Origin: Bacteroides congonensis
GTDB taxonomy: Bacteria; Bacteroidota; Bacteroidia; Bacteroidales; Bacteroidaceae
Assembly (NCBI RefSeq): GCF_900130125.1
Contig: NZ_FQXY01000008.1
Coordinates: forward strand, 62,001-126,000
DNA length: 64,000 bases
Direction of reading: 5' to 3'
The notes beneath the pieces were generated by a model that was not told the origin of the DNA, made no database searches, and saw only the letters and a program-made list of their open reading frames with translations. Both the position numbers and the translations under genes were made by a program. Shown here in pieces: positions 1 to 64,000 of the stretch (position 1 is its first letter; every line of letters starts with the position of its first letter).

Positions 1-1
1 T

Positions 2-256
2 GAAACCGACGAATGGCTAAGACGACGTATTCGCATGTGTATCTGGAAATCATGGAAGAATGCCAAAACCCGAGTAGCAAACTTAAAGAAATGCGGTGTC
101 TCTGAGTGGCAGGCATATCAATGGGGAAACACTCGTCTTGGTTATTGGCGTGTCTCGAACAGCCCAATAGTAACCTTTGTAATGTCCAATGATAAATTGC
201 GTAAGGCAGGCTATATGGAGTTCATGGACTGCTATCTCAAATGGTGCCCAAAATAG
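2..256 (+). CDS. ltrA: Group II intron reverse transcriptase/maturase, C-terminal end only
   Basis: An open frame runs from the window edge to TAG at 254-256. It encodes about 84 residues ending in WCPK. The visible part matches the C-terminal maturase end of LtrA-type intron proteins: a basic RRRIR stretch, WKSWKNAKTR, then the GYWRVSNSP block and a short tail. The reverse transcriptase core lies left of the window. It belongs to the outer intron, and its stop is 2 bp before the domain V hairpin, as is usual. The sequence differs clearly from the second intron protein at 831, so these are two lineages and not a duplication. Confidence 0.85.
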   Translation, partial: ETDEWLRRRIRMCIWKSWKNAKTRVANLKKCGVSEWQAYQWGNTRLGYWRVSNSPIVTFVMSNDKLRKAGYMEFMDCYLKWCPK

Positions 257-258
257 GA

Positions 259-290
259 ACCGCCGTATGCCGAACGGCACGTACGGTGGT
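259..290 (+). ncRNA. Domain V of the outer group II intron
   Basis: The hairpin has arms ACCGCCGTA and TACGGTGGT (one G-T pair), a small asymmetric bulge and a GCC-GAAC-GGC tip. The catalytic triad position reads CGC instead of the commoner AGC. It lies directly after the stop of the outer intron's protein. Confidence 0.75.
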
Positions 291-830
291 GTGAGATTGT
301 GCCACGAGAAGCATGTGCTAAATGCTTCGCAACTATGTAGGAGATGAGGGTAGGTCCCTCGCAATCAACTTGCAGGAGTGGGTTGCAAACCCGTATATGC
401 TGCTCTTTCTCCATGGTCAGGGTAGTGAACGATATATGAAAAGGCAATGTATAAATTGTCAGGTAGCTTAATAGGAGATGACCGCAAGGGAACCATTGAT
501 GAAGCATCGAAAATAACCGTAGATGATGTCAAAACCAAGAGTTTCTCACTCTTTTGGGATAAGTAACGAGATTACCTGTTTATTGTCGTTATGGCATCCG
601 GTGTACAGATGGCATGACCTGTTAAGAGGCTCTTATGTGGAACGTGGGAACCTGCTATAAGATGTTAACGGAAAATTCCAAGGGGCAGAACCTTCAAGGA
701 AGAAAGTACGGATGCTTATAGTAGGGGCGGACTGACTCGTAGTAGTGTAGAAGTGCCTGTAATGGGTATGGAGCGAAGGGGTCAGCTTATTTAGCGTAAA
801 AGTTAGTACAACTGATAAACAATTAGGAAG

Positions 831-2117
831 ATGCAAAACGACAACGCAAAACCAATATCAATATCGAAGCAATTGGTTTATGATGCATTTCTGCGTGTGA
901 AAGCAAACCGTGGAAGTGCAGGGATTGATAAGGTCACTCTTGAAGATTATGAAAAGAATCTGCGAGGTAACCTTTATAAACTATGGAATCGCATGAGTTC
1001 CGGCAGTTACTTTCCTCCATCGGTGAAGCTGGTAGAAATACCGAAGAGTACTGGTGGTAAACGTCCATTGGGTATCCCGACGGTATCTGATCGTGTAGCT
1101 CAAATGGCTGTAGTAATGCTGATAACCCCTTCTATCGAACCTTGTTTTCATGAGGATTCTTATGCCTACCGTCCCCATCGCTCGGCGCATGATGCTGTTG
1201 GCAAAGCTCGTGAGCGTTGTTGGAAGTATGCGTGGGTTCTGGACATCAGTAAATTCTTTGACACCATAGACCATGAACTACTGCTGAAAGCCTTGAAACG
1301 GCATACGCAAGAAAAATGGGTATTGATGTATATAGAACGTTGGCTGAAAGTTCCTTATGAGAAATCGGATGGAAGTCAGGTTGACAGGGCTCTCGGTGTA
1401 CCCCAAGGCAGTGTCATAGGTCCGGTTCTTGCGAATCTGTTTCTTCATTATACCTTTGACAAGTGGATGGAAAAGAACTTTCCCCGTGTTCCATTTGAGA
1501 GATATGCTGATGATACAATTTGTCACTGCCATAGTCTTAAACAGGCTGAGTATATGCAAGCGATGATTCAACAACGGTTTGAGTGCTGCAGGTTGCGGCT
1601 CAATGAAGAGAAAACGAAAATCGTCTATTGCAAAAGTAGCCGTCAAAAGGAGTGCTATCCCAATGTGACTTTTGACTTTCTTGGATTTACGTTTCAACCC
1701 CGGGAATCGGTAGATAAGTATGGCAACCGTTTTACGGGTTTCCTGCCGGCTATCAGCCGAAAATCAATGAAACGAATCAATGAGACGATGCGCAGTTGGC
1801 ACCTAAACAGGCACTCAAATCTCACATTGGAACACCTTGCGTCTGATATAAATCCTATCGTACGAGGTTGGATGACTTATTATGGTAAGTTTTATCCTAC
1901 CCGTTTGAAGTGGTTTATGCAGACGTTGAACGGACGTCTAGCCCGTTGGGTAATGTGTAAGTTCGAGCGTTATAGACATCGTTTCTATCCTGCTCAAGAA
2001 TGGCTTGCCCGTATTGCAGAGAAAGAGGGGCTTATCTTTTATCATTGGAAATGTGGCGCTCTGCCAAGATTTACCAATAAAGAAAAGGTGAGTTCCCAAT
2101 TGATAATGGTTAAATAA
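831..2117 (+). CDS. ltrA: Group II intron reverse transcriptase/maturase (inner intron)
   Basis: This 428-residue protein copies intron RNA into DNA and helps it fold and splice. An N-terminal RT0-like region is followed by fingers and palm motifs: GKRPLGIPTVSDRVAQ, EDSYAYRPHRSAHDAV and the catalytic FERYADD (near residue 225). The C-terminal half has the group II maturase (X) domain with VRGWMTYYG. I see no HNH endonuclease tail, so mobility would rely on endonuclease-independent insertion. Domain V begins 4 bp after the stop. The reading frame is intact, so the intron may be active. ATG at 831 is the only sensible start. Confidence 0.95.
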   Translation: MQNDNAKPISISKQLVYDAFLRVKANRGSAGIDKVTLEDYEKNLRGNLYKLWNRMSSGSYFPPSVKLVEIPKSTGGKRPLGIPTVSDRVAQMAVVMLITPSIEPCFHEDSYAYRPHRSAHDAVGKARERCWKYAWVLDISKFFDTIDHELLLKALKRHTQEKWVLMYIERWLKVPYEKSDGSQVDRALGVPQGSVIGPVLANLFLHYTFDKWMEKNFPRVPFERYADDTICHCHSLKQAEYMQAMIQQRFECCRLRLNEEKTKIVYCKSSRQKECYPNVTFDFLGFTFQPRESVDKYGNRFTGFLPAISRKSMKRINETMRSWHLNRHSNLTLEHLASDINPIVRGWMTYYGKFYPTRLKWFMQTLNGRLARWVMCKFERYRHRFYPAQEWLARIAEKEGLIFYHWKCGALPRFTNKEKVSSQLIMVK

Positions 2118-2120
2118 GTA

Positions 2121-2154
2121 AAGCCGTGTGAAGCGAGAGTTTCACGCACGGTTT
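2121..2154 (+). ncRNA. Domain V of the inner group II intron
   Basis: This is a 34-nt hairpin with the canonical AGC catalytic triad. The lower stem is AAGCCGTG/CACGGTTT with the usual two-base bulge, and the tip is GTGAAGCGAGAGTTTCAC. It lies 4 bp after the maturase stop and 3 bp before the domain VI stem with its bulged A at 2188. Confidence 0.85.
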
Positions 2155-2280
2155 ATTGAGAAGCTCGGGGTGAAACTCCCCTTGCTTACTCGGCGGTCGG
2201 AAAACGAAAAAGTAGGAAGAATACCAATTCGTTTTCCTCCTACTCGATTCTTTCAAAATTATGGAGGGGAAAATGCGCAT

Positions 2281-4326
2281 TTATTCCTGTTTCCCGTTTC
2301 TCTTCTTTTTGTCATCTTCATTCTCCAGTCCCAGCCGCCTGCAGAGTTCCGGGTCATTTTTAATGCGTTCCATTTCCATGTTAATGATTGCCTGCGCATC
2401 CGCCTTGATCCTGTCATAGTTCCGTCCGATCTGCTGCGTCATGATGTCGTTTCCCTCCCTGTCCCTGAATTCATTGATGACGGGTATTTTTTTGTAATTC
2501 TTCTCTTCCCCGCTGACTTTTTCGTGGTCTACGATGATTTCGGCGTGGAATATCTTCTGTTCTATTTTCTCTCCGAAGTTGTCCGATACGGCACCAACGA
2601 ATGTTCCTTGTGAAAGATTTGCTATCTTGGAGGCAGGAATAAGAGAGTCGAGTTGCGTGTTGATTGAGGTGGACACATCCTGCCGGTTGATGGATACGGA
2701 CTGCCGCTTCTGGAGTACTTTTCCGAACCGCTCTGAAAGTGTCCTGGCGGTTTCCCCGACCACCTGGCCGCTAAAAATATTACCCACAGTATTTTGCACT
2801 ACTTTGGATTCTTTTTCACCATAATCGCGGTTTAACTGGCTGAAATCCTGAAGGCCCAGACAGACTGCTACCTTGTTACTTCGTGCCGTGGCAATCAGAT
2901 TGTCCAGTCCCCTGAAATATATAGTCGGTAATTCGTCAATGATTACCGTACTTTTCAGTTGTCCTTTTTTATTAATCAGCTTTACAATGCGGGAATTGTA
3001 CAATCCCAGGGCCGCCGAATAAATATTCTGTCGGTCGGGATTATTGCCTACGCACAGCAATTTCGGTTCATTCGGGTTGTTGATGTCTAAGGAAAAATCA
3101 TTACCCGTCATTACCCAGTAAAGCTGTGGTGAAATCATTCTGGTGAGCGGGATTTTTGCACTGGCAATCTGCCCCTGGAGCTGATCCTGAGCTCCGGATT
3201 TCCAGGCGTCCATAAAGGGTGAAAGGTAGTTCTCCAGCTCCGGATAAGAGGTTAATATAGTAAATAGATCTGAATACGGTTTGTTCAGCAGTTCCACCGC
3301 ATGCGGGAATGTACAATAGATGCCGTTTTTGTAAATCTTTAAATACCAGATAATTGCCGCCAGAAGAATGATGGGTGATTCTACAAAGAAATCCCCCTGT
3401 TTCTCAATCCACGTTTTGTTCAAATTTAGCATGATTGTGTAGCTTGCTTCATATGCATCCGAGATGTCCGTCATGAACTCCGGATTGATAGGGTTACATC
3501 TGTGTGATCTACGCGGGTCATCGAAATTAATGACATAGAATTTGGGCTTTACCTTGTATTTATCCATATTGTTTAACAATGTGTTATATGCAATTATGGA
3601 TAAATCGTCAAACTTGTAATCGTAAATGTAACAACTGTATCCCTTTGAAATCATCTGGCGTATGTAGTTATTTACCACTGCGTATGATTTGCCTGAACCG
3701 GGTGTACCAAGCACGATAGTTGCGCGGAACGGATTCACCACATTTATCCATCCGTCATTGAGTCTCCCCTGATACTGAAACTTTGTCGGCAGGTTGACTG
3801 AGTATTCATTTTCCATCAACCGGGTTTCCTGTTGGAAAGACTCGTTTTCGAGATTGAACACGTCCTCCATCAGGTTGTGCCTGTATAGACGGCTCATCCA
3901 CAATCCTGCCATCAGCAGGCAAAGATAGCCGGGCACCAATGTGAATACATAAAGTGCGGTGACAGCCGCATGGGGCATGGGCAAATCCAATATCCACCAG
4001 TTGGGAAAGAAAAGGATGCATCCTGCGAAGAGTGCTGCATGGATTTTGTGCCGGGTGATCTTCTCGCCCTTGACACCTTTTGTTCCCAGACACGAGACGG
4101 CCAACAGCAGGATAGCTGCCAGTTTGCTCCATAGGACGCAATTGAAGATCCCGGTTGTATTGTTGAAGTTCATAATTATTTTGTCTATCACTTCCAGATT
4201 TAAATTCCAACTGGCAATGCTCGGATAACAATACACGTATACGTGTACTACCAAAAGAAAAATGCTCACCGCCCTTCCGAATTCCATTATTTTAGCGAGT
4301 GCTCTCAAATCGTCTTCCTGTTGCAT
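2281..4326 (-). CDS. mobC: MobC, VirD4/TraG-type coupling ATPase
   Basis: This is the type IV coupling protein (about 681 residues). It links the relaxase-DNA complex to the secretion channel at the inner membrane. The N-terminus has several hydrophobic segments (AILLLAVSCLG, AALFAGCILFF, ALYVFTLVPGYLCLL). Then come Walker A GTPGSGKS near residue 205, Walker B TVIIDELPTIY near 458, and a TraM-recognition-like domain. The C-terminal tail is very charged. The open frame extends upstream to 4578, but that part overlaps mobB. I chose ATG at 4326 because the segment before it is low-quality and the hydrophobic N-terminus follows. It is the last gene of mobA-mobB-mobC. A group II twintron sits just beyond its stop. 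Confidence 0.9.
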   Translation of the reverse strand: MQQEDDLRALAKIMEFGRAVSIFLLVVHVYVYCYPSIASWNLNLEVIDKIIMNFNNTTGIFNCVLWSKLAAILLLAVSCLGTKGVKGEKITRHKIHAALFAGCILFFPNWWILDLPMPHAAVTALYVFTLVPGYLCLLMAGLWMSRLYRHNLMEDVFNLENESFQQETRLMENEYSVNLPTKFQYQGRLNDGWINVVNPFRATIVLGTPGSGKSYAVVNNYIRQMISKGYSCYIYDYKFDDLSIIAYNTLLNNMDKYKVKPKFYVINFDDPRRSHRCNPINPEFMTDISDAYEASYTIMLNLNKTWIEKQGDFFVESPIILLAAIIWYLKIYKNGIYCTFPHAVELLNKPYSDLFTILTSYPELENYLSPFMDAWKSGAQDQLQGQIASAKIPLTRMISPQLYWVMTGNDFSLDINNPNEPKLLCVGNNPDRQNIYSAALGLYNSRIVKLINKKGQLKSTVIIDELPTIYFRGLDNLIATARSNKVAVCLGLQDFSQLNRDYGEKESKVVQNTVGNIFSGQVVGETARTLSERFGKVLQKRQSVSINRQDVSTSINTQLDSLIPASKIANLSQGTFVGAVSDNFGEKIEQKIFHAEIIVDHEKVSGEEKNYKKIPVINEFRDREGNDIMTQQIGRNYDRIKADAQAIINMEMERIKNDPELCRRLGLENEDDKKKRNGKQE

Positions 4327-4364
4327 AATACTTATGTGTAAATGGGGGTAATAATCAGTTTTCC

Positions 4365-5621
4365 TTAAATACCGCGGGACTTTCGTTTCGCTTTTCTCCT
4401 TTTCTTCATACGGCGTGCAAGGGCCTCCTCCCCGTAATCTACCGGATTTGTTTCCATGGAGAATATGCTTGCCGCCTGTTCCAATGGGCTTCCCGATTCC
4501 GCCTTGTGCGAATGGTGCTGCCATAGTTCGGTGCCGGTATGTGCGGAACGTTCTGTGGCAGGTATACCGTCCCACCATTTGAAAAGTTCATTGTAAATGT
4601 TTGCGGAAAATTCCTTGCCCATGCGCGAACCGTTAAATACTTCCCGCCTGTTATGGTCGATGAACGTGACACCGTAGATACGTCCCTGCTCATTTTCCCG
4701 GAATACTGCATCAATGCGGGCTTTCTTTAATAGTCCGGCCAGTTCTTCACGCGAACGTGCGTGCCGCATGGCATAAACCACCTGTGCATGAATAGTCGGC
4801 GCCCATTTACCATCCTTGAAATCCCTGGTGTGTGAAAGCATCCTCTTTTCCAGGCGTTCGTTTCCGAAACGTTTGCCGAAGCGTGAACTCTTGAAAGGTG
4901 GGCTGACCACTTTTCCGCTGTCATCGGTAGCCGAATAGATAATACCGGTATAAGGCTCGCCTTTGAATTCTCCCCGTACCTGTTTGGCTTCAATGTTTAG
5001 CGTGGATAACAGTGCACTGTATTCCCCGAAAGTCTGAAAGCGGTAACTTTCCAATACGGCTTTCAGGGTATTGCCTATCTGGTGCCGTACATCACCCTGG
5101 GTAGCATCCACTTTCTTCATTTCCGCTTTTTGATTCCGTTCTTCCATATCCGCACCGTTCCGCAGTCCAAAGTCTATTTCCAATTCCCGGCAGGCGGTCA
5201 TGGAACGGCGATGCTCAAAAGAATCGTTGATTTTCCGTCCCTCTTCATCCACGCATACACTTACGATATGGATATGGGTATTGTGTGTATCACCATGCTT
5301 GTAAGCAATGTAGGGCTGGTCGCCATATCCCATCTTCTGCATATAATTCTGCGCCAGTTCCGCCAGCTGTTCATCGGTCAGCTTGTCCTCCGGTGCCGGG
5401 CTGAGTGCAATGTGCAGGACGGGCTTCTCCGTGTTCCTGTTTGCCAGCAGGTAATTCTCAAAGGAGAGCAGGGCGAGGCGCATGTCCTCGCCCGGTAGTC
5501 CCGGGCGGTCTGAAATCATCCGGTTGCCGGAGAGTATTTCAGCCGTCCCTTTCTCTACTTTCTCGTGATTGTAATGCAGTGCCCCGTACAGGCTGGCTCC
5601 ATGACTTATTTTTGCAACCAT
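4365..5621 (-). CDS. mobB: MobB relaxase/mobilization nuclease
   Basis: This 418-residue relaxase nicks oriT and covalently holds the 5' end of the transferred strand. The N-terminus has MVAKISHG and a candidate catalytic Tyr (SLYGALHYN). The metal-binding three-His motif is HGDTHNTHIHIVS, near residues 108-120. The C-terminus is strongly basic (RRMKKRRKAKRKSRGI), which fits DNA binding. The family is the MobB relaxases of Bacteroides conjugative transposons. It overlaps the mobA stop by 16 bp, so the two are translationally coupled, and it is followed by mobC. Confidence 0.92.
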   Translation of the reverse strand: MVAKISHGASLYGALHYNHEKVEKGTAEILSGNRMISDRPGLPGEDMRLALLSFENYLLANRNTEKPVLHIALSPAPEDKLTDEQLAELAQNYMQKMGYGDQPYIAYKHGDTHNTHIHIVSVCVDEEGRKINDSFEHRRSMTACRELEIDFGLRNGADMEERNQKAEMKKVDATQGDVRHQIGNTLKAVLESYRFQTFGEYSALLSTLNIEAKQVRGEFKGEPYTGIIYSATDDSGKVVSPPFKSSRFGKRFGNERLEKRMLSHTRDFKDGKWAPTIHAQVVYAMRHARSREELAGLLKKARIDAVFRENEQGRIYGVTFIDHNRREVFNGSRMGKEFSANIYNELFKWWDGIPATERSAHTGTELWQHHSHKAESGSPLEQAASIFSMETNPVDYGEEALARRMKKRRKAKRKSRGI

Positions 5622-6034
5622 TTCTTTTGGTATTCTTCGGTTAGTGCTATAACTTTTTTGGTCAGTAGCATCAGTTCAAGTGTCATTTTCTCCAGTTTGT
5701 AAAGTAGTGACATCGCACGTTTCTCCCCGAAATTGCTCCTGATGGCACGTACGACCTGGTTGTAGTTGTTACCGATAGTCTGGAATTGTCTGTGAAATTC
5801 CGTAAGGCGGATGTAGTAATCCATTGTCGCCTTGTCGATTTTAACCACTTTGATTGTGCCACCGAAGATGGCTTTTTTGATGAAACGTGTTTTGTCTTTT
5901 GCCTCTGATTCGGTAACCAACTTTTCAAACCGCATGTTTTCTCCGGCATTCAGGCGGAAGCTGTATTTGTAGTCCGCCGGATCGCTTTTGGGCTTTCTGC
6001 CCGTTTTTGCTCTCGATTCTTCCTTCATACTCAT
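5606..6034 (-). CDS. mobA: MobA, relaxosome accessory DNA-binding protein
   Basis: This small basic protein (142 residues from ATG 6034; ATG 6028 is also possible) has a ribbon-helix-helix-like N-terminal half. It starts MSMKEESRAKTGRKPK, then YSFRLNAGENMRFEKLV, followed by a helical C-terminus (YNQVVRAIRSNF...). Proteins of this type bind oriT and help the relaxase nick. The frame is open to 6157, but the upstream part runs through the oriT hairpins and looks noncoding. It is first in the mob operon, whose probable promoter is at 6274-6281, giving a leader of about 230 nt that contains the hairpins. Confidence 0.88.
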   Translation of the reverse strand: MSMKEESRAKTGRKPKSDPADYKYSFRLNAGENMRFEKLVTESEAKDKTRFIKKAIFGGTIKVVKIDKATMDYYIRLTEFHRQFQTIGNNYNQVVRAIRSNFGEKRAMSLLYKLEKMTLELMLLTKKVIALTEEYQKKWLQK

Positions 6035-6067
6035 TGCATAATTATGGTCCGTCCTTTTTTCTCTTCC

Positions 6068-6240
6068 GGAATTTCCGACTTTGGAGGAAATTCCCCGACT
6101 GTCAGGTCGGGCAAGTGGTTTTCGTCGGACAGGATACTTCCTGTCGGACGAAAACACAACTTGCTATGTTCGTTTGAACATAGAATCCTCCTTCGTCGGA
6201 TTGCTGCGCGACGTTCACGGCGTGCTGTAGTCCGATGAAG
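6068..6240. other. Probable oriT: cluster of five consecutive inverted repeats
   Basis: Five hairpins follow one another with almost no gap. The first is GGAATTTCC/GGAAATTCC (6068-6094) and the second CCCGAC/GTCGGG (6094-6111). The third is a long imperfect 17-bp arm pair (6118-6134 with 6139-6155, one mismatch) extended by GCAAGT/ACTTGC (6111-6164). The fourth is ATGTTC/GAACAT (6166-6181), and the fifth is CTTCGTCGGA/TCCGATGAAG (6191-6240, one mismatch). The position directly upstream of mobA, next to the relaxase gene, is where CTnDOT-family elements carry oriT. The nick site cannot be named from sequence alone. Confidence 0.65.
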
Positions 6241-6273
6241 CATGTTTTCCTCCATAGTCTTATTCCGACTTTG

Positions 6274-6281
6274 CAAAGTTA
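6274..6281 (-). promoter_or_regulatory. Probable mob operon promoter (-7 element)
   Basis: On the minus strand this reads TAACTTTG, a perfect match to the Bacteroides -7 consensus TAnnTTTG. TTTC lies 19 nt upstream, one base off the -33 TTTG. Transcription would start near 6267 and run through the oriT hairpins into mobA. Confidence 0.6.
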
Positions 6282-6325
6282 TGACTGATTAAGTGCTTGT
6301 GAAATAGAAATTTATGTGACAAGTG

Positions 6326-6342
6326 ATGACATCTGATGACAT
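6326..6342 (+). promoter_or_regulatory. Shared 17-bp motif, site A (upstream of the mob promoter)
   Basis: The sequence ATGACATCTGATGACAT contains two direct TGACAT copies and runs on into the palindrome ATGACATGTCAT. It lies 44 bp upstream of the mob -7 element. A 16/17-identical copy (site B) lies 48 bp upstream of the traE promoter at 10165-10181. In CTnDOT the mob and tra promoters are known to be activated by excision-operon proteins. These sites are candidates for such an activator. Confidence 0.5.
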
Positions 6343-6382
6343 GTCATGTCGGGTGAAGCGGATTTTAGTTATTGTATCAAAA

Positions 6383-6800
6383 ATCCGTTCTACTTTTGGC
6401 GTGACGCAATGCAGCAAGGGACGGAACGGTACGGTATAAAAAATGCTTTATCAATGCGCTGCCTATGGTAGTGGGACAATACTGTGTATCCCGGTTGAAT
6501 GTGACGTTGGTCATGTATGGATACGGCACCGTTCCGATACAATGATACGTAGGCGTATCGATGCCATGAGACAGCTTTTGTATAGATACAGTCATACATA
6601 ACGAATATTGGCGTATGGCATCAAAGGTACATTCCGTTTTTAGTGTGACGCAAGGCTGCATGTATCGTATCGGTCCGGCACAAGAGAAGTCGTACTGATG
6701 TGGTGCAGACTGTGACGGGACGGTACTGTGTACCCCGGTTGGATGCGATACCGTCCATGTATGGAAACAGTGATACACAGCCGTATTCATGCTGCCGTAC
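6383..6800. repeat. Degenerate tandem duplication, period about 244 bp
   Basis: Two imperfect copies lie side by side between oriT and traA. The matching blocks are GTGACGCAA (6401 and 6644), ACTGTGTAYCCCGGTTG (6481 and 6725) and CATGTATGGA (6512 and 6756), all offset by 243-244 bp. Between them are many short TGATAC/GTATCG-like words. No credible gene is present in either strand. The stretch 6282-6877 otherwise holds only site A. It may be a protein-binding region for mob/tra control or partitioning. Confidence 0.6.
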
Positions 6801-6877
6801 AGTATTGTGCGGCGTCATTTGATGTAAGGATACAGGCGAAAAGAAAATAAGTCATTAACCCTTAATTTCATGAAGTT

Positions 6878-7636
6878 ATGAAGAAGGAACCTTTATTTGT
6901 AGCCCTCAGCAATCAGAAGGGCGGAGTCGGTAAATCAACGTTAACCGTGTTGCTTGCCAGCTATTTCCATTACCATAAGGCAAAGAACGTGCTTGTGGTA
7001 GATTGTGACTATCCCCAGCACAGCATGATGACTATGCGTGAATGGGACATAAAAAATGTGGAAAAGACCCCTCGTCTGCAAAGTTTGCTGGTGGAGCAGT
7101 TCGGGGATACGAGCAGAAAGGCCTACAACATCCTGGCTTCCACGCCCGAACAGGCCAAGGAAACTGCCTATGGTTTTATAGACCGTTCCGATACCGAATA
7201 TGACCTTGTCCTTTTGGACCTTCCCGGAACGGTCAATACCACGGGCGTTTTCCAGTCCATCATCAATATGGACTATGTTTTTACCCCGATCACCCAGGAG
7301 AGGATGGTCATGCAGAGCAGCATGTCATTTGTCCTGTCCATCCGGGAATATCTGCTTCATCACAAGGGAGTCCCCTTGCGTGATATCCATATGTTCTGGA
7401 ATAAAATGGACAAGCGCGTCTCCAGGGACTTGTATGACGCTTATATGGAAATCATCCGTTCTTTGGGACTACCTGTATTGAATACGGTTCTTCCGGGTGC
7501 GGAGCGTTATAAAAAGGATGTCGGTTTGAACGGGCAGATATTCCGCAGCACCCTGTTTCCGCCTTCCGCCGCCGCTCTGAAAGGAAGCAACCTCGATTTG
7601 CTTGCCGCTGAAATGGAAACCATACTCGGACTTTAA
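6878..7636 (+). CDS. traA: TraA, ParA-family ATPase
   Basis: This 252-residue P-loop ATPase of the ParA/MinD type has the deviant Walker A SNQKGGVGKSTLTV at residues 10-23. Walker A' is VLVVDCDYPQHS, and Walker B is YDLVLLDLPGTVN. It is the first tra-side gene of CTnDOT-like elements. Its role there is not firmly known. ParA proteins use ATP-dependent DNA binding to position cargo or segregate DNA, so element maintenance or relaxosome placement are the likely jobs. It is followed after 6 bp by a DUF3408 gene, which sits where a ParB-like partner would be expected. Confidence 0.9.
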   Translation: MKKEPLFVALSNQKGGVGKSTLTVLLASYFHYHKAKNVLVVDCDYPQHSMMTMREWDIKNVEKTPRLQSLLVEQFGDTSRKAYNILASTPEQAKETAYGFIDRSDTEYDLVLLDLPGTVNTTGVFQSIINMDYVFTPITQERMVMQSSMSFVLSIREYLLHHKGVPLRDIHMFWNKMDKRVSRDLYDAYMEIIRSLGLPVLNTVLPGAERYKKDVGLNGQIFRSTLFPPSAAALKGSNLDLLAAEMETILGL

Positions 7637-7642
7637 CCGGAC

Positions 7643-8107
7643 ATGACTATGGCAAACAAGAACAGATCCGTCTATAATGTGGACGAGGACGCGCTCAAGC
7701 GTATGGTAGCCGGAGATACAACGGCCTTGGAAAAGATAAGGAAACAGGATGAACGGCCGGAAGAAGATGCCGGTGCCTCCGGAGTGTCGGAAGAAAAAGA
7801 AAAGAAACCTGATGTCTCCATTGAGAAGAAACCGTTCGCGGGGAAGAAAACACCGCGGGCATACGGCTTTGATGATTACCGGGAACAATTCCTGCAACAG
7901 AAACTGACGGGAGCCAGAAGACAGACTTATATACATGATTCACTGTATAAGGTCCTGGCCAGGGTGCTTCCGGTCATTGCACCGGAAATGTCTGTCCCCA
8001 CATTTGTGAACAGTGTACTGTCGGACCATCTGAAAAGGTATCAGGATATAATTAACGGAATGTATAATCGGGAAGCGACCCAAAAACCGGTGGAATGGGA
8101 ACTATAG
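7643..8107 (+). CDS. DUF3408-type conjugal transfer protein (TraB/TraC type)
   Basis: This 154-residue soluble protein has two parts. The N-terminal half is highly charged and probably disordered (EDAGASGVSEEKEKKPDV). The C-terminal half is folded, starting at YREQFLQQKL and passing through RRQTYIHDSLYKVLARVLPV, and looks like a ribbon-helix-helix or helix-turn-helix DNA-binding domain. Such proteins follow the ParA gene in Bacteroides conjugative elements and could be its DNA-binding partner; that role is inference. An alternative start is ATG 7649. Its 3' end overlaps the next gene by 13 bp. Confidence 0.8.
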   Translation: MTMANKNRSVYNVDEDALKRMVAGDTTALEKIRKQDERPEEDAGASGVSEEKEKKPDVSIEKKPFAGKKTPRAYGFDDYREQFLQQKLTGARRQTYIHDSLYKVLARVLPVIAPEMSVPTFVNSVLSDHLKRYQDIINGMYNREATQKPVEWEL

Positions 8108-8769
8108 TTTATTTGTCGATACGCCTTGCCTGTGCCTGTTATATATTATATAAGGTATGTGGGCAGAAAAAGAAGATACGTGAAATTTGCGACCTGCTGT
8201 ATGCGAAGTTACCTCCCGTAAAAAAGAAAGAGCCGGAAAACGTCTTGTCGGAACCGGGCGGCGAATCCGGCGTCATGGGCAGCACCCGTTTTGTCTATCT
8301 GGATGAGGATGCCGGAAAGGGCGTTGCCCCCTATATGAGCCAGCCGTTGGAAACGGCTGCGGATTTTATAGGTGAGGAGGAAGATGTCGCTGAGGAAGAA
8401 GTGGAATGTAAATTACCGTTGGAGGAGATGAGAATGCTGAAAGAGGAACAGGAAGAACTGGACGGAACGTACCCGGTAGTGGATGCCGTCTCACAGGCCG
8501 TAACGCCTGATGATCTTGACAATGCCGGCAATGTATTGTTTAAACTGAATGATGCTGACAAGGATGAGGAGAAATCCCTTCGTGCGGCTCTTACCTTGCA
8601 CATCATTCGGGAAACGGACCTGTTTGAGATTTTTTCCTCCCAGGTCGAGAATAAGAATGTCATCGACAGTCTGATGGGAAAATATCTGGACGGGAACGGG
8701 AACCCTCTGCCCGTGCGGAAAACAAAATCTGTCGTACCTGTATCGGACGGTTGGAAGCAATATCTGTGA
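8095..8769 (+). CDS. Conjugal transfer protein, TraD-like, membrane-anchored
   Basis: The protein has 224 residues. One N-terminal hydrophobic segment (IVYLSIRLACACYILYKV) is followed by a long acidic linker (EEEDVAEEEVE) and a helical C-terminal part ending GWKQYL. Its place after the ParA and DUF3408 genes matches the TraC/TraD slot of CTnDOT-like elements. No enzyme motif is visible. It overlaps the preceding gene by 13 bp and is followed by a strong terminator at 8786, so traA and its two followers form a short operon separate from traE-traQ. Confidence 0.7.
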   Translation: MGTIVYLSIRLACACYILYKVCGQKKKIREICDLLYAKLPPVKKKEPENVLSEPGGESGVMGSTRFVYLDEDAGKGVAPYMSQPLETAADFIGEEEDVAEEEVECKLPLEEMRMLKEEQEELDGTYPVVDAVSQAVTPDDLDNAGNVLFKLNDADKDEEKSLRAALTLHIIRETDLFEIFSSQVENKNVIDSLMGKYLDGNGNPLPVRKTKSVVPVSDGWKQYL

Positions 8770-8785
8770 CCTGTCGGGTATACCA

Positions 8786-8828
8786 AAAACGCATCCCGGA
8801 ACAAATGCCGGGATGCGTTTTTATTTTT
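8786..8828. terminator. Bidirectional terminator
   Basis: The hairpin AACGCATCCCGG / CCGGGATGCGTT is 12 bp and perfect, with a short loop. It has T tracts on one side and A tracts on the other. It lies between two convergent genes: the traD-like gene and the DUF1016 gene. Confidence 0.9.
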
Positions 8829-8853
8829 TTGTTTTCCTTACGGCTGTTTTCTT

Positions 8854-9933
8854 CTATTCCTTATTTCCGGACAATTCGTTGTTGATTAACTCTTTGATCT
8901 GTTTTTGTGGAATCAGGTAACTGTATTCGGAAACTCCGATCGGAGCCGTTGAGCCTTGCAAGGCCACTTCCACTTCCACATTGTTCCTGTCCGCACACAA
9001 TATAATACCGATGGACGGGTTCTCGTCCGGCATCTTTACCTGTCTGTCCAACAGGTTCAGGTAAAAGTTCATTTTCCCCACATATTCAGGTTGGAATGAA
9101 CCTATTTTTAATTCCAGCGCTATCAGGGACCGGGTACAGCGGTTGAAAAAGAGCATATCCACAAAATACTCCTTATCCTCCAGTACCAGGCGGTACTGGT
9201 TCCCGATAAAGCTGAACCCCTTTCCCATTTCGAGCAGGAACGTTTTTATCTTGTCCACGAGCCTTCTTTCCAATTCCAGTTCCAGTATGGGTTTTGTGAT
9301 TCTCAGGAATTCCAGATTATACCTGCTTTTCAACATTTCCTCCGCCTGTTCTTGTAAACATTCCGGCAGGGTTTCTTTGAAATTATGCAATTTGGGTTGT
9401 TCCTCCCTTGTTGAGAAAGCGTCCGCTTTGATATAATTCAGCAGCACATCCCTTGTCCAGCCCAGTTCCGTGCTCCTTGTCGCGTAAAAGTATATTTCTT
9501 CCGGGTTCTTGCACTTGCTCATTAACAACAGGTTGTGTCCCCAAGGTAAAACTGCAACGCTCTGTTGCAGTTTCCGGCTTTCCCCGCAATATCGTTCATA
9601 AAACCGTTTCATTTCCCAGAGGTTCCTCGAAGAAAAGCCCGTAGTTCCGGGAAATTCTTTCTGCAAATCAGAAGCAAGCATTTCCACCACCTGTGCTCCG
9701 TATCCTTTGCTCAAATGTTGTACGGACAGTTCCTTGCCGATGTTCCAATATAATTCCATTGTTGCACTGGTTATCTTGCGTGCAACCTTGGATTCTTGAA
9801 CTTTTGATTTCTGCAACGATGCGCTGCAGAATCTGTTTATAATCATATTGAACTGTTTCCATTGTCCTGTCAGTTTATTTGCCACGAAGATAGCAATAAT
9901 ATTCCGGAAAACATGGAATTGTCCTTTCTTCAT
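8854..9933 (-). CDS. DUF1016 (YhcG-type) PD-(D/E)XK nuclease-like protein
   Basis: This 359-residue protein has an N-terminal helical DUF1016 region (YWNIGKELSVQ, YGAQVVEMLASDLQ, RNLWEMKRFYERY). The C-terminal nuclease fold has VDMLFFNRCTRSLIALELK, which supplies the D and ExK residues, and YVGKMNFYLNLLD. YhcG-like proteins are widespread, often on mobile DNA, and poorly understood. The start may be ATG 9846 (MIINRFCS), since the first 29 residues look unlike the family. It is oriented against the tra genes and sits between the traD-like gene and traE, so it is cargo, possibly for defence against other DNA or element stability. Confidence 0.88.
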   Translation of the reverse strand: MKKGQFHVFRNIIAIFVANKLTGQWKQFNMIINRFCSASLQKSKVQESKVARKITSATMELYWNIGKELSVQHLSKGYGAQVVEMLASDLQKEFPGTTGFSSRNLWEMKRFYERYCGESRKLQQSVAVLPWGHNLLLMSKCKNPEEIYFYATRSTELGWTRDVLLNYIKADAFSTREEQPKLHNFKETLPECLQEQAEEMLKSRYNLEFLRITKPILELELERRLVDKIKTFLLEMGKGFSFIGNQYRLVLEDKEYFVDMLFFNRCTRSLIALELKIGSFQPEYVGKMNFYLNLLDRQVKMPDENPSIGIILCADRNNVEVEVALQGSTAPIGVSEYSYLIPQKQIKELINNELSGNKE

Positions 9934-10164
9934 TATGTTTCATTGGCATTTCTTCGCTTCTGTTCTTTTGATGGAAAACCAGCTGTTGTAAACGTCTTTT
10001 TGTTTTACGTTTAAGAAAGAAACTTCTTATAAGCTTTGATGCTGTTAATGGAGAACTGACAAGCTCCGGAATTAAATTGCTTTTATCAATATGGTTTTCT
10101 GGCAGATATTAACAGGCTTGTTTCTCTTTCAACCGGGCTGAAAGACGTCTGTGCTTTGCAAGAT

Positions 10165-10181
10165 ATGACATCTGCTGACAT
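10165..10181 (+). promoter_or_regulatory. Shared 17-bp motif, site B (upstream of the traE promoter)
   Basis: The sequence ATGACATCTGCTGACAT matches site A at 16 of 17 positions. It ends 48 bp before the -7 element at 10230, nearly the same spacing as site A to the mob promoter. This is consistent with a shared activator site. Confidence 0.5.
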
Positions 10182-10229
10182 TTGCTGCCACCTGATGAAA
10201 TGTTTGTATCATGGTCTTTTGTCCCCTCC

Positions 10230-10237
10230 TATATTTG
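10230..10237 (+). promoter_or_regulatory. Probable traE-traQ operon promoter (-7 element)
   Basis: TATATTTG is an exact match to TAnnTTTG. A TTTG lies 23 nt upstream (10203-10206), slightly farther than ideal. It would drive the long tra operon, giving a leader of about 35 nt before traE. Confidence 0.6.
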
Positions 10238-10279
10238 CGTTCGAATTCAAATTTATGTCTCACCTTAAACGATTCTACA

Positions 10280-10576
10280 ATGAGAAAGAGAATCCTTTTT
10301 TCAGTGCTTTTCGCATTTTTCGCGGCTGCCTCTTTTGCGCAGGGGCAGGGGCTTGCTGGCATCAACGAAGCCACGAGCATGCTGACCTCGTATTTCGATC
10401 CGGCAACCAAACTGTGCTATGCCATCGGCGCGGTGCTGGGGTTGGTCGGGGGTATCAAGACCTACAGCAAGTTTTCAAGCGGCGATCCCGATACCAGCAA
10501 GACGGCAGCCAGCTGGTTTTTCGCCTGTATATTTTTGATTGTGGCCGCCACCATCCTGCGTTCCTTCTTCCTCTAG
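10280..10576 (+). CDS. traE: TraE (DUF4134), pilin-like small membrane protein
   Basis: This 98-residue protein has a signal peptide (MRKRILFSVLFAFFAAASFAQ) and two hydrophobic segments (LCYAIGAVLGLVGGI; WFFACIFLIVAATILRSFF). Size, signal sequence and place at the head of the operon fit a VirB2-like role, which is inference for this family. The open frame extends back to 10211, but ATG 10280 starts a textbook signal peptide and lies downstream of the promoter. It is 5 bp from traF. Confidence 0.88.
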   Translation: MRKRILFSVLFAFFAAASFAQGQGLAGINEATSMLTSYFDPATKLCYAIGAVLGLVGGIKTYSKFSSGDPDTSKTAASWFFACIFLIVAATILRSFFL

Positions 10577-10581
10577 CGGCT

Positions 10582-10902
10582 ATGGAATACGAGATAAATA
10601 AAGGCGCGGGTAATCCTTTGGAGTTCAAGGGCCTGAAATCACAGTACCTTTTTATTTTTGCGGGCGGGCTTGTTGCGGTGCTGCTTGTGGTGGTCATCCT
10701 TTATATAGCCGGTGTGAACCAGTGGATATGCGTTCCTTTCGGACTCCTGTCCGGTTCGCTGCTGGTCTGGCTGACCTTCCGCCTGAATGCCCGGTATGGT
10801 GAACACGGCCTTATGAAGCTGCTGTCGGGGAAACGCCATCCTCGTTATCTGATCCACCGCAGGAGATTATTCCGATTACTGACCAAAAGAAGAAAGAAAT
10901 GA
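10582..10902 (+). CDS. traF: TraF (DUF4133), VirB3-like membrane protein
   Basis: This 106-residue protein has a soluble N-terminus (EYEINKGAGNPLEFKGLKSQY). Two adjacent membrane segments follow (LFIFAGGLVAVLLVVVILY; CVPFGLLSGSLLVWLTF), then a basic C-terminus (HRRRLFRLLTKRRKK). This is the layout of VirB3-type subunits, which dock next to the VirB4 ATPase. Its stop overlaps the traG start by 4 bp (ATGA), and in this secretion class VirB3 and VirB4 genes are neighbours. Confidence 0.88.
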   Translation: MEYEINKGAGNPLEFKGLKSQYLFIFAGGLVAVLLVVVILYIAGVNQWICVPFGLLSGSLLVWLTFRLNARYGEHGLMKLLSGKRHPRYLIHRRRLFRLLTKRRKK

Positions 10903-13424
10903 GAAATGTATTGAAAGCTGAAACGCTTGAACGTAAGTTCCCCCTGCTGTCTGTGGAGAACGGCTGCATTGTCAGCAAGGATGCCGACCTGACCGTGGCC
11001 TTTGAGGTGGAACTTCCCGAACTGTTTACTATGACTGCGGCTGAATACGAGGCTGTCCACTCTTCCTGGGTAAAAGCTGTCAAAGTGCTGCCGGATTTTT
11101 CGGTTGTCTGCAAGCAGGACTGGTTCACGAAGGAGACCTATCGTCCTGATTTCCGGGACGGTGAACAGAGCTTCCTGTCGAAAAGCTATGAGCGCCATTT
11201 CAACGAGCGCCCGTACCTGAACCACAAATGCTACCTGTATCTGACGAAGACCACGCGTGAGCGCAGCCGGCAGAGGAGTGACTTTAACAGCCTCTGCCGC
11301 GGTTCCCTTCTGCCCAAGGAGATGGTTGACAAGGACACGGCGGCCCGGTTTCTGGAAGCTGTGGAACAGTTCGAGCGTATCATGAACGATTCCGGCCATG
11401 TCAGCCTGCGCAGGCTGGAGGCGGACGAGATTACCGGCACTGAGGGACGTCCCGGACTGGTGGAGAAATATTTCTCCCTGTCGCTGGAGGATGAAACCGC
11501 CGTGCTTCAGGACATCTGTCTTAACCCCGGTGGCATGCGTGTGGGTGACAAGCGGCTGTGTGTGCATACCCTTTCTGATACGGAGGACCTTCCCGTCAGG
11601 GTGTCCACTGATATGCGTTATGAACGTATGTCCACCGACCGCAGTGACTGCCGCCTCTCGTTCGCCGCTCCCGTCGGCCTGTTGCTTCCCTGTAACCATA
11701 TCTATTCGCAGTATGTGTTTATAGACGACGCGCAGGAGATTCTTCGTACGATGGAAAAAACTTCGCGCAACATGCTCTCCCTCTCGAAGTACAGCCGGAG
11801 TAATGCGGTAAACCGGGAGTGGACGGAGATGTATCTGGATGAAGCCCATACGAAGGGCGTATTGCCCGTCCGCTGCCACTGCAACGTGACGGCGTGGGCT
11901 GAGGACAGGGAGGAACTCAGACGTGTGAAGAACGATACCGGCAGCCAGCTTGCCATGATGGAATGCACGCCGAGGCACAATACGGTGGATGCCCCGGTGC
12001 TCTACTGGGCTGGCATTCCCGGCAATGCGGGTGATTTTCCGGCAGAGGAGTCGTTCTACACTTTTCTGGAACAGGCCGTCTGTCTCTTTACGGCTGAAAC
12101 CAATTACCGGAGTTCTCCCAGCCCGTTCGGCATCCGTATGGCTGATCGCCGGAACGGTATCCCCCTGCATGTTGACATCAGCGACCTGCCGATGAAACGC
12201 GGTATCATCACGAACCGCAACAAGTTTGTTCTCGGTCCCAGCGGTAGCGGCAAATCCTTTTTTACCAACCACCTGGTCAGACAATATTATGAACAGGGCA
12301 CGCATATCCTGCTGGTGGATACGGGCAACAGCTACCAGGGACTGTGCCGTATGATCCATGACCGTACGCACGGTGAGGACGGCATCTATATAACGTATGA
12401 GGAGGATAATCCGATAGCTTTTAATCCTTTTTATACGGATTCCGGACAGTTTGACGTTGAAAAACGTGAGAGTATCAAGACGCTGATCCTGACTTTGTGG
12501 AAACGGGAGGACGAAGCCCCGAAACGTTCGGAGGAGGTGGCCCTGTCGGGTGCGGTGAATGCCTATATCCGCCGGATTACGGATGACAGGGCGTCCAGGC
12601 CGGATTTTAACGGCTTCTATGAGTTTGTCCGTGATGACTACCGCCGTATGATCGAGCAAAAGAAGGTGCGTGAAAAGGACTTTGATATTGACGGCTTTCT
12701 GAATGTGCTGGAACCGTTTTACAAGGGCGGGGACTATGACTTCCTGCTGAACTCGGACAGGGAGCTGGACCTGACGAACAAACGGTTCATAGTCTTTGAA
12801 CTGGACAACATCTCCTCCAACAAGGTCCTGCTTCCGGTGGTTACGCTTATTATCATGGAAACCTTTATATCCAAGATGAGAAAGCTCAGGGGAATCCGCA
12901 AGATGATATTGATTGAGGAATGTTGGAAAGCCCTGATGTCCGCCAACATGAGTGAATACATCAAGTATCTCTTTAAAACCGTCAGAAAGTATTTCGGTGA
13001 GGCCGTGGTAGTGACGCAGGAGGTGGACGACATCATCTCTTCGGATATTGTCAAGGAGGCGATCATCAACAACTCGGACTGCAAGATACTGCTTGACCAG
13101 CGTAAATATATGAACAAGTTCGAACATATCCAGAAACTTCTGGGACTGACGGAGAAGGAGAGGGGGCAGATCCTTTCCATCAACCGTGCGAACCGTCCCG
13201 GACCTTTCTACCGTGAAGTCTGGATCGGGCTGGGCGGAACACACTCCGCCGTTTATGCGACGGAGGTCAGCGCGGAGGAGTATACGGTGTACACGACCGA
13301 AGAATCCGAGAAGCTGGAACTCCATGAACTGACGCGGGAACTGGGCGGCAATCTGGAGCTCGCCGTCCGGCGGCTGGCTGAGAGGAAAAGAGAGGAACAA
13401 AAACAAGTATCAACCCCTAAATGA
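10899..13424 (+). CDS. traG: TraG, VirB4-family conjugation ATPase
   Basis: This 841-residue ATPase powers pilus assembly and transfer at the inner membrane. The N-terminal half is a CagE/VirB4-like domain. The C-terminal half is the P-loop domain with Walker A VLGPSGSGKSFF near residue 446 and Walker B KMILIEECWKAL near 667. VVVTQEVDDI is a sensor region. Length is normal for Bacteroides TraG. It overlaps traF and the next gene by 4 bp each. A long open frame on the opposite strand (10845-13406) is only its shadow. Confidence 0.95.
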   Translation: MRNVLKAETLERKFPLLSVENGCIVSKDADLTVAFEVELPELFTMTAAEYEAVHSSWVKAVKVLPDFSVVCKQDWFTKETYRPDFRDGEQSFLSKSYERHFNERPYLNHKCYLYLTKTTRERSRQRSDFNSLCRGSLLPKEMVDKDTAARFLEAVEQFERIMNDSGHVSLRRLEADEITGTEGRPGLVEKYFSLSLEDETAVLQDICLNPGGMRVGDKRLCVHTLSDTEDLPVRVSTDMRYERMSTDRSDCRLSFAAPVGLLLPCNHIYSQYVFIDDAQEILRTMEKTSRNMLSLSKYSRSNAVNREWTEMYLDEAHTKGVLPVRCHCNVTAWAEDREELRRVKNDTGSQLAMMECTPRHNTVDAPVLYWAGIPGNAGDFPAEESFYTFLEQAVCLFTAETNYRSSPSPFGIRMADRRNGIPLHVDISDLPMKRGIITNRNKFVLGPSGSGKSFFTNHLVRQYYEQGTHILLVDTGNSYQGLCRMIHDRTHGEDGIYITYEEDNPIAFNPFYTDSGQFDVEKRESIKTLILTLWKREDEAPKRSEEVALSGAVNAYIRRITDDRASRPDFNGFYEFVRDDYRRMIEQKKVREKDFDIDGFLNVLEPFYKGGDYDFLLNSDRELDLTNKRFIVFELDNISSNKVLLPVVTLIIMETFISKMRKLRGIRKMILIEECWKALMSANMSEYIKYLFKTVRKYFGEAVVVTQEVDDIISSDIVKEAIINNSDCKILLDQRKYMNKFEHIQKLLGLTEKERGQILSINRANRPGPFYREVWIGLGGTHSAVYATEVSAEEYTVYTTEESEKLELHELTRELGGNLELAVRRLAERKREEQKQVSTPK

Positions 13425-13792
13425 ACGAAGTTATGAGAAACAGACAATTGGTGAGGCTGGCGGTATGCCTGGTCGGCATGGCCGCCATGGTATTGCAAAG
13501 TTGTATGGAAGCAAACGGAACGGACTGTGACAGACTCTGCGGTTCGTGGAGCAGCGTGGAGGGTAAGTCTGACGTGCTGGTCTACAAGGAAGGCGGAGCC
13601 TATAAGGTGACGGTCTTTTCCCGCAGCGGAAAGACACGTGTCCTGAAACCGCGGACCTACCTGCTGGTCGAGGAGAACGGCAACCTTTTCATCAACACCG
13701 GATACCGCATTGATGTGTCCTATAATGAAGCGACCGACGTGCTGACTTTTTCCCCTCACGGTGATTATGTACGTAATGAAAACAGACGATGA
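13421..13792 (+). CDS. traH: DUF3876 lipoprotein (TraH position)
   Basis: This 123-residue protein has a signal sequence and lipobox (VCLVGMAAMVLQSC), so Cys-28 or so would be lipidated. A short beta-rich domain follows (LCGSWSSVEGKSDVLVYKEG, YRIDVSYNEATDVLTFSP). DUF3876 proteins occur in this slot of Bacteroides tra operons. No enzymatic motif is seen, and an envelope-scaffold or lipid-binding-like role is a guess. It overlaps traG and traI by 4 bp each. Confidence 0.82.
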   Translation: MNEVMRNRQLVRLAVCLVGMAAMVLQSCMEANGTDCDRLCGSWSSVEGKSDVLVYKEGGAYKVTVFSRSGKTRVLKPRTYLLVEENGNLFINTGYRIDVSYNEATDVLTFSPHGDYVRNENRR

Positions 13793-14433
13793 GAACGGGA
13801 GGTATATGGAAAAAGGCAAGCCTTGTTTGTACGGTGTTTCTGCTGGCAACCGTACAGTCAAGCGCTCAGTGGGTGGTTACCGATCCCGGAAACCTGGCCC
13901 AGGGTATCATCAACATGTCGGACAATATTGCGCATACCTCCAAGACGGCCACGAACACCGCGCAGAGCTTTTCCGAAACGGTCAAGATCTATGAGCAGTC
14001 AAAAAAATACTATGACGCCCTTAAATCCGTGAACAACCTGGTGAGGGACGCCCGCAAGGTGCGTGAAATCATCCTGATGGTGGGTGACGTGTCGGATATC
14101 TATGTCACCGGCTTCGGCAGGATGATGAAGGATGAGAATTTTTCGGCAAGGGAACTGGACGCCATCGCTTCCGGTTATACGAAACTTCTGGAGGAGAGCA
14201 ACGGCGTATTGCAGGATCTGAAGCAGGTAATCGATGTCAGTACCCTCTCCATGACGGACAAGGACCGCATGGACGTGGTGGATGAGTGTTACCGTGACAT
14301 GCGCCGTTACCGGAACCTTGTCAGTTATTATACGAACAGGAATATCGCCGTGAGCTACCTGCGTGCCAGGAAGAGGAACGACATGGACCGCGTAATGAGG
14401 CTCTATGGTGATGAAACCTCCAGATACTGGTAG
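13789..14433 (+). CDS. traI: TraI (DUF4141), periplasmic conjugation protein
   Basis: This 214-residue protein has a signal peptide (KKASLVCTVFLLATVQSSAQ). The mature part is mostly helical (NLAQGIINMSDNIAHTSKTA, AQSFSETVKIYEQSKKYYDA), resembling VirB5-type periplasmic subunits in layout. This is the DUF4141/TraI protein of CTnDOT-like operons and not the F-plasmid relaxase of the same name. It overlaps the DUF3876 gene by 4 bp, and traJ starts 2 bp after its stop. Confidence 0.88.
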   Translation: MRTGGIWKKASLVCTVFLLATVQSSAQWVVTDPGNLAQGIINMSDNIAHTSKTATNTAQSFSETVKIYEQSKKYYDALKSVNNLVRDARKVREIILMVGDVSDIYVTGFGRMMKDENFSARELDAIASGYTKLLEESNGVLQDLKQVIDVSTLSMTDKDRMDVVDECYRDMRRYRNLVSYYTNRNIAVSYLRARKRNDMDRVMRLYGDETSRYW

Positions 14434-14435
14434 CT

Positions 14436-15449
14436 ATGGTACTGTTGTCGATAGATTTTGCCAGCCTCCATACGATACTGGAGAGTCTGTACAATGAGAT
14501 GATGCCTCTTTGCGAGGACATGCTGGGTGTGGCGAAGGGCGTTGCGGGACTGGGTGCCCTGTTTTATGTCGCCCTCCGCGTCTGGCAGTCGATGGCCCGT
14601 GCCGAGCCGGTGGACGTCTATCCGCTGCTTCGCCCTTTTGCGCTGGGTATCTGTATCCTGCTGTTTCCGACATTGGTGCTGGGAACGATGAACAGTATTT
14701 TAAGTCCCATTGTGCAGGGGACCCACAGGATGCTGGAAGGGCAGACACTGGACATGCAGCAGTACAGGGCGCAGAAAGACCGGCTGGAGAGGGAGGCCAT
14801 GATGCGCAATCCCGAAACCGCCTATCTGGTCAGCGACGAGGAGTTTGACCGCCAGCTGGACGAGCTCGGCTGGTCTCCGGGAGACGCCGCCACCCGTCTG
14901 GGAATGTATATGGAAGTGGGCATGTATAATCTGGAGAAGAGTATCCGTGACGCTTTCCGCAGCCTGCTGGAATTGCTCTTTGCAGCCGCTTCGTTGCTGA
15001 TAGATACGGTACGGACCTTTTTCCTGGTGGTACTTTCCGTGCTGGGTCCGATAGCCTTCTCCATTTCGGTGTGGGACGGCTTGCAGTCCACGCTCGGGCA
15101 GTGGTTCACAAGATATATATCGGTCTACCTGTGGCTTCCTGTCAGCGACCTGTTCAGTTGCATGCTTGCCAAGATACAGGTGCTCATGCTTCAGAACGAT
15201 ATTGCCGAACTGCAGGGAAATCCCGATTATTCACTGGACAATTCGAACTGCGTGTACATCATTTTCATGTTGATCGGGATTGTCGGTTATTTTACCGTTC
15301 CGACCGTTTCCGGCTGGATTGTCCAGGCGGGAGGTGGCGGCAACTATTCCCGCAATCTGAACCGTACGGCGACTAAAGCCGGTGGTTTCACTGCCGGTGC
15401 CGGCGGTGCGGCATTGGGTAATATCGGAGGGCGTATACGTGGAAAATAA
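14436..15449 (+). CDS. traJ: TraJ, VirB6-like inner-membrane channel protein
   Basis: The protein has 337 residues and five or six hydrophobic segments, including GVAGLGALFYVALRVW, PFALGICILLFPTLVLG, FFLVVLSVLGPIAFSISVW and YIIFMLIGIVGYFTVPTVSG. The C-terminus is Gly/Ala-rich. This is the polytopic component of the inner-membrane pore. Position between traI and traK is conserved in the family. Confidence 0.9.
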   Translation: MVLLSIDFASLHTILESLYNEMMPLCEDMLGVAKGVAGLGALFYVALRVWQSMARAEPVDVYPLLRPFALGICILLFPTLVLGTMNSILSPIVQGTHRMLEGQTLDMQQYRAQKDRLEREAMMRNPETAYLVSDEEFDRQLDELGWSPGDAATRLGMYMEVGMYNLEKSIRDAFRSLLELLFAAASLLIDTVRTFFLVVLSVLGPIAFSISVWDGLQSTLGQWFTRYISVYLWLPVSDLFSCMLAKIQVLMLQNDIAELQGNPDYSLDNSNCVYIIFMLIGIVGYFTVPTVSGWIVQAGGGGNYSRNLNRTATKAGGFTAGAGGAALGNIGGRIRGK

Positions 15450-15470
15450 ACAATCAAAAACGATTCACAG

Positions 15471-16094
15471 ATGGAATTCAAGTCATTGACCAATATTGAA
15501 AGCAGCTTCAGGCGTATCCGCCTGATGCTGGCAGCCTTTGTATGCTGCTGCACGCTCATTACCGGCTATTCGTTGTGGAGCTCTTACAGCTTTGCCGAGA
15601 AGCAGCGTGAAAAGATCTATGTGCTGGACGGCGGGAAGTCGCTGATGCTTGCGCTCTCGCAGGATCTTTCCCAGAACCGTCCGGCGGAGGCTAGGGAGCA
15701 CGTGAGGCGCTTCCATGAACTCTTCTTCAGCCTTTCGCCGCAGAAGGACGCCATCGAGCACAATATCCACCGGGCTCTGCTGCTGGCCGACAAGAGTGCC
15801 TACCATTATTATGTGGACCTTGCCGAGAAAGGGTATTACAACCGTCTGATTTCGGGTAACATCAACCAGGTTGTCCAGGTGGACAGCGTGGCCTGCGACT
15901 TCAACAGTTATCCCTATAAGGCGAGGACGTATGCCCGGCAGATGATCATCCGTGAGAGCAACGTGACGGAACGCAGCCTGGTGACGGAGTGCCGGCTTCA
16001 GAATGCTGTCAGGTCGGATGACAATCCGAACGGGTTCATTATCGAGCATTTTACCATTATGGAAAACAAGGATTTAAGGAGTGCCGACCGATGA
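15471..16094 (+). CDS. traK: TraK, VirB8-like protein
   Basis: This 207-residue bitopic protein has a short cytosolic N-terminus (MEFKSLTNIESSFRRIRLM), one membrane segment (LAAFVCCCTLITGYSLW) and a periplasmic domain with an NTF2-like pattern. This is the layout of VirB8 assembly factors, which nucleate the transfer channel. It overlaps traL by 4 bp. Confidence 0.9.
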   Translation: MEFKSLTNIESSFRRIRLMLAAFVCCCTLITGYSLWSSYSFAEKQREKIYVLDGGKSLMLALSQDLSQNRPAEAREHVRRFHELFFSLSPQKDAIEHNIHRALLLADKSAYHYYVDLAEKGYYNRLISGNINQVVQVDSVACDFNSYPYKARTYARQMIIRESNVTERSLVTECRLQNAVRSDDNPNGFIIEHFTIMENKDLRSADR

Positions 16095-16390
16095 GAAGAA
16101 GAAAATACCCGTGGAAACAGGCGGACATCCTGATACACCGATACTGCGGCAGACTGACGACAGGGCAGCGGTTGGCTGTCATCGCCGTTGCATTTGCCCT
16201 GTTTATGGCAGGCTGCCTGTATATGATCCTCTCTTCCCTTTTGGGTTTCGGAGAACCGGGCGGGGGACTGAAAATTGAGCATATCCGTCCTTTGGATATA
16301 AAGCCGGAGAAAGATACAACCATTCACTTTAAAGACTATTATGATTATGGACATTCAGAAAATCAGGACACTGTTAGGCTTGTCTGCTGA
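16091..16390 (+). CDS. traL: TraL (DUF3989), small membrane protein
   Basis: This 99-residue protein has a basic N-terminus (RRRKYPWKQADILIHRY), a single membrane segment (LAVIAVAFALFMAGCLYMIL) and a short periplasmic tail. It is typical of the TraL position. It overlaps traM by about 50 bp, an unusually long overlap for this operon but seen when the alternate ATG 16341 is used for traM. Confidence 0.82.
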   Translation: MRRRKYPWKQADILIHRYCGRLTTGQRLAVIAVAFALFMAGCLYMILSSLLGFGEPGGGLKIEHIRPLDIKPEKDTTIHFKDYYDYGHSENQDTVRLVC

Positions 16391-17639
16391 CAGACCTTTG
16401 AGTCCCGAGGAAAAACGCAGGCGTATCAGGTATATTGTCTATCCCGCCATGTGCCTGCTCTTTGCAGGTTCGTTATGGCTGATTTATTCGCCGTCTGAGA
16501 AGGAGAGGGCGGCGGAGGAGAAAGAGAAGGGATTCAATACGGATATTCCCTCCCCCGGACAGCAAAGGATGGACGGCAACAAGGTGGACGCTTATGAGCG
16601 TGAAGAATTGGAGAAAAAGGATAATTGCCGTAAAAATGCATTTCAGGAGATGGCCTCGCTGTTCGGCAGTTCCGGTAAGGATACGGTGCACCTGCCTGAA
16701 GGCATGGCGGAATTACCGGTGGAAGAGGCGGATAACCCCTCTACAGGTTCCCATAATACTGTCCGTTCTTCTGCCGGTGCCTACCGTAACATGAACCGTA
16801 CGCTGGATAATTTTTATACCCGTGCGGAGAACTCCGAAAGGAATGAACTGCTCCGACGCATCGAAGAGCTGGAGCATGAACGGCAGATGAAAAAGCCGTC
16901 GCAGGAGACTACGATGGAAGAGAAAATGGCGCTGATGGAGAAATCCTATGAACTGGCTGCCCGGTACAACGGGAAACAGGCGGCGACGACTTCTCCGGCA
17001 ATGGATAAAAGGCAGCGGACGGCTGTCAAACCGGTAAAACAGGTCCGGCACCAGGTGGTGTCTTCCCTGTCACAACCCGTGAGCAACGGGGAATCCGGAA
17101 ACGGATTTGCGGGGGAAAGGAATGTAGGGTTCAATACTCCTGTGGGGAAAGTGCTGACTTCTGACAGGAATACCATTCCTGCCTGCGTACACGGTACACA
17201 GACTGTTTCGGACGGTCAGGCGCTGCGTATCCGCCTGCTGGAACCGATGGTGGTCGATGACCGGTTTATTCCCAAGGGGACGATCCTGACCGGCGGAGTC
17301 CGTATGGAAGGTGAACGGCTTGATATCCTTGTTCAGGCGGTTGAATATAAAGGTACGGTTATTCCTGTAGAACTGGAGGTTTACGATGCGGACGGCCAGC
17401 GGGGAATACCGGTCCCCAACTCGATGGAGTATGATGCGGCACGTGAGATAGCGGCAAATATGGGAACCTCCATGAACGGTAGTATCAATATCTCTACGGA
17501 TGCCGGGGCGCAGATCGCTTCGGACCTGGGAAAAGGAGTGATACAGGGCGTGTCGGGATATGTCGCTAAAAAGATGCGGACGGTGAAGGTCACTCTGAAA
17601 GCAGGACACAGGCTGTTGCTTCATTCTCCCGAACAGTGA
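16341..17639 (+). CDS. traM: TraM, VirB10-like protein
   Basis: The protein has 432 residues (ATG 16341; ATG 16347 is equally possible). The N-terminal membrane anchor is IVYPAMCLLFAGSLWLIY. A long charged, coiled periplasmic stretch follows (ELLRRIEELEHERQMKKP). The C-terminal beta-domain contains the VirB10-like block IPACVHGTQTVSDGQALRIR and LLEPMVVDDRFIPKGTILTG. VirB10-type proteins span both membranes and transmit energy to the outer-membrane pore. Its stop overlaps an upstream in-frame ATG of traN. Confidence 0.9.
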   Translation: MIMDIQKIRTLLGLSADRPLSPEEKRRRIRYIVYPAMCLLFAGSLWLIYSPSEKERAAEEKEKGFNTDIPSPGQQRMDGNKVDAYEREELEKKDNCRKNAFQEMASLFGSSGKDTVHLPEGMAELPVEEADNPSTGSHNTVRSSAGAYRNMNRTLDNFYTRAENSERNELLRRIEELEHERQMKKPSQETTMEEKMALMEKSYELAARYNGKQAATTSPAMDKRQRTAVKPVKQVRHQVVSSLSQPVSNGESGNGFAGERNVGFNTPVGKVLTSDRNTIPACVHGTQTVSDGQALRIRLLEPMVVDDRFIPKGTILTGGVRMEGERLDILVQAVEYKGTVIPVELEVYDADGQRGIPVPNSMEYDAAREIAANMGTSMNGSINISTDAGAQIASDLGKGVIQGVSGYVAKKMRTVKVTLKAGHRLLLHSPEQ

Positions 17640-17698
17640 GACACAAAAGCAGTAAAAGAAAATCAATCATTAACCAACCAATCAAGATGCAATCGGAT

Positions 17699-18616
17699 AT
17701 GAAAAAGATTCTGATGATGTTTTTTGCCCTGATGACGGGTGTGACGGCTGCCAGTGCGCAGTTGAGTAGCGGGGATTATTTTGAGGGACTGAGCCGTAAG
17801 ATCGGCTTTAGCCGGATGATAGCCCCGCACGGGCTGGAAATCACTTATGATAAAACGGTACATGTCATATTTCCTTCCCCGATCAAGTATGTGGACTTGG
17901 GGTCCACCAATCTGATAGCCGGAAAGGCGGATGCGGCGGAGAACGTGATCCGTGTGAAAGCTGCTAAAAAGCATTTCCGGGATGAGACGAACATGAGCGT
18001 GATCACTGAAGATGGAAATTTTTACACGTTCAATGTCAGGTATGCGGATGAACCGCTCCTGCTGAACGTGGAGATGTGCGATTTCATCCATGACGGTGAA
18101 ACGGTGAACCGTCCGAACAATGCCATGGAAATCTATTTGCAGGAACTGGGCAATGAGTCCCCGCGTCTGGTACGCCTGATTATGAAGTCCGTGCACAGGC
18201 AGGACAAAAGACGGGTCAGACATATCGGCTGTAAACGTTTCGGGGTTCAGTTCCTGCTTAGGGGGCTTTATACCCATAATGACCTGCTGTACTTTCATAC
18301 ACAGCTAAGGAATGAGACGAATGTCCCGTTTGATGTGGATTTCGTGACCTTCAAGATTGTCGACAAAAAGATCGTGAAACGTACCGCCATGCAGGAACAG
18401 ATGATCTATCCCTTGCGTGCCTGCAACTATGTGACCCGTGTGGATGGAAAGTCCTCGGAACGTACGGTGTTCGCGTTACCCAAATTTACGATACCGGAGG
18501 ACAAGAAACTGGTGGTGGAGATGTATGAGAAACAGGGAGGACGCCACCAGATGTTTGAGGTGGATAATGAGGACCTTGTGCGTGCTGAACCCGTCAACGA
18601 ATTGAAGGTACGATGA
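17699..18616 (+). CDS. traN: TraN (DUF4138), VirB9-like protein
   Basis: This 305-residue exported protein starts with the signal peptide KKILMMFFALMTGVTAASAQ, which is why ATG 17699 is preferred. ATG 17687 or 17636 would add up to 21 residues without signal character. The mature part is beta-rich, with IEITYDKTVHVIF-like strands typical of VirB9/DUF4138 subunits of the outer-membrane complex. It overlaps traO by 4 bp. Confidence 0.88.
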   Translation: MKKILMMFFALMTGVTAASAQLSSGDYFEGLSRKIGFSRMIAPHGLEITYDKTVHVIFPSPIKYVDLGSTNLIAGKADAAENVIRVKAAKKHFRDETNMSVITEDGNFYTFNVRYADEPLLLNVEMCDFIHDGETVNRPNNAMEIYLQELGNESPRLVRLIMKSVHRQDKRRVRHIGCKRFGVQFLLRGLYTHNDLLYFHTQLRNETNVPFDVDFVTFKIVDKKIVKRTAMQEQMIYPLRACNYVTRVDGKSSERTVFALPKFTIPEDKKLVVEMYEKQGGRHQMFEVDNEDLVRAEPVNELKVR

Positions 18617-19200
18617 GAATGACCGGAAAATTTGTGTTGTTGCTTGCAGCTATGCTTGCCCTGTTTCTGGGGCAGGCGCAGGCCCAACGCTGCCTGCCGG
18701 GTATGAAAGGTGTGCAGCTAATGGCGGATATGGTTGACGGTTTTTATTGCGGGAAGGAGCGTAATGATACGGGATTCGCTTTCGGACTTGCCGTTTCTAC
18801 CTATGTCAAGGGAGGAAATAAATGGGTATCGGGTATTGAAATCATGCGGCGGTATTATCCTTACCGTAATACACGTATCCCTTTGAAACAGTATACTGCG
18901 GAAGGCGGCTACTACTACAATTTCTTTTCCGACCCGGGGAAAAATGTATTTTTGAATATTGGTGCTTCAGGATTGATGGGGTATGAAACTGTAAACGGTG
19001 GAAAGGGACTGCTCTTTGACGGTGCCGTCCTGAAAAAACACGAATCGTTCATTTATGGCGGTGCAGTGACACTGGAAGCGGAAACTTATCTTTCAGACAA
19101 GGTCGTCCTGTTACTGCGTCTTCGTGAACGTGTTCTTTGGGGGAGTGCCGCAAAGCACTTCCATACCCAATATGGCTTGGGCATCAAATACATTTTATAA
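18613..19200 (+). CDS. traO: TraO, outer-membrane-type conjugation protein
   Basis: This 195-residue protein has a signal peptide (KFVLLLAAMLALFLGQAQAQ). The mature part is built of alternating beta strands (GFAFGLAVSTYVKGG, YYYNFFSDPGKNVFLNIG) and ends in an aromatic-rich strand, like a small outer-membrane barrel. TraO is specific to Bacteroidetes conjugation systems. It overlaps traN by 4 bp, and its stop TAA shares an A with the ATG of the next gene. Confidence 0.85.
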   Translation: MRMTGKFVLLLAAMLALFLGQAQAQRCLPGMKGVQLMADMVDGFYCGKERNDTGFAFGLAVSTYVKGGNKWVSGIEIMRRYYPYRNTRIPLKQYTAEGGYYYNFFSDPGKNVFLNIGASGLMGYETVNGGKGLLFDGAVLKKHESFIYGGAVTLEAETYLSDKVVLLLRLRERVLWGSAAKHFHTQYGLGIKYIL

Positions 19201-19685
19201 TGACTAAATCCATACGAAAAATGAAAAAGATACTTGATCAGATAATGATATTGTGCAGCATGGCAGCCGCCTTGTTTTGTTTTATCTCTTGTAGTGATGA
19301 CCTGGATATTCAGCAGGAATATCCGTTCACGGTAGAGGCGATGCCCGTAGCGGACAAGATAGTCAGTGGCCAGACGGTGGAAATCCGTCTGGAAATTACC
19401 GAGGAAGGTAATTTTTCCGGAACGCTTTATACTCTCCGCTATTTCCAGCCTGACGGGAATGGATTGTTGAAGCTGGAAGACGGTACGGTTCTGAAACCCA
19501 ATGACCGCTATTTATTGAGTGAGAAGAAGTTCCGGTTGTATTACACTTCAAGGAGTACGAATGAGGCACAAACGATTGATTTGTACTTTGAAAATAACTG
19601 GCAGGATGTCCGGCAGCTGAGTTTCAGTTTCAATAACAGGAATGACGGGGCGGAGAAAACGGAAGGAGGAGCCCGTGCCCAGTAA
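19200..19685 (+). CDS. traQ: TraQ-like DUF3872 lipoprotein
   Basis: This 161-residue protein has a signal sequence and lipobox (LCSMAAALFCFISC), giving a lipidated Cys. A single Ig-like beta domain follows (VEIRLEITEEGNFSGTLYTL, FRLYYTSRSTNEAQTIDLYF). It matches the TraQ slot of CTnDOT-like operons. The start at ATG 19200 overlaps the traO stop (TAATG); ATG 19221 is also possible. The primase-like TraP normally encoded nearby is not seen here. Confidence 0.78.
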   Translation: MTKSIRKMKKILDQIMILCSMAAALFCFISCSDDLDIQQEYPFTVEAMPVADKIVSGQTVEIRLEITEEGNFSGTLYTLRYFQPDGNGLLKLEDGTVLKPNDRYLLSEKKFRLYYTSRSTNEAQTIDLYFENNWQDVRQLSFSFNNRNDGAEKTEGGARAQ

Positions 19686-20268
19686 ATTGAGCAGGATGTT
19701 CTTGAACTGCAGTGACGAGAAATACACTCCGGGATACGGAGTGGCTCCCATCATCAAGTATCTGCCTGAAGGGAAGATCATATGGTGCCCTTTTGACACG
19801 TGCCACAGCGAGTTCGTGCTTCATCTGCAGGAAGCCGGATTTCAGGTAAAATACTCGCATATAGATACCGGACAGGATTTTTTTGCTTACGAGCCGGATT
19901 GTTGGGATATTATTGTATCTAATCCGCCTTTCAGCAGAAAAATTGAAGTTTTTGAACGCTGCCTGCAACTGGACAAGCCGTTCGCCCTGCTGATGTCCAA
20001 TTTTTGGCTGAACAGTGTCGGTCCGTGCCGGCTGTTTAAGGACAGGGAGCTTCAATTGCTGATGTTTGACAAACGCATCCAGTTTGACAAAGGGGGAGGT
20101 GTCCCATTTGGCAGCAGCTATTATTGTCACCGTCTTTTGCCTAAACAAATCGTGTTTGAGGAACTGGCGGTCTGTCGGAATGATTACAGCCGTATGCATC
20201 GGGATGTGGATAACTTGAATCGGAATATTGCGGAAGAAGACGCCGGACTTTCCTTCGGCGTTGTTTGA
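19642..20268 (+). CDS. Putative N6-adenine methyltransferase-like protein
   Basis: This 208-residue protein has the catalytic-type motif DIIVSNPPFSRKIEVFER near residue 95. Upstream, IIWCPFDTCHSEFVLHLQEAGF is where an AdoMet-binding motif would be, though the glycine-rich DxGxG pattern is not clear. DNA or RNA adenine methyltransferases carry (D/N)PP(F/Y/W). It overlaps traQ by 44 bp and is the last gene of the operon, so it would be co-expressed with the transfer machinery. A role in protecting transferred DNA from restriction is plausible but inferred. The N-terminal start is uncertain; ATG 19696 is possible. Confidence 0.65.
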   Translation: MTGRRKRKEEPVPSKLSRMFLNCSDEKYTPGYGVAPIIKYLPEGKIIWCPFDTCHSEFVLHLQEAGFQVKYSHIDTGQDFFAYEPDCWDIIVSNPPFSRKIEVFERCLQLDKPFALLMSNFWLNSVGPCRLFKDRELQLLMFDKRIQFDKGGGVPFGSSYYCHRLLPKQIVFEELAVCRNDYSRMHRDVDNLNRNIAEEDAGLSFGVV

Positions 20269-20422
20269 AAGCACAAACGGAAAAATGGATTATGGGAAAA
20301 ACTTTTTTATTGTTCTTTCGATTTCCGCCTTTTCCGCCCGTGCCGGAAATCCGCCTTCCATGATTGACAAGGCGGAAGAGGGAGTTTGAACTTTTCTATA
20401 TACCTTAGATTACATGTTACCG

Positions 20423-20462
20423 GAGCCGTGAACAGTATGCCATATTGCTTGCGGCTCTTTTA
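20423..20462 (+). terminator. Probable terminator of the traE operon
   Basis: GAGCCG (20423-20428) pairs with CGGCTC (20452-20457) around a structured loop and is followed by TTTTATTAT. It lies between the plus-strand tra operon and the convergent gene at 20463. A second inverted repeat, TTCCGCCTT/AAGGCGGAA, lies just upstream within 20329-20377. Confidence 0.55.
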
Positions 20463-20825
20463 TTATAGGGTTCTGCCCAGCAGTACTGACAGACGGTAGA
20501 TATATTTGTTGTATTTTTTGAGACACTCCATATCCAGTGTTCCGTTATGGTAGGGACTGGATTTGTCCGTGTAGAAGAATACATCCACTTTACTGCTGTT
20601 TCTTTGAATATCCACCCCTTCAACCGGTATTTCTTCCGGGTTGTCATATTCTTCCAGCGGTAATTCCTCAATTGAGTTCCATTTGTCCATTCCAAGCAGG
20701 TTCAGTTTCCGGTTGAACAGGACGAAACCTTTTCTGGAGTAATCAATTCTTATACCGTATGGACGGTCCAGATAGAAACTTTCAACGGCCTTTTGTGCAT
20801 ACAGGCTCGAATTATTATTTTCCAT
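20463..20825 (-). CDS. Hypothetical protein, 120 residues
   Basis: I do not recognise it. It is a small acidic soluble protein (MENNNSSLYAQKAVESFYLD... SVLLGRTL) without signal peptide or membrane segment. It is transcribed toward the tra operon and appears to have its own promoter: CAAAGATA on the plus strand at 20878-20885 reads TATCTTTG on the minus strand, a perfect -7 element giving a leader of about 45 nt. Codon use and promoter suggest it is a real gene. Confidence 0.7.
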   Translation of the reverse strand: MENNNSSLYAQKAVESFYLDRPYGIRIDYSRKGFVLFNRKLNLLGMDKWNSIEELPLEEYDNPEEIPVEGVDIQRNSSKVDVFFYTDKSSPYHNGTLDMECLKKYNKYIYRLSVLLGRTL

Positions 20826-21191
20826 TTTGAGTATTGATATAAGTTTTCTCTTTCAATAAATGTCTGTAAAAGGGAAGCAAAGATACAAAAAATAGTTTCT
20901 GTGTAAATTTATAGACGGATGAATTTGAATTTAATAAAGTAGGGGAACTGGAAGAACGGTTGACTGTTTATGGGGAGATGCAGAGAGAGTATAGGGGAAC
21001 TAGAATAAGTTGGTGAATACGACAATTCTATCTGCTCTTTTGGTTAAAACATCCGTTTCATCATATCAACTATTTTTATAGTCCGGCAATTTGTCCATTG
21101 TGAATGATTCTGTTTTACAATTGCTTGCCGGACAATGGAAGGTCCGGCAAGTTCTGCTGATTTTTCATTCTATGATTGTCGTTTTTCCATT
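20826..21191. other. Intergenic region with repeated GTCCGGCAA words
   Basis: No gene is visible. Near its right end are three copies of GTCCGGCAA in alternating orientation (about 21081, 21125 and 21141). Two of them form a perfect 10-bp inverted repeat CTTGCCGGAC/GTCCGGCAAG with an 8-nt loop. A further TCCATTG/CAATGGA pair is nested. It could end the minus-strand accessory operon, but no U tract follows. Confidence 0.5.
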
Positions 21192-22349
21192 TCAGTTGTT
21201 TTTCACCCGGTTCATCAGTTGCCCGGATATCTCATGCAGCTCCCTGCTGCGTTCCGGCTCCTGTTCCCGTGCAAAGGCGGTGATGCCTTGTGCCAGTTTC
21301 CAGAGTGTTGCCCCTCCTGTTATGCCGTCGTCGGGGTTGTTGTTCATCAGGAGCTTTTCGACTTCCCGTCCTTCGTTTTTCAGCAACGCGCCACGCTGTA
21401 CCAGGGATTTAAGTTCCTTGTCAAAGTCCACGTCTATTTCCGACGCTCCCTGAATTTCGATGGCTTTCTGCATGATCGTATCCTTGCTGTAAAGTCCTTT
21501 AGTCAAATCTTTGACAGCCGATACGGTAGTTTTCGTATCCAGTTCATAGGTTCTTTGCGAGAGCGCAAGCGTATCCGGCAAGCGTCCTCCCAGATGAATC
21601 TGCCGCATGACCGATTCACGTACCATGCCGTTCAGGCAAGCTCCGTTGAGCAGGAACGAGCGCATGTCCACCGAACCGTTTCCGAAATCGGATGTGCTGA
21701 ATCTTGCTCCCGCGAATATGATTACCGTCCCGTTTTTACGGGTGGGTATTTCAACCGGTGTAGGAAGAATCGTTTCGCACCATACTTTGGTGTCATTCAT
21801 ATAGGCGTCGGACACGACGGCTCCGTTGTTTGCCGCTTCCCTGATGAATGCGGTTAGTATGTCCACGGAGTTGAGTCGCCGGTACGAGTCTGAGAGTACA
21901 CCCCTGATTTCCGTTCCTACCGCACGGATGAGCACGCGTGTGCGCCCCGTCCATCCCGAATGTTCGTTAAGAATGGTTGCGCACAGCTGTTTCTGCCAGG
22001 CGTCTCCTGCGGAAAGCTCCCTGAGATATTTTGCCGGAATGCCCATTTTCTCGGAAATCTGGCTGATGGCATTTCCGTGCAGGTTGAATTTTCCTTCCGG
22101 CATGTTCATCTGTACCTGTTCCTCTGCCTGGAATGTAATGACCGGATGGCGGTCCTCATTACGCAGGTTCACTCCTATGGGTGCGATGAAGTCCTGCGCG
22201 ATTTTTCCCTCTTCAAGCAGGCGGGTGATTGTAGCCATGACACCCTGCTGTTTTCCTTCGATCATTTTTTGAACCTTGTTTATGACTACCTGGTTCAATC
22301 CCTGTTGCTTTTGTACCGGTGCAGCGGCCGGCATTACTGTAACTTCCAT
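21192..22349 (-). CDS. DUF932 domain protein
   Basis: The protein has about 385 residues from ATG 22349 (MEVTVMPAAAPVQKQ); the open frame reaches 22388. Recognisable DUF932 features include GNAISQISEKMGIPAKYLREL, TRVLIRAVGTEIRGVLSDSY and a C-terminal helical part. DUF932 proteins (phage/plasmid-like, YubP-type) are common on plasmids and ICEs, often in regions entering the recipient early. Their biochemical role is unknown. It is the last gene of accessory operon I. A hairpin at 22384-22402 lies just upstream. Confidence 0.82.
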   Translation of the reverse strand: MEVTVMPAAAPVQKQQGLNQVVINKVQKMIEGKQQGVMATITRLLEEGKIAQDFIAPIGVNLRNEDRHPVITFQAEEQVQMNMPEGKFNLHGNAISQISEKMGIPAKYLRELSAGDAWQKQLCATILNEHSGWTGRTRVLIRAVGTEIRGVLSDSYRRLNSVDILTAFIREAANNGAVVSDAYMNDTKVWCETILPTPVEIPTRKNGTVIIFAGARFSTSDFGNGSVDMRSFLLNGACLNGMVRESVMRQIHLGGRLPDTLALSQRTYELDTKTTVSAVKDLTKGLYSKDTIMQKAIEIQGASEIDVDFDKELKSLVQRGALLKNEGREVEKLLMNNNPDDGITGGATLWKLAQGITAFAREQEPERSRELHEISGQLMNRVKNN

Positions 22350-22383
22350 AATTGCTGTATTTAATGGGTTAATAAATAAATTT

Positions 22384-22402
22384 AGCATACCGGTGGTATG
22401 CT
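22384..22402. repeat. Perfect inverted repeat between the methylase and DUF932 genes
   Basis: AGCATACC-GGT-GGTATGCT is an 8-bp stem with a 3-nt loop, in an AT-rich spacer. On the minus strand it is followed by AAATTTATTTATT. It may act as a processing site or weak terminator inside operon I. Confidence 0.55.
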
Positions 22403-22421
22403 TATAAAATATAGTATATAA

Positions 22422-23240
22422 TCATTTTTCATGCTGATGATCGGGTTTGGTATCATATTTTATGTCGTTATTACATCTTGAAAACGTCTGTAAAGGCGGA
22501 GGGGAATCCGCCTTACGCTTCCTGCCACCCGCTGACATCGTTTTTCGTATGATATAAGGGGATGCTGGAAGATTCCTGCCTGCCCGGTATTCCTCCATGT
22601 TCATTCTTTTTATCGTGGGTATGCCTGTCCATGCAAGCATGGGATTGACCTTCCAACCGTCCACGAAGTTTCCGGGATTCAGGCTGTCATGGCAGATAAC
22701 TTCCCCTACGCATCCGTGTATGAGCATATTGCATACGGTCATCAGGCAGCAGGTCCGGTTGATATCCTCCCCTATGAGGTAGTTTCCCGGATTCCGTGCA
22801 TGATAGGCCAGCAGCAGCCTTCCGCTTCCGCAGGTCGGATCACCTATCCTCTGTCCGGTCTTTTTTTCTTCCGTTTGGGTGCACAGCACCATGAGGTTGC
22901 AGATATGTACCGGAGTGAAGAATTGCCCCTGTGACTGCTGGGTACTTTTGGAAACCAGTGCCATATATAAATCCCCGAAAGGGTCATACCAGCTTGTATC
23001 ATCCTTTATCCGGCTTGCCATGAGCCGTACCCATCCGGTGAGCATTTCCATAAATTTCATGTTCTGCAGCCGTTTGTACTTCCAGTTCTGCAGTGGGGGA
23101 GCACCGGGAGAAAACCCGTGGATGATGTAGGTCAGGAAATCGTTGAATACATTGACGGGATCGAGTCCGTTTGTGTAGGAGAAATCCGTTATCAGCTTCT
23201 CAAGCGGACGGACCGGGGGAGGGGTTTCGTATTTTGCCAT
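22422..23240 (-). CDS. N6-DNA methylase-like protein with atypical catalytic motif
   Basis: This 272-residue protein is related to the HsdM-type N6_Mtase family. The helical N-terminus is followed by the family signature STQQSQGQFFTPVHICNLMV, then the AdoMet motif I RIGDPTCGSGRLLLAYHA and an acidic motif II (LIGEDINRTC). The catalytic (N/D)PP(Y/F) is not present; at its place the sequence reads WKVNPMLAW. It may bind AdoMet or DNA without methylating, or use a variant site. The C-terminus is short and basic. No restriction subunit is nearby. It belongs to accessory operon I, 2 bp after the gene at 23243. Confidence 0.78.
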   Translation of the reverse strand: MAKYETPPPVRPLEKLITDFSYTNGLDPVNVFNDFLTYIIHGFSPGAPPLQNWKYKRLQNMKFMEMLTGWVRLMASRIKDDTSWYDPFGDLYMALVSKSTQQSQGQFFTPVHICNLMVLCTQTEEKKTGQRIGDPTCGSGRLLLAYHARNPGNYLIGEDINRTCCLMTVCNMLIHGCVGEVICHDSLNPGNFVDGWKVNPMLAWTGIPTIKRMNMEEYRAGRNLPASPYIIRKTMSAGGRKRKADSPPPLQTFSRCNNDIKYDTKPDHQHEK

Positions 23241-23242
23241 TG

Positions 23243-24046
23243 TTATTTCTTTTTATAGACGGTTATTGTACGGGTATCATCGCAGGTTATTATTTTCACG
23301 GGGGACTCTCCGAGAAAGGATATGTGTATTTCGGCTTTTGTTTCGTTCCATTCTTGTTCCGTGAGTATTTCCCATTTCATGTGGTATCCCCATAGAACGA
23401 GTGAGTTGCTGTATATCCCGTCGAAGAGTTTCCCGTGAAGGATTCCGGTCAGCCTGTCCAGTTCCTCGCGTGAGTATAGGGTGAATCCTTCGGTCATGTA
23501 GAAGAACTCGCCGTCATGTTCCGGGTCGGGCTGCCTGTTGATGTGGTATTTGCTCCAGTTTCTGGTAGTATATCTGCCATACAGGGGTTCGGGTTCCGTA
23601 TATTGCCACGCACGGACACAGGCCGTGAAGTATACCTCCCCGTTGGCGCATTTTCCGGCATGTCCCCATGTCCTGAACTGCTTTTCCCTGATACCTGCCG
23701 GTCTTAAGGCGGCTCTCTTCAGATAAGTCCATATCCCTTCATGGACGTTATAGCCGACACCGTCCCCGCTTTCATAACAGAACGGGATGATTCCGGAAAG
23801 GCAGATCTTGAAATGTCCGTCGCATATCTCTTCGATGTGTGCCGATTGAAACCAGTCACCGTTCCGGCAGGTATACTCGATAATGTCACCTGCTGCCGGT
23901 CCGATATTCTTTTCCCGTTCTTGCCGGATTATTGCAATGAGACGGTTTACCTTGTCCGTGTCACTTTGGTTTACCCGATATCTGCGGTAATGGAAACCGT
24001 TGAAGCATTGCAGGCTTTCCACTGTATAAAGGTCAGTAAATTCCAT
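23243..24046 (-). CDS. Hypothetical ICE accessory protein (DUF4121-like)
   Basis: The protein has 267 residues from ATG 24046 (MEFTDLYTVESLQCFNGF), or 277 from ATG 24076. It is soluble, aromatic-rich and has no signal peptide. I associate such proteins with the DUF4121 family found on Bacteroidetes mobile elements, but cannot confirm this here. Motifs visible include WFQSAHIEEICDGHFKICLS and a C-terminal beta pattern ending ITVYKKK. It is in accessory operon I, overlapping the preceding gene by about 14 bp. Confidence 0.68.
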   Translation of the reverse strand: MEFTDLYTVESLQCFNGFHYRRYRVNQSDTDKVNRLIAIIRQEREKNIGPAAGDIIEYTCRNGDWFQSAHIEEICDGHFKICLSGIIPFCYESGDGVGYNVHEGIWTYLKRAALRPAGIREKQFRTWGHAGKCANGEVYFTACVRAWQYTEPEPLYGRYTTRNWSKYHINRQPDPEHDGEFFYMTEGFTLYSREELDRLTGILHGKLFDGIYSNSLVLWGYHMKWEILTEQEWNETKAEIHISFLGESPVKIITCDDTRTITVYKKK

Positions 24047-24308
24047 AGTGTTTTCGATTTTTACGGTATACTTCAATTTGTCGGGCTACCATGTCACAGA
24101 ATTTCTGTCCGTTTTCACCCTCCCCTCTGAAATAGATGATCATTTCTCGGAGGTCCCGGTTGAAACAGTTCATCCATTTGTCGTAATAATGACTGCCCTG
24201 TGTCTTTCCGAAGGTCTCCTCGAAAAGGTGCAGGTTCAGCCCTTCCTCCCCGTGGTGGTTGTACTGCCATAGGAAGATGAGTAATAGACGGTTATAGCTG
24301 AGTTCCAT
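24033..24308 (-). CDS. Small hypothetical accessory protein, 91 residues
   Basis: Not recognised. From ATG 24308 the protein begins MELSYNRLLLIFLWQYNHHG. It is helical, with ETFGKTQGSHYYDKWMNCFN in the middle and a basic C-terminus (YRKNRKHYGIY). An upstream ATG at 24350 would lie deep in the preceding gene. It overlaps both neighbours by 14-17 bp, which supports translation as part of operon I. Confidence 0.65.
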   Translation of the reverse strand: MELSYNRLLLIFLWQYNHHGEEGLNLHLFEETFGKTQGSHYYDKWMNCFNRDLREMIIYFRGEGENGQKFCDMVARQIEVYRKNRKHYGIY

Positions 24309-25257
24309 AGAATATGTTTTTTGATATTCCTTCCGGGGTTGCTCTTGCACAAAGGAGCTCCTCCCTTATCCATATTTGGGTGTATTCTTCCAGATATCCC
24401 TTGTCTATGAGTTTTTGATAGGCTTCCCGGACATATTTGTAAGCGGGGGAGTCCCGGTCGGGCCCTTCCGGATATTTTTGAGTCGGTATGTTGATTTCTG
24501 AAGCCACCGTCATGAGATTTTCGGTAACAGTCCACGGTTTCCTTCTGAAAAGGTCGAATATCCGGTAGTATATGCTTGTTTCGTTTTGCTGCCGGTAAAA
24601 TTCCAGCTCCTCTTCCTGCGTGAAACTGAATATGAAATCAAGCAGGGTGCACTTAATCAGATGGAATCTCCTGCTTTCCCTGAGTAACCGGATGAGCGTT
24701 TCGGGCAGGTGTGTGGCCTCACACTGTCCGGTTATCCATCCGTAATGCGAATAAAGCCTTGTATTCCCTTTGGTTATCCGGCATCCTTTTCCTCTTTTCT
24801 CCATTTCTGCCGTATATCCGTCCGTGGTGAATATTTCCGCGATTTCCTCATAAAGTTTCCTCTTCTTTCTGTATTCGTTCTTTTTCCCGTACACATATCC
24901 CCAGTCAAGCTCGATCTCTATCCTGTAGATCAGATTTTTTTCATATTCCGGGTTTGTATATCCGAAAGCATGTGTTCTCCCGGTTATCGGTCCCAGTATG
25001 AATCCTTCCGGTGTATATAGTTGAAGTACATGCAGCAGTTCCGCCAGAAGGAAGTCCGGTTTCTTGCTCCTCCACCATTTTGCCTGCCGGTCTTCTTCCG
25101 CGTATGCCGGAAGAAGGGGTGAAAGTTGTACATATTCGGGGGTGTCCCGTATGATTTCCATTATCCGTAATATTGCCCCTGGTTTGTCTTCCAGTGTGAA
25201 AAGTGTCGTTTCTGTATCCGCATACAGTCTGTTCCGGGTTCTTTCATCTGTAATCAT
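24292..25257 (-). CDS. Hypothetical accessory protein, 321 residues, first gene of operon I
   Basis: Not recognised. This soluble protein has a charged middle (YGKKNEYRKKRKLYEEIAEI) and a C-terminal segment resembling a small winged helix (DSPAYKYVREAYQKLIDKGY, EEYTQIWIREELLCA). No catalytic motif is visible. It is the first gene after structured element 1, whose base lies 52 nt upstream of ATG 25257. No ordinary minus-strand TAnnTTTG promoter is seen in that gap. Confidence 0.7.
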   Translation of the reverse strand: MITDERTRNRLYADTETTLFTLEDKPGAILRIMEIIRDTPEYVQLSPLLPAYAEEDRQAKWWRSKKPDFLLAELLHVLQLYTPEGFILGPITGRTHAFGYTNPEYEKNLIYRIEIELDWGYVYGKKNEYRKKRKLYEEIAEIFTTDGYTAEMEKRGKGCRITKGNTRLYSHYGWITGQCEATHLPETLIRLLRESRRFHLIKCTLLDFIFSFTQEEELEFYRQQNETSIYYRIFDLFRRKPWTVTENLMTVASEINIPTQKYPEGPDRDSPAYKYVREAYQKLIDKGYLEEYTQIWIREELLCARATPEGISKNIFYGTQL

Positions 25258-25284
25258 AGCCGATCATTTTTTAGTTATACATGA

Positions 25285-25302
25285 GCCTGTCGTGAGACGG
25301 GC
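25285..25302 (+). promoter_or_regulatory. Small hairpin beside structured element 1
   Basis: GCCTGTC-GTGA-GACGGGC forms 7 bp on the plus strand, including one T-G pair that would be A-C on the other strand. The equivalent hairpin beside element 2 is GGCTCC-GT-GGAGCC (29256-29269). Sequence differs while pairing and position are kept. Confidence 0.6.
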
Positions 25303-25308
25303 ATTTTT

Positions 25309-25468
25309 ATTTCTTGTTGGATGCGTTGTCCGTTTGCCGGGGATTGCGGCAAGGCTTGACGGAAAAAAATACCGGAGCGTAGCGAGGATGATTTTTTTCC
25401 TGTCAACCAGCCCGCAGGGCTGCCTTGCGCATTCAGTCCGGCAAACGGCTATCTTTGCGGCAAGAAAT
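25309..25468 (+). promoter_or_regulatory. Structured element 1, candidate ssDNA promoter of accessory operon I
   Basis: The plus strand folds as follows. P0 is ATTTCTTG (25309)/CAAGAAAT (25461). A 13 x 12 nt internal loop follows. P1 is CCGTTTGCC (25330)/GGCAAACGG (25440), and P1b is GGATTG/CAGTCC. P2 is GCAAGGC (25349)/GCCTTGC (25422). At a three-way junction, P3 is TTGAC/GTCAA plus GGAAAAAAAT/ATTTTTTTCC, with apical loop 25371-25390, and P4 is AGCCC-GCA-GGGCT. The loop on the 3' arm holds TATCTTTG (25450-25457), a perfect Bacteroides -7 element, and TTG at 25425 lies 22 nt upstream. Read from the folded plus strand, such a promoter would point out of the hairpin base into the gene at 25257. 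It matches element 2 in structure. Confidence 0.7.
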
Positions 25469-25489
25469 GGAAATGTGGAATCCGTTTTG

Positions 25490-25993
25490 CTATTTCCGCA
25501 TTTCCCGTTGGTGTTTTTCGGCTTTCCTTTGCAGCCTTCTTTCTGCCTCCTGTACATTTTCTTTTTTTATTTTGAGCTTGGCGACAGCCTTTTGGAGCAT
25601 TTCGTCCGTCTGTTCGTCAAAAAAGAGGTTGTTCTGCTTTTGCCATGCTGTGTATTCCCTTATCCTCCGTTCCATCCTGGTGACCTGTGCCTTGGCTGCC
25701 GCCAGCGAGGAGAGACAGGAGCCGAATGAATAGTCTTCACCGCTGTGCCTGTCATACAGGCAGTAGGTATGTGTAACATTCCCTTTGGGATATTGGCAGG
25801 TCAGTCTTGCCATTCTCCACCGGACGACCCAGTCATATTTGTCCGCCACTTTTCGTGGCAGGTCATATCGGAAGAGCAGGACTTTACCGCCCTGCTCCGT
25901 AGTCCTGTAAAAGGAGATGATCACCCACAGCTCGATCTCCAGCTCTTTTTCCGCTTTTGCCATGTCTTTGGCATACTGCATCCATTCTTCCAT
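25490..25993 (-). CDS. Hypothetical coiled-coil accessory protein, 167 residues
   Basis: Not recognised. The N-terminal half has a beta-rich part (ELEIELWVIISFYRT, KVLLFRYDLPRKVADKYDWVV). The C-terminal 70 residues form a long charged coiled coil (AAKAQVTRMERRIREYTAW, KLKIKKENVQEAERRLQRKA). It is the last gene of accessory operon II, 12 bp after the gene at 26006. Structured element 1 follows its stop, so a rightward plus-strand transcript from that element would be antisense to it. Confidence 0.65.
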   Translation of the reverse strand: MEEWMQYAKDMAKAEKELEIELWVIISFYRTTEQGGKVLLFRYDLPRKVADKYDWVVRWRMARLTCQYPKGNVTHTYCLYDRHSGEDYSFGSCLSSLAAAKAQVTRMERRIREYTAWQKQNNLFFDEQTDEMLQKAVAKLKIKKENVQEAERRLQRKAEKHQREMRK

Positions 25994-26005
25994 GTTCCGG
26001 AAACT

Positions 26006-26299
26006 TTAAGTGTGTATCTGCCATCCTTTGAAGGGAGTCAGCTGTACGGCAAACGATTCATCCGGTGAGCCGTGATAGAGCAGCCCTCCGACAATCCCTC
26101 TGCTGCCGTCCGGGTACCTTTGGGTGAACCCGAATGAATAAGGCGCCCAGTCGTGGTAAAGCTCTATTTCACACGGGCGGTCCGGATTCTTTTCCCATGC
26201 TTCAAGACGTTCCATGCAGTTCTGCAGTGAAGTGTCCTTGATTGATTCCGCATACTGTACTACCTGGTCGTAGTAGTCCTGTTTGCACATGATTTTCAT
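26006..26299 (-). CDS. DUF4120-like small protein
   Basis: This 97-residue protein begins MKIMCKQDYYDQVVQYAESI and ends in VQLTPFKGWQIHT, with HDWAPYSFGFTQRYPDGSRG in the middle. I associate this pattern with DUF4120, a family of unknown function on Bacteroidetes conjugative elements; the assignment is from memory. It is the fourth gene of accessory operon II, 11 bp after its predecessor. Confidence 0.65.
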   Translation of the reverse strand: MKIMCKQDYYDQVVQYAESIKDTSLQNCMERLEAWEKNPDRPCEIELYHDWAPYSFGFTQRYPDGSRGIVGGLLYHGSPDESFAVQLTPFKGWQIHT

Positions 26300-26310
26300 G
26301 ATATTCCGTT

Positions 26311-27135
26311 TTAATTGGTTGATAATGTTTTTTCTTTCTCTCTGTTCCTGCCTGTATTCCTGACGGTTTTGTATTCAGTTTCCCAGCTGGTGGAGTCGCA
26401 CCAGTCCCTGCACATTCCGCATACTTCGGTTGCATAGGAATAACGTACCTGTGAGTCTACGAACAGTCTGTCCCTGACGAATGGAAACGTAATGTCCAGG
26501 GGCAGACTGATGTGGTAGCCGGAACCGTTGAAACTGTTGGCGACGGCTACGATGACATCCCCGTGGAAACGGATGGTTCTGAAATCTTTTCCGTTGTCGT
26601 TTGTGACAAGTTCATTGAACCCGGCATTGAAATAAATACGTAGTTCACCGCCGTATGTGGCGTTATCCACCAGTTCTTCAATTAGTGTGTCAAACTGTCC
26701 TTTCTTCAGTTTCAGGGCGCGCCTGACCTTGTAACAGGACATAGCTCTGAATTCTTTTCCGATGCGTTCCTCTATTTTCGTACCGGGAGAGTAGTACATG
26801 TTGACGGCGGCGGAATTTTTTATGAGTTCTTCCGCCGGGTCGGTATCATTCCTGCTCAAGATGAGGTCCGTAATCTCTTCACGATGTTCCTCGAATTCTT
26901 CCTGCCTTTTCTCTTCTGCCATCTTCTCTTTGATTTCCCCAAGTATTTTGAGCAGACTTTCCGCTTCCTGTTCAGCATAACATTCCATGACTGTTTCATA
27001 TAGCCTCCCCATGTTATTGTTCCGGATGCACTGCTCCTGCAGGTCTTCGCGTTCGTCCAGATTCTCCCGGTAGTCCACATGATACAGGCTGACCGTTTCG
27101 GGAACATATTTTTTCCATGACTCCGTATTATTCAT
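26311..27135 (-). CDS. Hypothetical accessory protein, 274 residues
   Basis: Not recognised. ATG 27135 (MNNTESWKKYVPETVSLY) overlaps the stop of the preceding gene by 8 bp and is preferred over the open frame reaching 27300. The N-terminal half is acidic and coiled (LLKILGEIKEKMAEEKRQEE). The C-terminal half is beta-rich, with RIYFNAGFNELVTNDNGKDF and Cys residues CGMCRDWC that could bind metal. It is the third gene of operon II. Confidence 0.66.
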   Translation of the reverse strand: MNNTESWKKYVPETVSLYHVDYRENLDEREDLQEQCIRNNNMGRLYETVMECYAEQEAESLLKILGEIKEKMAEEKRQEEFEEHREEITDLILSRNDTDPAEELIKNSAAVNMYYSPGTKIEERIGKEFRAMSCYKVRRALKLKKGQFDTLIEELVDNATYGGELRIYFNAGFNELVTNDNGKDFRTIRFHGDVIVAVANSFNGSGYHISLPLDITFPFVRDRLFVDSQVRYSYATEVCGMCRDWCDSTSWETEYKTVRNTGRNREKEKTLSTN

Positions 27136-28054
27136 AGCATTTGCATTTAGGGAGGACTGCTTTTGTTTCAGCCGGTGTTTTCTCTCTTTTGACGGCTCTG
27201 AGCCTGTGCATAATGTGCAGGAACAGTTCCCGGTCATAAATCCTGTAGAAGAAGTTTTCTCCGGTTTCCTTGACGGTTCCGGTGAATGAGACGGAATCAC
27301 GGCAGGGAGGAAACTGGAAGAGGCATCCGCTTGTTATTATGGTGTATCTCTTTTCCTCCACTTCATCCAGCAATGTTTCCATGTCGTCATGTCTGCCATA
27401 TCCGGAGAAATACAGAAAATGATGTTTCCTCAGGCTGATCAGTATGTTCGCCATGTCTTTTCTGGCCTTGCAGGTGTCCCCACCATTATTCCCTCCGGTT
27501 ACCATGTTACAGATGAAACGTTCCCTGTTTTCCTTGTCGGTGAATGAATAGGGAATGGTGATGATCTCCTGCTTGTCCTTGCTTGTAATTCTCTCCGCTT
27601 TTCCTTTGGTGACTTTTCCCTTGAATGTGATGTTGTGGTAATGCTCGTTCATTTGCCGCTCCAGTTCGGCCTGCGGTGTCATGACCGGACGCAGTCCCCG
27701 GAAAAAACGTTTTCCGATGGTGAAACAGAACATGTACAGGCTGCCGTGGTAGGGCTCGCCGAAAAAGAATGAATGGCGCTTCAGACGGACGGGAGGCAGT
27801 TCGTTCATACAGTTATAATAGTTCTCCTTTGTAATTTCACGGAAGGGGCGGCACAATGACTTGTCATGAATGCGTGACCTCTTGTGTATGGCGTTTCTTG
27901 TTACTGCAACTAGAAAAGGATTGTTTTCCTGTTTCTTGAGTTCCTCTAGTGTGCTGCCGTAGTAGTCACAGTGTATGCCGTCCGACATGGATGTGACGCA
28001 GCTTCCTCGGAAACAACGGGAGTCAATGACAAATTTCAGATGTTCTTTTTTCAT
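27128..28054 (-). CDS. Hypothetical accessory protein, 308 residues
   Basis: Not recognised. ATG 28054 (MKKEHLKFVIDSRCFRGSC) lies 2 bp after the stop of the gene at 28057. The open frame to 28237 runs inside that gene and is rejected. It is a basic protein with several Cys residues and motifs MVTGGNNGGDTCKARKD and HHFLYFSGYGRHDDMETLLD. There are no membrane segments. It is the second gene of operon II. Confidence 0.68.
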   Translation of the reverse strand: MKKEHLKFVIDSRCFRGSCVTSMSDGIHCDYYGSTLEELKKQENNPFLVAVTRNAIHKRSRIHDKSLCRPFREITKENYYNCMNELPPVRLKRHSFFFGEPYHGSLYMFCFTIGKRFFRGLRPVMTPQAELERQMNEHYHNITFKGKVTKGKAERITSKDKQEIITIPYSFTDKENRERFICNMVTGGNNGGDTCKARKDMANILISLRKHHFLYFSGYGRHDDMETLLDEVEEKRYTIITSGCLFQFPPCRDSVSFTGTVKETGENFFYRIYDRELFLHIMHRLRAVKREKTPAETKAVLPKCKCYE

Positions 28055-28056
28055 GG

Positions 28057-29226
28057 TCAGATATTTTGGAGGTTTAAGATTCTCTTTGCCGCAGACACCG
28101 CATTCGGATTGAGTTGCCGCTGCCATGCCCTGTTCCTGGGCGACCAGTGGAAACCGGATGATTTGAGTTCCCTGCGTTTGCTCTCTTCCGGTATTTTGTT
28201 GAAGAGGATTTGCAGACGACTTTCCTGATAGTTCCAAACGAGGATTCCACCTTCAAACGTTACTTCCCTATTTTCCAGCTCTTGGGTTTCCTTTAACTTG
28301 TCCCGCATGCGACTGGCTGTTTCAGCCAGCTGGAAGAACCGGTGGCGTGGTGTGATGACAGGCTTCTTTATGCCGGCATTATATTCGGAAATGAAGTCGA
28401 TTGCCTTCTGTACAATTTCCACGTCGCCATGTCCGGCAAATGTGCTGACCTTGTTGAAGATGCTGCTGACGAAGAGTGTCCGGTTGTATCCTCTGGCTTT
28501 TCCCGTATCAATCTCATGGATCGTGTTTGCGCTGCTTGCAATGTCACGTTTCAGCCTGCGCCATGTTTCCTCCCGTTTTTCTTCTTCAGGCCTGTCTTTT
28601 TCCGTGAGCAGTTGCATGGTTTTCAGAAATTTCTCACGCCATTTCAGGAATTCGTCGTATCTGTTCTGATAGGCATTTTGTGCCTTTTCATTCCTTTGGA
28701 AATTGAATCCTCCCCGTCCTGTCACCATCGGGTTTGCGCAGCGTGAGAGGCTGTGGAATAAAACGGATATTTTACTTTTGTAAGTATTGATATAATCCTG
28801 TTTTTTTGCCTCCGGTATTTTCTTCAGGTCTTCATGGAGCTGCTTTTCATATCCCATGATGTCCGTTTCAGCCATTGTTTCCGGATCATGGGAGTTCCAT
28901 CGGTAGGCATTGACGGCGATTTCTTCCAGTTCTTCCAGATAGCCGGGATACTTGAATTTTGTTACTTCCCAGTTTTTGAAGTCAGAAGCACGCAATTCCT
29001 TCTCTTCACCGTTTTCCGTGTAGGTATGAATATACATATACATACCTGTGCTTTTCTTGCGGAAATGGAAGGTAACCGCATCTTTGTCCGTTCCGATCCG
29101 CCGGATGGATTCTGCACGGTGCGCATTTGTTCTTGTGAGCGGAGTGATTGTCGGGTTACCACTGCTACTTTCTACAAGGTTCATTACTTGTTCTTCGTGA
29201 ACCTGCATTTCGGTCATTTCAGCCAT
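28057..29226 (-). CDS. LPD-like accessory protein, first gene of operon II
   Basis: The protein has 389 residues. The N-terminal region has TDKDAVTFHFRKKSTGMYMY. The middle is helical and charged. The C-terminal block EESKRRELKSSGFHWSPRNR followed by AWQRQL resembles the 'large polyvalent protein' C-terminal motif (KxxGFxWSPxxxAWQR) of phage and plasmid proteins injected or expressed early in a new host. That relation is from memory. Its start is about 54 nt downstream of structured element 2. As the lead gene of the ICE accessory module it is a candidate for a recipient-entry function. Confidence 0.7.
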   Translation of the reverse strand: MAEMTEMQVHEEQVMNLVESSSGNPTITPLTRTNAHRAESIRRIGTDKDAVTFHFRKKSTGMYMYIHTYTENGEEKELRASDFKNWEVTKFKYPGYLEELEEIAVNAYRWNSHDPETMAETDIMGYEKQLHEDLKKIPEAKKQDYINTYKSKISVLFHSLSRCANPMVTGRGGFNFQRNEKAQNAYQNRYDEFLKWREKFLKTMQLLTEKDRPEEEKREETWRRLKRDIASSANTIHEIDTGKARGYNRTLFVSSIFNKVSTFAGHGDVEIVQKAIDFISEYNAGIKKPVITPRHRFFQLAETASRMRDKLKETQELENREVTFEGGILVWNYQESRLQILFNKIPEESKRRELKSSGFHWSPRNRAWQRQLNPNAVSAAKRILNLQNI

Positions 29227-29280
29227 ACTTTAATCATTTAAAATTAGACATAACCGGCTCCGTGGAGCCAGTATTTCGAT

Positions 29281-29433
29281 TTCTTACTTGCCGGGTTGTT
29301 CGTGTCCGGGATTGTGCAAGGCTTGGCAGGAAAAAATACCGGAGCGTAGCGAGGATGATTTTTTGCTCGCCAACCAGCCCGCAGGGCTGCCTTGGGCAAT
29401 CCGCAGGACACGGACTATTTTTGCAGGTAAGAA
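29281..29433 (+). promoter_or_regulatory. Structured element 2, candidate ssDNA promoter of accessory operon II
   Basis: This has the same fold as element 1. P0 is TTCTTACTTGC (29281)/GCAGGTAAGAA (29423), 11 bp with one T-G. A 9 x 10 nt internal loop follows. P1 is CGTGTCC (29301)/GGACACG (29406), P1b is GGATTG/CAATCC, and P2 is CAAGGC/GCCTTG. P3 is TTGGC/GCCAA plus AAAAAAT/ATTTTTT, and P4 is AGCCC-GCA-GGGCT. The apical 20 nt (29338-29357) are identical to element 1. The internal loop holds TATTTTTG (29416-29423, TAnnTTTG) with TTG at 29392, 21 nt upstream. P1 differs completely from element 1 yet stays paired. The hairpin base is about 54 nt from ATG 29226. Confidence 0.7.
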
Positions 29434-29793
29434 GTTGAAATATAAAATCTGGTATGGGGTGACCTGAAAATAGCAACAGTATTACATTGGATATATCTTT
29501 ATTGAGTAGTTTTATTATGCGATTTTATGAGTAAAATAACATTCGAAGATTATCAGTGAAGCAATGAAGAGTGTTTTATATATTTTTTAGTTCTTCAAAT
29601 TGTTACATTAAAAATGAGTTTTTACAAATATAAACGAATTAAATGAGGTTGAATGGAGATAATTAGGAGTTGAAGTTATTTATTAGAAAGTTAAGAGGGC
29701 GTCTAATTAATGAAAATAACACAATTGTTGTTTGATAAAGTAGACTGATTGTGGGTAAACTATTATCTTTGTCAATATATAAAATATGTGATT
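29434..29793. other. AT-rich spacer, composition break at the ICE accessory end
   Basis: No gene is visible. Base composition drops sharply from the GC-richer ICE to strongly AT-rich DNA around 29460-29500, and stays low through 31690. TATCTTTG at 29764-29771 is a plausible -7 element for the gene at 29794. Confidence 0.6.
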
Positions 29794-31416
29794 ATGACAT
29801 CAGAGGAAGCAAAAAATATTATAGCAAAAGGAGAAGGAATTAATATTGAATTTAAGAGTTGTCAGAATGAGATAGGATCCTCCGTTTATGAAACGGTTTG
29901 TTCTTTTTTAAATCGTTCTGGCGGGTATATTTTTATCGGTGTAAATGATGATAAAGAGATAGTTGGAGTCAATAAAAACAACTTGGAGGCAATGAAGAAA
30001 AACTTCGTACATGTAGTTAATGATCCGACTGCGTTTTCTCCAAAGGCATACGTTACACCTGAAGATATAGAGATTGATGGTAAAGTAATAATTTTTGTAA
30101 GGGTTGAAGAAAGCCAGTACGTGCATCGTTTCAAACATAAGTATTATGATAGAAATAATGAGGCAGATACTAATGTTACTGACAATCCTTCTTTAGTAGC
30201 TTCTCTCTTTTCTCGTAAGGATACACTATCTTATGAAAATCGGTTACTTCCCATGTTAGATCTGACGGATCTGGATGATGCAACATTTGATTATTGTCGT
30301 AAACTTGTTATTGCACGAAATGACACTCATGCCTGGATAAAACTTTCTAATGAAGAATTGCTGAAAAGCTGTGGCTTAATGGCAAAGGATCCTGTTACTG
30401 GAAAGATTGGTGTTAAAGTGGCTGCTCTTCTATTGTTTGGAAAGGATGAAAGTATAGCTTCTTTTATTCCGGCATATCGGTTTGAAGCTATATATAGGAA
30501 TAAGACTTATGGGCGTTTTGTTTTAAATGAAGTGACAGATAGTACTAGATATGATGATCGAATAACAATACGGACCAATCTAATCAAGGCTTATGGCTTG
30601 TTGATGGATTTTGTTTATAAACATTTGCCGGAAAAATTCTATCTTCAGGATGGATCAACACAAAGAGGCGATCTTAGGGCGAATATATTCCGGGAGATTA
30701 TAGCAAACTTGTGTGTACATAGAGAATATGCAAGTAATGAAGTTGGTTTATTTGAAATATTTGCTGATAAAGTAAGGACGTGTAATGCCACAAAGTTCAC
30801 GTCTTCTTTGAGAACAGGTTCTATAAGTATAGATGAATTGGAAAACTATACTAAGAATCCATTATTGTTCAAGGTATTTCGTGAACTGGGTTGGGGTGAA
30901 GAATTAGGTTCGGGAAGCCGTAATATTAAAAAGTTTGCTCCTCTTTACTATAATAATAGCGTGATTGAAATACTGAATAATGAGCGTTTTGTTTTTAGTA
31001 TGACTTATCGAGATGTTGTTGGTGATGTACAAGCCAGTGATGTGAATAGGTGTGAAAATGCACCTGCTATGAGTGTGAAAAGTTGTGAAGTAGGTAGTGC
31101 TGTAGATCATAATAATGTGAATGTAGATAAACTAACTTCTATTTCTATAGGTACTGCACTTGTTTCCGAATTTGTTTCTGGGGTTAGTGATAAAATAGCT
31201 CTTAGAATGGCTGAAGAAATTGCTGCTATTTATGTTGTAGGACAACTTACAAAGAAAGAACTAAAAGAACAATTAGAATTAACCGAAGAGCAAATAAAGA
31301 TTGATCTAAGAGAATTGTCTAGAGCTAAACTGTTGGAACAGAAAGGTAAAGATAAGAAATATATGCTGTCTGAAATGGCACAGATAAAAATATCATCCTT
31401 TTGGACAAAAATGTAA
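29794..31416 (+). CDS. AlbA_2/Schlafen-type ATP-binding regulator
   Basis: The protein has 540 residues from ATG 29794 (MTSEEAKNIIAKGEGINIEF). The N-terminal AlbA_2 domain has EGINIEFKSCQNEI and FLNRSGGYIFIGVNDDKEIVG. A HATPase_c_4-like C-terminal region follows (RANIFREIIANLCVHREYAS, ELGWGEELGSGSRNIKKFAP), then a winged-helix-like tail (QLTKKELKEQLELTEEQIKI). Such proteins are often called transcriptional regulators or helicase-like and are frequent on islands. The gene is far more AT-rich than the ICE, suggesting a different origin. Confidence 0.85.
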   Translation: MTSEEAKNIIAKGEGINIEFKSCQNEIGSSVYETVCSFLNRSGGYIFIGVNDDKEIVGVNKNNLEAMKKNFVHVVNDPTAFSPKAYVTPEDIEIDGKVIIFVRVEESQYVHRFKHKYYDRNNEADTNVTDNPSLVASLFSRKDTLSYENRLLPMLDLTDLDDATFDYCRKLVIARNDTHAWIKLSNEELLKSCGLMAKDPVTGKIGVKVAALLLFGKDESIASFIPAYRFEAIYRNKTYGRFVLNEVTDSTRYDDRITIRTNLIKAYGLLMDFVYKHLPEKFYLQDGSTQRGDLRANIFREIIANLCVHREYASNEVGLFEIFADKVRTCNATKFTSSLRTGSISIDELENYTKNPLLFKVFRELGWGEELGSGSRNIKKFAPLYYNNSVIEILNNERFVFSMTYRDVVGDVQASDVNRCENAPAMSVKSCEVGSAVDHNNVNVDKLTSISIGTALVSEFVSGVSDKIALRMAEEIAAIYVVGQLTKKELKEQLELTEEQIKIDLRELSRAKLLEQKGKDKKYMLSEMAQIKISSFWTKM

Positions 31417-31496
31417 TTATAACCAATTCATTCCTCTATCCTGCTTGTGCGGATCAGGACAGTTGTCAGAAAGTGTGCGACATAATGAACCGGGTG

Positions 31497-31690
31497 CTAA
31501 TTCACTAAAGATGAATTCGAGAGTTTGAGGTGCAAAATTTGCACCTCAAACAAAAAGTGGTACAAGATATATGCCTTATGCCTTTACGGAGTCTGGAGAA
31601 GCAATGCTTTCATCGGTTCTGAACAGTGAGGTTGCAATTAATATCAATATAATGCATGTATTTATATTGGTTCGTCGGATGCTTACGTTT
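31497..31690 (+). pseudogene. Remnant of an ORF6N-domain protein gene
   Basis: Translated fragments resemble ORF6N/KilA-type phage antirepressor proteins. One frame gives [19 protein letters not shown] after a stop. A shifted frame then gives [20 protein letters not shown] followed by [16 protein letters not shown], close to the usual ORF6N text (PYAFTEQGVAML...). A frameshift lies near 31565, and the 5' half and C-terminus are missing. The 3' end runs into the integrase stop. It is probably debris from an older insertion. The palindrome GAGGTGCAAAATTTGCACCTC at 31527-31547 lies in this remnant. Confidence 0.7.
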
Positions 31691-32924
31691 ATTGTGTTAA
31701 TCGTTTCTTGACATTGAGCATGGATTTTTTTAGACTGGCATTCATGACTCGGGCATAATGTTGGGTCATTCGTGTGGAAGCATGTCCAAGCATAACTGAT
31801 ACATCTTGTAGGGGTACATTATTAGCGAGCGTAATGGTAGTCCCGAATGTATGTCGACCAGCGTGAGTGGTGATATTTTTCTTAATTCCGCAGAAATCTG
31901 CTATTTCTTTGAGATAGCTGTTCATTTTTTGGTTGCAGGGAACTGGGAGACAACATCCTTTTTTGATGCAAACAGGATTATTTTCATACTTCTTTAGTAT
32001 GGCAAGCGGAACGGGAAGTAGAGGTATGTTACAGATGGAAGATGCTTTACGCCGATGCATCAGTTTGATTCTTCCTTTTCTGATCCACCAGTCTCCATTA
32101 TTATCTTGCATCAGATCTTCTTTTTTGAGCGTGGACACATCGGCAAATGCCAGACCAGTGAAGCAGGCGAAAATGAAAATATCCCGTACCAGTGCTAGTC
32201 GGGGTATAGTGAATTCCTTATTCATAACGGTCTGTAATTCGTCATATGTGAGGAATACAGGAGCTGTTTCATCCTGTTCCATTTTGTATCCATAAAACGC
32301 ATCTTTCTTCATCCAACCTTTTGCCAGTGCCATATTTGTGATTTTCTTGAAACATTTCATATATCGTACAATAGTATTGCGGCACAAACCGACTTCTGTT
32401 TTTAAATGCATGTCAAAGGCTTTTATGAATTCCGGAGTGAGTTCATGGAAAGTAATATCTTCTTTGTCATAAAATGTAGGAATGGAATTTTCGAGTTTTT
32501 TCAGTACATTTTTGTAACGGTTGATGGTTACTGGTGCATAGTCAATATTCACAACTTTCTCCATCTCCTTGATTTCTAGTCGTATTGTTCCAAGCAGGGT
32601 ACGGATTTCCGTATCCTTGCCGAATACACGTTTTAATATTAAGGAGGGAGTGGATATTGCCTGCTCCAGTATAAGTTCTTTATACTTTTCCAATGCTCGC
32701 GTGGCTAATTCAGATAAATAACTGTTGAGTTCATTGGAAGCCCGGTCTTTTCCTTTACTACATCCTTTGGCTGCGTTCCACAGTTTGAGAGGAACGCTTC
32801 TTTGGATTCGTGTTTCTTCGTATTGACCGTTAATTGTGATCCTCATTAGAATAGGTGCTTCACCATTTTTTAATAATTTCGTTTTGAGAACGAAAAACAG
32901 AATCTTCATTGTTCCTTGTTTCAT
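31689..32924 (-). CDS. Tyrosine-type integrase
   Basis: This 411-residue recombinase has an N-terminal arm-binding-like domain ([19 protein letters not shown]), a SAM-like core-binding domain and a C-terminal catalytic domain. It shows [17 protein letters not shown] near residue 352, [16 protein letters not shown] with the nucleophile Tyr near 392, and [18 protein letters not shown]. In that last segment the usual first catalytic Arg is absent, as in other Bacteroides integrases of the IntDOT type. It is adjacent to tRNA-Phe and should integrate the island or ICE there. ATG 32909 ([11 protein letters not shown]) is an alternative start. Confidence 0.92.
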
Positions 32925-33008
32925 AACCTTTTTTCTTTAAGTTGGTAAATACAATTAGTTATTCTGTCAACTTGAAAGCTGAGTTGGAAGTCGGTAAAAA
33001 AGTTAAAA

Positions 33009-33267
33009 TCGGTGGCTTTTTTGTAGACATGGTCTGAAAAACCACCGTTTTTTTTTAGTTTTAAGATTCTCTTTGTTTTCCTTCATCTTATATTTGTCAG
33101 TAAAGGAAGAATCTTTTTTGCTTTTCTTTTTCCGCTATTTCCATTGCATTCAAGCAGGTATGCAAAAGTATGTTTTTGCTCCTAAAAATGATTGGCGCAA
33201 ATTGTTGTAAATGAGTGAAATATAGTGCAATCGGTGGTTTTTTAAAGGGACTCTGAAAAAGCCACCG
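33009..33267. repeat. Pair of 37-39-bp direct repeats with hairpin arms, att-like
   Basis: Copy 1 (33009-33047) and copy 2 (33231-33267) share TCGGTGGYTTTTT, then TCTGAAAAA, then CCACCG at the end. Each copy can form a hairpin with one bulge, and the left arm of one is perfectly complementary to the right arm of the other (CGGTGGCTTTTT with AAAAAGCCACCG; CGGTGGTTTTT with AAAAACCACCG). They lie between the integrase start and tRNA-Phe, where an attachment site is expected. No gene lies in 32925-33382. Confidence 0.5.
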
Positions 33268-33326
33268 AATGGGACATTTCCAGATACTCGAATCGGCTGG
33301 AATTTGCGTATTGGAGTATAAAAGAA

Positions 33327-33358
33327 AACCCATTGAAATGACTGAATTTCAATGGGTT
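33327..33358 (-). terminator. Terminator of the tRNA-Phe gene
   Basis: AACCCATTGAAA/TTTCAATGGGTT is a perfect 12-bp stem with an 8-nt loop. It is followed on the minus strand by TTCTTTT, 25 bp after the tRNA 3' end. Confidence 0.8.
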
Positions 33359-33382
33359 CTGAGAAATTACCGAATCGATAGT

Positions 33383-33454
33383 GGTGCCACCAGGAATCGA
33401 ACCGGGGACACAAGGATTTTCAGTCCTTTGCTCTACCAACTGAGCTATGGCACC
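33383..33454 (-). tRNA. tRNA-Phe (GAA)
   Basis: This 72-nt cloverleaf on the minus strand has acceptor stem GGTGCCA/TGGCACC, D stem GCTC/GAGC, anticodon stem AAGGA/TCCTT with loop CTGAAAA (anticodon GAA), and T arm CCCGG-TTCGATT-CCTGG. CCA is not encoded. It serves as the likely integration landmark of the neighbouring integrase. Confidence 0.96.
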
Positions 33455-33472
33455 TTTTCTCGTTTGCGGGTG

Positions 33473-33480
33473 CAAAGATA
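33473..33480 (-). promoter_or_regulatory. tRNA-Phe promoter (-7 element)
   Basis: On the minus strand this reads TATCTTTG, a perfect TAnnTTTG. TTG lies 19 nt upstream. Transcription would start about 12 nt before the tRNA. Confidence 0.7.
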
Positions 33481-33570
33481 AGTATATTTTTTAATACCGC
33501 AATAACTTTGAAAGAAATTTTCGATAAATAATAGTAATGATGAAGATTAGTTTCTTTCGGAGATTATAAA

Positions 33571-33617
33571 TAATCCCGCTTTGGCTATTCGAAAAGCCGG
33601 AGCGGGATTACTTTTTT
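33571..33617. terminator. Terminator downstream of gadC
   Basis: TAATCCCGCTTTGGC/GCCGGAGCGGGATTA forms a strong stem with a 10-nt loop, followed by TTTTTT on the plus side and TTTATAAT on the minus side. It lies 26 bp after the gadC stop. Confidence 0.85.
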
Positions 33618-33642
33618 CAGATGCAGGATGTACGCTTGGTCT

Positions 33643-35289
33643 TTACGACTTCGGTACATTCTTATCCGTGTCTCCGATTCCCGGAGACGCATTGCCTGAA
33701 GCGGAACTTCCACTCGAAGCGGCAGAATTGCCTGAAGGAGCGGTGCTTGAAACGGTTGCGTTGGAAGTCGTTGTACCAGGACGGGCTGCGCTTGCAGTGG
33801 TACTGCCGGCGGCTACATTAGCAGTAGCAACTTGCGGCTGGACTTCCCAGTGGAACGGTTCGAAGTTAGAGTTAGGATCTACCCAGGACGGTTTCTTGGC
33901 AGCGTAGATGATGAACGGAGCAATAACGACGATGATGGCACCGATAATCAGTACGGAGAACCAAACGGTATTGCTACCTGTGGAAATCTGGCTAGGCGGG
34001 ATGAAGCTGAGGATAAAGGCAAGCAATGATCCGCAGAATCCGAGTCCGCCGACGAACCACATCAGACCGTTACCGGACTTACCGATACGGAACGGACGGT
34101 TCAGCTTTTTCATCTTATAACGCAGTGCGATAGCTCCGGAGAACATCAACAGGTACATGATAAGGTAAAGAATAACTGTCAACTGTGACAGAATCTGGTA
34201 GAAACTCTGTACGGAAGGCATGACTACGAACAACAAACTTAATACGGTAACAGCGATACCCTGTACGAACAAGATATTTTTCTGCACACCCAGTTTGTTT
34301 GTTTTCTGGAAGAACGGAGGCATGTAACCGGCTTTACCCACGGCAAAGATACCTTTTGACGGACCGGCAACCCATGTCAATACACCTGCCAATACACCGA
34401 ACGCAAGGGCGATGGCGATGATCGGTGACAACCAGGAAGCATGGATATACTTGAAGTAGTTGTCAAAACCGACAAGCAAACTTTGAGTAAGGTTGATATC
34501 CTTGGCGGGGATGATAACACCGAGTGCGAAAGTACCGAGAACGAAGATAAGAACGGTGATAAGTGCACCGATAAATACGGCTTTCGGATAGTTCTTGGAC
34601 GGGTTTTCTACATCTTTCACGTGGATACCGCCCATTTCCATACCGGCATAAAACAAGAAGATACTGGCGGCGAGAACGACATTGTCAAAGTTGGTAAAGT
34701 CAGGGAAGAAGCTGCTGTTGAAATCCATGTTGGAATGTCCGCCGGTTGCCAGATAGATGATACCGAGGATAATCAGCAGGGCGGCCGGAATGATTGTACC
34801 GACCATACCACCGATTTTGGCTACTTTACCAACCCAGCTCATACCTTTCAGGGAAATGAAAGTGGCGAGCCAGTAGATGATAAGTACCACGACAAGCGTG
34901 TAATACTTGTTGTTTGCCAGTGACATGTCATGTACGTCGTTCATTCCGATGAAGGCGATAGATACGGCACCGAATGTCAATACTGTCGGGTACCAGATGG
35001 TACTTTCAATCCATTGCACCCAGATGGCGAGGAATCCCAGTTTCTTGCCGTAGGCTTCACCTACCCACCGGAACACACCACCTTGCTTGTCCTGAAACAT
35101 AGCCGCCAGTTCTGCTGCGACGAGCGATGTAGGGATCAGGAAGACGATAGCTGCAAAAAGATAGTAAAAGGCCGAACTCATTCCGTAGACGGCCTCGGCC
35201 GGTAGTCCACGCAATGATACTACTGCCGTAACGTTCATGATAGCTAGTGTAAACACACCCAGCTTCACTGCATTTTTAATATTTGCCAT
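33643..35289 (-). CDS. gadC: Glutamate:GABA antiporter GadC
   Basis: This 548-residue APC-family antiporter exchanges extracellular glutamate for cytosolic GABA, completing the acid-resistance cycle. About twelve membrane segments are visible, starting with AVKLGVFTLAIMNVTAVVSL. The segment GVFRWVGEAYGKKLGFLAIW and FYAGMEMGGIHVKDVENPSK are typical of GadC-like transporters. The C-terminal 70 residues are low-complexity Ala/Ser/Thr/Pro, which may form the pH-sensitive plug known from GadC. It is divergent from the channel gene and near gadB and glsA. Confidence 0.9.
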   Translation of the reverse strand: MANIKNAVKLGVFTLAIMNVTAVVSLRGLPAEAVYGMSSAFYYLFAAIVFLIPTSLVAAELAAMFQDKQGGVFRWVGEAYGKKLGFLAIWVQWIESTIWYPTVLTFGAVSIAFIGMNDVHDMSLANNKYYTLVVVLIIYWLATFISLKGMSWVGKVAKIGGMVGTIIPAALLIILGIIYLATGGHSNMDFNSSFFPDFTNFDNVVLAASIFLFYAGMEMGGIHVKDVENPSKNYPKAVFIGALITVLIFVLGTFALGVIIPAKDINLTQSLLVGFDNYFKYIHASWLSPIIAIALAFGVLAGVLTWVAGPSKGIFAVGKAGYMPPFFQKTNKLGVQKNILFVQGIAVTVLSLLFVVMPSVQSFYQILSQLTVILYLIMYLLMFSGAIALRYKMKKLNRPFRIGKSGNGLMWFVGGLGFCGSLLAFILSFIPPSQISTGSNTVWFSVLIIGAIIVVIAPFIIYAAKKPSWVDPNSNFEPFHWEVQPQVATANVAAGSTTASAARPGTTTSNATVSSTAPSGNSAASSGSSASGNASPGIGDTDKNVPKS

Positions 35290-35429
35290 AAGTTAAGGTT
35301 TTAAGTGAAAAATATTTTAAAGTCAGTCATATAACAACATTTTGCGTGAGATGTTCCCGCAATCTCTTTCAAAGTTCGTTAATTAACATCGCTGAATTGA
35401 TATATTATTGCCTCTGGACAGCTTGTCCC

Positions 35430-35456
35430 GAAACAATCGCTTTCTCCGATTGTTTC
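35430..35456. promoter_or_regulatory. Perfect inverted repeat in the gadC/channel divergent region
   Basis: GAAACAATCG-CTTTCTC-CGATTGTTTC is a 10-bp perfect stem with a 7-nt loop, about 50 bp before the channel start and 140 bp before gadC. It could be an operator for a dimeric regulator of both genes. Confidence 0.5.
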
Positions 35457-35506
35457 TTAGCATTATAAATTAATTTAAGAATCATTTTATTATAAACTAA
35501 GTAGTT

Positions 35507-36289
35507 ATGAAATCAGCGCTTTCAGATTTTGTTTTTGGAAAAAAGGGAATCTATGGCATTCTCCACATTATTATATTAGTGATGTCACTTTTCCTGGTAA
35601 TTAGTATTTCGGTAGATACTTTTAAGGGAATTCCTTTTTATACGCAGTCTTCTTACATGAAAACCCAGTTGTGGATTTGTATTTGGTTTCTTTTTGATTT
35701 CGTGCTGGAGTTTTTTCTATCGAAGCACAAAGGACGTTATCTGCGGACGCATTTCGTCTTTCTGCTAGTGGCTATTCCCTATCAGAACATTATTGCTTAT
35801 TACGGGTGGACATTCTCGCCGGAAGTCACTTATCTGCTCCGGTTCATTCCTTTGTTGAGGGGCGGGTATGCGCTTGCCATCGTAGTGGGGTGGCTGACGT
35901 ACAACCGTGCTTCGAGCCTGTTCGTCTCTTATCTGACTATGTTGCTGGCAACGGTTTATTTTTCCAGTCTCGCATTTTTCGTTCTCGAACATAAGGTGAA
36001 CCCACTGGTAAATGGCTATGGGGATGCTTTGTGGTGGGCGTTTATGGATGTTACTACCGTCGGGTCGAATATCATAGCGCAAACGGTGACGGGGCGGGTG
36101 CTTTCCGTATTGCTGGCAGCCTTGGGAATGATGATGTTCCCTATTTTTACAGTCTATATAACGAACTTGATTCAGCAATCCAACAAGCGGAAAAAACAAT
36201 ATTACGAAGCGGAAGAACAGCAGAAAAAGGCTGTTGCGCAGAAACAAGCCGCAGCGGAGAAACCTGTAGTGCAAAGCACGCAAGGATAA
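35507..36289 (+). CDS. Ion channel protein with an atypical selectivity filter
   Basis: This 260-residue membrane protein has the layout of a voltage-gated-like K+ channel subunit. About four N-terminal helices are followed by the pore unit: LFVSYLTMLLATVYFSSLAFF, pore helix ALWWAFMDVTTVGSN and inner helix VLSVLLAALGMMMFPIFTVY. The filter reads TVGSN where K+ channels have TVGYG, so selectivity may differ. The C-terminal tail is a charged coiled coil (YYEAEEQQKKAVAQKQAAAE). It lies between gadC and glsA and may balance charge or ions during acid stress. Confidence 0.82.
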   Translation: MKSALSDFVFGKKGIYGILHIIILVMSLFLVISISVDTFKGIPFYTQSSYMKTQLWICIWFLFDFVLEFFLSKHKGRYLRTHFVFLLVAIPYQNIIAYYGWTFSPEVTYLLRFIPLLRGGYALAIVVGWLTYNRASSLFVSYLTMLLATVYFSSLAFFVLEHKVNPLVNGYGDALWWAFMDVTTVGSNIIAQTVTGRVLSVLLAALGMMMFPIFTVYITNLIQQSNKRKKQYYEAEEQQKKAVAQKQAAAEKPVVQSTQG

Positions 36290-36310
36290 TATGACAAGTA
36301 ATAAAAGTGG

Positions 36311-36343
36311 CTTCATCATCTTTGCTTATGCGGGATGATGAAG
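36311..36343 (+). terminator. Terminator of the channel gene
   Basis: CTTCATCATC/GATGATGAAG forms a 10-bp perfect stem, followed by TTATTCTTAT. It lies 21 bp after the stop. Confidence 0.65.
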
Positions 36344-36465
36344 TTATTCTTATATATAAGAGGTTGTAAATCAGTAGTTAATTATTATTTTTAATAATCT
36401 TGTGACTATTCTTTATAAATGTCGGGGAATATGCATCGAGTAGAATATATTACATTTTATCTTTG

Positions 36466-36589
36466 CGCAAAAGATGTACAGACGCAGGATCTGTTTTATA
36501 TCTGACAAAGATATTTGGTGTGAAGTCTTAACTGGACAAGGGGAATAAAAAAGGTTACTATCGTAAGATAGTAACCTTTACGTTTTTTT
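36466..36589 (+). ncRNA. Candidate small RNA between the channel gene and glsA
   Basis: A perfect -7 element TATCTTTG at 36458-36465 is followed after about 85 nt by a strong terminator (36551-36589). No open frame lies between them. No clear -33 element is seen, and the terminator also serves glsA, so this is only a candidate transcript of about 115 nt. Confidence 0.3.
36551..36589. terminator. Terminator of gadB-glsA (bidirectional)
   Basis: AAGGTTACTATC-GTAA-GATAGTAACCTT is a perfect 12-bp stem with T tracts on the plus side and A tracts (T on the minus strand) on the other. It is 13 bp past the glsA stop. Confidence 0.9.
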
Positions 36590-36601
36590 CAAAAGAGTCT
36601 T

Positions 36602-37567
36602 TTAGTCGACAATGGTGATATGATCGTGACCGAATACATTCAATCCCAACTTGTTCATGATGTACTGGATAGCCAACTGTGCTTTGACAGAGTTGCCCGA
36701 TCCATCCAAAGGAGGAGCGAATGCGGCGATACCGAACTGTCCGGGCAATACACCCATCACACCACCGCCTACACCTGTTTTGGCAGGGATACCGGAAGTG
36801 TACATCCAGTCGCCGGTATGTTCGTAGAAACCTACTGCGGCAATCATGGCTGTGATTTTAGGAGCCAGGCCGGCATCGAACACTTCTTTCTTGGTCACAG
36901 GGTTCACACCGCCGTTGGCGATTGTTCCGGCTGCAATGGAAAGTTGCAATGCAGTGACTCCCAGCGAGCACTGACGGGTATAAAGGTCGAGTGACATATC
37001 CGGGTCGTCATAGATGCGGTTGTAGTTCTTCAGCAACCAGGCGATAGAACGGTTGTTGAAGTTCGTATCCGATTCGGATTTGTACAATTCGTCAATCAAC
37101 TGGGGAGCGCTGCCGCACAAGTCGGTTACGTTTCCTACGATGGCATCCCATTTCTTGGCGGAGTCACCGATAGGTTTCACCATACTGCAGGCAGAGATGG
37201 CGCCGGCGTTTACCAACGGAGTGGACGGATGGTCGTTCTCCAAAAGGATGGCGATGATTGAGTTGAAAGGTAAACCTGTTGCGTCGGCTCCGATCTTGTC
37301 AAGGATTTCCTTGGCGCCATATTGACGCAAAGCCAGAATAGCCGTATGCACTTTGGATACAGATTCTATACCGAAGCGGTAGTCAGTATCTCCCACATGG
37401 ATGGTCTGCCCGTCGAGCAGGCAGACACTGATTCCAAAGAGAGCTTTGTTGACATTTGCCAGGTAAGGGATATAGTCCGCGTTCTTGCCGCCTGTATTGG
37501 TCTTTACCTGATCGTATGCCTCTTGTACCACTTCTTTTAATTGAGCGAGTGTTACTTTTTTATCCAT
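36602..37567 (-). CDS. glsA: Glutaminase A
   Basis: This 321-residue serine-dependent glutaminase converts glutamine to glutamate and ammonia. Family features visible are GKNADYIPYLANVNKALFGI, YRFGIESVSKVHTAILALRQ (with the catalytic SxxK), NAGAISACSMV and SGIPAKTGVGGGVMGVLPGQ. It is 8 bp downstream of gadB in the same operon. The ammonia raises pH and the glutamate feeds GadB, so the gene fits the acid-resistance cluster. Confidence 0.95.
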   Translation of the reverse strand: MDKKVTLAQLKEVVQEAYDQVKTNTGGKNADYIPYLANVNKALFGISVCLLDGQTIHVGDTDYRFGIESVSKVHTAILALRQYGAKEILDKIGADATGLPFNSIIAILLENDHPSTPLVNAGAISACSMVKPIGDSAKKWDAIVGNVTDLCGSAPQLIDELYKSESDTNFNNRSIAWLLKNYNRIYDDPDMSLDLYTRQCSLGVTALQLSIAAGTIANGGVNPVTKKEVFDAGLAPKITAMIAAVGFYEHTGDWMYTSGIPAKTGVGGGVMGVLPGQFGIAAFAPPLDGSGNSVKAQLAIQYIMNKLGLNVFGHDHITIVD

Positions 37568-37575
37568 AGAACATT

Positions 37576-39021
37576 TTATTTTTTAATTGTTTTGTGACGA
37601 CGGCCACCGTGGTTGAACATCTTGGCTTCTACCGGAAGGTTCTTTTCCTGTGCCATACGGGTAGGAGTAGGATATTCCAATTTTTCGAGTTCTGTAATCG
37701 CATTGTTGATGTCGCCCAGTAACATATCTGCCATATCACGGCTGAATCCCTGACGGACAACGATACGCATCACTACATAATCATCCAGTTTGGCAGGTAA
37801 TGTATAAGCAGGAACCATCCAACCATGTTGGGACAGTTTGTCTTGCAAATCATACAAAGTCCATTTGGCAGATTTCGCATATTCCGGTTTCAGGTACCAG
37901 ATGAACAATGGGTTCACAACATCTTCAGAGTAGTTGACGAACGGAACCATCTTGGCGATTTCATCATGGAGATACTTGGCAATTTGCAATGAGTTGTATT
38001 GTACTTCCTTGTATCCCTGGAATCCTAAACGGATGAATTGGTAATATTGTCCGAGGATTTGAGCGGCAGGACGAGAGAAGTTCAAACCTACCTGAGTGAT
38101 GTTGGCACCCAGATAATTTACGCTGAACGACATTTCTTCCGGCAGATATTCCTTGCCTTTCCAACAAACCCAACCAAGCCCCGGATATACCAGGCCGAAC
38201 TTATGACCGGATACACTGATAGAAAGTACCCATTTCAAACGGAAGTCCCATTTCTTTTCCGGATAAAGGAAAGGAAGGATGAAACCACCACTTGCGGCAT
38301 CTACGTGGATAGGAATGTCATAGCCTGTCTTGGCGTTGTAAGCATCGAGTGCTTTGTCCAATGCTTCGACATCATCGTTCAGTCCTGTCCATGTAACACC
38401 CTGGATAGGTACGATACAGATGGTATTTTCGTCACACATCTTCAAAGCTTCTTCGGGGTCGAGTGTGGTCTTGTCAAGAGTCAAAGGCACTTCACGCATT
38501 TCGATCTGCCACAACTGTGCGAACTTTTCCCAAACAACCTGGAAACCTGTAGAAATAACAAAGTTTGGTTTGTCGAACGGTTTGCCCTGAGCTTGTCTTT
38601 TTTTACGCCAGCGCAACCAGGCGGCTACACCACCCAACATACATGCTTCGGAAGAACCGATGGCCAGTGCTCCGGTTTTCCAGGTATCTTTTTCAGGAGA
38701 GTTCCACAAGTTGGCAACGATGTTGATACATTTACCGTTCATCACTGCGATACGCGGATACTCTGTCTCATCAATGTAGTTGATGTTGATGGCTTCGTTC
38801 ATCAGTTTGGTAGCGTAGTCATCCATGTAGGTGGTAACGAAAGTGGCGAGGTTCAAACGTGGCTGAGTCTGAGCGAATGTTTCGTCTTTTACCATCTGAT
38901 AGGCAACTTCAGGAGTTGTCGGCCCATCAGGGATTTTCTCTACCGGAGAGGGTTGTAACATTCTGTCTGAACCAAATACATCAGTTTTGGCATCACCTTT
39001 TCTGAAATTTAAATCTTCCAT
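37576..39021 (-). CDS. gadB: Glutamate decarboxylase
   Basis: This 481-residue PLP enzyme makes GABA from glutamate and consumes a proton. The PLP-binding Lys is in ISVSGHKFGLVYPGLGW near residue 274. IPIHVDAASGGFILPFLYPE is the conserved Asp region. The N-terminus has ATFVTTYMDDYATKLMNEAI and the C-terminus ends MFNHGGRRHKTIKK, resembling the pH-gated C-terminal His of GadB. It is first in the gadB-glsA operon. Confidence 0.96.
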   Translation of the reverse strand: MEDLNFRKGDAKTDVFGSDRMLQPSPVEKIPDGPTTPEVAYQMVKDETFAQTQPRLNLATFVTTYMDDYATKLMNEAININYIDETEYPRIAVMNGKCINIVANLWNSPEKDTWKTGALAIGSSEACMLGGVAAWLRWRKKRQAQGKPFDKPNFVISTGFQVVWEKFAQLWQIEMREVPLTLDKTTLDPEEALKMCDENTICIVPIQGVTWTGLNDDVEALDKALDAYNAKTGYDIPIHVDAASGGFILPFLYPEKKWDFRLKWVLSISVSGHKFGLVYPGLGWVCWKGKEYLPEEMSFSVNYLGANITQVGLNFSRPAAQILGQYYQFIRLGFQGYKEVQYNSLQIAKYLHDEIAKMVPFVNYSEDVVNPLFIWYLKPEYAKSAKWTLYDLQDKLSQHGWMVPAYTLPAKLDDYVVMRIVVRQGFSRDMADMLLGDINNAITELEKLEYPTPTRMAQEKNLPVEAKMFNHGGRRHKTIKK

Positions 39022-39177
39022 ACTTAATTTATTTTTTAAAGGTTTAGGGCGATGGGGTGTTTCCCCGTCGAATTTCCCACAACAACAGCAGATAGTTTTG
39101 AAAGTTTCCGGCTTTTACATTATTTGGCGTTTATTAAGGGGGCGGATGCCCTTATTGAAACACACCTTTTTGGATTC

Positions 39178-39255
39178 TTTTCACCACAGGGGACACAGAG
39201 GACGCAGAGGTTATAATTATCTCTGAATTAGAACTCTGCGTCCTCTGTGGTGAAA
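39178..39255. repeat. Large imperfect inverted repeat of CACAGAGGAC units
   Basis: TTTCACCACAG at 39178 begins a left arm containing GGGACACAG and GAGGACGCAGAG. The right arm CTCTGCGTCCTCTGTGGTGAAA (39234-39255) pairs with it except for a 9-bp extra unit in the left arm. The left arm is itself a tandem of about 9-bp CACAGAGGA-like words. It lies in the 314-bp divergent region between gadB and the MFS gene. A second small hairpin TAAGGG/CCCTTA precedes it at about 39135. Confidence 0.65.
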
Positions 39256-39334
39256 TAGTTCATTTCCGTACCTATTTGAACTTTATACGGAGAGTATTGT
39301 TTTCTTCAAACCTAAACTTTTAACGAATAAGCAT

Positions 39335-40564
39335 ATGAGAATACAGACTGGACGGGGGACAATTCCTCTTATAACCTTAATTGCCATCTGGTCTATTTCG
39401 GCATTGACATCATTGCCGGGACTGGCCGTTTCACCCATATTGGGTGATCTTACAAAGATATTTCCGGAAGCGACGGATTTGGATATACAGATGTTGACTT
39501 CACTGCCATCGTTGCTTATTATTCCTTTTATATTATTAGGTGGTAAACTGACGGAGAAGGTCGATTATGTCCGTATCCTGAAAATAGGGCTCTGGCTTTT
39601 TGCCGCAAGCGGTATTTTATATCTGATTTCCAATAAAATGTGGCAATTAATCGTGGTAAGCGCTTTGCTCGGTATCGGTTCGGGACTTATTATCCCTTTG
39701 TCTACCGGATTGGTTTCCCGCTATTTCGTGGGAACTTACCGTGTGAAGCAATTCGGATTAAGTTCCGCCATAACTAATTTCACTTTGGTGATAGCCACTG
39801 CCGTGACAGGTTATCTTGCGGAAGTCAGTTGGCATCTGCCTTTTTTGGTCTATCTTCTTCCACTGGTTTCTATCCTGTTGGTCGGACATTTAAAGACAAA
39901 CCAGCCGGGGACGGAACCTGTTGCTGCCGGTAGCGGCAATTCAACACCGGAGCAGTCTGCCATTGATACCGGAGGAAGCAAGTACGGCATTCATACCAGG
40001 CACCTGTTGCAATTAATGCTTTTTTATGGAGTGACGACTTACATTGTATTGGCTGTCATATTCAATCTGCCTTTTTTGATGGAAAAACATCATTTCTCCA
40101 GTGGTGATTCTGGGTTGATGATTTCACTTTTCTTCTTGGCGATTATGGCTCCGGGATTTGGACTGGATAAGATTGTGGGGGTACTGAAAGAACGGACAAA
40201 GGCATATAGCCTGCTATCCATGGCTTTAGGATTATTATTGATTTGGATAGCCCCGATAGAATGGCTCATTATTCCGGGATGTATTCTTGTCGGTTTGGGA
40301 TACGGTGTCATTCAACCTATGCTTTATGACAAGACCACCCATACCGCATTACCGGAAAAGACCACTTTGGCACTGGCATTCGTAATGATGATGAATTACT
40401 TGGCTATTTTGCTTTATCCTTTCATTGTCGACTTTTTCCAGTGGATATTCCACACCCGGTCACAGGAATTTCCTTTCATATTTAATCTGCTGATTACTAT
40501 TGTAACGTTTTTCTGGGCTTACCTGCGGCGTAATACCTTTTTGTTTAATGATCAATTGAAATAA
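39335..40564 (+). CDS. MFS transporter
   Basis: This 409-residue protein has twelve predicted membrane segments. Early features are ITLIAIWSISALTSLPGLAV and a loop GGKLTEKVDYVRIL. The central loop is hydrophilic (HLKTNQPGTEPVAAGSGNST). The family includes drug exporters and sugar or cyanate-type carriers; the substrate is not evident. It is followed after 3 bp by the EamA transporter, so both are probably one operon, divergent from gadB. Confidence 0.88.
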   Translation: MRIQTGRGTIPLITLIAIWSISALTSLPGLAVSPILGDLTKIFPEATDLDIQMLTSLPSLLIIPFILLGGKLTEKVDYVRILKIGLWLFAASGILYLISNKMWQLIVVSALLGIGSGLIIPLSTGLVSRYFVGTYRVKQFGLSSAITNFTLVIATAVTGYLAEVSWHLPFLVYLLPLVSILLVGHLKTNQPGTEPVAAGSGNSTPEQSAIDTGGSKYGIHTRHLLQLMLFYGVTTYIVLAVIFNLPFLMEKHHFSSGDSGLMISLFFLAIMAPGFGLDKIVGVLKERTKAYSLLSMALGLLLIWIAPIEWLIIPGCILVGLGYGVIQPMLYDKTTHTALPEKTTLALAFVMMMNYLAILLYPFIVDFFQWIFHTRSQEFPFIFNLLITIVTFFWAYLRRNTFLFNDQLK

Positions 40565-40567
40565 AAA

Positions 40568-41467
40568 ATGAAGAATAAGAAACTGGAGGCTAATCTGAGC
40601 ATGGCCGTCTCGAAAATTTTTAGCGGTTTAAATATGAATGCTCTGAAGTTCCTTCTGCCTTTGTGGATGAGTCCGCTGACAGGGGCGACACTCCGTTGTA
40701 CATTTGCGGCTGCTGCTTTTTGGATTATCGGATGGTTTATGCCACCGGAGAAATCATCGGCCAAGGACAAATGGTTGCTCTTCCTGCTAGGGGCTTTCGG
40801 ACTTTATGGCTTTATGTTTCTTTATTTGGCGGGGTTGAGTAAGACGACTCCTGTCTCCAGTTCCATATTCACCAGTCTTCAGCCTATTTGGGTATTCCTT
40901 ATTATGATCTTCTTTTATAAGGAAAAGGCGACGGCAAAAAAGATTATCGGTATCTCCATCGGACTGGTCGGAGCATTGGTCTGTATTCTGACGCAGCAAA
41001 GCGATGATTTGGCATCCGATGCTTTTATGGGAAATATGCTCTGTCTGGTTAGTTCTGTTGTCTATGCCATCTACCTGATTTTAAGTAATCGTATCCTTAC
41101 TACTATCGGGGCAATGACCATGTTGCGATATACATTTTCCGGTGCGGCGGTATCTGCTATTATAGTGACAATGATTACCGGTTTCGACGCGGCGGTATTC
41201 TCCATGCCGTTCCATTGGACACCTTTCCTTATCCTGATGTTTGTGCTGATTTTCCCAACCACCATAAGTTATATGTTACTCCCTATCGGATTGAAATATC
41301 TCAAGACAACAGTGGTAGCTATCTATGGTTATCTGATTCTGATTGTGGCGACTGTCGCTTCTCTTATCTTAGGGCAAGACCGTTTCAGTTGGACGCAGAC
41401 GTTTGCCATCATTTTTATCTGTATCGGAGTCTATTTGGTGGAAGTTGCCGAAAGCAAGGAACGCTAA
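40568..41467 (+). CDS. EamA/DMT-family transporter
   Basis: This 299-residue protein has ten membrane segments in two EamA repeats. The first contains AAAFWIIGWFMPPEK and LYLAGLSKTTPVSSSIFTSL followed by QPIWVFL. The second contains LVSSVVYAIYLILSNRI and LKTTVVAIYGYLILIVATVA. The substrate is unknown; relatives export amino acids or metabolites. It is co-transcribed with the MFS gene and followed by a strong terminator. Confidence 0.88.
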   Translation: MKNKKLEANLSMAVSKIFSGLNMNALKFLLPLWMSPLTGATLRCTFAAAAFWIIGWFMPPEKSSAKDKWLLFLLGAFGLYGFMFLYLAGLSKTTPVSSSIFTSLQPIWVFLIMIFFYKEKATAKKIIGISIGLVGALVCILTQQSDDLASDAFMGNMLCLVSSVVYAIYLILSNRILTTIGAMTMLRYTFSGAAVSAIIVTMITGFDAAVFSMPFHWTPFLILMFVLIFPTTISYMLLPIGLKYLKTTVVAIYGYLILIVATVASLILGQDRFSWTQTFAIIFICIGVYLVEVAESKER

Positions 41468-41513
41468 AAGCTGCACACAGGGAAACACCTTGTTTCAAAG
41501 CATGGAATAAAAA

Positions 41514-41548
41514 AAGAGCGTTCTTCACAGAACGCTCTTGCTTATTTT
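41514..41548. terminator. Terminator between the EamA and HIT genes
   Basis: AAGAGCGTTCT-TCAC-AGAACGCTCTT is a perfect 11-bp stem, flanked by an A tract on the left and TTATTTTAT on the right. It lies between convergent genes and probably works both ways. Confidence 0.88.
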
Positions 41549-41559
41549 ATCATCATGTT

Positions 41560-41952
41560 TTATAGAGAGGAGTTGATTGCTTGTGCTATGGACTTGAATT
41601 CTTCATCCGACAATTTCAGCTTCGGATTCGAGAACAACATATCCGATTCCTTCTGAATGGGAATCAAATGAATGTGCGCGTGAGGAACTTCCAGTCCGAT
41701 AACAGCTTCGCCTACCTTTTGGCAAGGGAAAGCCTTTTCGATGGCGCGGGCTACTTTCTTGGCAAATACATGCATAGCGGCCAGATCTTCATCGCTCAAA
41801 TCGAAAATATAGTCTACTTCCTGTTTGGGCACCACCAATGTATGCCCCTTTACCAACGGGTTGATATCGAGAAAAGCAAAAAACTTTTCGTTTTCCGCTA
41901 TCTTGTAGCAGGGGATTTCACCTGCGATGATTCTGCTGAATATTGTTGCCAT
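41560..41952 (-). CDS. HIT-family protein
   Basis: This 130-residue histidine-triad nucleotide-binding protein is related to Hint and Fhit hydrolases. The N-terminus is FSRIIAGEIPCYKIAENEKF, and the active-site triad is VPHAHIHLIP near residue 93. Such proteins hydrolyse nucleoside phosphoramidates or dinucleotides. It follows greA and is probably in the same transcription unit, although a hairpin lies between them. Confidence 0.93.
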   Translation of the reverse strand: MATIFSRIIAGEIPCYKIAENEKFFAFLDINPLVKGHTLVVPKQEVDYIFDLSDEDLAAMHVFAKKVARAIEKAFPCQKVGEAVIGLEVPHAHIHLIPIQKESDMLFSNPKLKLSDEEFKSIAQAINSSL

Positions 41953-41970
41953 AACTTTTATTGATAAAAT

Positions 41971-41999
41971 AAGGCAAGCCTTACTTGAAGACCTGCCTT
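41971..41999 (-). terminator. Hairpin after greA
   Basis: On the minus strand AAGGCAGGTCTT pairs with AAGGCTTGCCTT (two G-U pairs) and is followed by ATTTTATC, directly after the greA stop. It is a moderate terminator, possibly leaky into the HIT gene. Confidence 0.6.
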
Positions 42000-42003
42000 G
42001 ACG

Positions 42004-42468
42004 TTAAATTGATATGTTTACTACTTCCAATGCAATTTGACCCTGTGGAACAGTAATTTCTGCTACTTCACCCACCTTCTTGCCAAGCAGACCTTGCGCA
42101 ATCGGAGTGTTAACGGAAATCTTTCCTTCTTTCAGGTTAGCTTCGCTTTCAGAAACGATGGTGTAGGTCATCTTCATTCCATTCTTCACGTTCTTCAGCT
42201 CCACTTTATTTAAAATCTGTACAGAATCTGTTTTCAGTTTAGATTCATCAATGATTTTTGCATCTGCAATGGTAGCTTTCAGTTTGTTGATACGCATTTC
42301 CAACATACCTTGTGCCTCTTTGGCTGCGTCGTACTCTGCATTTTCCGACAAGTCTCCTTTATCTCTGGCTTCGGCTATTGCCGCAGAGATCTTCGGGCGT
42401 TCCACTGTTTCCAGTTCTTTTAGTTCCGCCATCAGTTTCTTGTAACCTTCTTCTGACATATAAGCCAT
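42004..42468 (-). CDS. greA: Transcription elongation factor GreA
   Basis: This 154-residue protein rescues backtracked RNA polymerase by stimulating transcript cleavage. The N-terminal coiled coil has MSEEGYKKLMAELKELETVE and the acidic tip DKGDLSENAEYDAAKEAQGM. The C-terminal FKBP-like domain has SVNTPIAQGLLGKKVGEVAE and ends in VPQGQIALEVVNISI. Length is normal. Confidence 0.97.
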   Translation of the reverse strand: MAYMSEEGYKKLMAELKELETVERPKISAAIAEARDKGDLSENAEYDAAKEAQGMLEMRINKLKATIADAKIIDESKLKTDSVQILNKVELKNVKNGMKMTYTIVSESEANLKEGKISVNTPIAQGLLGKKVGEVAEITVPQGQIALEVVNISI

Positions 42469-42508
42469 GATGTTTTCCTCCTTTAATTGTTTTTAATGGT
42501 CATATAAA

Positions 42509-42541
42509 CAAAAAAGAATTCCAACATGTGCCATGCTGGAA
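42509..42541 (-). terminator. Terminator of the TlpA-like lipoprotein gene
   Basis: On the minus strand TTCCAGCATG pairs with CATGTTGGAA (one G-U), followed by TTCTTTTTTG. It lies about 110 nt after the stop at 42650. Confidence 0.7.
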
Positions 42542-42649
42542 CCCTCTTCTCATTATTTCTTTGCAAAGATAGCCTTTTAAGTGATACGTGTCAAGTGGAA
42601 AATGATGCTATGTAACATATTTAAAAGAAATATGCTAAATTATAACAAC

Positions 42650-43801
42650 TTAAAGCAATGACTTGACAGCTGCTTCCAAATCCTTGATATCTTCGCCACG
42701 AAGCTTCAATTCGTTGTTACGGTTAATCAAAAAGACAGATGGTACTTGGCGGACATTATATACGGCTACGTTCGTCGAATATACTCCGTTTCCATCGCGT
42801 ACACACACCCAGGGAAGGTTGTCGGCCGATGTTTTCCAGTAGTGTTCATCCGCGTCGAGAGATACCTGGTAGATTTCCAGTCCACTCTTTGCGTATTCAT
42901 TATATAGTTCACGAAGCATCAGGTTGTGAGGAGCTCCGGCAGGCGACTGGAATACGGAGAAGTCTAACAGTACGACTTTACCTTTCAGGTCAGTCAGCTT
43001 GCGTACATTTCCTTTCACGTCGCGCAAGGCAATGTCGATAATCCCCGTTTCTACGATTTTTTCCTGGGGGATTTCCAACGCTTTCGCTTGCGGCTGGCGT
43101 GTATTCTTCATTCCTTTGATTACGATATTATAAAGGTTCTTGGAACGTACGGCATTCGGGAATGCGTTGTTGAGGCTCGTGGCAACAGCGGCAAAACACT
43201 TCACGTCATCTTTATTGTTCAACGGGTCGAATATCAGATAATTGTTGAGCTTCTGGAATAAGGCAAAGTAAGCGGCTGCCGTGTTGGGAGCGGCAAAAAT
43301 ATAGTTGACTTTTACATCTTCCTTATAATTGTTGAGCAGGGTCGCCAGGCTGTCCTCAAAGACATCATGCCCGATTTTGTTGCTGCGCAGTGCAGCCAGC
43401 AAATCATCCACGTCTTTCTGAAGCCGGATTTGTTTTTGCGTCAGTTCCTTTATCTTGTTACTGTTTTCCGAACCTTCCACAGTATAAGCGGTAGAGAAAT
43501 CTACATACGGTGCTTTGACCTGGATTGTTTCGATAGAGTCTACAGAAAAGTTGATAACTTTGTCGTCTACCCGCAAGCGATAGAATTCGGGTGATTCGGG
43601 GCGGGGTTGCTTGAAGCTGAATGTGCCTTCCCCTTTCAGTTTTACTGAATCGAGCGGAACAATACCTTCCAGGCCGGAAGCCTCGAGATAAAGCATTTTA
43701 CCGTCGGCTCCTGATACATCCCCGTTCACCTGGAATTTAGGGCCGGAACTACAAGCTGTCATAGTAAGTGCGGCGAGCGCTGCAAAAGTAACCTTTTTCA
43801 T
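42650..43801 (-). CDS. TlpA/AhpC-like lipoprotein lacking the redox cysteines
   Basis: The protein has 383 residues from ATG 43801 (MKKVTFAALAALTMTACSSG, with lipobox Cys). The N-terminal half is a DUF4369-like beta domain (FQVNGDVSGADGKMLYLEAS). The C-terminal half is a thioredoxin-fold AhpC/TSA domain with LTDLKGKVVLLDFSVFQSPA and VRQVPSVFLINRNNELKLRG. Where TlpA proteins have WCxxC, this one reads FQSPAGAP, so it cannot do thiol-disulfide exchange. A structural or ligand-binding role in the envelope is likely. Confidence 0.87.
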   Translation of the reverse strand: MKKVTFAALAALTMTACSSGPKFQVNGDVSGADGKMLYLEASGLEGIVPLDSVKLKGEGTFSFKQPRPESPEFYRLRVDDKVINFSVDSIETIQVKAPYVDFSTAYTVEGSENSNKIKELTQKQIRLQKDVDDLLAALRSNKIGHDVFEDSLATLLNNYKEDVKVNYIFAAPNTAAAYFALFQKLNNYLIFDPLNNKDDVKCFAAVATSLNNAFPNAVRSKNLYNIVIKGMKNTRQPQAKALEIPQEKIVETGIIDIALRDVKGNVRKLTDLKGKVVLLDFSVFQSPAGAPHNLMLRELYNEYAKSGLEIYQVSLDADEHYWKTSADNLPWVCVRDGNGVYSTNVAVYNVRQVPSVFLINRNNELKLRGEDIKDLEAAVKSLL

Positions 43802-43949
43802 ATAGTGTGTGTTATTTACGAGGTGCAAATATACTTCTTTTCGAGATTAGTCAAAGCATTTTGCTGTGTTCTTCATCCTATTTTTGAAAAAAAATCAGTT
43901 AGTAACTAACTTTTTAGCTCATTTCCACCTGATTACAACGATAAATGTA

Positions 43950-43957
43950 TATCTTTG
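43950..43957 (+). promoter_or_regulatory. pnp promoter (-7 element)
   Basis: TATCTTTG is a perfect TAnnTTTG, 40 nt before ATG 43998. No clear -33 TTTG is seen at the expected spacing. Confidence 0.6.
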
Positions 43958-43997
43958 CAGGAATTTTGAAAGAAAAAGTATAGATAAAACAATTTTT

Positions 43998-46124
43998 ATG
44001 ATTAACCCAATTGTTAAGACGATCGAGTTGGCAGATGGAAGAACCATCACGCTCGAAACGGGAAAGTTGGCAAAACAGGCAGACGGTTCTGTAATGCTAC
44101 GCATGGGCAACACCATGTTATTAGCTACTGTTTGTGCCGCTAAAGATGCAGTTCCCGGAACAGATTTTATGCCTTTACAGGTAGAGTACAAAGAAAAATT
44201 TGCGGCATTCGGCCGTTTTCCCGGTGGTTTCACCAAGAGAGAGGGTAGAGCTTCTGATTATGAAATTCTGACTTGCCGTCTCGTTGACCGTGCTCTCCGT
44301 CCTTTGTTCCCTGATAATTATCACGCAGAGGTATATGTGAACATCATCCTCTTCTCGGCTGATGGTGTAGATATGCCGGACGCATTGGCAGGACTTGCAG
44401 CTTCTGCAGCACTTGCCGTTTCAGATATCCCATTCAACGGACCTATCTCTGAAGTACGTGTAGCACGTATCGACGGTCAGTTCGTTATCAATCCGACTTT
44501 TGACCAACTGGAAAAAGCAGATATGGATCTTATGGTTGCCGCTACTTATGACAACATCATGATGGTAGAGGGTGAAATGAATGAAGTATCCGAAGCTGAA
44601 TTGCTGGAAGCAATGAAAGTGGCTCACGAAGCTATCAAGGTTCATTGCAAGGTACAGATGGAGTTGACAGAGGCTGTCGGCAAAACTGTGAAACGTGAAT
44701 ATGACCATGAAGTAAACGACGACGATTTGCGTAAGGCAGTTCGTGAAGCATGTTATGATAAAGCATATGCTGTTGCCGCTTCGGGAAATAAGAACAAGCA
44801 CGAACGTTTTGATGCTTTCGAGGCTATCCGTGAAGAGTTCAAGGCTCAGTTCTCTGAAGAAGAATTGGCAGAAAAGGCTGCGCTGATTGACCGTTACTAC
44901 CATGATGTAGAAAAAGAAGCAATGCGCCGTTCTATCCTTGACGAAGGTAAGCGTCTCGATGGTCGTAAGACTACCGAAATCCGTCCTATCTGGTGTGAGG
45001 TTGATCCTCTGCCTGGTCCTCACGGATCTGCTATCTTCACTCGTGGTGAAACTCAGTCACTGACTTCTGTTACGCTGGGTACCAAACTCGACGAAAAGAT
45101 TATCGACAATGTTCTGGAACACGGAAAAGAACGTTTCCTGTTACATTATAACTTCCCTCCTTTCTCTACAGGTGAAGCAAAAGCACAACGTGGCGTAGGC
45201 CGTCGCGAAGTCGGTCACGGTCACTTGGCATGGCGCGCTTTGAAAGGACAAATACCTGCTGACTACCCCTATGTAATACGTGTGGTTTCAGAAATTCTCG
45301 AATCTAACGGTTCTTCTTCCATGGCTACTGTATGTGCCGGAACATTGGCATTGATGGACGCAGGTGTGAAGATTAAAAAACCGGTATCAGGTATCGCTAT
45401 GGGATTGATCAAGAATCCGGGCGAAGAGAAATATGCCGTATTGTCTGATATCCTCGGTGACGAAGACCACCTGGGTGATATGGACTTCAAGGTAACCGGA
45501 ACAAGAGACGGTATCACTGCTACTCAGATGGATATCAAGGTAGACGGTTTGTCTTACGAAATCTTGGAAAATGCTTTGAATCAGGCTAAAGAAGGACGTA
45601 TGCATATCCTCGATAAGATTACCGAAACAATTGCAGAACCGCGTGCCGACTTGAAAGAACATGCTCCCCGCATCGAAACGATGACAATTCCTAAGGAATT
45701 CATCGGTGCTGTGATCGGCCCTGGTGGAAAGATCATCCAAGGTATGCAGGAAGAAACAGGTGCTGTGATTACTATCGAAGAAATTGACGGTATGGGCCGC
45801 ATCGAAGTTTCCGGAACAAACAAGAAATGTATTGATGATGCAATGCGCATGATTAAGGCAATCGTTGCTGTTCCTGAAGTGGGTGAAGTGTACAAAGGTA
45901 AAGTTCGTTCTATCATGCCTTACGGTGCGTTTATCGAATTCTTGCCGGGCAAAGACGGTTTGCTGCACATTTCAGAAATTGACTGGAAACGTCTTGAAAC
46001 TGTAGAAGAAGCCGGAATCAAGGAAGGTGACGAAATTGAAGTGAAACTGATTGACATCGATCCAAAGACAGGCAAATTCAAACTTTCCAGAAAAGTTTTG
46101 TTGCCAAGACCGGAGAAAAAGTAA
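43998..46124 (+). CDS. pnp: Polynucleotide phosphorylase
   Basis: This 708-residue 3'-to-5' exoribonuclease uses phosphate to degrade RNA and forms a trimer. Two RNase PH domains are present: [20 protein letters not shown] and [20 protein letters not shown] with [23 protein letters not shown] domain has [20 protein letters not shown], and an S1 domain has [20 protein letters not shown]. The open frame reaches 43866, but ATG 43998 gives the standard N-terminus and lies just downstream of the promoter. Confidence 0.98.
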
Positions 46125-46152
46125 AAAAGTGATAGCTTTTATATGACAAAGG

Positions 46153-46187
46153 ATAGTCCGAAAACTTAGTTTTCGGACTATTTTTTT
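46153..46187 (+). terminator. pnp terminator
   Basis: ATAGTCCGAAAAC-TTA-GTTTTCGGACTAT is a perfect 13-bp stem followed by TTTTTTT, 28 bp after the pnp stop. Confidence 0.93.
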
Positions 46188-46265
46188 GTCTTATATTTTG
46201 CTTTTGTGAAAAAGTTTCTGTTCTTTTGTAGATTGAAAAATATGAATAACCCTTAAATCTAATGC

Positions 46266-46829
46266 GTGGTGTACAAAACAGATAATATATCTTCCATTCA
46301 ACTTTTTTCTGAATTCTTTCATGAGAATCAGGAGAAGTTCCTGTCATTCGCCTATTCATACATCCGGGACAAGCAGGAAGCCGAAGATATATTGATGGAA
46401 TCTATGATTACTTTGTGGGAAAACAGGGATAAATGGGAAGAAGATTCCAATCTGCACGCATTGTTGTTGACCATTATAAAAAATAAGGCGTTGAATTATC
46501 TGGCACACGTACAAGTACGTCTTCGTGCCGAAGAAGAAATAACCACGCATAGGCAGCGTGAGCTTGATCTTCGTATTTCTACACTGGAAGATTGTGAGCC
46601 CGATACTATTTTTAACGCGGAAATACAACACATCGTGCAAAAAGCTTTGAAACATATGCCGGAGCAGAGCCGGAAGATTTTCATGTTAAGCCGTTATCAA
46701 AATACTCCCAACAAAATAATAGCCCAACAACTGGGAATTTCTATTAAAAGCGTAGAGTTTCATATCACTAAAGCACTGAAAATCCTGCGTGCCGAACTGA
46801 AAGATTATCTTATTTCCATTCTTTTATAA
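46266..46829 (+). CDS. ECF-type RNA polymerase sigma factor
   Basis: This 187-residue sigma-70 family factor has region 2 (FHENQEKFLSFAYSYIRDKQ, EAEDILMESMITLWENRDKW) and region 4 (LKHMPEQSRKIFMLSRYQN, IAQQLGISIKSVEFHITKAL). It should direct polymerase to the SusC/SusD pair downstream when released by the FecR-like anti-sigma factor. The start codon is GTG at 46266 or 46269; no in-frame ATG gives a complete region 2. It is followed after 106 bp by the FecR gene. Confidence 0.93.
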   Translation: MVYKTDNISSIQLFSEFFHENQEKFLSFAYSYIRDKQEAEDILMESMITLWENRDKWEEDSNLHALLLTIIKNKALNYLAHVQVRLRAEEEITTHRQRELDLRISTLEDCEPDTIFNAEIQHIVQKALKHMPEQSRKIFMLSRYQNTPNKIIAQQLGISIKSVEFHITKALKILRAELKDYLISILL

Positions 46830-46935
46830 AAAAATCGCATTTTTCGTTAGGGTTGTCAGGGGCTGGCCTGTTTTATATATAGAGGGGGAGAAAAAGACCT
46901 CTTATTAAGTATTAACAGGAAAAAGACAAATTCAC

Positions 46936-47877
46936 ATGACCCAAGAGTTATTACATAAATATTTTAAGGGCAACACTACTGTTGAAGAAGAGAAACGTAT
47001 TCTTGACTGGGTGGACGAGTCGGAAGAAAACCGCCGTACATTGCAGAAAGAACGTATGCTGTTTGATATTGCCCTTTTCACCGATTCCAAGACAAACAAT
47101 AAGAGAGAGAAGGCGGCAATGGGCACTCGCATTTTACCAGTGTTAAGGTGGAGTGCCCGTATAGCTGCTGTTGCTGTCGTTGTATTATGTTGCGGGTATT
47201 TATTGCAGGAATACCAATATAATAAGGTGGCGCAGACGCAGACTGTGGCAGTTCCTGCCGGACAGCGGGCGCAGATCACCTTGGCAGACGGAACCAGAGT
47301 ATGGTTGAACGCACAGTCTACATTAAGTTATTCTTCCAACTTCGGACGCAATGACAGAAACGTGGAGCTGGACGGAGAAGCTTACTTCGAGGTGGCGAAA
47401 AATAAAGAGATACCTTTTAATGTAAATACGGAGACGAACCAAGTGAGGGTGGTAGGAACGCATTTTAATGTATGCGCTTATAGAGGCAGCAATGAATTTA
47501 CAACTACTTTGCTTGAAGGTATCGTCGATATCTACGCAAATGGCGGCGAACGTCCGCTCACTCGCCTGGGAGTGAACGAGGTATTTATTTCCCGTGACGG
47601 AAAGTTCAGAAAGGAACAGTTTACAGATTTTGATTATCTCCGTTGGAAGGATGGCCTATACTGCTTCGATGATACTCCCTTTAATTTACTGCTCGGTAAA
47701 CTTGAAAAGTATTATAAGGTGAAGATTATCGTGAATAATCCGAAAGTGCTGAATTATCGTTGCACAGGTAAGTTCAAGGATCAGGACGGTGTGGAACACG
47801 TACTTAAAGTGATTCAGAAAGATCATCCGTTCACTTATTCAATGAATACCGAAAAAGACAGCATCTTTATAAAATAG
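46936..47877 (+). CDS. FecR-family anti-sigma factor
   Basis: This 313-residue inner-membrane protein has a cytosolic sigma-binding N-terminus (HKYFKGNTTVEEEKRILDWV) and a single membrane segment (SARIAAVAVVVLCCGYLLQ). The periplasmic FecR domain has VPAGQRAQITLADGTRVWLN and LDGEAYFEVAKNKEIPFNVN. It ends in a DUF4974-like domain that contacts the STN domain of the TonB receptor. With the sigma factor and STN-SusC next door it forms a trans-envelope signalling chain. Confidence 0.94.
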   Translation: MTQELLHKYFKGNTTVEEEKRILDWVDESEENRRTLQKERMLFDIALFTDSKTNNKREKAAMGTRILPVLRWSARIAAVAVVVLCCGYLLQEYQYNKVAQTQTVAVPAGQRAQITLADGTRVWLNAQSTLSYSSNFGRNDRNVELDGEAYFEVAKNKEIPFNVNTETNQVRVVGTHFNVCAYRGSNEFTTTLLEGIVDIYANGGERPLTRLGVNEVFISRDGKFRKEQFTDFDYLRWKDGLYCFDDTPFNLLLGKLEKYYKVKIIVNNPKVLNYRCTGKFKDQDGVEHVLKVIQKDHPFTYSMNTEKDSIFIK

Positions 47878-48061
47878 AAACGAGCTCATGTTAGATATAT
47901 ACCTTAAATTAGTGCTAACCCTTAAAAGTATAAGAATTATGAATAACAGTCAATAACCCCACTATCTGAAAAGAGAATCGGAAAGTACCCCCATACTTTC
48001 CGATTCGAAACAGTCAAAAATCGACCTTAATCAATTTATTAACTTAACACGTTGCAAAGAT

Positions 48062-51000
48062 ATGAGAAAAATTTCTTTGAAAGGGCTTTTTTGCCCAAAA
48101 AGTTTAGAATCTAAGCAAATAATACTGACTATGAAGATCACTTTATTCCTTCTTCTGTTCGTAACGTTCCAAGCTTATTGTGAGAATGGATACTCTCAGA
48201 GTGCGAAAATCAGCATCCCCCGCTCGACGCTGAAAGTAAGTGAGTTACTCTCTAAGATAGAGTCACAGACCGATTACCTGTTCGTCTACAACAAACAAAC
48301 GGTAGATGTGAAGCGGGTAGTTAATGTATCAGCCGACAATCAGCCGGTATCCGAAATACTCGACCGGGCTTTCAAAGGTACGGGTATCCGTTATGTAATG
48401 GAAGGCAATAATATTGTGCTGACCAAGCAGGTAGAAAATAGTGCATCCACACAGCAACAGAAGATAATTACCGTAAAAGGTGTCGTAACCGATGCAAGGG
48501 GCGAAGGAATTATTGGTGCCAGCATTGTAGAAAAAGGTACGACGAACGGAACCATTACCGACTTGGATGGTAACTTTACCTTGAAACTTCCTGCCGACGC
48601 TGTTCTCAATGTCTCGTATGTAGGTTATCAGTCACAGAGCATCCCTGTCAACGGGCAGACGACTTTCAATATTAAGATGGAAGAAGAAGCAATGGCTTTG
48701 GAGCAGGTAGTAGTTACTGCTATGGGTATCAAGAAGAAAGAAGCTTCTCTGACTTATTCTACCCAGCAAGTGGGCGGTGATGAACTGACCCGTGCCAAAG
48801 ATCCGAATATGATTAACGCATTGGCTGGTAAAACCGCCGGTGTACAGATTACTAAAAGTGCGGCAGGACTGGGCGGATCTGCCAAGGTTTCTATTCGTGG
48901 CGCCCGTTCCGCTTTTGCCAGTGGAAATAACCAACCCCTGTATGTGATTGACGGTGTGCCGATGCTCAATAACAGTACAGAATCGACAGCTACCGTAATG
49001 GGTGGTGAAAATGACGGTGTGAATCGCGATGCAGGTGATGGGGTATCTAACTTGAATCCGGAAGATATTGAGAGTATGAGTATTCTGAAAGGTGCTTCTG
49101 CCGCAGCACTTTACGGTTCACAGGCAGCCAATGGTGTTATCTTGATTACTACCAAGAAAGGTAAGGCCGGTATGCAGAAAGTAACTTTCTCTTCCAATCT
49201 GACAGTAGACCATGCAATCAGTCTGCCGGAGTTTCAGAACTCATATGGGCGGATGGAAGGAGGAACCAGTAGCTGGGGAAAGGAAGGAAACCTCACGGAT
49301 TACAACAATGTAGATAATTTCTTCAGTAATGGTGTGACTGCAATCAATACGGTTTCTTTCATGGGTGGCAATGATAAATCGCAAACTTACTTTTCTTATG
49401 CGAATACTACCGCCAAAGGTATCATTGACTCAAACAAACTTCAGAAACATAACCTCACTTTTCGTGAAACCGCCAGTTTCTTCAATGATCGCCTGAAGTT
49501 GGATGGTAATGTGAACCTGATGACGCAGACTATCAAGAATAGTCCTTCTTCCGGAGGATATTACCTCAATCCGTTGGTGAATATCTATGGTTTCCCGCGT
49601 GGAATGGATATGGCTCCTTATCGGGATAATTTTGAACTTTATGACGCAGATCGTAACATGAACCTGCAAAACTGGTATGTGACTAACGAAGACGGATCTA
49701 TCAGTGAATGGGATCAGAACCCTTATTGGATAAAGAACCGTGTGACTAACAGGAACAAACGCTACCGTGCAATGGCTTCTCTGACGGCTAATGTGAAAGT
49801 GAATAGCTGGTTTACTCTGCAAGCTCGCGGCAATGTGGATTTTGTCAGTGATAAATTTGAAAATAAGATGTATGCTTCCACCTCTCCGAATATTGCCGGG
49901 ACGTATGACGGACTGATGAATGGGCGTTATGTATGGTCGGATAGCCAGAATTTTCAGGTGTACGGTGACTTGATGGCTATGTTCAACAAGACATTCAACA
50001 AGTTTTCCATTAATGGGGCTGTCGGAACAAGTATCAATGCCACAACGGCCAACTCACTGATGATTGATTCCAAGCTTGCTTCATTATATCATCCCAATGT
50101 ATTTACAGTTCCCAATGTCGTATCAACTTCCAAAGCGGCTATTTCCCACACTATCGACTCTAAACGTACTATTCAGTCGGTATTTGCGACCGCGCAACTC
50201 GGTTGGGACGAAATGCTTTATCTTGACCTGACAGCCCGTAACGACTGGTCGTCTACATTGGCTAATACGAATAGTAAAAATTCAGGTTTCTTCTATCCGT
50301 CTGTAGGTTTGACGTGGATTTTGTCCAAGACGCTGAAAATGCCCGACTGGATATCATTCAGCAAGATACGCGGTTCATGGGCACAGGTTGGTAATGACTT
50401 GCCGATTGGTATCACCAGCCTTGCCGATATTGTACAGGCAGGGGGTGCTATTCAGGTGAACGATAGAGAGCATCGCGGTGACCTGAAACCGGAAATCAGT
50501 ACTTCTTTTGAAGTAGGTACGGAATGGAGATTCTTTAACAGCCGTTTGGGAATCGACTTTACCTGGTATCAGACAGATACAAAGAACCAGTTACTGATGA
50601 TGCCCAATCCGGCAGGTTCTCTGTATGCTTATCGCTATATCAACGCAGGTAAGATTCGTAACAAGGGTTTTGAACTTACCGTTGACGGAACTCCGCTGAT
50701 GAATGATAATTTCCGTTGGAAGACTGCGGTAAATGTATCTGCCAACCGTAACAAAGTGGTTTCCCTGCATCCCGATTATACGCAGTTCTCTTACGGACAG
50801 GAAGGCTTCTCTATGGCTTATCAGATGCGTATCAAGGAGGGTGGTAAATTAGGAGATATTTATGGAAATGCTTTTGTCCGCAATGATGACGGCTTCATTC
50901 AAGTGAATGCTGACGGTTCGCCGGTGAACAAGACCGGTAATAAGGATCTTCTTGGCAATGCTAATCCGGATTGTTTGTTGGGATGGAGCAATACCTTCAC

Positions 51001-51469
51001 TTACAAAGGTTTTACTTTGTATTTCCTTGTCGATGCACGTATCGGCGGTGATGTAATGTCATTGACAGAAGCCGACCTGGATTCTCGTGGTGTAACCAAA
51101 GCGACTGCTGAAGCTCGTGACCGCGGTTATGTAGAATATAATGGTCAGAGATTTGAAAATGTGAAAGGCTTCTATGGATCAGTAGGCGGACGTAACGGTA
51201 TCTCGGAATATTATATGTATGACGCAACCAATATCCGCTTGCGTGAATTGTCACTAAGCTATGCTCTTCCGAGGACGTGGCTTGCAAAAACAAAAGTTTT
51301 TCAGGGAATTGATGTATCGTTCGTTGCCCGCAATTTATTCTTCTTCTATAAAGATGCTCCATTCGATCCGGATGCAACTTTATCGGTAGGAAACAACAAT
51401 CAGGGTGTGGATGTATTTGGAATGCCGACTACCCGCAACATTGGATTCAACGTTAAATTTACATTCTAA
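48062..51469 (+). CDS. SusC/RagA TonB-dependent receptor with STN signalling domain
   Basis: This 1135-residue outer-membrane receptor has a signal sequence (MKITLFLLLFVTFQAYCENG). An STN domain follows (KISIPRSTLKVSELLSKIES, NNIVLTKQ), then a carboxypeptidase-regulatory-like repeat (VKGVVTDARGEGIIGASIVE). The plug has QPLYVIDGVPMLNN and GASAAALYGSQAANGVILIT, and a 22-strand barrel ends in RNIGFNVKFTF. The STN domain relays ligand binding to FecR. Two in-frame starts exist, ATG 48062 and ATG 48131; the second gives a standard signal peptide. It partners with the SusD-like lipoprotein 20 bp downstream. Confidence 0.95.
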   Translation: MRKISLKGLFCPKSLESKQIILTMKITLFLLLFVTFQAYCENGYSQSAKISIPRSTLKVSELLSKIESQTDYLFVYNKQTVDVKRVVNVSADNQPVSEILDRAFKGTGIRYVMEGNNIVLTKQVENSASTQQQKIITVKGVVTDARGEGIIGASIVEKGTTNGTITDLDGNFTLKLPADAVLNVSYVGYQSQSIPVNGQTTFNIKMEEEAMALEQVVVTAMGIKKKEASLTYSTQQVGGDELTRAKDPNMINALAGKTAGVQITKSAAGLGGSAKVSIRGARSAFASGNNQPLYVIDGVPMLNNSTESTATVMGGENDGVNRDAGDGVSNLNPEDIESMSILKGASAAALYGSQAANGVILITTKKGKAGMQKVTFSSNLTVDHAISLPEFQNSYGRMEGGTSSWGKEGNLTDYNNVDNFFSNGVTAINTVSFMGGNDKSQTYFSYANTTAKGIIDSNKLQKHNLTFRETASFFNDRLKLDGNVNLMTQTIKNSPSSGGYYLNPLVNIYGFPRGMDMAPYRDNFELYDADRNMNLQNWYVTNEDGSISEWDQNPYWIKNRVTNRNKRYRAMASLTANVKVNSWFTLQARGNVDFVSDKFENKMYASTSPNIAGTYDGLMNGRYVWSDSQNFQVYGDLMAMFNKTFNKFSINGAVGTSINATTANSLMIDSKLASLYHPNVFTVPNVVSTSKAAISHTIDSKRTIQSVFATAQLGWDEMLYLDLTARNDWSSTLANTNSKNSGFFYPSVGLTWILSKTLKMPDWISFSKIRGSWAQVGNDLPIGITSLADIVQAGGAIQVNDREHRGDLKPEISTSFEVGTEWRFFNSRLGIDFTWYQTDTKNQLLMMPNPAGSLYAYRYINAGKIRNKGFELTVDGTPLMNDNFRWKTAVNVSANRNKVVSLHPDYTQFSYGQEGFSMAYQMRIKEGGKLGDIYGNAFVRNDDGFIQVNADGSPVNKTGNKDLLGNANPDCLLGWSNTFTYKGFTLYFLVDARIGGDVMSLTEADLDSRGVTKATAEARDRGYVEYNGQRFENVKGFYGSVGGRNGISEYYMYDATNIRLRELSLSYALPRTWLAKTKVFQGIDVSFVARNLFFFYKDAPFDPDATLSVGNNNQGVDVFGMPTTRNIGFNVKFTF

Positions 51470-51489
51470 CTTTAAAATAATTGAGCATT

Positions 51490-53097
51490 ATGAAAAGATA
51501 TAAATATATACTAGCATTACTAATGGGGGGATTGTTCAGTTTCTCGGGATGTACCGATAATTTTGAATCCGATAATGAACTGAAAGGCGCATTTAATGAA
51601 GAAGCGCAATCCTATGACCGCCAGAAATACACAATGCCGCTAGAGGTTGTGCAATCAGGAATTTATTTCCAATACAACTGGGGAGACGGCTTGAACTGGC
51701 CGTGGCAGTTGACGCAGTCGCTGCAACATGATATGTTTTCCGGATATTTCCATGATCCTACGGCCAAGTTTAATGACAAGAACTCTGTCTATAATATCAA
51801 CACCGGATGGTCTAATGCAGCCTGGAACTATACTTATCAATATATATTCCCGGCCATATACAAAGCGGAGCTTAATACAAAAGATGTGGAAGAAGCCATC
51901 CAGTACTATGGCATAGGTAAAATATTGAAAGTGGAGCTGATGCATCGTATCGCAGATTCATACGGGCCTATCGTGTACAGCAAATTCGGCAATGGTGAAG
52001 CCAATGCGGTAGATACGCAACAGGAAGCTTATATGGCTTTTTTCAAAGATTTGGATGCCGGAATCGAGGCGCTTGATAAATATCTGGCGGATGGCGGAAA
52101 CGATGCGATTTTCAATGCTCATGATATGATGAACGCCAAAGGTATCAAGGGATGGATCAAATTTGCCAATTCACTACGTCTGCGTCTTGCTATCCGTATA
52201 TCCAATGTTGATAAGACTACGGCGACAGCTCAAACTAAAAAAGCACTTGAGAATCCTTATGGAGTATTGGAAAACTCTCAGGATATTATCCAGGTGTCAG
52301 GCCGTGGATATACTAATCCTTTGTATGGCGTAGCAGGATGGGGAGAAGTTTATATGGGGGCAAGCATGGCGTCCTTGCTGAATGGCTATGAGGATCCTCG
52401 TCGTGAGAAATGGTTTAATAAGGCAACTCTGGCTGGTCATACGGACAAATGGATTGGTATTCCGCAAGGAGTATTGATGAGAGAAGGTGATCCCAGTTAT
52501 TACAGCGGTTATTCGGCTTTCAATGCAATCAGTGGTGAGACGACTCCTGCTATTCTGATGACAGCGGCAGAGATTTGGTTCTTGAGGGCGGAAGCGGCTT
52601 TGCGCGGGCTTACAACTGAAGATGTGAAGGTTTGTTATGAGACAGGTGTAAAAACTTCGTTTGCTCAATGGAAGGTTGATGGAGTCAACGACTATTTGGC
52701 AAGTGACAAAAAACCGGTGGGATATGTAGATTACGTTCCTGCCAGTGGTGGCAAAGATATGGATGCGCTTATTACCATTACTCCGAAGTGGGACGATGGG
52801 GCAACTCCTGAAGTACAGTTGGAACAGATAATTACCCAAAAGTGGCTGGCCTGTTTTCCTGAGAGTTATGAAGCCTGGTCGGAACAACGTCGTACCGGTT
52901 ATCCGAAACTGTTTAAAGTACAGACAAACAATAGTGGCGGAACAATTGATACGGAGATTATGATTCGTCGTTTGCCATTCTCTACGGATGATGCCGACAA
53001 GGATCCTGCACAATACGGCTTCTTGAAAGCTGCCCTTGGCGGAGCTGATAATGGCGGAACCCGTCTCTGGTGGGATGCCGGTCAGAATAGATTTTAG
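51490..53097 (+). CDS. SusD/RagB-family lipoprotein (SusD-like_2 type)
   Basis: This 535-residue surface lipoprotein has the signal and lipobox MGGLFSFSGC. It is an all-helical TPR-like SusD fold, with GIGKILKVELMHRIADSYGP and WFLRAEAALRGLTTEDVKVC. It caps the SusC barrel and binds the ligand before import. ATG 51490 is preferred over TTG 51481. No glycosidase or sulfatase follows, so the nutrient may be a peptide, metal complex or small oligosaccharide handled elsewhere. Confidence 0.93.
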   Translation: MKRYKYILALLMGGLFSFSGCTDNFESDNELKGAFNEEAQSYDRQKYTMPLEVVQSGIYFQYNWGDGLNWPWQLTQSLQHDMFSGYFHDPTAKFNDKNSVYNINTGWSNAAWNYTYQYIFPAIYKAELNTKDVEEAIQYYGIGKILKVELMHRIADSYGPIVYSKFGNGEANAVDTQQEAYMAFFKDLDAGIEALDKYLADGGNDAIFNAHDMMNAKGIKGWIKFANSLRLRLAIRISNVDKTTATAQTKKALENPYGVLENSQDIIQVSGRGYTNPLYGVAGWGEVYMGASMASLLNGYEDPRREKWFNKATLAGHTDKWIGIPQGVLMREGDPSYYSGYSAFNAISGETTPAILMTAAEIWFLRAEAALRGLTTEDVKVCYETGVKTSFAQWKVDGVNDYLASDKKPVGYVDYVPASGGKDMDALITITPKWDDGATPEVQLEQIITQKWLACFPESYEAWSEQRRTGYPKLFKVQTNNSGGTIDTEIMIRRLPFSTDDADKDPAQYGFLKAALGGADNGGTRLWWDAGQNRF

Positions 53098-53190
53098 AAG
53101 CAGATGAGTAGTTTATAATTATAGGTATAACTTTTTTGATTCAAACGTGTTTTCTCCGTGTATTAGGAAATGAGAGGAGAAAGATTGCGT

Positions 53191-53226
53191 GGGAGTGAAG
53201 TCGAGGGGGCTTCGCTCCCTTTTTTG
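53191..53226 (+). terminator. Terminator of the sigma-FecR-SusC-SusD unit
   Basis: GGGAGTGAAGTC/GGCTTCGCTCCC forms a stem with G-T pairs, followed by TTTTTTG. The rest of 53098-53411 is an AT-rich spacer that must contain the promoter of the next operon. I see no clear TAnnTTTG. Confidence 0.8.
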
Positions 53227-53411
53227 TTTGCAATATTCAGAATAAGTTGCGGATATGGCTGCTTTTTTATCATTTTATATTTTTAATGTGTATTATATTT
53301 CAATAGTAATAGTAAAATGATTAGATTTGCACCGATTTATTAATAGTTTTAAGGTAAAAGAGAAAATTGCAAACGAGGCACACAATCAAATTCTTAACCA
53401 AATAATAAAAC

Positions 53412-54575
53412 ATGAAGAGAAATTTGTCTATTTTAATTGCATGTATTTGTGCGATTTCCTTAAGTGCGCAGAGCGCAGGTATTAACTTTCTACACGGTGC
53501 CACATGGGCGGAAGCCGTAACAAAAGCAAAAGCAGAGAATAAACTTATATTCATAGATTTCTACACTCAATGGTGTGGCCCTTGTATGAATATGGCGCAG
53601 ACTGTCTTTTCTTTGCCGACAGTGGGGTATTATTACAATAATACGTTCGTCAATCTGAAAATAGATGCGGAAGAAGGCGAGGGAGTTACGCTGGCAAAGA
53701 AATACGGAGTACGCAGCTATCCTACTTATGCGTTCATTGACCCTACTACTGAAGAAATAGTTCATAGAAGCAGTAGCCGTCAGTCGGCAGAACAGTTCAT
53801 TCAGACAGGAAAAGATGCCACGATACCTGCACAACGTTCTTTCTATTTGCAGGAACAGTATGCGAACGGTAACAGAGAACGTGCGTTTTTAATCAATTAC
53901 ATCAATTACAACCACTCCGTTTATGCGCGTGATAATGTTCAGAAAGCATTTGAAGAATTGTTGAAAGGTGGTGCCAGGTTGACAGACCCCGATATCTGGG
54001 AAGTCTATGTGAATAATATCTCAGGCATGACCCCTTATCTGAAACAAGTGTCGGACAATTATGCGGATTTCTGCCAACGCTTCGGGAAAAAAGCGGTGGA
54101 TGCAAAGTTAGCTAAAGAAACAACCTACGGTGATCTGACTGCTATTGAAGCTTTATGCGATTACGAAGGAAAGGACTTCAATTGTAAAATGATTCGTATC
54201 AACAATAGTGTTAACGCAAAGAATTATGATGCTGCCGCAGCTCAGATTGACGCAATGATTGCAGATCCGAATGTTGACCAACAGGAACTTATCTCCCGGT
54301 TGAAATTTATCGCACGTTTAAGCTATAAGGTAGACGAACTGCCTGATGCATGGTTTTACAAGTGTGTAGACTATTTGAGATATATCGCTTATAATCAGAA
54401 AGACAGGGATGATGCTTATATTCATCAGGAATATGCGTCAGCTTTGGAGATGGTGGTTCGCAGAATGAATGACAAGCAAGTGGTTCCGGCTTATATCATT
54501 GCCCCACCGACACACGGTAAGCCTATCTATAACATGCGTCCGGATGCATTGAAAGCAAAGCCTAAACGAAAATAA
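53412..54575 (+). CDS. Periplasmic thioredoxin-like protein
   Basis: This 387-residue exported protein has the signal KRNLSILIACICAISLSAQ. The N-terminal thioredoxin fold has LIFIDFYTQWCGPCMNMAQT (active-site CGPC) and KKYGVRSYPTYAFIDPTTEE with the cis-Pro. A long helical C-terminal extension of about 230 residues has no clear family. It is the first gene of the thioredoxin-SusC-SusD-TlpA operon. It may keep thiols reduced or act on a cysteine-containing substrate. Confidence 0.9.
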   Translation: MKRNLSILIACICAISLSAQSAGINFLHGATWAEAVTKAKAENKLIFIDFYTQWCGPCMNMAQTVFSLPTVGYYYNNTFVNLKIDAEEGEGVTLAKKYGVRSYPTYAFIDPTTEEIVHRSSSRQSAEQFIQTGKDATIPAQRSFYLQEQYANGNRERAFLINYINYNHSVYARDNVQKAFEELLKGGARLTDPDIWEVYVNNISGMTPYLKQVSDNYADFCQRFGKKAVDAKLAKETTYGDLTAIEALCDYEGKDFNCKMIRINNSVNAKNYDAAAAQIDAMIADPNVDQQELISRLKFIARLSYKVDELPDAWFYKCVDYLRYIAYNQKDRDDAYIHQEYASALEMVVRRMNDKQVVPAYIIAPPTHGKPIYNMRPDALKAKPKRK

Positions 54576-54604
54576 CATAAACATATTTAATTAATTGCTA
54601 GAAT

Positions 54605-57600
54605 ATGAAAGTAGCAAACATTACGAAGCGAAGCAGTATATACGGCTTGCTCGCTTTAAGTGCTATGTCGTTTTATCCGGTTTCTTCTGCTTATGCCGAG
54701 CAGATGAAACATAACGATACGACAATGGAAGTGAGCCAGAAGAAAGTAAGAATTACTGGCGTGGTAAGAGATGAGAACGGAGATGTGGTTCCCGGAGCCA
54801 GTGTTATAGTGAGAGGTACTAATAATGGTACGGTCACTAATATAGACGGACAATTCTCACTGAATGTTGAGGCGGGGAACACGTTGGTGGTGTCTTTTGT
54901 GGGATATACCAACGCTGAGTTGAAAATCACTCAGGACAAGTCTAATTATACAGTAGATTTAAAACCTGCAAGCCAATTGTTGGACGAAGTGGTAGTGACC
55001 GGTTATCAGACAATCTCAAAAGAACGTGCGACAGGTTCTTACGCTATCATGACACCGAAGGATATAGAAGGAAAACTTCAGACTAATATCTTGGATAGAA
55101 TGGAAGGAAAAGTTGCGGGGTTGGACTTGAGGGTGTCAGCGGATAAGGACGTCGTTCCGTCTATACGTGGTATATCGACTTTGGTTAAAGGAAAACGAAC
55201 ACCATTGTATGTCGTAGATGGTATTCCTTATGAAGGGGAACTGGATGCTATTAACCCTGCCGATATTGTTAATGTTACGGTTTTGAAAGATGCTACGGCG
55301 GCTTCTATCTATGGAGCCCGTTCGGCGAATGGGGTTATTGTAATCACTACCCGTTCCGGTGAAAAAGGTAAAACCCGTGTCAGTTATAATGGTAGCGTCA
55401 AGTTTACACCGTTGCCTTCACATAGCTATATGAATCTGACTTCAAGCGGTGAATTGGTCGACTTGATGCAAGAGTTATTCGGATATTATCATAATCCGTA
55501 TCAGCCTACTGATGCACGTTCTACGAATGAAATTTATTTGTTGATGTATAAGCGCGAAGCGGGTGAAATTGCTACCGATGCGGAGTTGCAGTCACAACTT
55601 GATGTATATCGCAATCGTGATAGTTATTCACAGATTAAGGACGAGCTTCTGCGCAAAGCTGAAATTACACACCAGCATAACATATCATTCAGTGGCGGTT
55701 CTGATATTTATAAATATGCTTTATCGGCAAACTATCAGGAAAATCTTCCTTACGAGAAAGAGCAATCCAATCAACGTATCGGCTTTAACTTAAAGAACCA
55801 GTTTGATTTCTTTAAATGGTTGCAGGTTAATGTGGGTATTATCAACAGTAATTACAAAGCAGATTACGATAATGGCTTTCAAGGATTTAGTAATTTGTAT
55901 TCAAAACCCTACCGGATGCTTCGCAATGAAGACGGTACTCCTGCTATATGGACAATGAATCGTACCCAGGAATCTATTGATGGATTAGTTGCTAAAGGGT
56001 TGCTTGATGAAACTTACCGTCCGTTGGATGAAATAGACAAGGCACACTATAACAATGAAAAAAAATATCAGAATTTGAATGTTAGTGCCAAATTCAAGAT
56101 TATGCCTGAATTGAATTTGTCGATATACTACCAAAATGAAAATACTTCTATTTATAATAGTCAGTATTATGATGTAAATTCATATACAATGAAGTCCACG
56201 ATAAATGATGCTACTGTTATTAAGGACGGAACGATAACCAACCATATACCTGTAGGTGGGCGTCTAAGTGAGACTTGGAATAAGAATAAGTCATATACAT
56301 TTCGTGTACAAGCGGATTTTAATAAGGAATTTGGCAGACACGATGTACAAGTACTGGTTGGTGCTGAGAGAAGGCAGGTAAAGACACAAAGTTCATATTA
56401 TACCAAATGGGGGTATGATCCGCAAAGTTTAACATGGAAATCGTTTAATGAACTGCAATTGGGAACAGGTATAAGTGGAACAGAGGCTTTATATGGCAGC
56501 TATTATTTTAGTGGGCCGTATGACAAGTTTACTGATACCGATGACCGTTATGTCTCATTCTATGGTAACGCATCTTATTCGTTAGACCATCGTTTGTCTG
56601 CCACCGGTAGTATTCGTATTGACCAGTCGAACTTGTTCGGTACAGACCCCAAATACCAATATCGTCCGTTGTGGTCAGCCGGATTGCATTATGTAGTTTT
56701 GGAAAACTGGCAATGGATTGATCGTCTGGCTATACGTGGAACGTATGGTATCAATGGTAATATAGCCAAAGACAGCGGCCCGTATATGATAGCTACAACT
56801 AATTCGCGTCCCAACTCCTACACGAATGAATATTACTCGTACATCTCTACTCCCCCCAATCCGACTTTGCGCTGGGAAAAGACAGGAGTATTTAACCTCG
56901 GCGTTGATTTCAATATTTTGAATAACCGTTTGAGCGGAACAATCGAGTTTTATAATAAAAAGACGGTAGATTTGTTGGGGCAACGGCAGACCGACCCGAC
57001 TTCCGGTTGGGGCTCTTTGCAGTTGAATTACGGTCAGATGTATAATCGCGGTGTGGAAGTCACTTTGCATAGCGAAAATATTCGTACACATAGCTTCAGT
57101 TGGTCTTCTGATTTCATCTTCAGTTATAATAAGAACAAACTGACTCAAATAGAGAATTCGGGAACTTCAGCTCAGAGTTATTTCGGATCTTTGCAGAATC
57201 GTGAGGGCTATCCTATGAATTCTATATTTGTAGTCCGTTATGCCGGTTTGGATAAAGAAGGTTTACCGCAGGCTTATAAAGCCGACGGAACCATTGTCAA
57301 TAGCTACGCTTTGTTAGAGCCGGAAGATTTGGTACATGTGGGAACTACCACTCCTCCTTATTCCGCTTCTTTATCAAACCGGATTGCTTACAAGGGATTC
57401 GATCTTGATTTCATGTTTATATTTTATGGCGGTCATAAATTAAGAGATGTTGCGGCAAGCAGTATGTTCACGATGTATCCTGTGATGAACTCTACCAGTG
57501 CGATAGATCGTGACCGTCTTAACTTCTGGAGACAACCGGGTGATGAGAATGATCCGAACATGGCTCCTGCTTTCCTGTATGGCAACAGCCGTTCGGGTCA

Positions 57601-57877
57601 GGTGCAATACTTGTGGAGTGCGGCGGATAAGCATATCCAGAAGGGAGATTATATTAAGCTGCGCGACCTTTCTATAGGATATACATTCCCCAAAGTATGG
57701 ATCAAAAAATTCTTTATGCAGAATCTTCGCGTAAACCTGCAAATTCAGAATTTATGGTATTGGGCTGCCAATGACAAGAATTTAGATCCGGAAGTATGGT
57801 CAGGAACAAGCCTTTCGCCGTCCAGAGGACAGCATATTCCTGCAACTTATACAATCGGGCTGTCAGCTAATTTTTAA
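54605..57877 (+). CDS. SusC/RagA TonB-dependent receptor (no STN domain)
   Basis: The protein has 1090 residues. The signal region is GLLALSAMSFYPVSSAYA. A carboxypeptidase-regulatory-like domain follows (RITGVVRDENGDVVPGASVI). The plug has TPLYVVDGIPYEGELDAINP and DATAASIYGARSANGVIVIT, and the barrel ends TYTIGLSANF. Unlike the first SusC it lacks STN, so it should not signal through FecR. It is paired with the SusD at 57905 and flanked by two thioredoxin-fold proteins. Confidence 0.95.
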   Translation: MKVANITKRSSIYGLLALSAMSFYPVSSAYAEQMKHNDTTMEVSQKKVRITGVVRDENGDVVPGASVIVRGTNNGTVTNIDGQFSLNVEAGNTLVVSFVGYTNAELKITQDKSNYTVDLKPASQLLDEVVVTGYQTISKERATGSYAIMTPKDIEGKLQTNILDRMEGKVAGLDLRVSADKDVVPSIRGISTLVKGKRTPLYVVDGIPYEGELDAINPADIVNVTVLKDATAASIYGARSANGVIVITTRSGEKGKTRVSYNGSVKFTPLPSHSYMNLTSSGELVDLMQELFGYYHNPYQPTDARSTNEIYLLMYKREAGEIATDAELQSQLDVYRNRDSYSQIKDELLRKAEITHQHNISFSGGSDIYKYALSANYQENLPYEKEQSNQRIGFNLKNQFDFFKWLQVNVGIINSNYKADYDNGFQGFSNLYSKPYRMLRNEDGTPAIWTMNRTQESIDGLVAKGLLDETYRPLDEIDKAHYNNEKKYQNLNVSAKFKIMPELNLSIYYQNENTSIYNSQYYDVNSYTMKSTINDATVIKDGTITNHIPVGGRLSETWNKNKSYTFRVQADFNKEFGRHDVQVLVGAERRQVKTQSSYYTKWGYDPQSLTWKSFNELQLGTGISGTEALYGSYYFSGPYDKFTDTDDRYVSFYGNASYSLDHRLSATGSIRIDQSNLFGTDPKYQYRPLWSAGLHYVVLENWQWIDRLAIRGTYGINGNIAKDSGPYMIATTNSRPNSYTNEYYSYISTPPNPTLRWEKTGVFNLGVDFNILNNRLSGTIEFYNKKTVDLLGQRQTDPTSGWGSLQLNYGQMYNRGVEVTLHSENIRTHSFSWSSDFIFSYNKNKLTQIENSGTSAQSYFGSLQNREGYPMNSIFVVRYAGLDKEGLPQAYKADGTIVNSYALLEPEDLVHVGTTTPPYSASLSNRIAYKGFDLDFMFIFYGGHKLRDVAASSMFTMYPVMNSTSAIDRDRLNFWRQPGDENDPNMAPAFLYGNSRSGQVQYLWSAADKHIQKGDYIKLRDLSIGYTFPKVWIKKFFMQNLRVNLQIQNLWYWAANDKNLDPEVWSGTSLSPSRGQHIPATYTIGLSANF

Positions 57878-57904
57878 AAACAAAATTTGAATAGTAAGAA
57901 TAAT

Positions 57905-59383
57905 ATGAAAATAACAAAATATATTGCTATCGCTTGTGCTATCTTATCTTTAGCTTCCTGCGATGACTGGTTGGGCAATAAGCCGAAAGGTTATACTATT
58001 CCCGAGACTTATGCTGATTACGAAAAGTTAATATCCAGTCAATATCTAATTAATGTATTAGATCCTTATTTGGTTTATTTCACTGACGATCCGATGATGG
58101 TGGAAAAAGGCGAAACGACAGTTGAATGGTTCGAATATATCGGTAAAAAAGACCATGAAAGGAATATCTTCTCGTTCCAGCCAGGACAGGTCTACACACC
58201 CGGAAACAGTGATGCTATCTGGGAAGATGCATATGCTAACATTTTCAGTTATAATGCCATTATTAATAATGTATTAAGTGCTACCGGCGGTAATGATGCC
58301 GACAAGCGCCGTCTGCAGGCAGAGGCATTGGTAGGTCGTGCGTTCGAGTACTTATGTCTGATTAATGTATATGGAAAGCAATATGATGCTTCTACCGCAG
58401 CTACGGACTATGGAGTGCCTTTGGTGTTGAGTGAAGAAGTAGGGGGCGGTAAATATAAGCGTAATACGGTTGCCGAAGTTTATGGACAGATAAAAGAAGA
58501 TTTGGAAACTGCTTCCGCAAGTTTGGCTGACAAAAAAGCGTTCCCTTTCTATCCCACTAAAAATGCTTGTTATTCAGTGTTGTCCCGTATGTATCTGTAC
58601 ATGGGTAATTATAGCGAGGCTTTGAGATATGCCAATATGATACTTTCTGATCCGCAGAATATTCAGTTAATCGAATATAAGAACTATAAGAAGATCGACG
58701 GAACTCAATGGAGAAATATCGTAACGGATGACGATAACGAGACACAGTTCCCCGATGGACAATATGGTTTCCCAAGCCCGGAACAGATTTATACCCGTTA
58801 TATCAGTAATCATACTTTCAACAGTGTAGCTGAAAGCGACGATTTGCGTCAGGCTTTTGCCAAGAATACGGATACAGAGGCAGGTGAAGTGGATTTGCGT
58901 GAATATTTATTTTTCCGTTCCGACTGCATGAACCGGGGAGCGGGTATGGAATACTTCAAAGGATATACCGTTTATACAGCATGGATACAAATCAATGCGG
59001 GGACTTCCATTCCTGAAATGCTCCTGACTGCGGCAGAATGTGAAGCGCGCGTGGGAGCTACTTCCAAAGCTATCGGCTACCTGAACACTTTGCGTGCATC
59101 CCGTATCAAAAATCATATTGCATATGATGCTGCGGACTATACAGATAGACAAAAAGCATTGCAGTTAGTACTTGACGAACGTCGTTGTGAGTTCGCAATG
59201 ATAGGATATATGCGATATGTGGATTTGCGGCGTCTGAACAAAGAACCTCAATTTGCAAAAACGATAGTCCATAAAGTGGGAAATGAGACATGGGAACTTC
59301 CGGCGAATGACCCGCGTTATATTATGCCTGTTCCCCAAAATGTATTGGAATATAATCCGGACATTCCTCAGTATGAACGTTAA
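57905..59383 (+). CDS. SusD/RagB-family lipoprotein
   Basis: This 492-residue lipoprotein has the lipobox YIAIACAILSLASC. The SusD N-terminal part has LQAEALVGRAFEYLCLINVY, typical of the AxxxRA(F/Y) SusD signature. The C-terminal part has DYTDRQKALQLVLDERRCEF and GYMRYVDLRRLNKEPQ, ending YNPDIPQYER. ATG 57905 is preferred over TTG 57887. It is 27 bp after susC and is followed by the TlpA gene. Confidence 0.94.
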   Translation: MKITKYIAIACAILSLASCDDWLGNKPKGYTIPETYADYEKLISSQYLINVLDPYLVYFTDDPMMVEKGETTVEWFEYIGKKDHERNIFSFQPGQVYTPGNSDAIWEDAYANIFSYNAIINNVLSATGGNDADKRRLQAEALVGRAFEYLCLINVYGKQYDASTAATDYGVPLVLSEEVGGGKYKRNTVAEVYGQIKEDLETASASLADKKAFPFYPTKNACYSVLSRMYLYMGNYSEALRYANMILSDPQNIQLIEYKNYKKIDGTQWRNIVTDDDNETQFPDGQYGFPSPEQIYTRYISNHTFNSVAESDDLRQAFAKNTDTEAGEVDLREYLFFRSDCMNRGAGMEYFKGYTVYTAWIQINAGTSIPEMLLTAAECEARVGATSKAIGYLNTLRASRIKNHIAYDAADYTDRQKALQLVLDERRCEFAMIGYMRYVDLRRLNKEPQFAKTIVHKVGNETWELPANDPRYIMPVPQNVLEYNPDIPQYER

Positions 59384-59397
59384 TAGATAGAAATTGT

Positions 59398-60744
59398 ATG
59401 TACAAAATAACATCAATGATGGTACTCGGCTTAGCGCTGAGTGCCTTCACGACGGCAGAAGCCGCCAAGCTGACTTTCAAGATAACCAATCCCGATGAAA
59501 CAGCTAAAGTGGTATTAACCTTCGCTCAGAGTAATGAACAAAAGGAAATTGCGATAGATGCAGCCGGAAATGGAAGTATTGAAATCACAGACTTTGCGCC
59601 GCAATATGTAACCATGCAATATACTCGTGGACGCCGCACCCTTTATCTGGATCCTGAACAGGATCTTAGCCTCTCGTTCAACAGCGATGATATGTGGAAG
59701 AATGTAACCTTCGCAGGAGAAGGAGCAGCTATCAACACTTACTTGGGAAGCGGAAAACTCAAGTCGTTAGGCATGCCCGATATGAAAATGCAGGAAGATG
59801 CCATCTTGCACAGGGGCGATAGCCTGTATGCGGCTAATTGTCAGGTTCTGGAGTCTTCACTGTTGCCTGCCGACTTTACCGCATTAGAGAAGGTGCGTTT
59901 GCAGTATTACACTTACTATTATCTTCCATTGTACGCTTCTTATCATTCTTATTACGGAAAAGATAAAGACTACACTCCTTCGGAAACATTCTATAAAAAG
60001 CTGAAAGCACTAACCCCGATTGACGCCAAACTGTTGGCTCTGAGAGAATACAAAGCATATCTGCCCGGCGCTGTTACGGCTTTGAGCCTCGAAGGAAAAA
60101 CAAACGATTCAAGAGTGATTGAACAACGTGTCCATTATGTGGATTCTGAAATAAAAGATGCGGAAGTTGCAGAATTTCTGATGAATGAATTCGTTTATAG
60201 TTATGTAGAGAATAGCGGTTTGGACGATGCTGACAGCCTGATTGCCATGTTTCGCAAACATGTGAAAGATGCGCAGTCTATAGAAAAGTTTAATACACTT
60301 TGTGGCAAATGGGAAAAGCTGAGATCGGGTAATCCGTCCGTTAGTTTCTCTTATATGGATATAGATGGTAAAACCGTTTCCATGGCTGATTTGAAAGGTA
60401 AGTATATCTACATTGACGTATGGGCTACATGGTGTGGCCCTTGCCGCGGAGAACTTCCTTCATTGAAAGAACTGGAAGAAAAATATGCGGGCAAGGATAT
60501 TTACTTCGTCAGTATGTCATGTGATAAAAACAAGAAAGCATGGGAAAACATGGTAAAGAAAGATGAACTGAAAGGAATCCAACTTCACATGGGTACTGAC
60601 AGGTCGTTTATGGATGCCTATCTTATTAATGGTATTCCCCGGTTTATCCTGTTAGACCGTGAAGGCAAAATTATCTCTGCTAACATGACACGTCCTTCGG
60701 ACTCCAGAACAGCAAAGAAGTTTGATGAATTATTAGGTCTTTAA
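59398..60744 (+). CDS. TlpA-family thiol-disulfide oxidoreductase
   Basis: This 448-residue exported protein has the signal SMMVLGLALSAFTTAEA. The N-terminal beta domain is DUF4369-like. The helical middle is of unknown role. The C-terminal thioredoxin-like domain has YIYIDVWATWCGPCRGELPS (active-site CGPC) and INGIPRFILLDREGKIISAN. It is the last gene of the operon. Together with the CGPC protein at 53412 it implies redox chemistry linked to the imported ligand. Confidence 0.93.
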   Translation: MYKITSMMVLGLALSAFTTAEAAKLTFKITNPDETAKVVLTFAQSNEQKEIAIDAAGNGSIEITDFAPQYVTMQYTRGRRTLYLDPEQDLSLSFNSDDMWKNVTFAGEGAAINTYLGSGKLKSLGMPDMKMQEDAILHRGDSLYAANCQVLESSLLPADFTALEKVRLQYYTYYYLPLYASYHSYYGKDKDYTPSETFYKKLKALTPIDAKLLALREYKAYLPGAVTALSLEGKTNDSRVIEQRVHYVDSEIKDAEVAEFLMNEFVYSYVENSGLDDADSLIAMFRKHVKDAQSIEKFNTLCGKWEKLRSGNPSVSFSYMDIDGKTVSMADLKGKYIYIDVWATWCGPCRGELPSLKELEEKYAGKDIYFVSMSCDKNKKAWENMVKKDELKGIQLHMGTDRSFMDAYLINGIPRFILLDREGKIISANMTRPSDSRTAKKFDELLGL

Positions 60745-60796
60745 TACCTGCTTTTTACTTCTAAACATTAGGGTGGATTACAGATTATTCAGAAAT

Positions 60797-60836
60797 AAAG
60801 AGGGCTCGCTTCACGATTGGAAGCGGGCCCTCTTTG
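60797..60836. terminator. Terminator of the thioredoxin-SusC-SusD-TlpA operon
   Basis: AAAGAGGGCTCGCTTC/GAAGCGGGCCCTCTTT is a 16-bp stem with one T-G pair and a 7-nt loop. It lies between the operon and the convergent gene at 60881, though the T tract is short. Confidence 0.8.
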
Positions 60837-60880
60837 GGATAAAGAAACCGGTTAGGGTATTTATATATAGGGATGAGGAT

Positions 60881-61174
60881 TTATTTTTTAGTTAGATGTT
60901 GAGTGAATATTTCTTCTGATTTATAGTCTTCTGCAATCTGTTTTATCCGTTCATTGGTTTGGTTTAATATCTCATACAATTCTGTTTCATCGAAACAATC
61001 TCCCAGTTCTATGGCAGGTGTCAGAAAATCAGGTCTGTTATCTCCTTCTTTTTCATGGATTATAACTACGATTTTCCCTTCTTGATTCGTGGAAAACAAA
61101 ATGCCGTGTTTTCGGATTAACTCAATAAATTCTTTTACGAACTTATATTCTTTTATTGTTAATATTCTTTCCAT
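60881..61174 (-). CDS. Small hypothetical protein, 97 residues
   Basis: Not recognised. From ATG 61174 it begins MERILTIKEYKFVKEFIELI. It is soluble and acidic, with PAIELGDCFDETELYEILNQ in the middle and a C-terminus LTKK. There are no membrane segments or catalytic motifs. It stands alone, divergent from the XRE regulator. Confidence 0.62.
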   Translation of the reverse strand: MERILTIKEYKFVKEFIELIRKHGILFSTNQEGKIVVIIHEKEGDNRPDFLTPAIELGDCFDETELYEILNQTNERIKQIAEDYKSEEIFTQHLTKK

Positions 61175-61380
61175 GGTTTTCTGTTTGTATGTTGTTTGCT
61201 GCAAAGTTCGTGTTTTTTTCTATAATCAGGCTGTTTGGAAGTATTCATTTTATTACTTTTGACCGGTAGTAATATTCCTTTTATCCATATTATCACATCT
61301 ATTCGTTTTTTTCGTATATTTGCTTCGAGCGAAACTTTTCATTTGTATATTTGTTGGATTTTAAAAAGAAGAAATCAAGA

Positions 61381-61842
61381 ATGGAAACAGAAGAATTGAC
61401 TATTGGGAGAGTCCATCACGGACGCAATATACGTCGTACCCGTATTGAAAAGAATATGAACCAGGAAGGTTTAAGTGAATTGGTACACCTTTCACAACCT
61501 GCTGTCTCTAAATATGAGAAGATGAGAGTGATTGATGATGAAATGTTGCAGCGTTTTGCACGGGCATTGAATGTTCCTTTCGATTATCTTAAGACTTTAG
61601 AAGAGGATGCACAGACGGTGGTGTTTGAGAATAATACGGTGAATAATAATGACCAAGGAGGAGCTAACTTTAATTTGGGAACTGTTAAGACATGTGATGT
61701 TGATAACGATAATCGAGTTAACAATTTCAACCCTATCGACAAAATCACCGAACTCTATGAACGTCTTTTAAAAGAAAAGGATGAAAAGTATGCAGCTTTA
61801 GAACGTCGTTTGCAGCATATTGAGCAAAGTTTGCAGAAATAG
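61381..61842 (+). CDS. XRE-family helix-turn-helix regulator
   Basis: The protein has 153 residues from ATG 61381. The N-terminal HTH_3 domain has IRRTRIEKNMNQEGLSELVH and LSQPAVSKYEKMRV. The linker is Asn-rich (ENNTVNNNDQGGANFNLGTV). The C-terminus is a predicted coiled coil (YERLLKEKDEKYAALERRLQ) for dimerisation. It is 32 bp upstream of the AAA/nuclease gene and probably regulates it or its own locus. Confidence 0.88.
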   Translation: METEELTIGRVHHGRNIRRTRIEKNMNQEGLSELVHLSQPAVSKYEKMRVIDDEMLQRFARALNVPFDYLKTLEEDAQTVVFENNTVNNNDQGGANFNLGTVKTCDVDNDNRVNNFNPIDKITELYERLLKEKDEKYAALERRLQHIEQSLQK

Positions 61843-61874
61843 AAAAATAGATAATTGAAAGGAATCGCAATATG

Positions 61875-63629
61875 ATGAAACAAATACCATACGGAATAAC
61901 GGACTTTGGACGAATTCAGAAAGAGAATTATTATTATGTGGATAAGACAATGTTCATTGAAAAAATAGAGATGCAACCGCCTTATCTATTTCTGATCCGT
62001 CCCCGTCGATTTGGGAAGAGTCTGACTTTGGCTATGTTGGAAACCTATTACGATATTAGTTATGTCGAACAGTTTAATGAATTGTTCGGACATTTATACA
62101 TAGGTCAGCATCCTACCAGGCTACATAATAAGTTTCTCATTATGCGGTTTAATTTTTCCGAAGTAAGTTCTAATGTCAATGAGGTAGAGCACTCGTTTAA
62201 ACTTCATTGTTGTAACAAGATAAAAGACTTCGTATACAAATACGAGCATTTGTTGGGAAAAGAAATTTGGGAGGTTTTGGATGAGGATACCCAAAAAGTC
62301 CCCGGTGCTTTTTTATCGGCAGTCAACACCTATGCCAGTCGCAAAGGAAATCTCCGAATTTATTTGCTTATTGATGAATATGATAATTTCACTAATACCA
62401 TTCTTTCAACTTACGGTACAGACTATTATCGGAAAGCAACGCATGGCGAAGGTTTTATCCGCGGCTTCTTTAACGTGATAAAATCAGCCACTACCGGAAC
62501 CGGCTCTGCTCTCGAGCGATTGTTTATCACTGGAGTGAGTCCTGTGACGATGGATGATGTCACTAGTGGTTTTAATATCGGAACCAACATCACAAATGAT
62601 TCCTGGTTCAATGATTTGGTTGGCTTTAGTGAGAAAGAGTTGCGTGAAATGTTGACGTATTATAAAGAGCAGGGAGTTCTTGAAGAATCAGTGGATGAAA
62701 TTGTTGCCATGATGAAACCTAATTATGACAATTATTGCTTTAGTGAAGATACGTTGGAACAGTGTATGTTCAATTCTGATATGGCACTTTATTTTCTGAA
62801 ATCTTTTGTTCTTCATCATAAAAAACCAAAAGAGATTGTAGACCCTAATATCCGCACTGACTTCAATAAACTGACATATTTGATAAAGCTTGATCACGGA
62901 TTGGGAGAGAACTTTTCCGTTATAAAGGAAATAGCCGAACAGGGCGAGATTACTACCGATATCGTCACTCATTTTTCTGCATTGGAGATGACAGATCCCA
63001 GCAATTTCAAGTCTTTGTTGTTCTACTTCGGACTTCTTTCCATTAAAGGTGTTGATATGGTGGGAAGACCCATCTTGCATGTCCCGAATTTAGTGGTAAG
63101 GGAACAGCTTTTCAATTTCTTGATTCAAGGATATAGTAAACATGATATCTTTAAGATGGATATGAACAAGATGACAGCTCTATTTGAGGATATGGCTTTT
63201 CGGGGAGACTGGAAACCTCTTTTCGGTTTTATAGCTGATGCCATTCGTGAGCAGAGCCGCATCCGTGAATATATTGAGGGTGAAGCACACATTAAAGGTT
63301 TTTTGCTTGCTTATTTAGGGATGTACCGTTATTATCAACTCTATCCGGAATATGAATTGAATAAAGGTTTTGCAGATTTCTTCTTCAAGCCTAGTCCGTC
63401 GGTTCCCGTGATGCCCCCGTTCACCTATCTGCTCGAAGTGAAATATGCGAAAGCCGGTGCTTCGGAAAAAGAGATACGTACCCTTGCCGATGAGGCGCGC
63501 GAACAGTTGCTTCGTTATAGTGAAGACGAATTGGTGGCGGGAGCTAAGGCTAAAGGTGGACTGAAACTGATTACAATTGTATGGCGTAGTTGGGAGCTTG
63601 TATTATTGGAAGAGATTACTCTTTCTTAA
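61875..63629 (+). CDS. AAA-ATPase-like protein with PD-(D/E)XK nuclease domain
   Basis: This 584-residue protein (ATG 61872 or 61875) has the AAA-ATPase_like domain (PF09820 type). It shows PYGITDFGRIQKENYYYVDK, P-loop-like FLIRPRRFGKSLTLAMLETY and Walker B RIYLLIDEYDNFTNTILSTY. The C-terminal PD-(D/E)XK region (DUF1703 type) has KGFADFFFKPSP and FTYLLEVKYAKAGASEKEIR. Such proteins are multi-copy in Bacteroides and of unknown function; defence or mobile origin is suspected. It follows the XRE gene in one unit. Confidence 0.9.
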   Translation: MKQIPYGITDFGRIQKENYYYVDKTMFIEKIEMQPPYLFLIRPRRFGKSLTLAMLETYYDISYVEQFNELFGHLYIGQHPTRLHNKFLIMRFNFSEVSSNVNEVEHSFKLHCCNKIKDFVYKYEHLLGKEIWEVLDEDTQKVPGAFLSAVNTYASRKGNLRIYLLIDEYDNFTNTILSTYGTDYYRKATHGEGFIRGFFNVIKSATTGTGSALERLFITGVSPVTMDDVTSGFNIGTNITNDSWFNDLVGFSEKELREMLTYYKEQGVLEESVDEIVAMMKPNYDNYCFSEDTLEQCMFNSDMALYFLKSFVLHHKKPKEIVDPNIRTDFNKLTYLIKLDHGLGENFSVIKEIAEQGEITTDIVTHFSALEMTDPSNFKSLLFYFGLLSIKGVDMVGRPILHVPNLVVREQLFNFLIQGYSKHDIFKMDMNKMTALFEDMAFRGDWKPLFGFIADAIREQSRIREYIEGEAHIKGFLLAYLGMYRYYQLYPEYELNKGFADFFFKPSPSVPVMPPFTYLLEVKYAKAGASEKEIRTLADEAREQLLRYSEDELVAGAKAKGGLKLITIVWRSWELVLLEEITLS

Positions 63630-63727
63630 TAATATGAACCAGTAGTTGAATTTGAATGAAACTGTACGGAAATAAGTTGAATTATATCTCCCAATAACTC
63701 TACTAGGGAATTAAAATGTGAAAATTT

Positions 63728-63831
63728 GCTGTCACCTGTCACATATTTACATTTAAACATGTGATTGTGAGGGAGTAATGATGTGACAGCAGTATGTGAC
63801 AGCACGGTGATAGCATTTTTGCTGTCACATC
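63728..63831. repeat. Cluster of GTGACAGC motifs with a 12-bp inverted repeat
   Basis: Four GTGACAGC words, two in each orientation, lie at 63728, 63783, 63796 and 63821, plus a partial copy at 63736. GATGTGACAGCA (63780) and TGCTGTCACATC (63820) form a perfect 12-bp inverted repeat. It looks like a regulator-binding cluster or a structured leader of a gene beyond the window. I see no credible gene in 63630-64000. Confidence 0.6.
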
Positions 63832-63893
63832 TCTTCTTCTCTCTTTCTTTTAAAAGCAAGTTCCAAGTTTGTTCCTCTTGCCTGAAACTTTAG

Positions 63894-64000
63894 TTTCAAG
63901 CAGTAAAAACTAAAGTTTCAAGGCTTAGAAACAATTGTTTCGAGTAATTGAAACTCTAGTTTCAAGCGGGTGAAACTTTGGTTTCAAGCAGGCGAAACTC
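63894..64000. repeat. Tandem palindromic repeats of about 22 bp, running off the window
   Basis: At least five units each contain a GAAACTnnAGTTTC-like palindrome followed by CAAGnnnn: GAAACTTTAGTTTC, AACTAAAGTTTC, GAAACAATTGTTTC-like, GAAACTCTAGTTTC and GAAACTTTGGTTTC. Spacers vary. The array continues past 64000. Confidence 0.75.

Follow-up and report, generated by a model that had tools for sequence, protein, structure and literature searches.

The window analysed here, a stretch of 64,000 nucleotides from Bacteroides congonensis, carries two hairpin-forming elements that very likely are Frpo-like single-stranded DNA promoters for the Bacteroides sigma factor, their activity being inferred without transcript data. 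In the mechanism that we propose, the + strand of an ICE would be sent to the recipient during conjugation, and on arrival as single-stranded DNA each element would fold up so that a Bacteroides promoter is reconstituted in its hairpin. A conserved stem at a three-way junction would hold the TTG of the -33 region in double-stranded form, and an internal loop would leave the -7 box TAnnTTTG unpaired, in the manner of a melted promoter, below an A/T-rich stem. RNA polymerase carrying the Bacteroides primary sigma would bind, initiate inside the base stem and leave at the hairpin base, using the + strand as template, into a minus-strand operon that begins about 56-60 nt further on. Synthesis of the complementary strand would then remove the hairpin, and the operon would fall silent. 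Use by the polymerase, timing and silencing are inferred from the analogous Frpo1 and Frpo2 of F, which have been tested in vivo and without which downstream genes are not expressed early in recipients; thanks to single-stranded promoters, F can express its leading genes before the DNA is double-stranded (PMC9849209).

The structure of element 1 is resolved in Table 1. Direct reading of the + strand gives TTG (25425-25427), then 22 nt, then TATCTTTG (25450-25457), and DNA folding places both boxes in the 3' arm of the hairpin, as the preliminary description had claimed for a TTG followed after 22 nt by a perfect -7 box. The + strand of 25309-25468 folds at -43 kcal/mol (z -5.86), and none of 200 shuffles has been as good; the minus strand of the same stretch reaches a z of -5.96, near the + strand value, and therefore the strand cannot be chosen from the energy alone. 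The partition function of 25300-25478 gives pairing probabilities of 0.03-0.23 for T25450, T25452, C25453, T25454 and T25455, 0.32 for G25457 and about 0.5 for A25451 and T25456, so that the earlier claim of an unpaired -7 box in an internal loop has mostly held. Two further claims have been amended: the hairpin, first delimited as 25309-25468, has a longer base stem (25301-25319 with 25458-25476), and the leader to the gene starting at 25257, first given as ~52 nt, is predicted to measure about 56-60 nt because a -7 box centred at -7 puts the start opposite ~25313-25317. The predicted leader contains a small inverted repeat, GCCTGTC-GTGA-GACGGGC (25285-25302, + strand), which is not significant as an RNA hairpin, 20 of 200 shuffles folding equally well.

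Table 1. Coordinates of the two elements, their parts and the relevant features of the host ICE (window numbering unless marked C10).
Feature	Position	Strand	Basis or remark
Element 1, whole single-strand hairpin including base stem	25301-25476	+	DNA fold, pair probabilities, family alignment
Base stem, 5' arm	25301-25319, partner 25458-25476	+	pair probabilities
Predicted transcription start	opposite 25460-25464 (template 25313-25317)		inferred from a -7 box centred at -7 (PMC7366714)
Bacteroides -7 box TATCTTTG	25450-25457	+	mostly unpaired, internal loop between two stems; consensus from PMC7366714
TTG, -33-like box	25425-25427	+	paired inside conserved CAAGG/CCTTG stem
Upper stem, 5' arm	25330-25341, partner 25437-25448	+	between -33 and -7 boxes; arms covary between copies
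CAAGG, junction stem, 5' arm	25350-25354	+	partner CCTTG 25423-25427
A/T-rich stem, UP-element-like	25355-25408	+	covaries
Terminal loop ATACCGGAGCGTAGCGAGGATGAT, nearly invariant	25369-25392	+	conserved columns, 29 copies
Side hairpin AGCCC-GCA-GGGCT at three-way junction	25409-25421	+	fold; variable in relatives
Element 2, same anatomy as element 1	29272-29442	+	DNA fold, pair table
Element 2 boxes, TTG and TATTTTTG	29392-29394 and 29416-29423	+	TATTTTTG in loop; base stem 20 bp
Operon I first gene, 321 aa	24292-25257	-	predicted to be read from element 1 hairpin
Operon II first gene, 389 aa	28057-29226	-	downstream of element 2
Relaxase gene (PF03432) of the ICE	4365-5621	-	
oriT-like inverted repeat CTATGTTC-GTTT-GAACATAG	6164-6183	+	perfect 8-bp arms
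AATCCTCC	6184-6191	+	directly 3' of oriT-like repeat; taken to set transferred strand
Tyrosine integrase gene near ICE right end	31689-32924	-	
Right att repeat, 23 bp, tRNA-Phe 3' end	33380-33402	.	left copy C10:13995-14017

The stems of element 2 differ from those of element 1 in sequence, with changes that are compensated. Its stretch 29272-29440 folds as DNA at a z of -7.26, and its minimum-energy structure has TATTTTT within the internal loop, the pairing probability reaching up to 0.53 at A29417. A blind window scan, which sought promoters with an upstream pairing partner for the spacer as well as for the downstream arm, has scored elements 1 and 2 at 24.2 and 23.2, the next best site in 64 kb at 14.4, and the maximum in five mononucleotide shuffles at 14.9. 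A looser scan without the -33 requirement has again put the two elements first (next 17.3), and they are the sole matches of TTG-N18..24-TAnnTTTG on either strand of 20000-33000. No hairpins above the shuffle background have been detected around other TraG loci of the same genome (220 kb, both strands), where four hits scored 16.1-16.7; the shuffled control, in twice as much sequence, gave three hits of at least 16 with a maximum of 17.2. Two extra hits of the first scan (in L071 and L080) look to be of a different kind, one being a palindrome beside a frame that reads right and the other a short-repeat match, and have been set aside. The leader of element 2 holds its own inverted repeat on the + strand, GGCTCC-GT-GGAGCC (29256-29269), and similar repeats between element and gene are seen in several relatives.

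The window sits in an ICE of ~81 kb located in a tRNA-Phe gene, a 23-bp repeat of whose 3' end occurs at C10:13995-14017 and C10:95380-95402 (the window starts at C10:62001). Leftward genes at 2281-6157 encode the relaxase, a MobC-like protein and the coupling protein, a rightward run of frames at 10156-20268 includes TraG and TraM, and the frames taken as genes in 20463-29226 read left; the first gene of operon I (24292-25257) matches nothing in Pfam or NCBIfam. Three copies of the exact core pattern are present in the 6.37-Mb genome, all on the + strand and all within the ICE, at ~19, 23 and 34 kb to the right of the putative nick and behind the transfer genes. The picture given in the preliminary description is thereby corrected on location, element 1 lying ~19 kb from this putative nick and beyond the transfer genes. 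Two further features of the region may be recorded: a group II intron (window 346-2194, Rfam matches to both ends, maturase ORF 831-2117) adjoins the coupling-protein gene, and a YhcG/DUF1016 PDDEXK nuclease gene (window 8854-9933) lies between the putative oriT and the TraG-TraM run.

Element 1 belongs to a family. BLAST matches occur at 47 places in 16 of 99 genomes of a genus sample (own genome included); an order sample has given 2/198 genomes and a phylum sample 1/198, the own genome being counted in each. At least 118 stretches of species genomes match the core pattern, mostly from Bacteroidales. Of the 80 matches with titles, 75 bear names placed in Bacteroidales or Bacteroidia. Three of the other five come from bins labelled Clostridium (two loci of a single bin) or Clostridiales (one); the fourth and fifth, from Mesorhizobium and Simkaniaceae, have the core without the rest of the element. 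The core pattern is also present in 18 stretches of viral contigs. Matches to the family occur in six records of a plasmid collection, all from Phocaeicola or Parabacteroides, and in a single record of a phage collection, an unannotated 16-kb entry from human faeces. Same-strand pairs of cores spaced by ~560-600 nt have been observed at L025, L091, L109, L110, L119, L143 and L147.

The promoter, defined for this set as CTT[GT], 19-24 nt, then NAnnTTT[GAT], is found with complete flanks in 122 of 141 distinct core matches. The -7 octamers among the distinct core matches are mainly TACCTTTG (45), TATCTTTG (15) and GACCTTTG (13), and the raw spacing of the boxes is 22-23 in 82/122 copies, mostly 22. 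Of the 137 copies whose downstream flank reaches 150 nt or more, 123 have the relaxed -7 motif NAnnTTT[GAT], compared with 1.6% of shuffled tails. Four further matches lack flanks and 15 lack the promoter; among the latter, six look unrelated to the family (L100, L150, L171, L206, L209, L212), one looks decayed (L129), one is cut off (L182), and seven are family-like variants without TTTG at the -7 place (L092, L113, L120, L151, L160, L174, L197). In these variants the -7 region reads GAACTTAG or GAACTTCG (L092, L120, L160), or TATCTTCC or TATCTTTC (L113, L151, L174, L197), which could reflect another sigma specificity or decay. An alignment of 29 copies out of 37 (39 rows originally, two double detections dropped) shows little or no change in CAAGG/CCTTG, in the A and TTT of the -7 box and in a large part of the loop, whereas both outer stems vary. 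The aligned copies had been picked with a -7 regex, yet none of the 39 starting copies failed to match it. The relatives support, at the sequence level, the single-stranded promoter architecture postulated before: in them the -7 box persists together with its flanking stems, even though the sequence of the stems changes.

Covariation of the arms is shown by an arm-swap test over 60 representatives, which are sequence clusters and not independent lineages: own arms score a mean of 88.0 and swapped arms 53.9, and the own partner is the best one in 43 of the 60 clusters. RNAalifold finds 10 of 24 inner-stem pairs to change on both sides; on the same alignment it has missed the outer stems, perhaps because their lengths vary. 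The strand that folds can be read from the mismatches between Watson-Crick neighbours, counted outside the -7 box under a scoring that makes no difference between G·T and A·C. G·T amounts to 96 against 14 A·C and T·T to 28 against 4 A·A, the other counts being 38 A·G against 12 C·T, 9 G·G and 5 C·C; per representative, G·T exceeds A·C in 43/60 and the reverse holds in 4/60. According to this G·T excess, the + strand, which has the -7 box within the 3' arm of the hairpin, is the one that folds, in agreement with the earlier claim that T-G pairs are tolerated on it. We read the asymmetry as selection on folding of the -7-bearing strand, and this reading includes no model of mutational strand bias. 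The pairing set has not been used for the conservation of the -7 box because the regex with which it was picked required NAnnTTT[GAT]. A net bulge is present in the 3' arm of 45/60 representatives, and once this bulge is discounted, the helical spacing of the boxes has a median of 19 (18-21 in 50/60), close to the 20 reckoned from boxes centred at -33 and -7 (PMC7366714). The 22-nt spacing noted before thus holds as a raw count, and the helical spacing is nearer 19.

Placement before reading frames is likewise directly observed. For the 55 copies with 700 nt of flank on the exit side, a complete frame of at least 80 aa with its ATG within 200 nt is present in 40, and in 33 of these the ATG lies 27-69 nt from the predicted start. 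Frames of at least 90 aa within 150 nt occur on the exit side in 31/55 copies versus 12/46 on the other side; a loose test (60 aa, 400 nt) hardly discriminates, with 55/55 versus 39/46. Other standard promoters are scarce. Within 1 kb around each of 49 copies, TTG-N18..23-TAnnTTTG faces the gene only once, and on the element strand it occurs 34 times at the hairpin and four times elsewhere. No standard promoter (TTG-N18..24-TAnnTTTG) faces operon I in 20000-33000, other sigma factors being outside this search, and the preliminary claim that operon I lacks an ordinary duplex promoter has held for this standard kind. Scanning 71 of the 116 downstream frames has given 20 Pfam families, the commonest being PRTRC_E with seven members, and most of the proteins have no family; among the families are PRTRC system proteins, N6 methylase-like proteins, DUF4121, DUF932 and DUF4313. 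Among the 25 of 48 families listed by PADLOC, methyltransferase models (2 members) and E1-E2 models (1 member) predominate.

The orientation of the elements is uniform, as 38 of 38 copies on 14 contigs share the strand of TraG and run counter to the relaxase gene. Nine of the 47 BLAST places, without a nearby relaxase and TraG, were left out of this count, and one copy 134 kb from its relaxase (G021) was included. With regard to the relaxase gene, 23 of the 38 copies are on the TraG side, five of the 38 sitting 4.8-5.9 kb from the gene on that side, and 15 are on the other side. Three listed copies of the P. vulgatus ATCC 8482 chromosome, which have not been placed relative to relaxases, are on both strands. 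In MOBP origins a repeat stands immediately 5' of ATCCTG, and the relaxase becomes joined to the resulting 5' end (PMC3772185). A comparable arrangement, the oriT-like repeat followed by AATCCTCC, lies on the element strand just upstream of the MobC-like gene, its nick-like motif ATCCTC being one base off the MOBP motif. The repeat with AATCCT on the element strand has been found at 7 of 17 relaxase loci scanned, the window included, the arms at the six other loci being the same in two and different but still complementary in four; a scan for perfect arms has not found it at the other 10 of the 17. That the + strand is the transferred one remains inferred from this indirect evidence, the relaxase and TraG orientation and the oriT-like repeat, without nicking data. 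Transfer of the minus strand had been named beforehand as an outcome that would refute the promoter reading; the orientation (38/38) and the repeat (7/17) point, indirectly, to the + strand.

Among the rival explanations, the one that survives best, and which we still regard as unlikely, is a single-strand site starting complementary-strand DNA synthesis (ssi or primer-RNA type), with gene expression being secondary. It would fit that 38/38 copies share one strand relative to the relaxase and that copies are found far from oriT too; the placement before reading frames and the conserved sigma-type -7 box fit a promoter instead. The two roles are compatible with each other. There is little to recommend a rightward structured transcript (+ sense) that would contain the element and in which the hairpin would act as RNA. 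G·U pairing within this transcript would likewise account for the G·T excess, but upstream on that strand there is only one further promoter pattern around 49 copies, at about -550, the conserved TAnnTTTG in the loop has no evident RNA reason, and the reading frames start on the other side at short distance. We have rejected it since there is hardly any promoter for it. Even harder to sustain is the idea that the minus-strand mRNA of operon I carries an attenuator or riboswitch in its leader. In its favour, the element lies upstream of the gene and the minus strand also folds well; against it stand the asymmetry of A·C (14) versus G·T (96), on which it has been rejected, the near absence of gene-facing standard promoters (one around 49 copies, none in window 20000-33000) and the lack of a gathering-score Rfam match at the element. 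A repeat element of REP or MITE type, or an ordinary rightward duplex promoter with an incidental hairpin, is also very improbable. Several copies exist per ICE, the boxes also make a rightward duplex promoter, and a rightward ORF at 29749 lies right of element 2. On the other hand, the arms covary across 60 clusters, all three copies of the 6.37-Mb genome lie within the ICE, the gene right of element 1 (25490-25993) reads leftward, and the raw spacing is 22-23 in 82/122; the repeat and the incidental hairpin have been rejected by the arm-swap test. A known Rfam family has been rejected as well, the Rfam search having found nothing but one tRNA and two parts of a group II intron.

Several points still speak against the single-stranded promoter reading. 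There are no transcript, polymerase, nicking or expression data, and the -33 match consists of the TTG in CCTTG, not TTTG. Moreover, 15/38 copies do not lie on the TraG side of the relaxase gene, the elements lie far from the putative nick, and a rightward duplex promoter at element 2 could serve the ORF 29749-31416, which begins ~325 nt from its -7 box.

Compared with Frpo/ssi of F and ColIb-P9, the elements share a transferred-strand hairpin that rebuilds two promoter boxes (the transferred strand being inferred for Bacteroides), a position upstream of genes templated by the transferred strand, and the occurrence of more than one copy per mobile element. Two characteristics of Frpo are present here, in that the single strand folds into a stable hairpin with both promoter boxes and the downstream genes use the hairpin strand as template. 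Unlike Frpo/ssi with their -35/-10 boxes, the Bacteroides elements use the sigma boxes -33/-7, have a three-way junction and a nearly invariant loop, and are mostly found in ICEs, partly far from oriT. No sequence similarity to Frpo has been detected, the plasmid matches being only Phocaeicola and Parabacteroides (the presence of F in that collection is unchecked), and hence the elements are said to work like Frpo and not to be Frpo. They resemble the duplex promoters of sigma-ABfr (PMC7366714) in their -7 TAnnTTTG and -33 TTTG-like boxes, and differ from these in that their boxes are part of a hairpin arm and would face the opposite direction in duplex DNA. Within the window, TATCTTTG and TATTTTTG both meet the -7 consensus TAnnTTTG of sigma-ABfr, and at -33 CTTG stands in place of TTTG, with a raw spacing of mostly 22 and a helical median of 19. 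The leading-region Frpo-like candidates of Samuel et al. 2024 (PMC11541004) are a further parallel, anti-defence and establishment genes being led there by single-strand promoters. That study used known Frpo/ssi sequences, and for new candidates the -35/-10 and UP consensus; the string 'Bacteroid' occurs 0 times in its main text. No report for Bacteroides was found in the open-access PMC literature searched, subscription papers and preprints being outside the search. Single-stranded promoters as such are already known; what would be new is a Bacteroides-sigma family without detected similarity to Frpo, the activity of which is inferred.

A bolder reading, which as a joint claim we consider likely, is that the ICEs of gut Bacteroidales own a single-stranded promoter family with a pre-opened -7 box, that methylase-like, PRTRC and other accessory operons would be expressed from it only while the DNA is single-stranded in a new cell, and that a dedicated factor would read the loop. 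If the promoter function is true, the first genes of the mobile element would switch on before the second strand is made, and a strategy like that of F would operate in gut mobile elements of a different phylum with different promoter boxes. A function and a timing would be suggested for many uncharacterised ICE operons, and the elements would mark the transferred strand where oriT is unmapped. The combined signature of sequence and structure would then serve to find establishment genes, and possibly anti-defence genes, in Bacteroidales.
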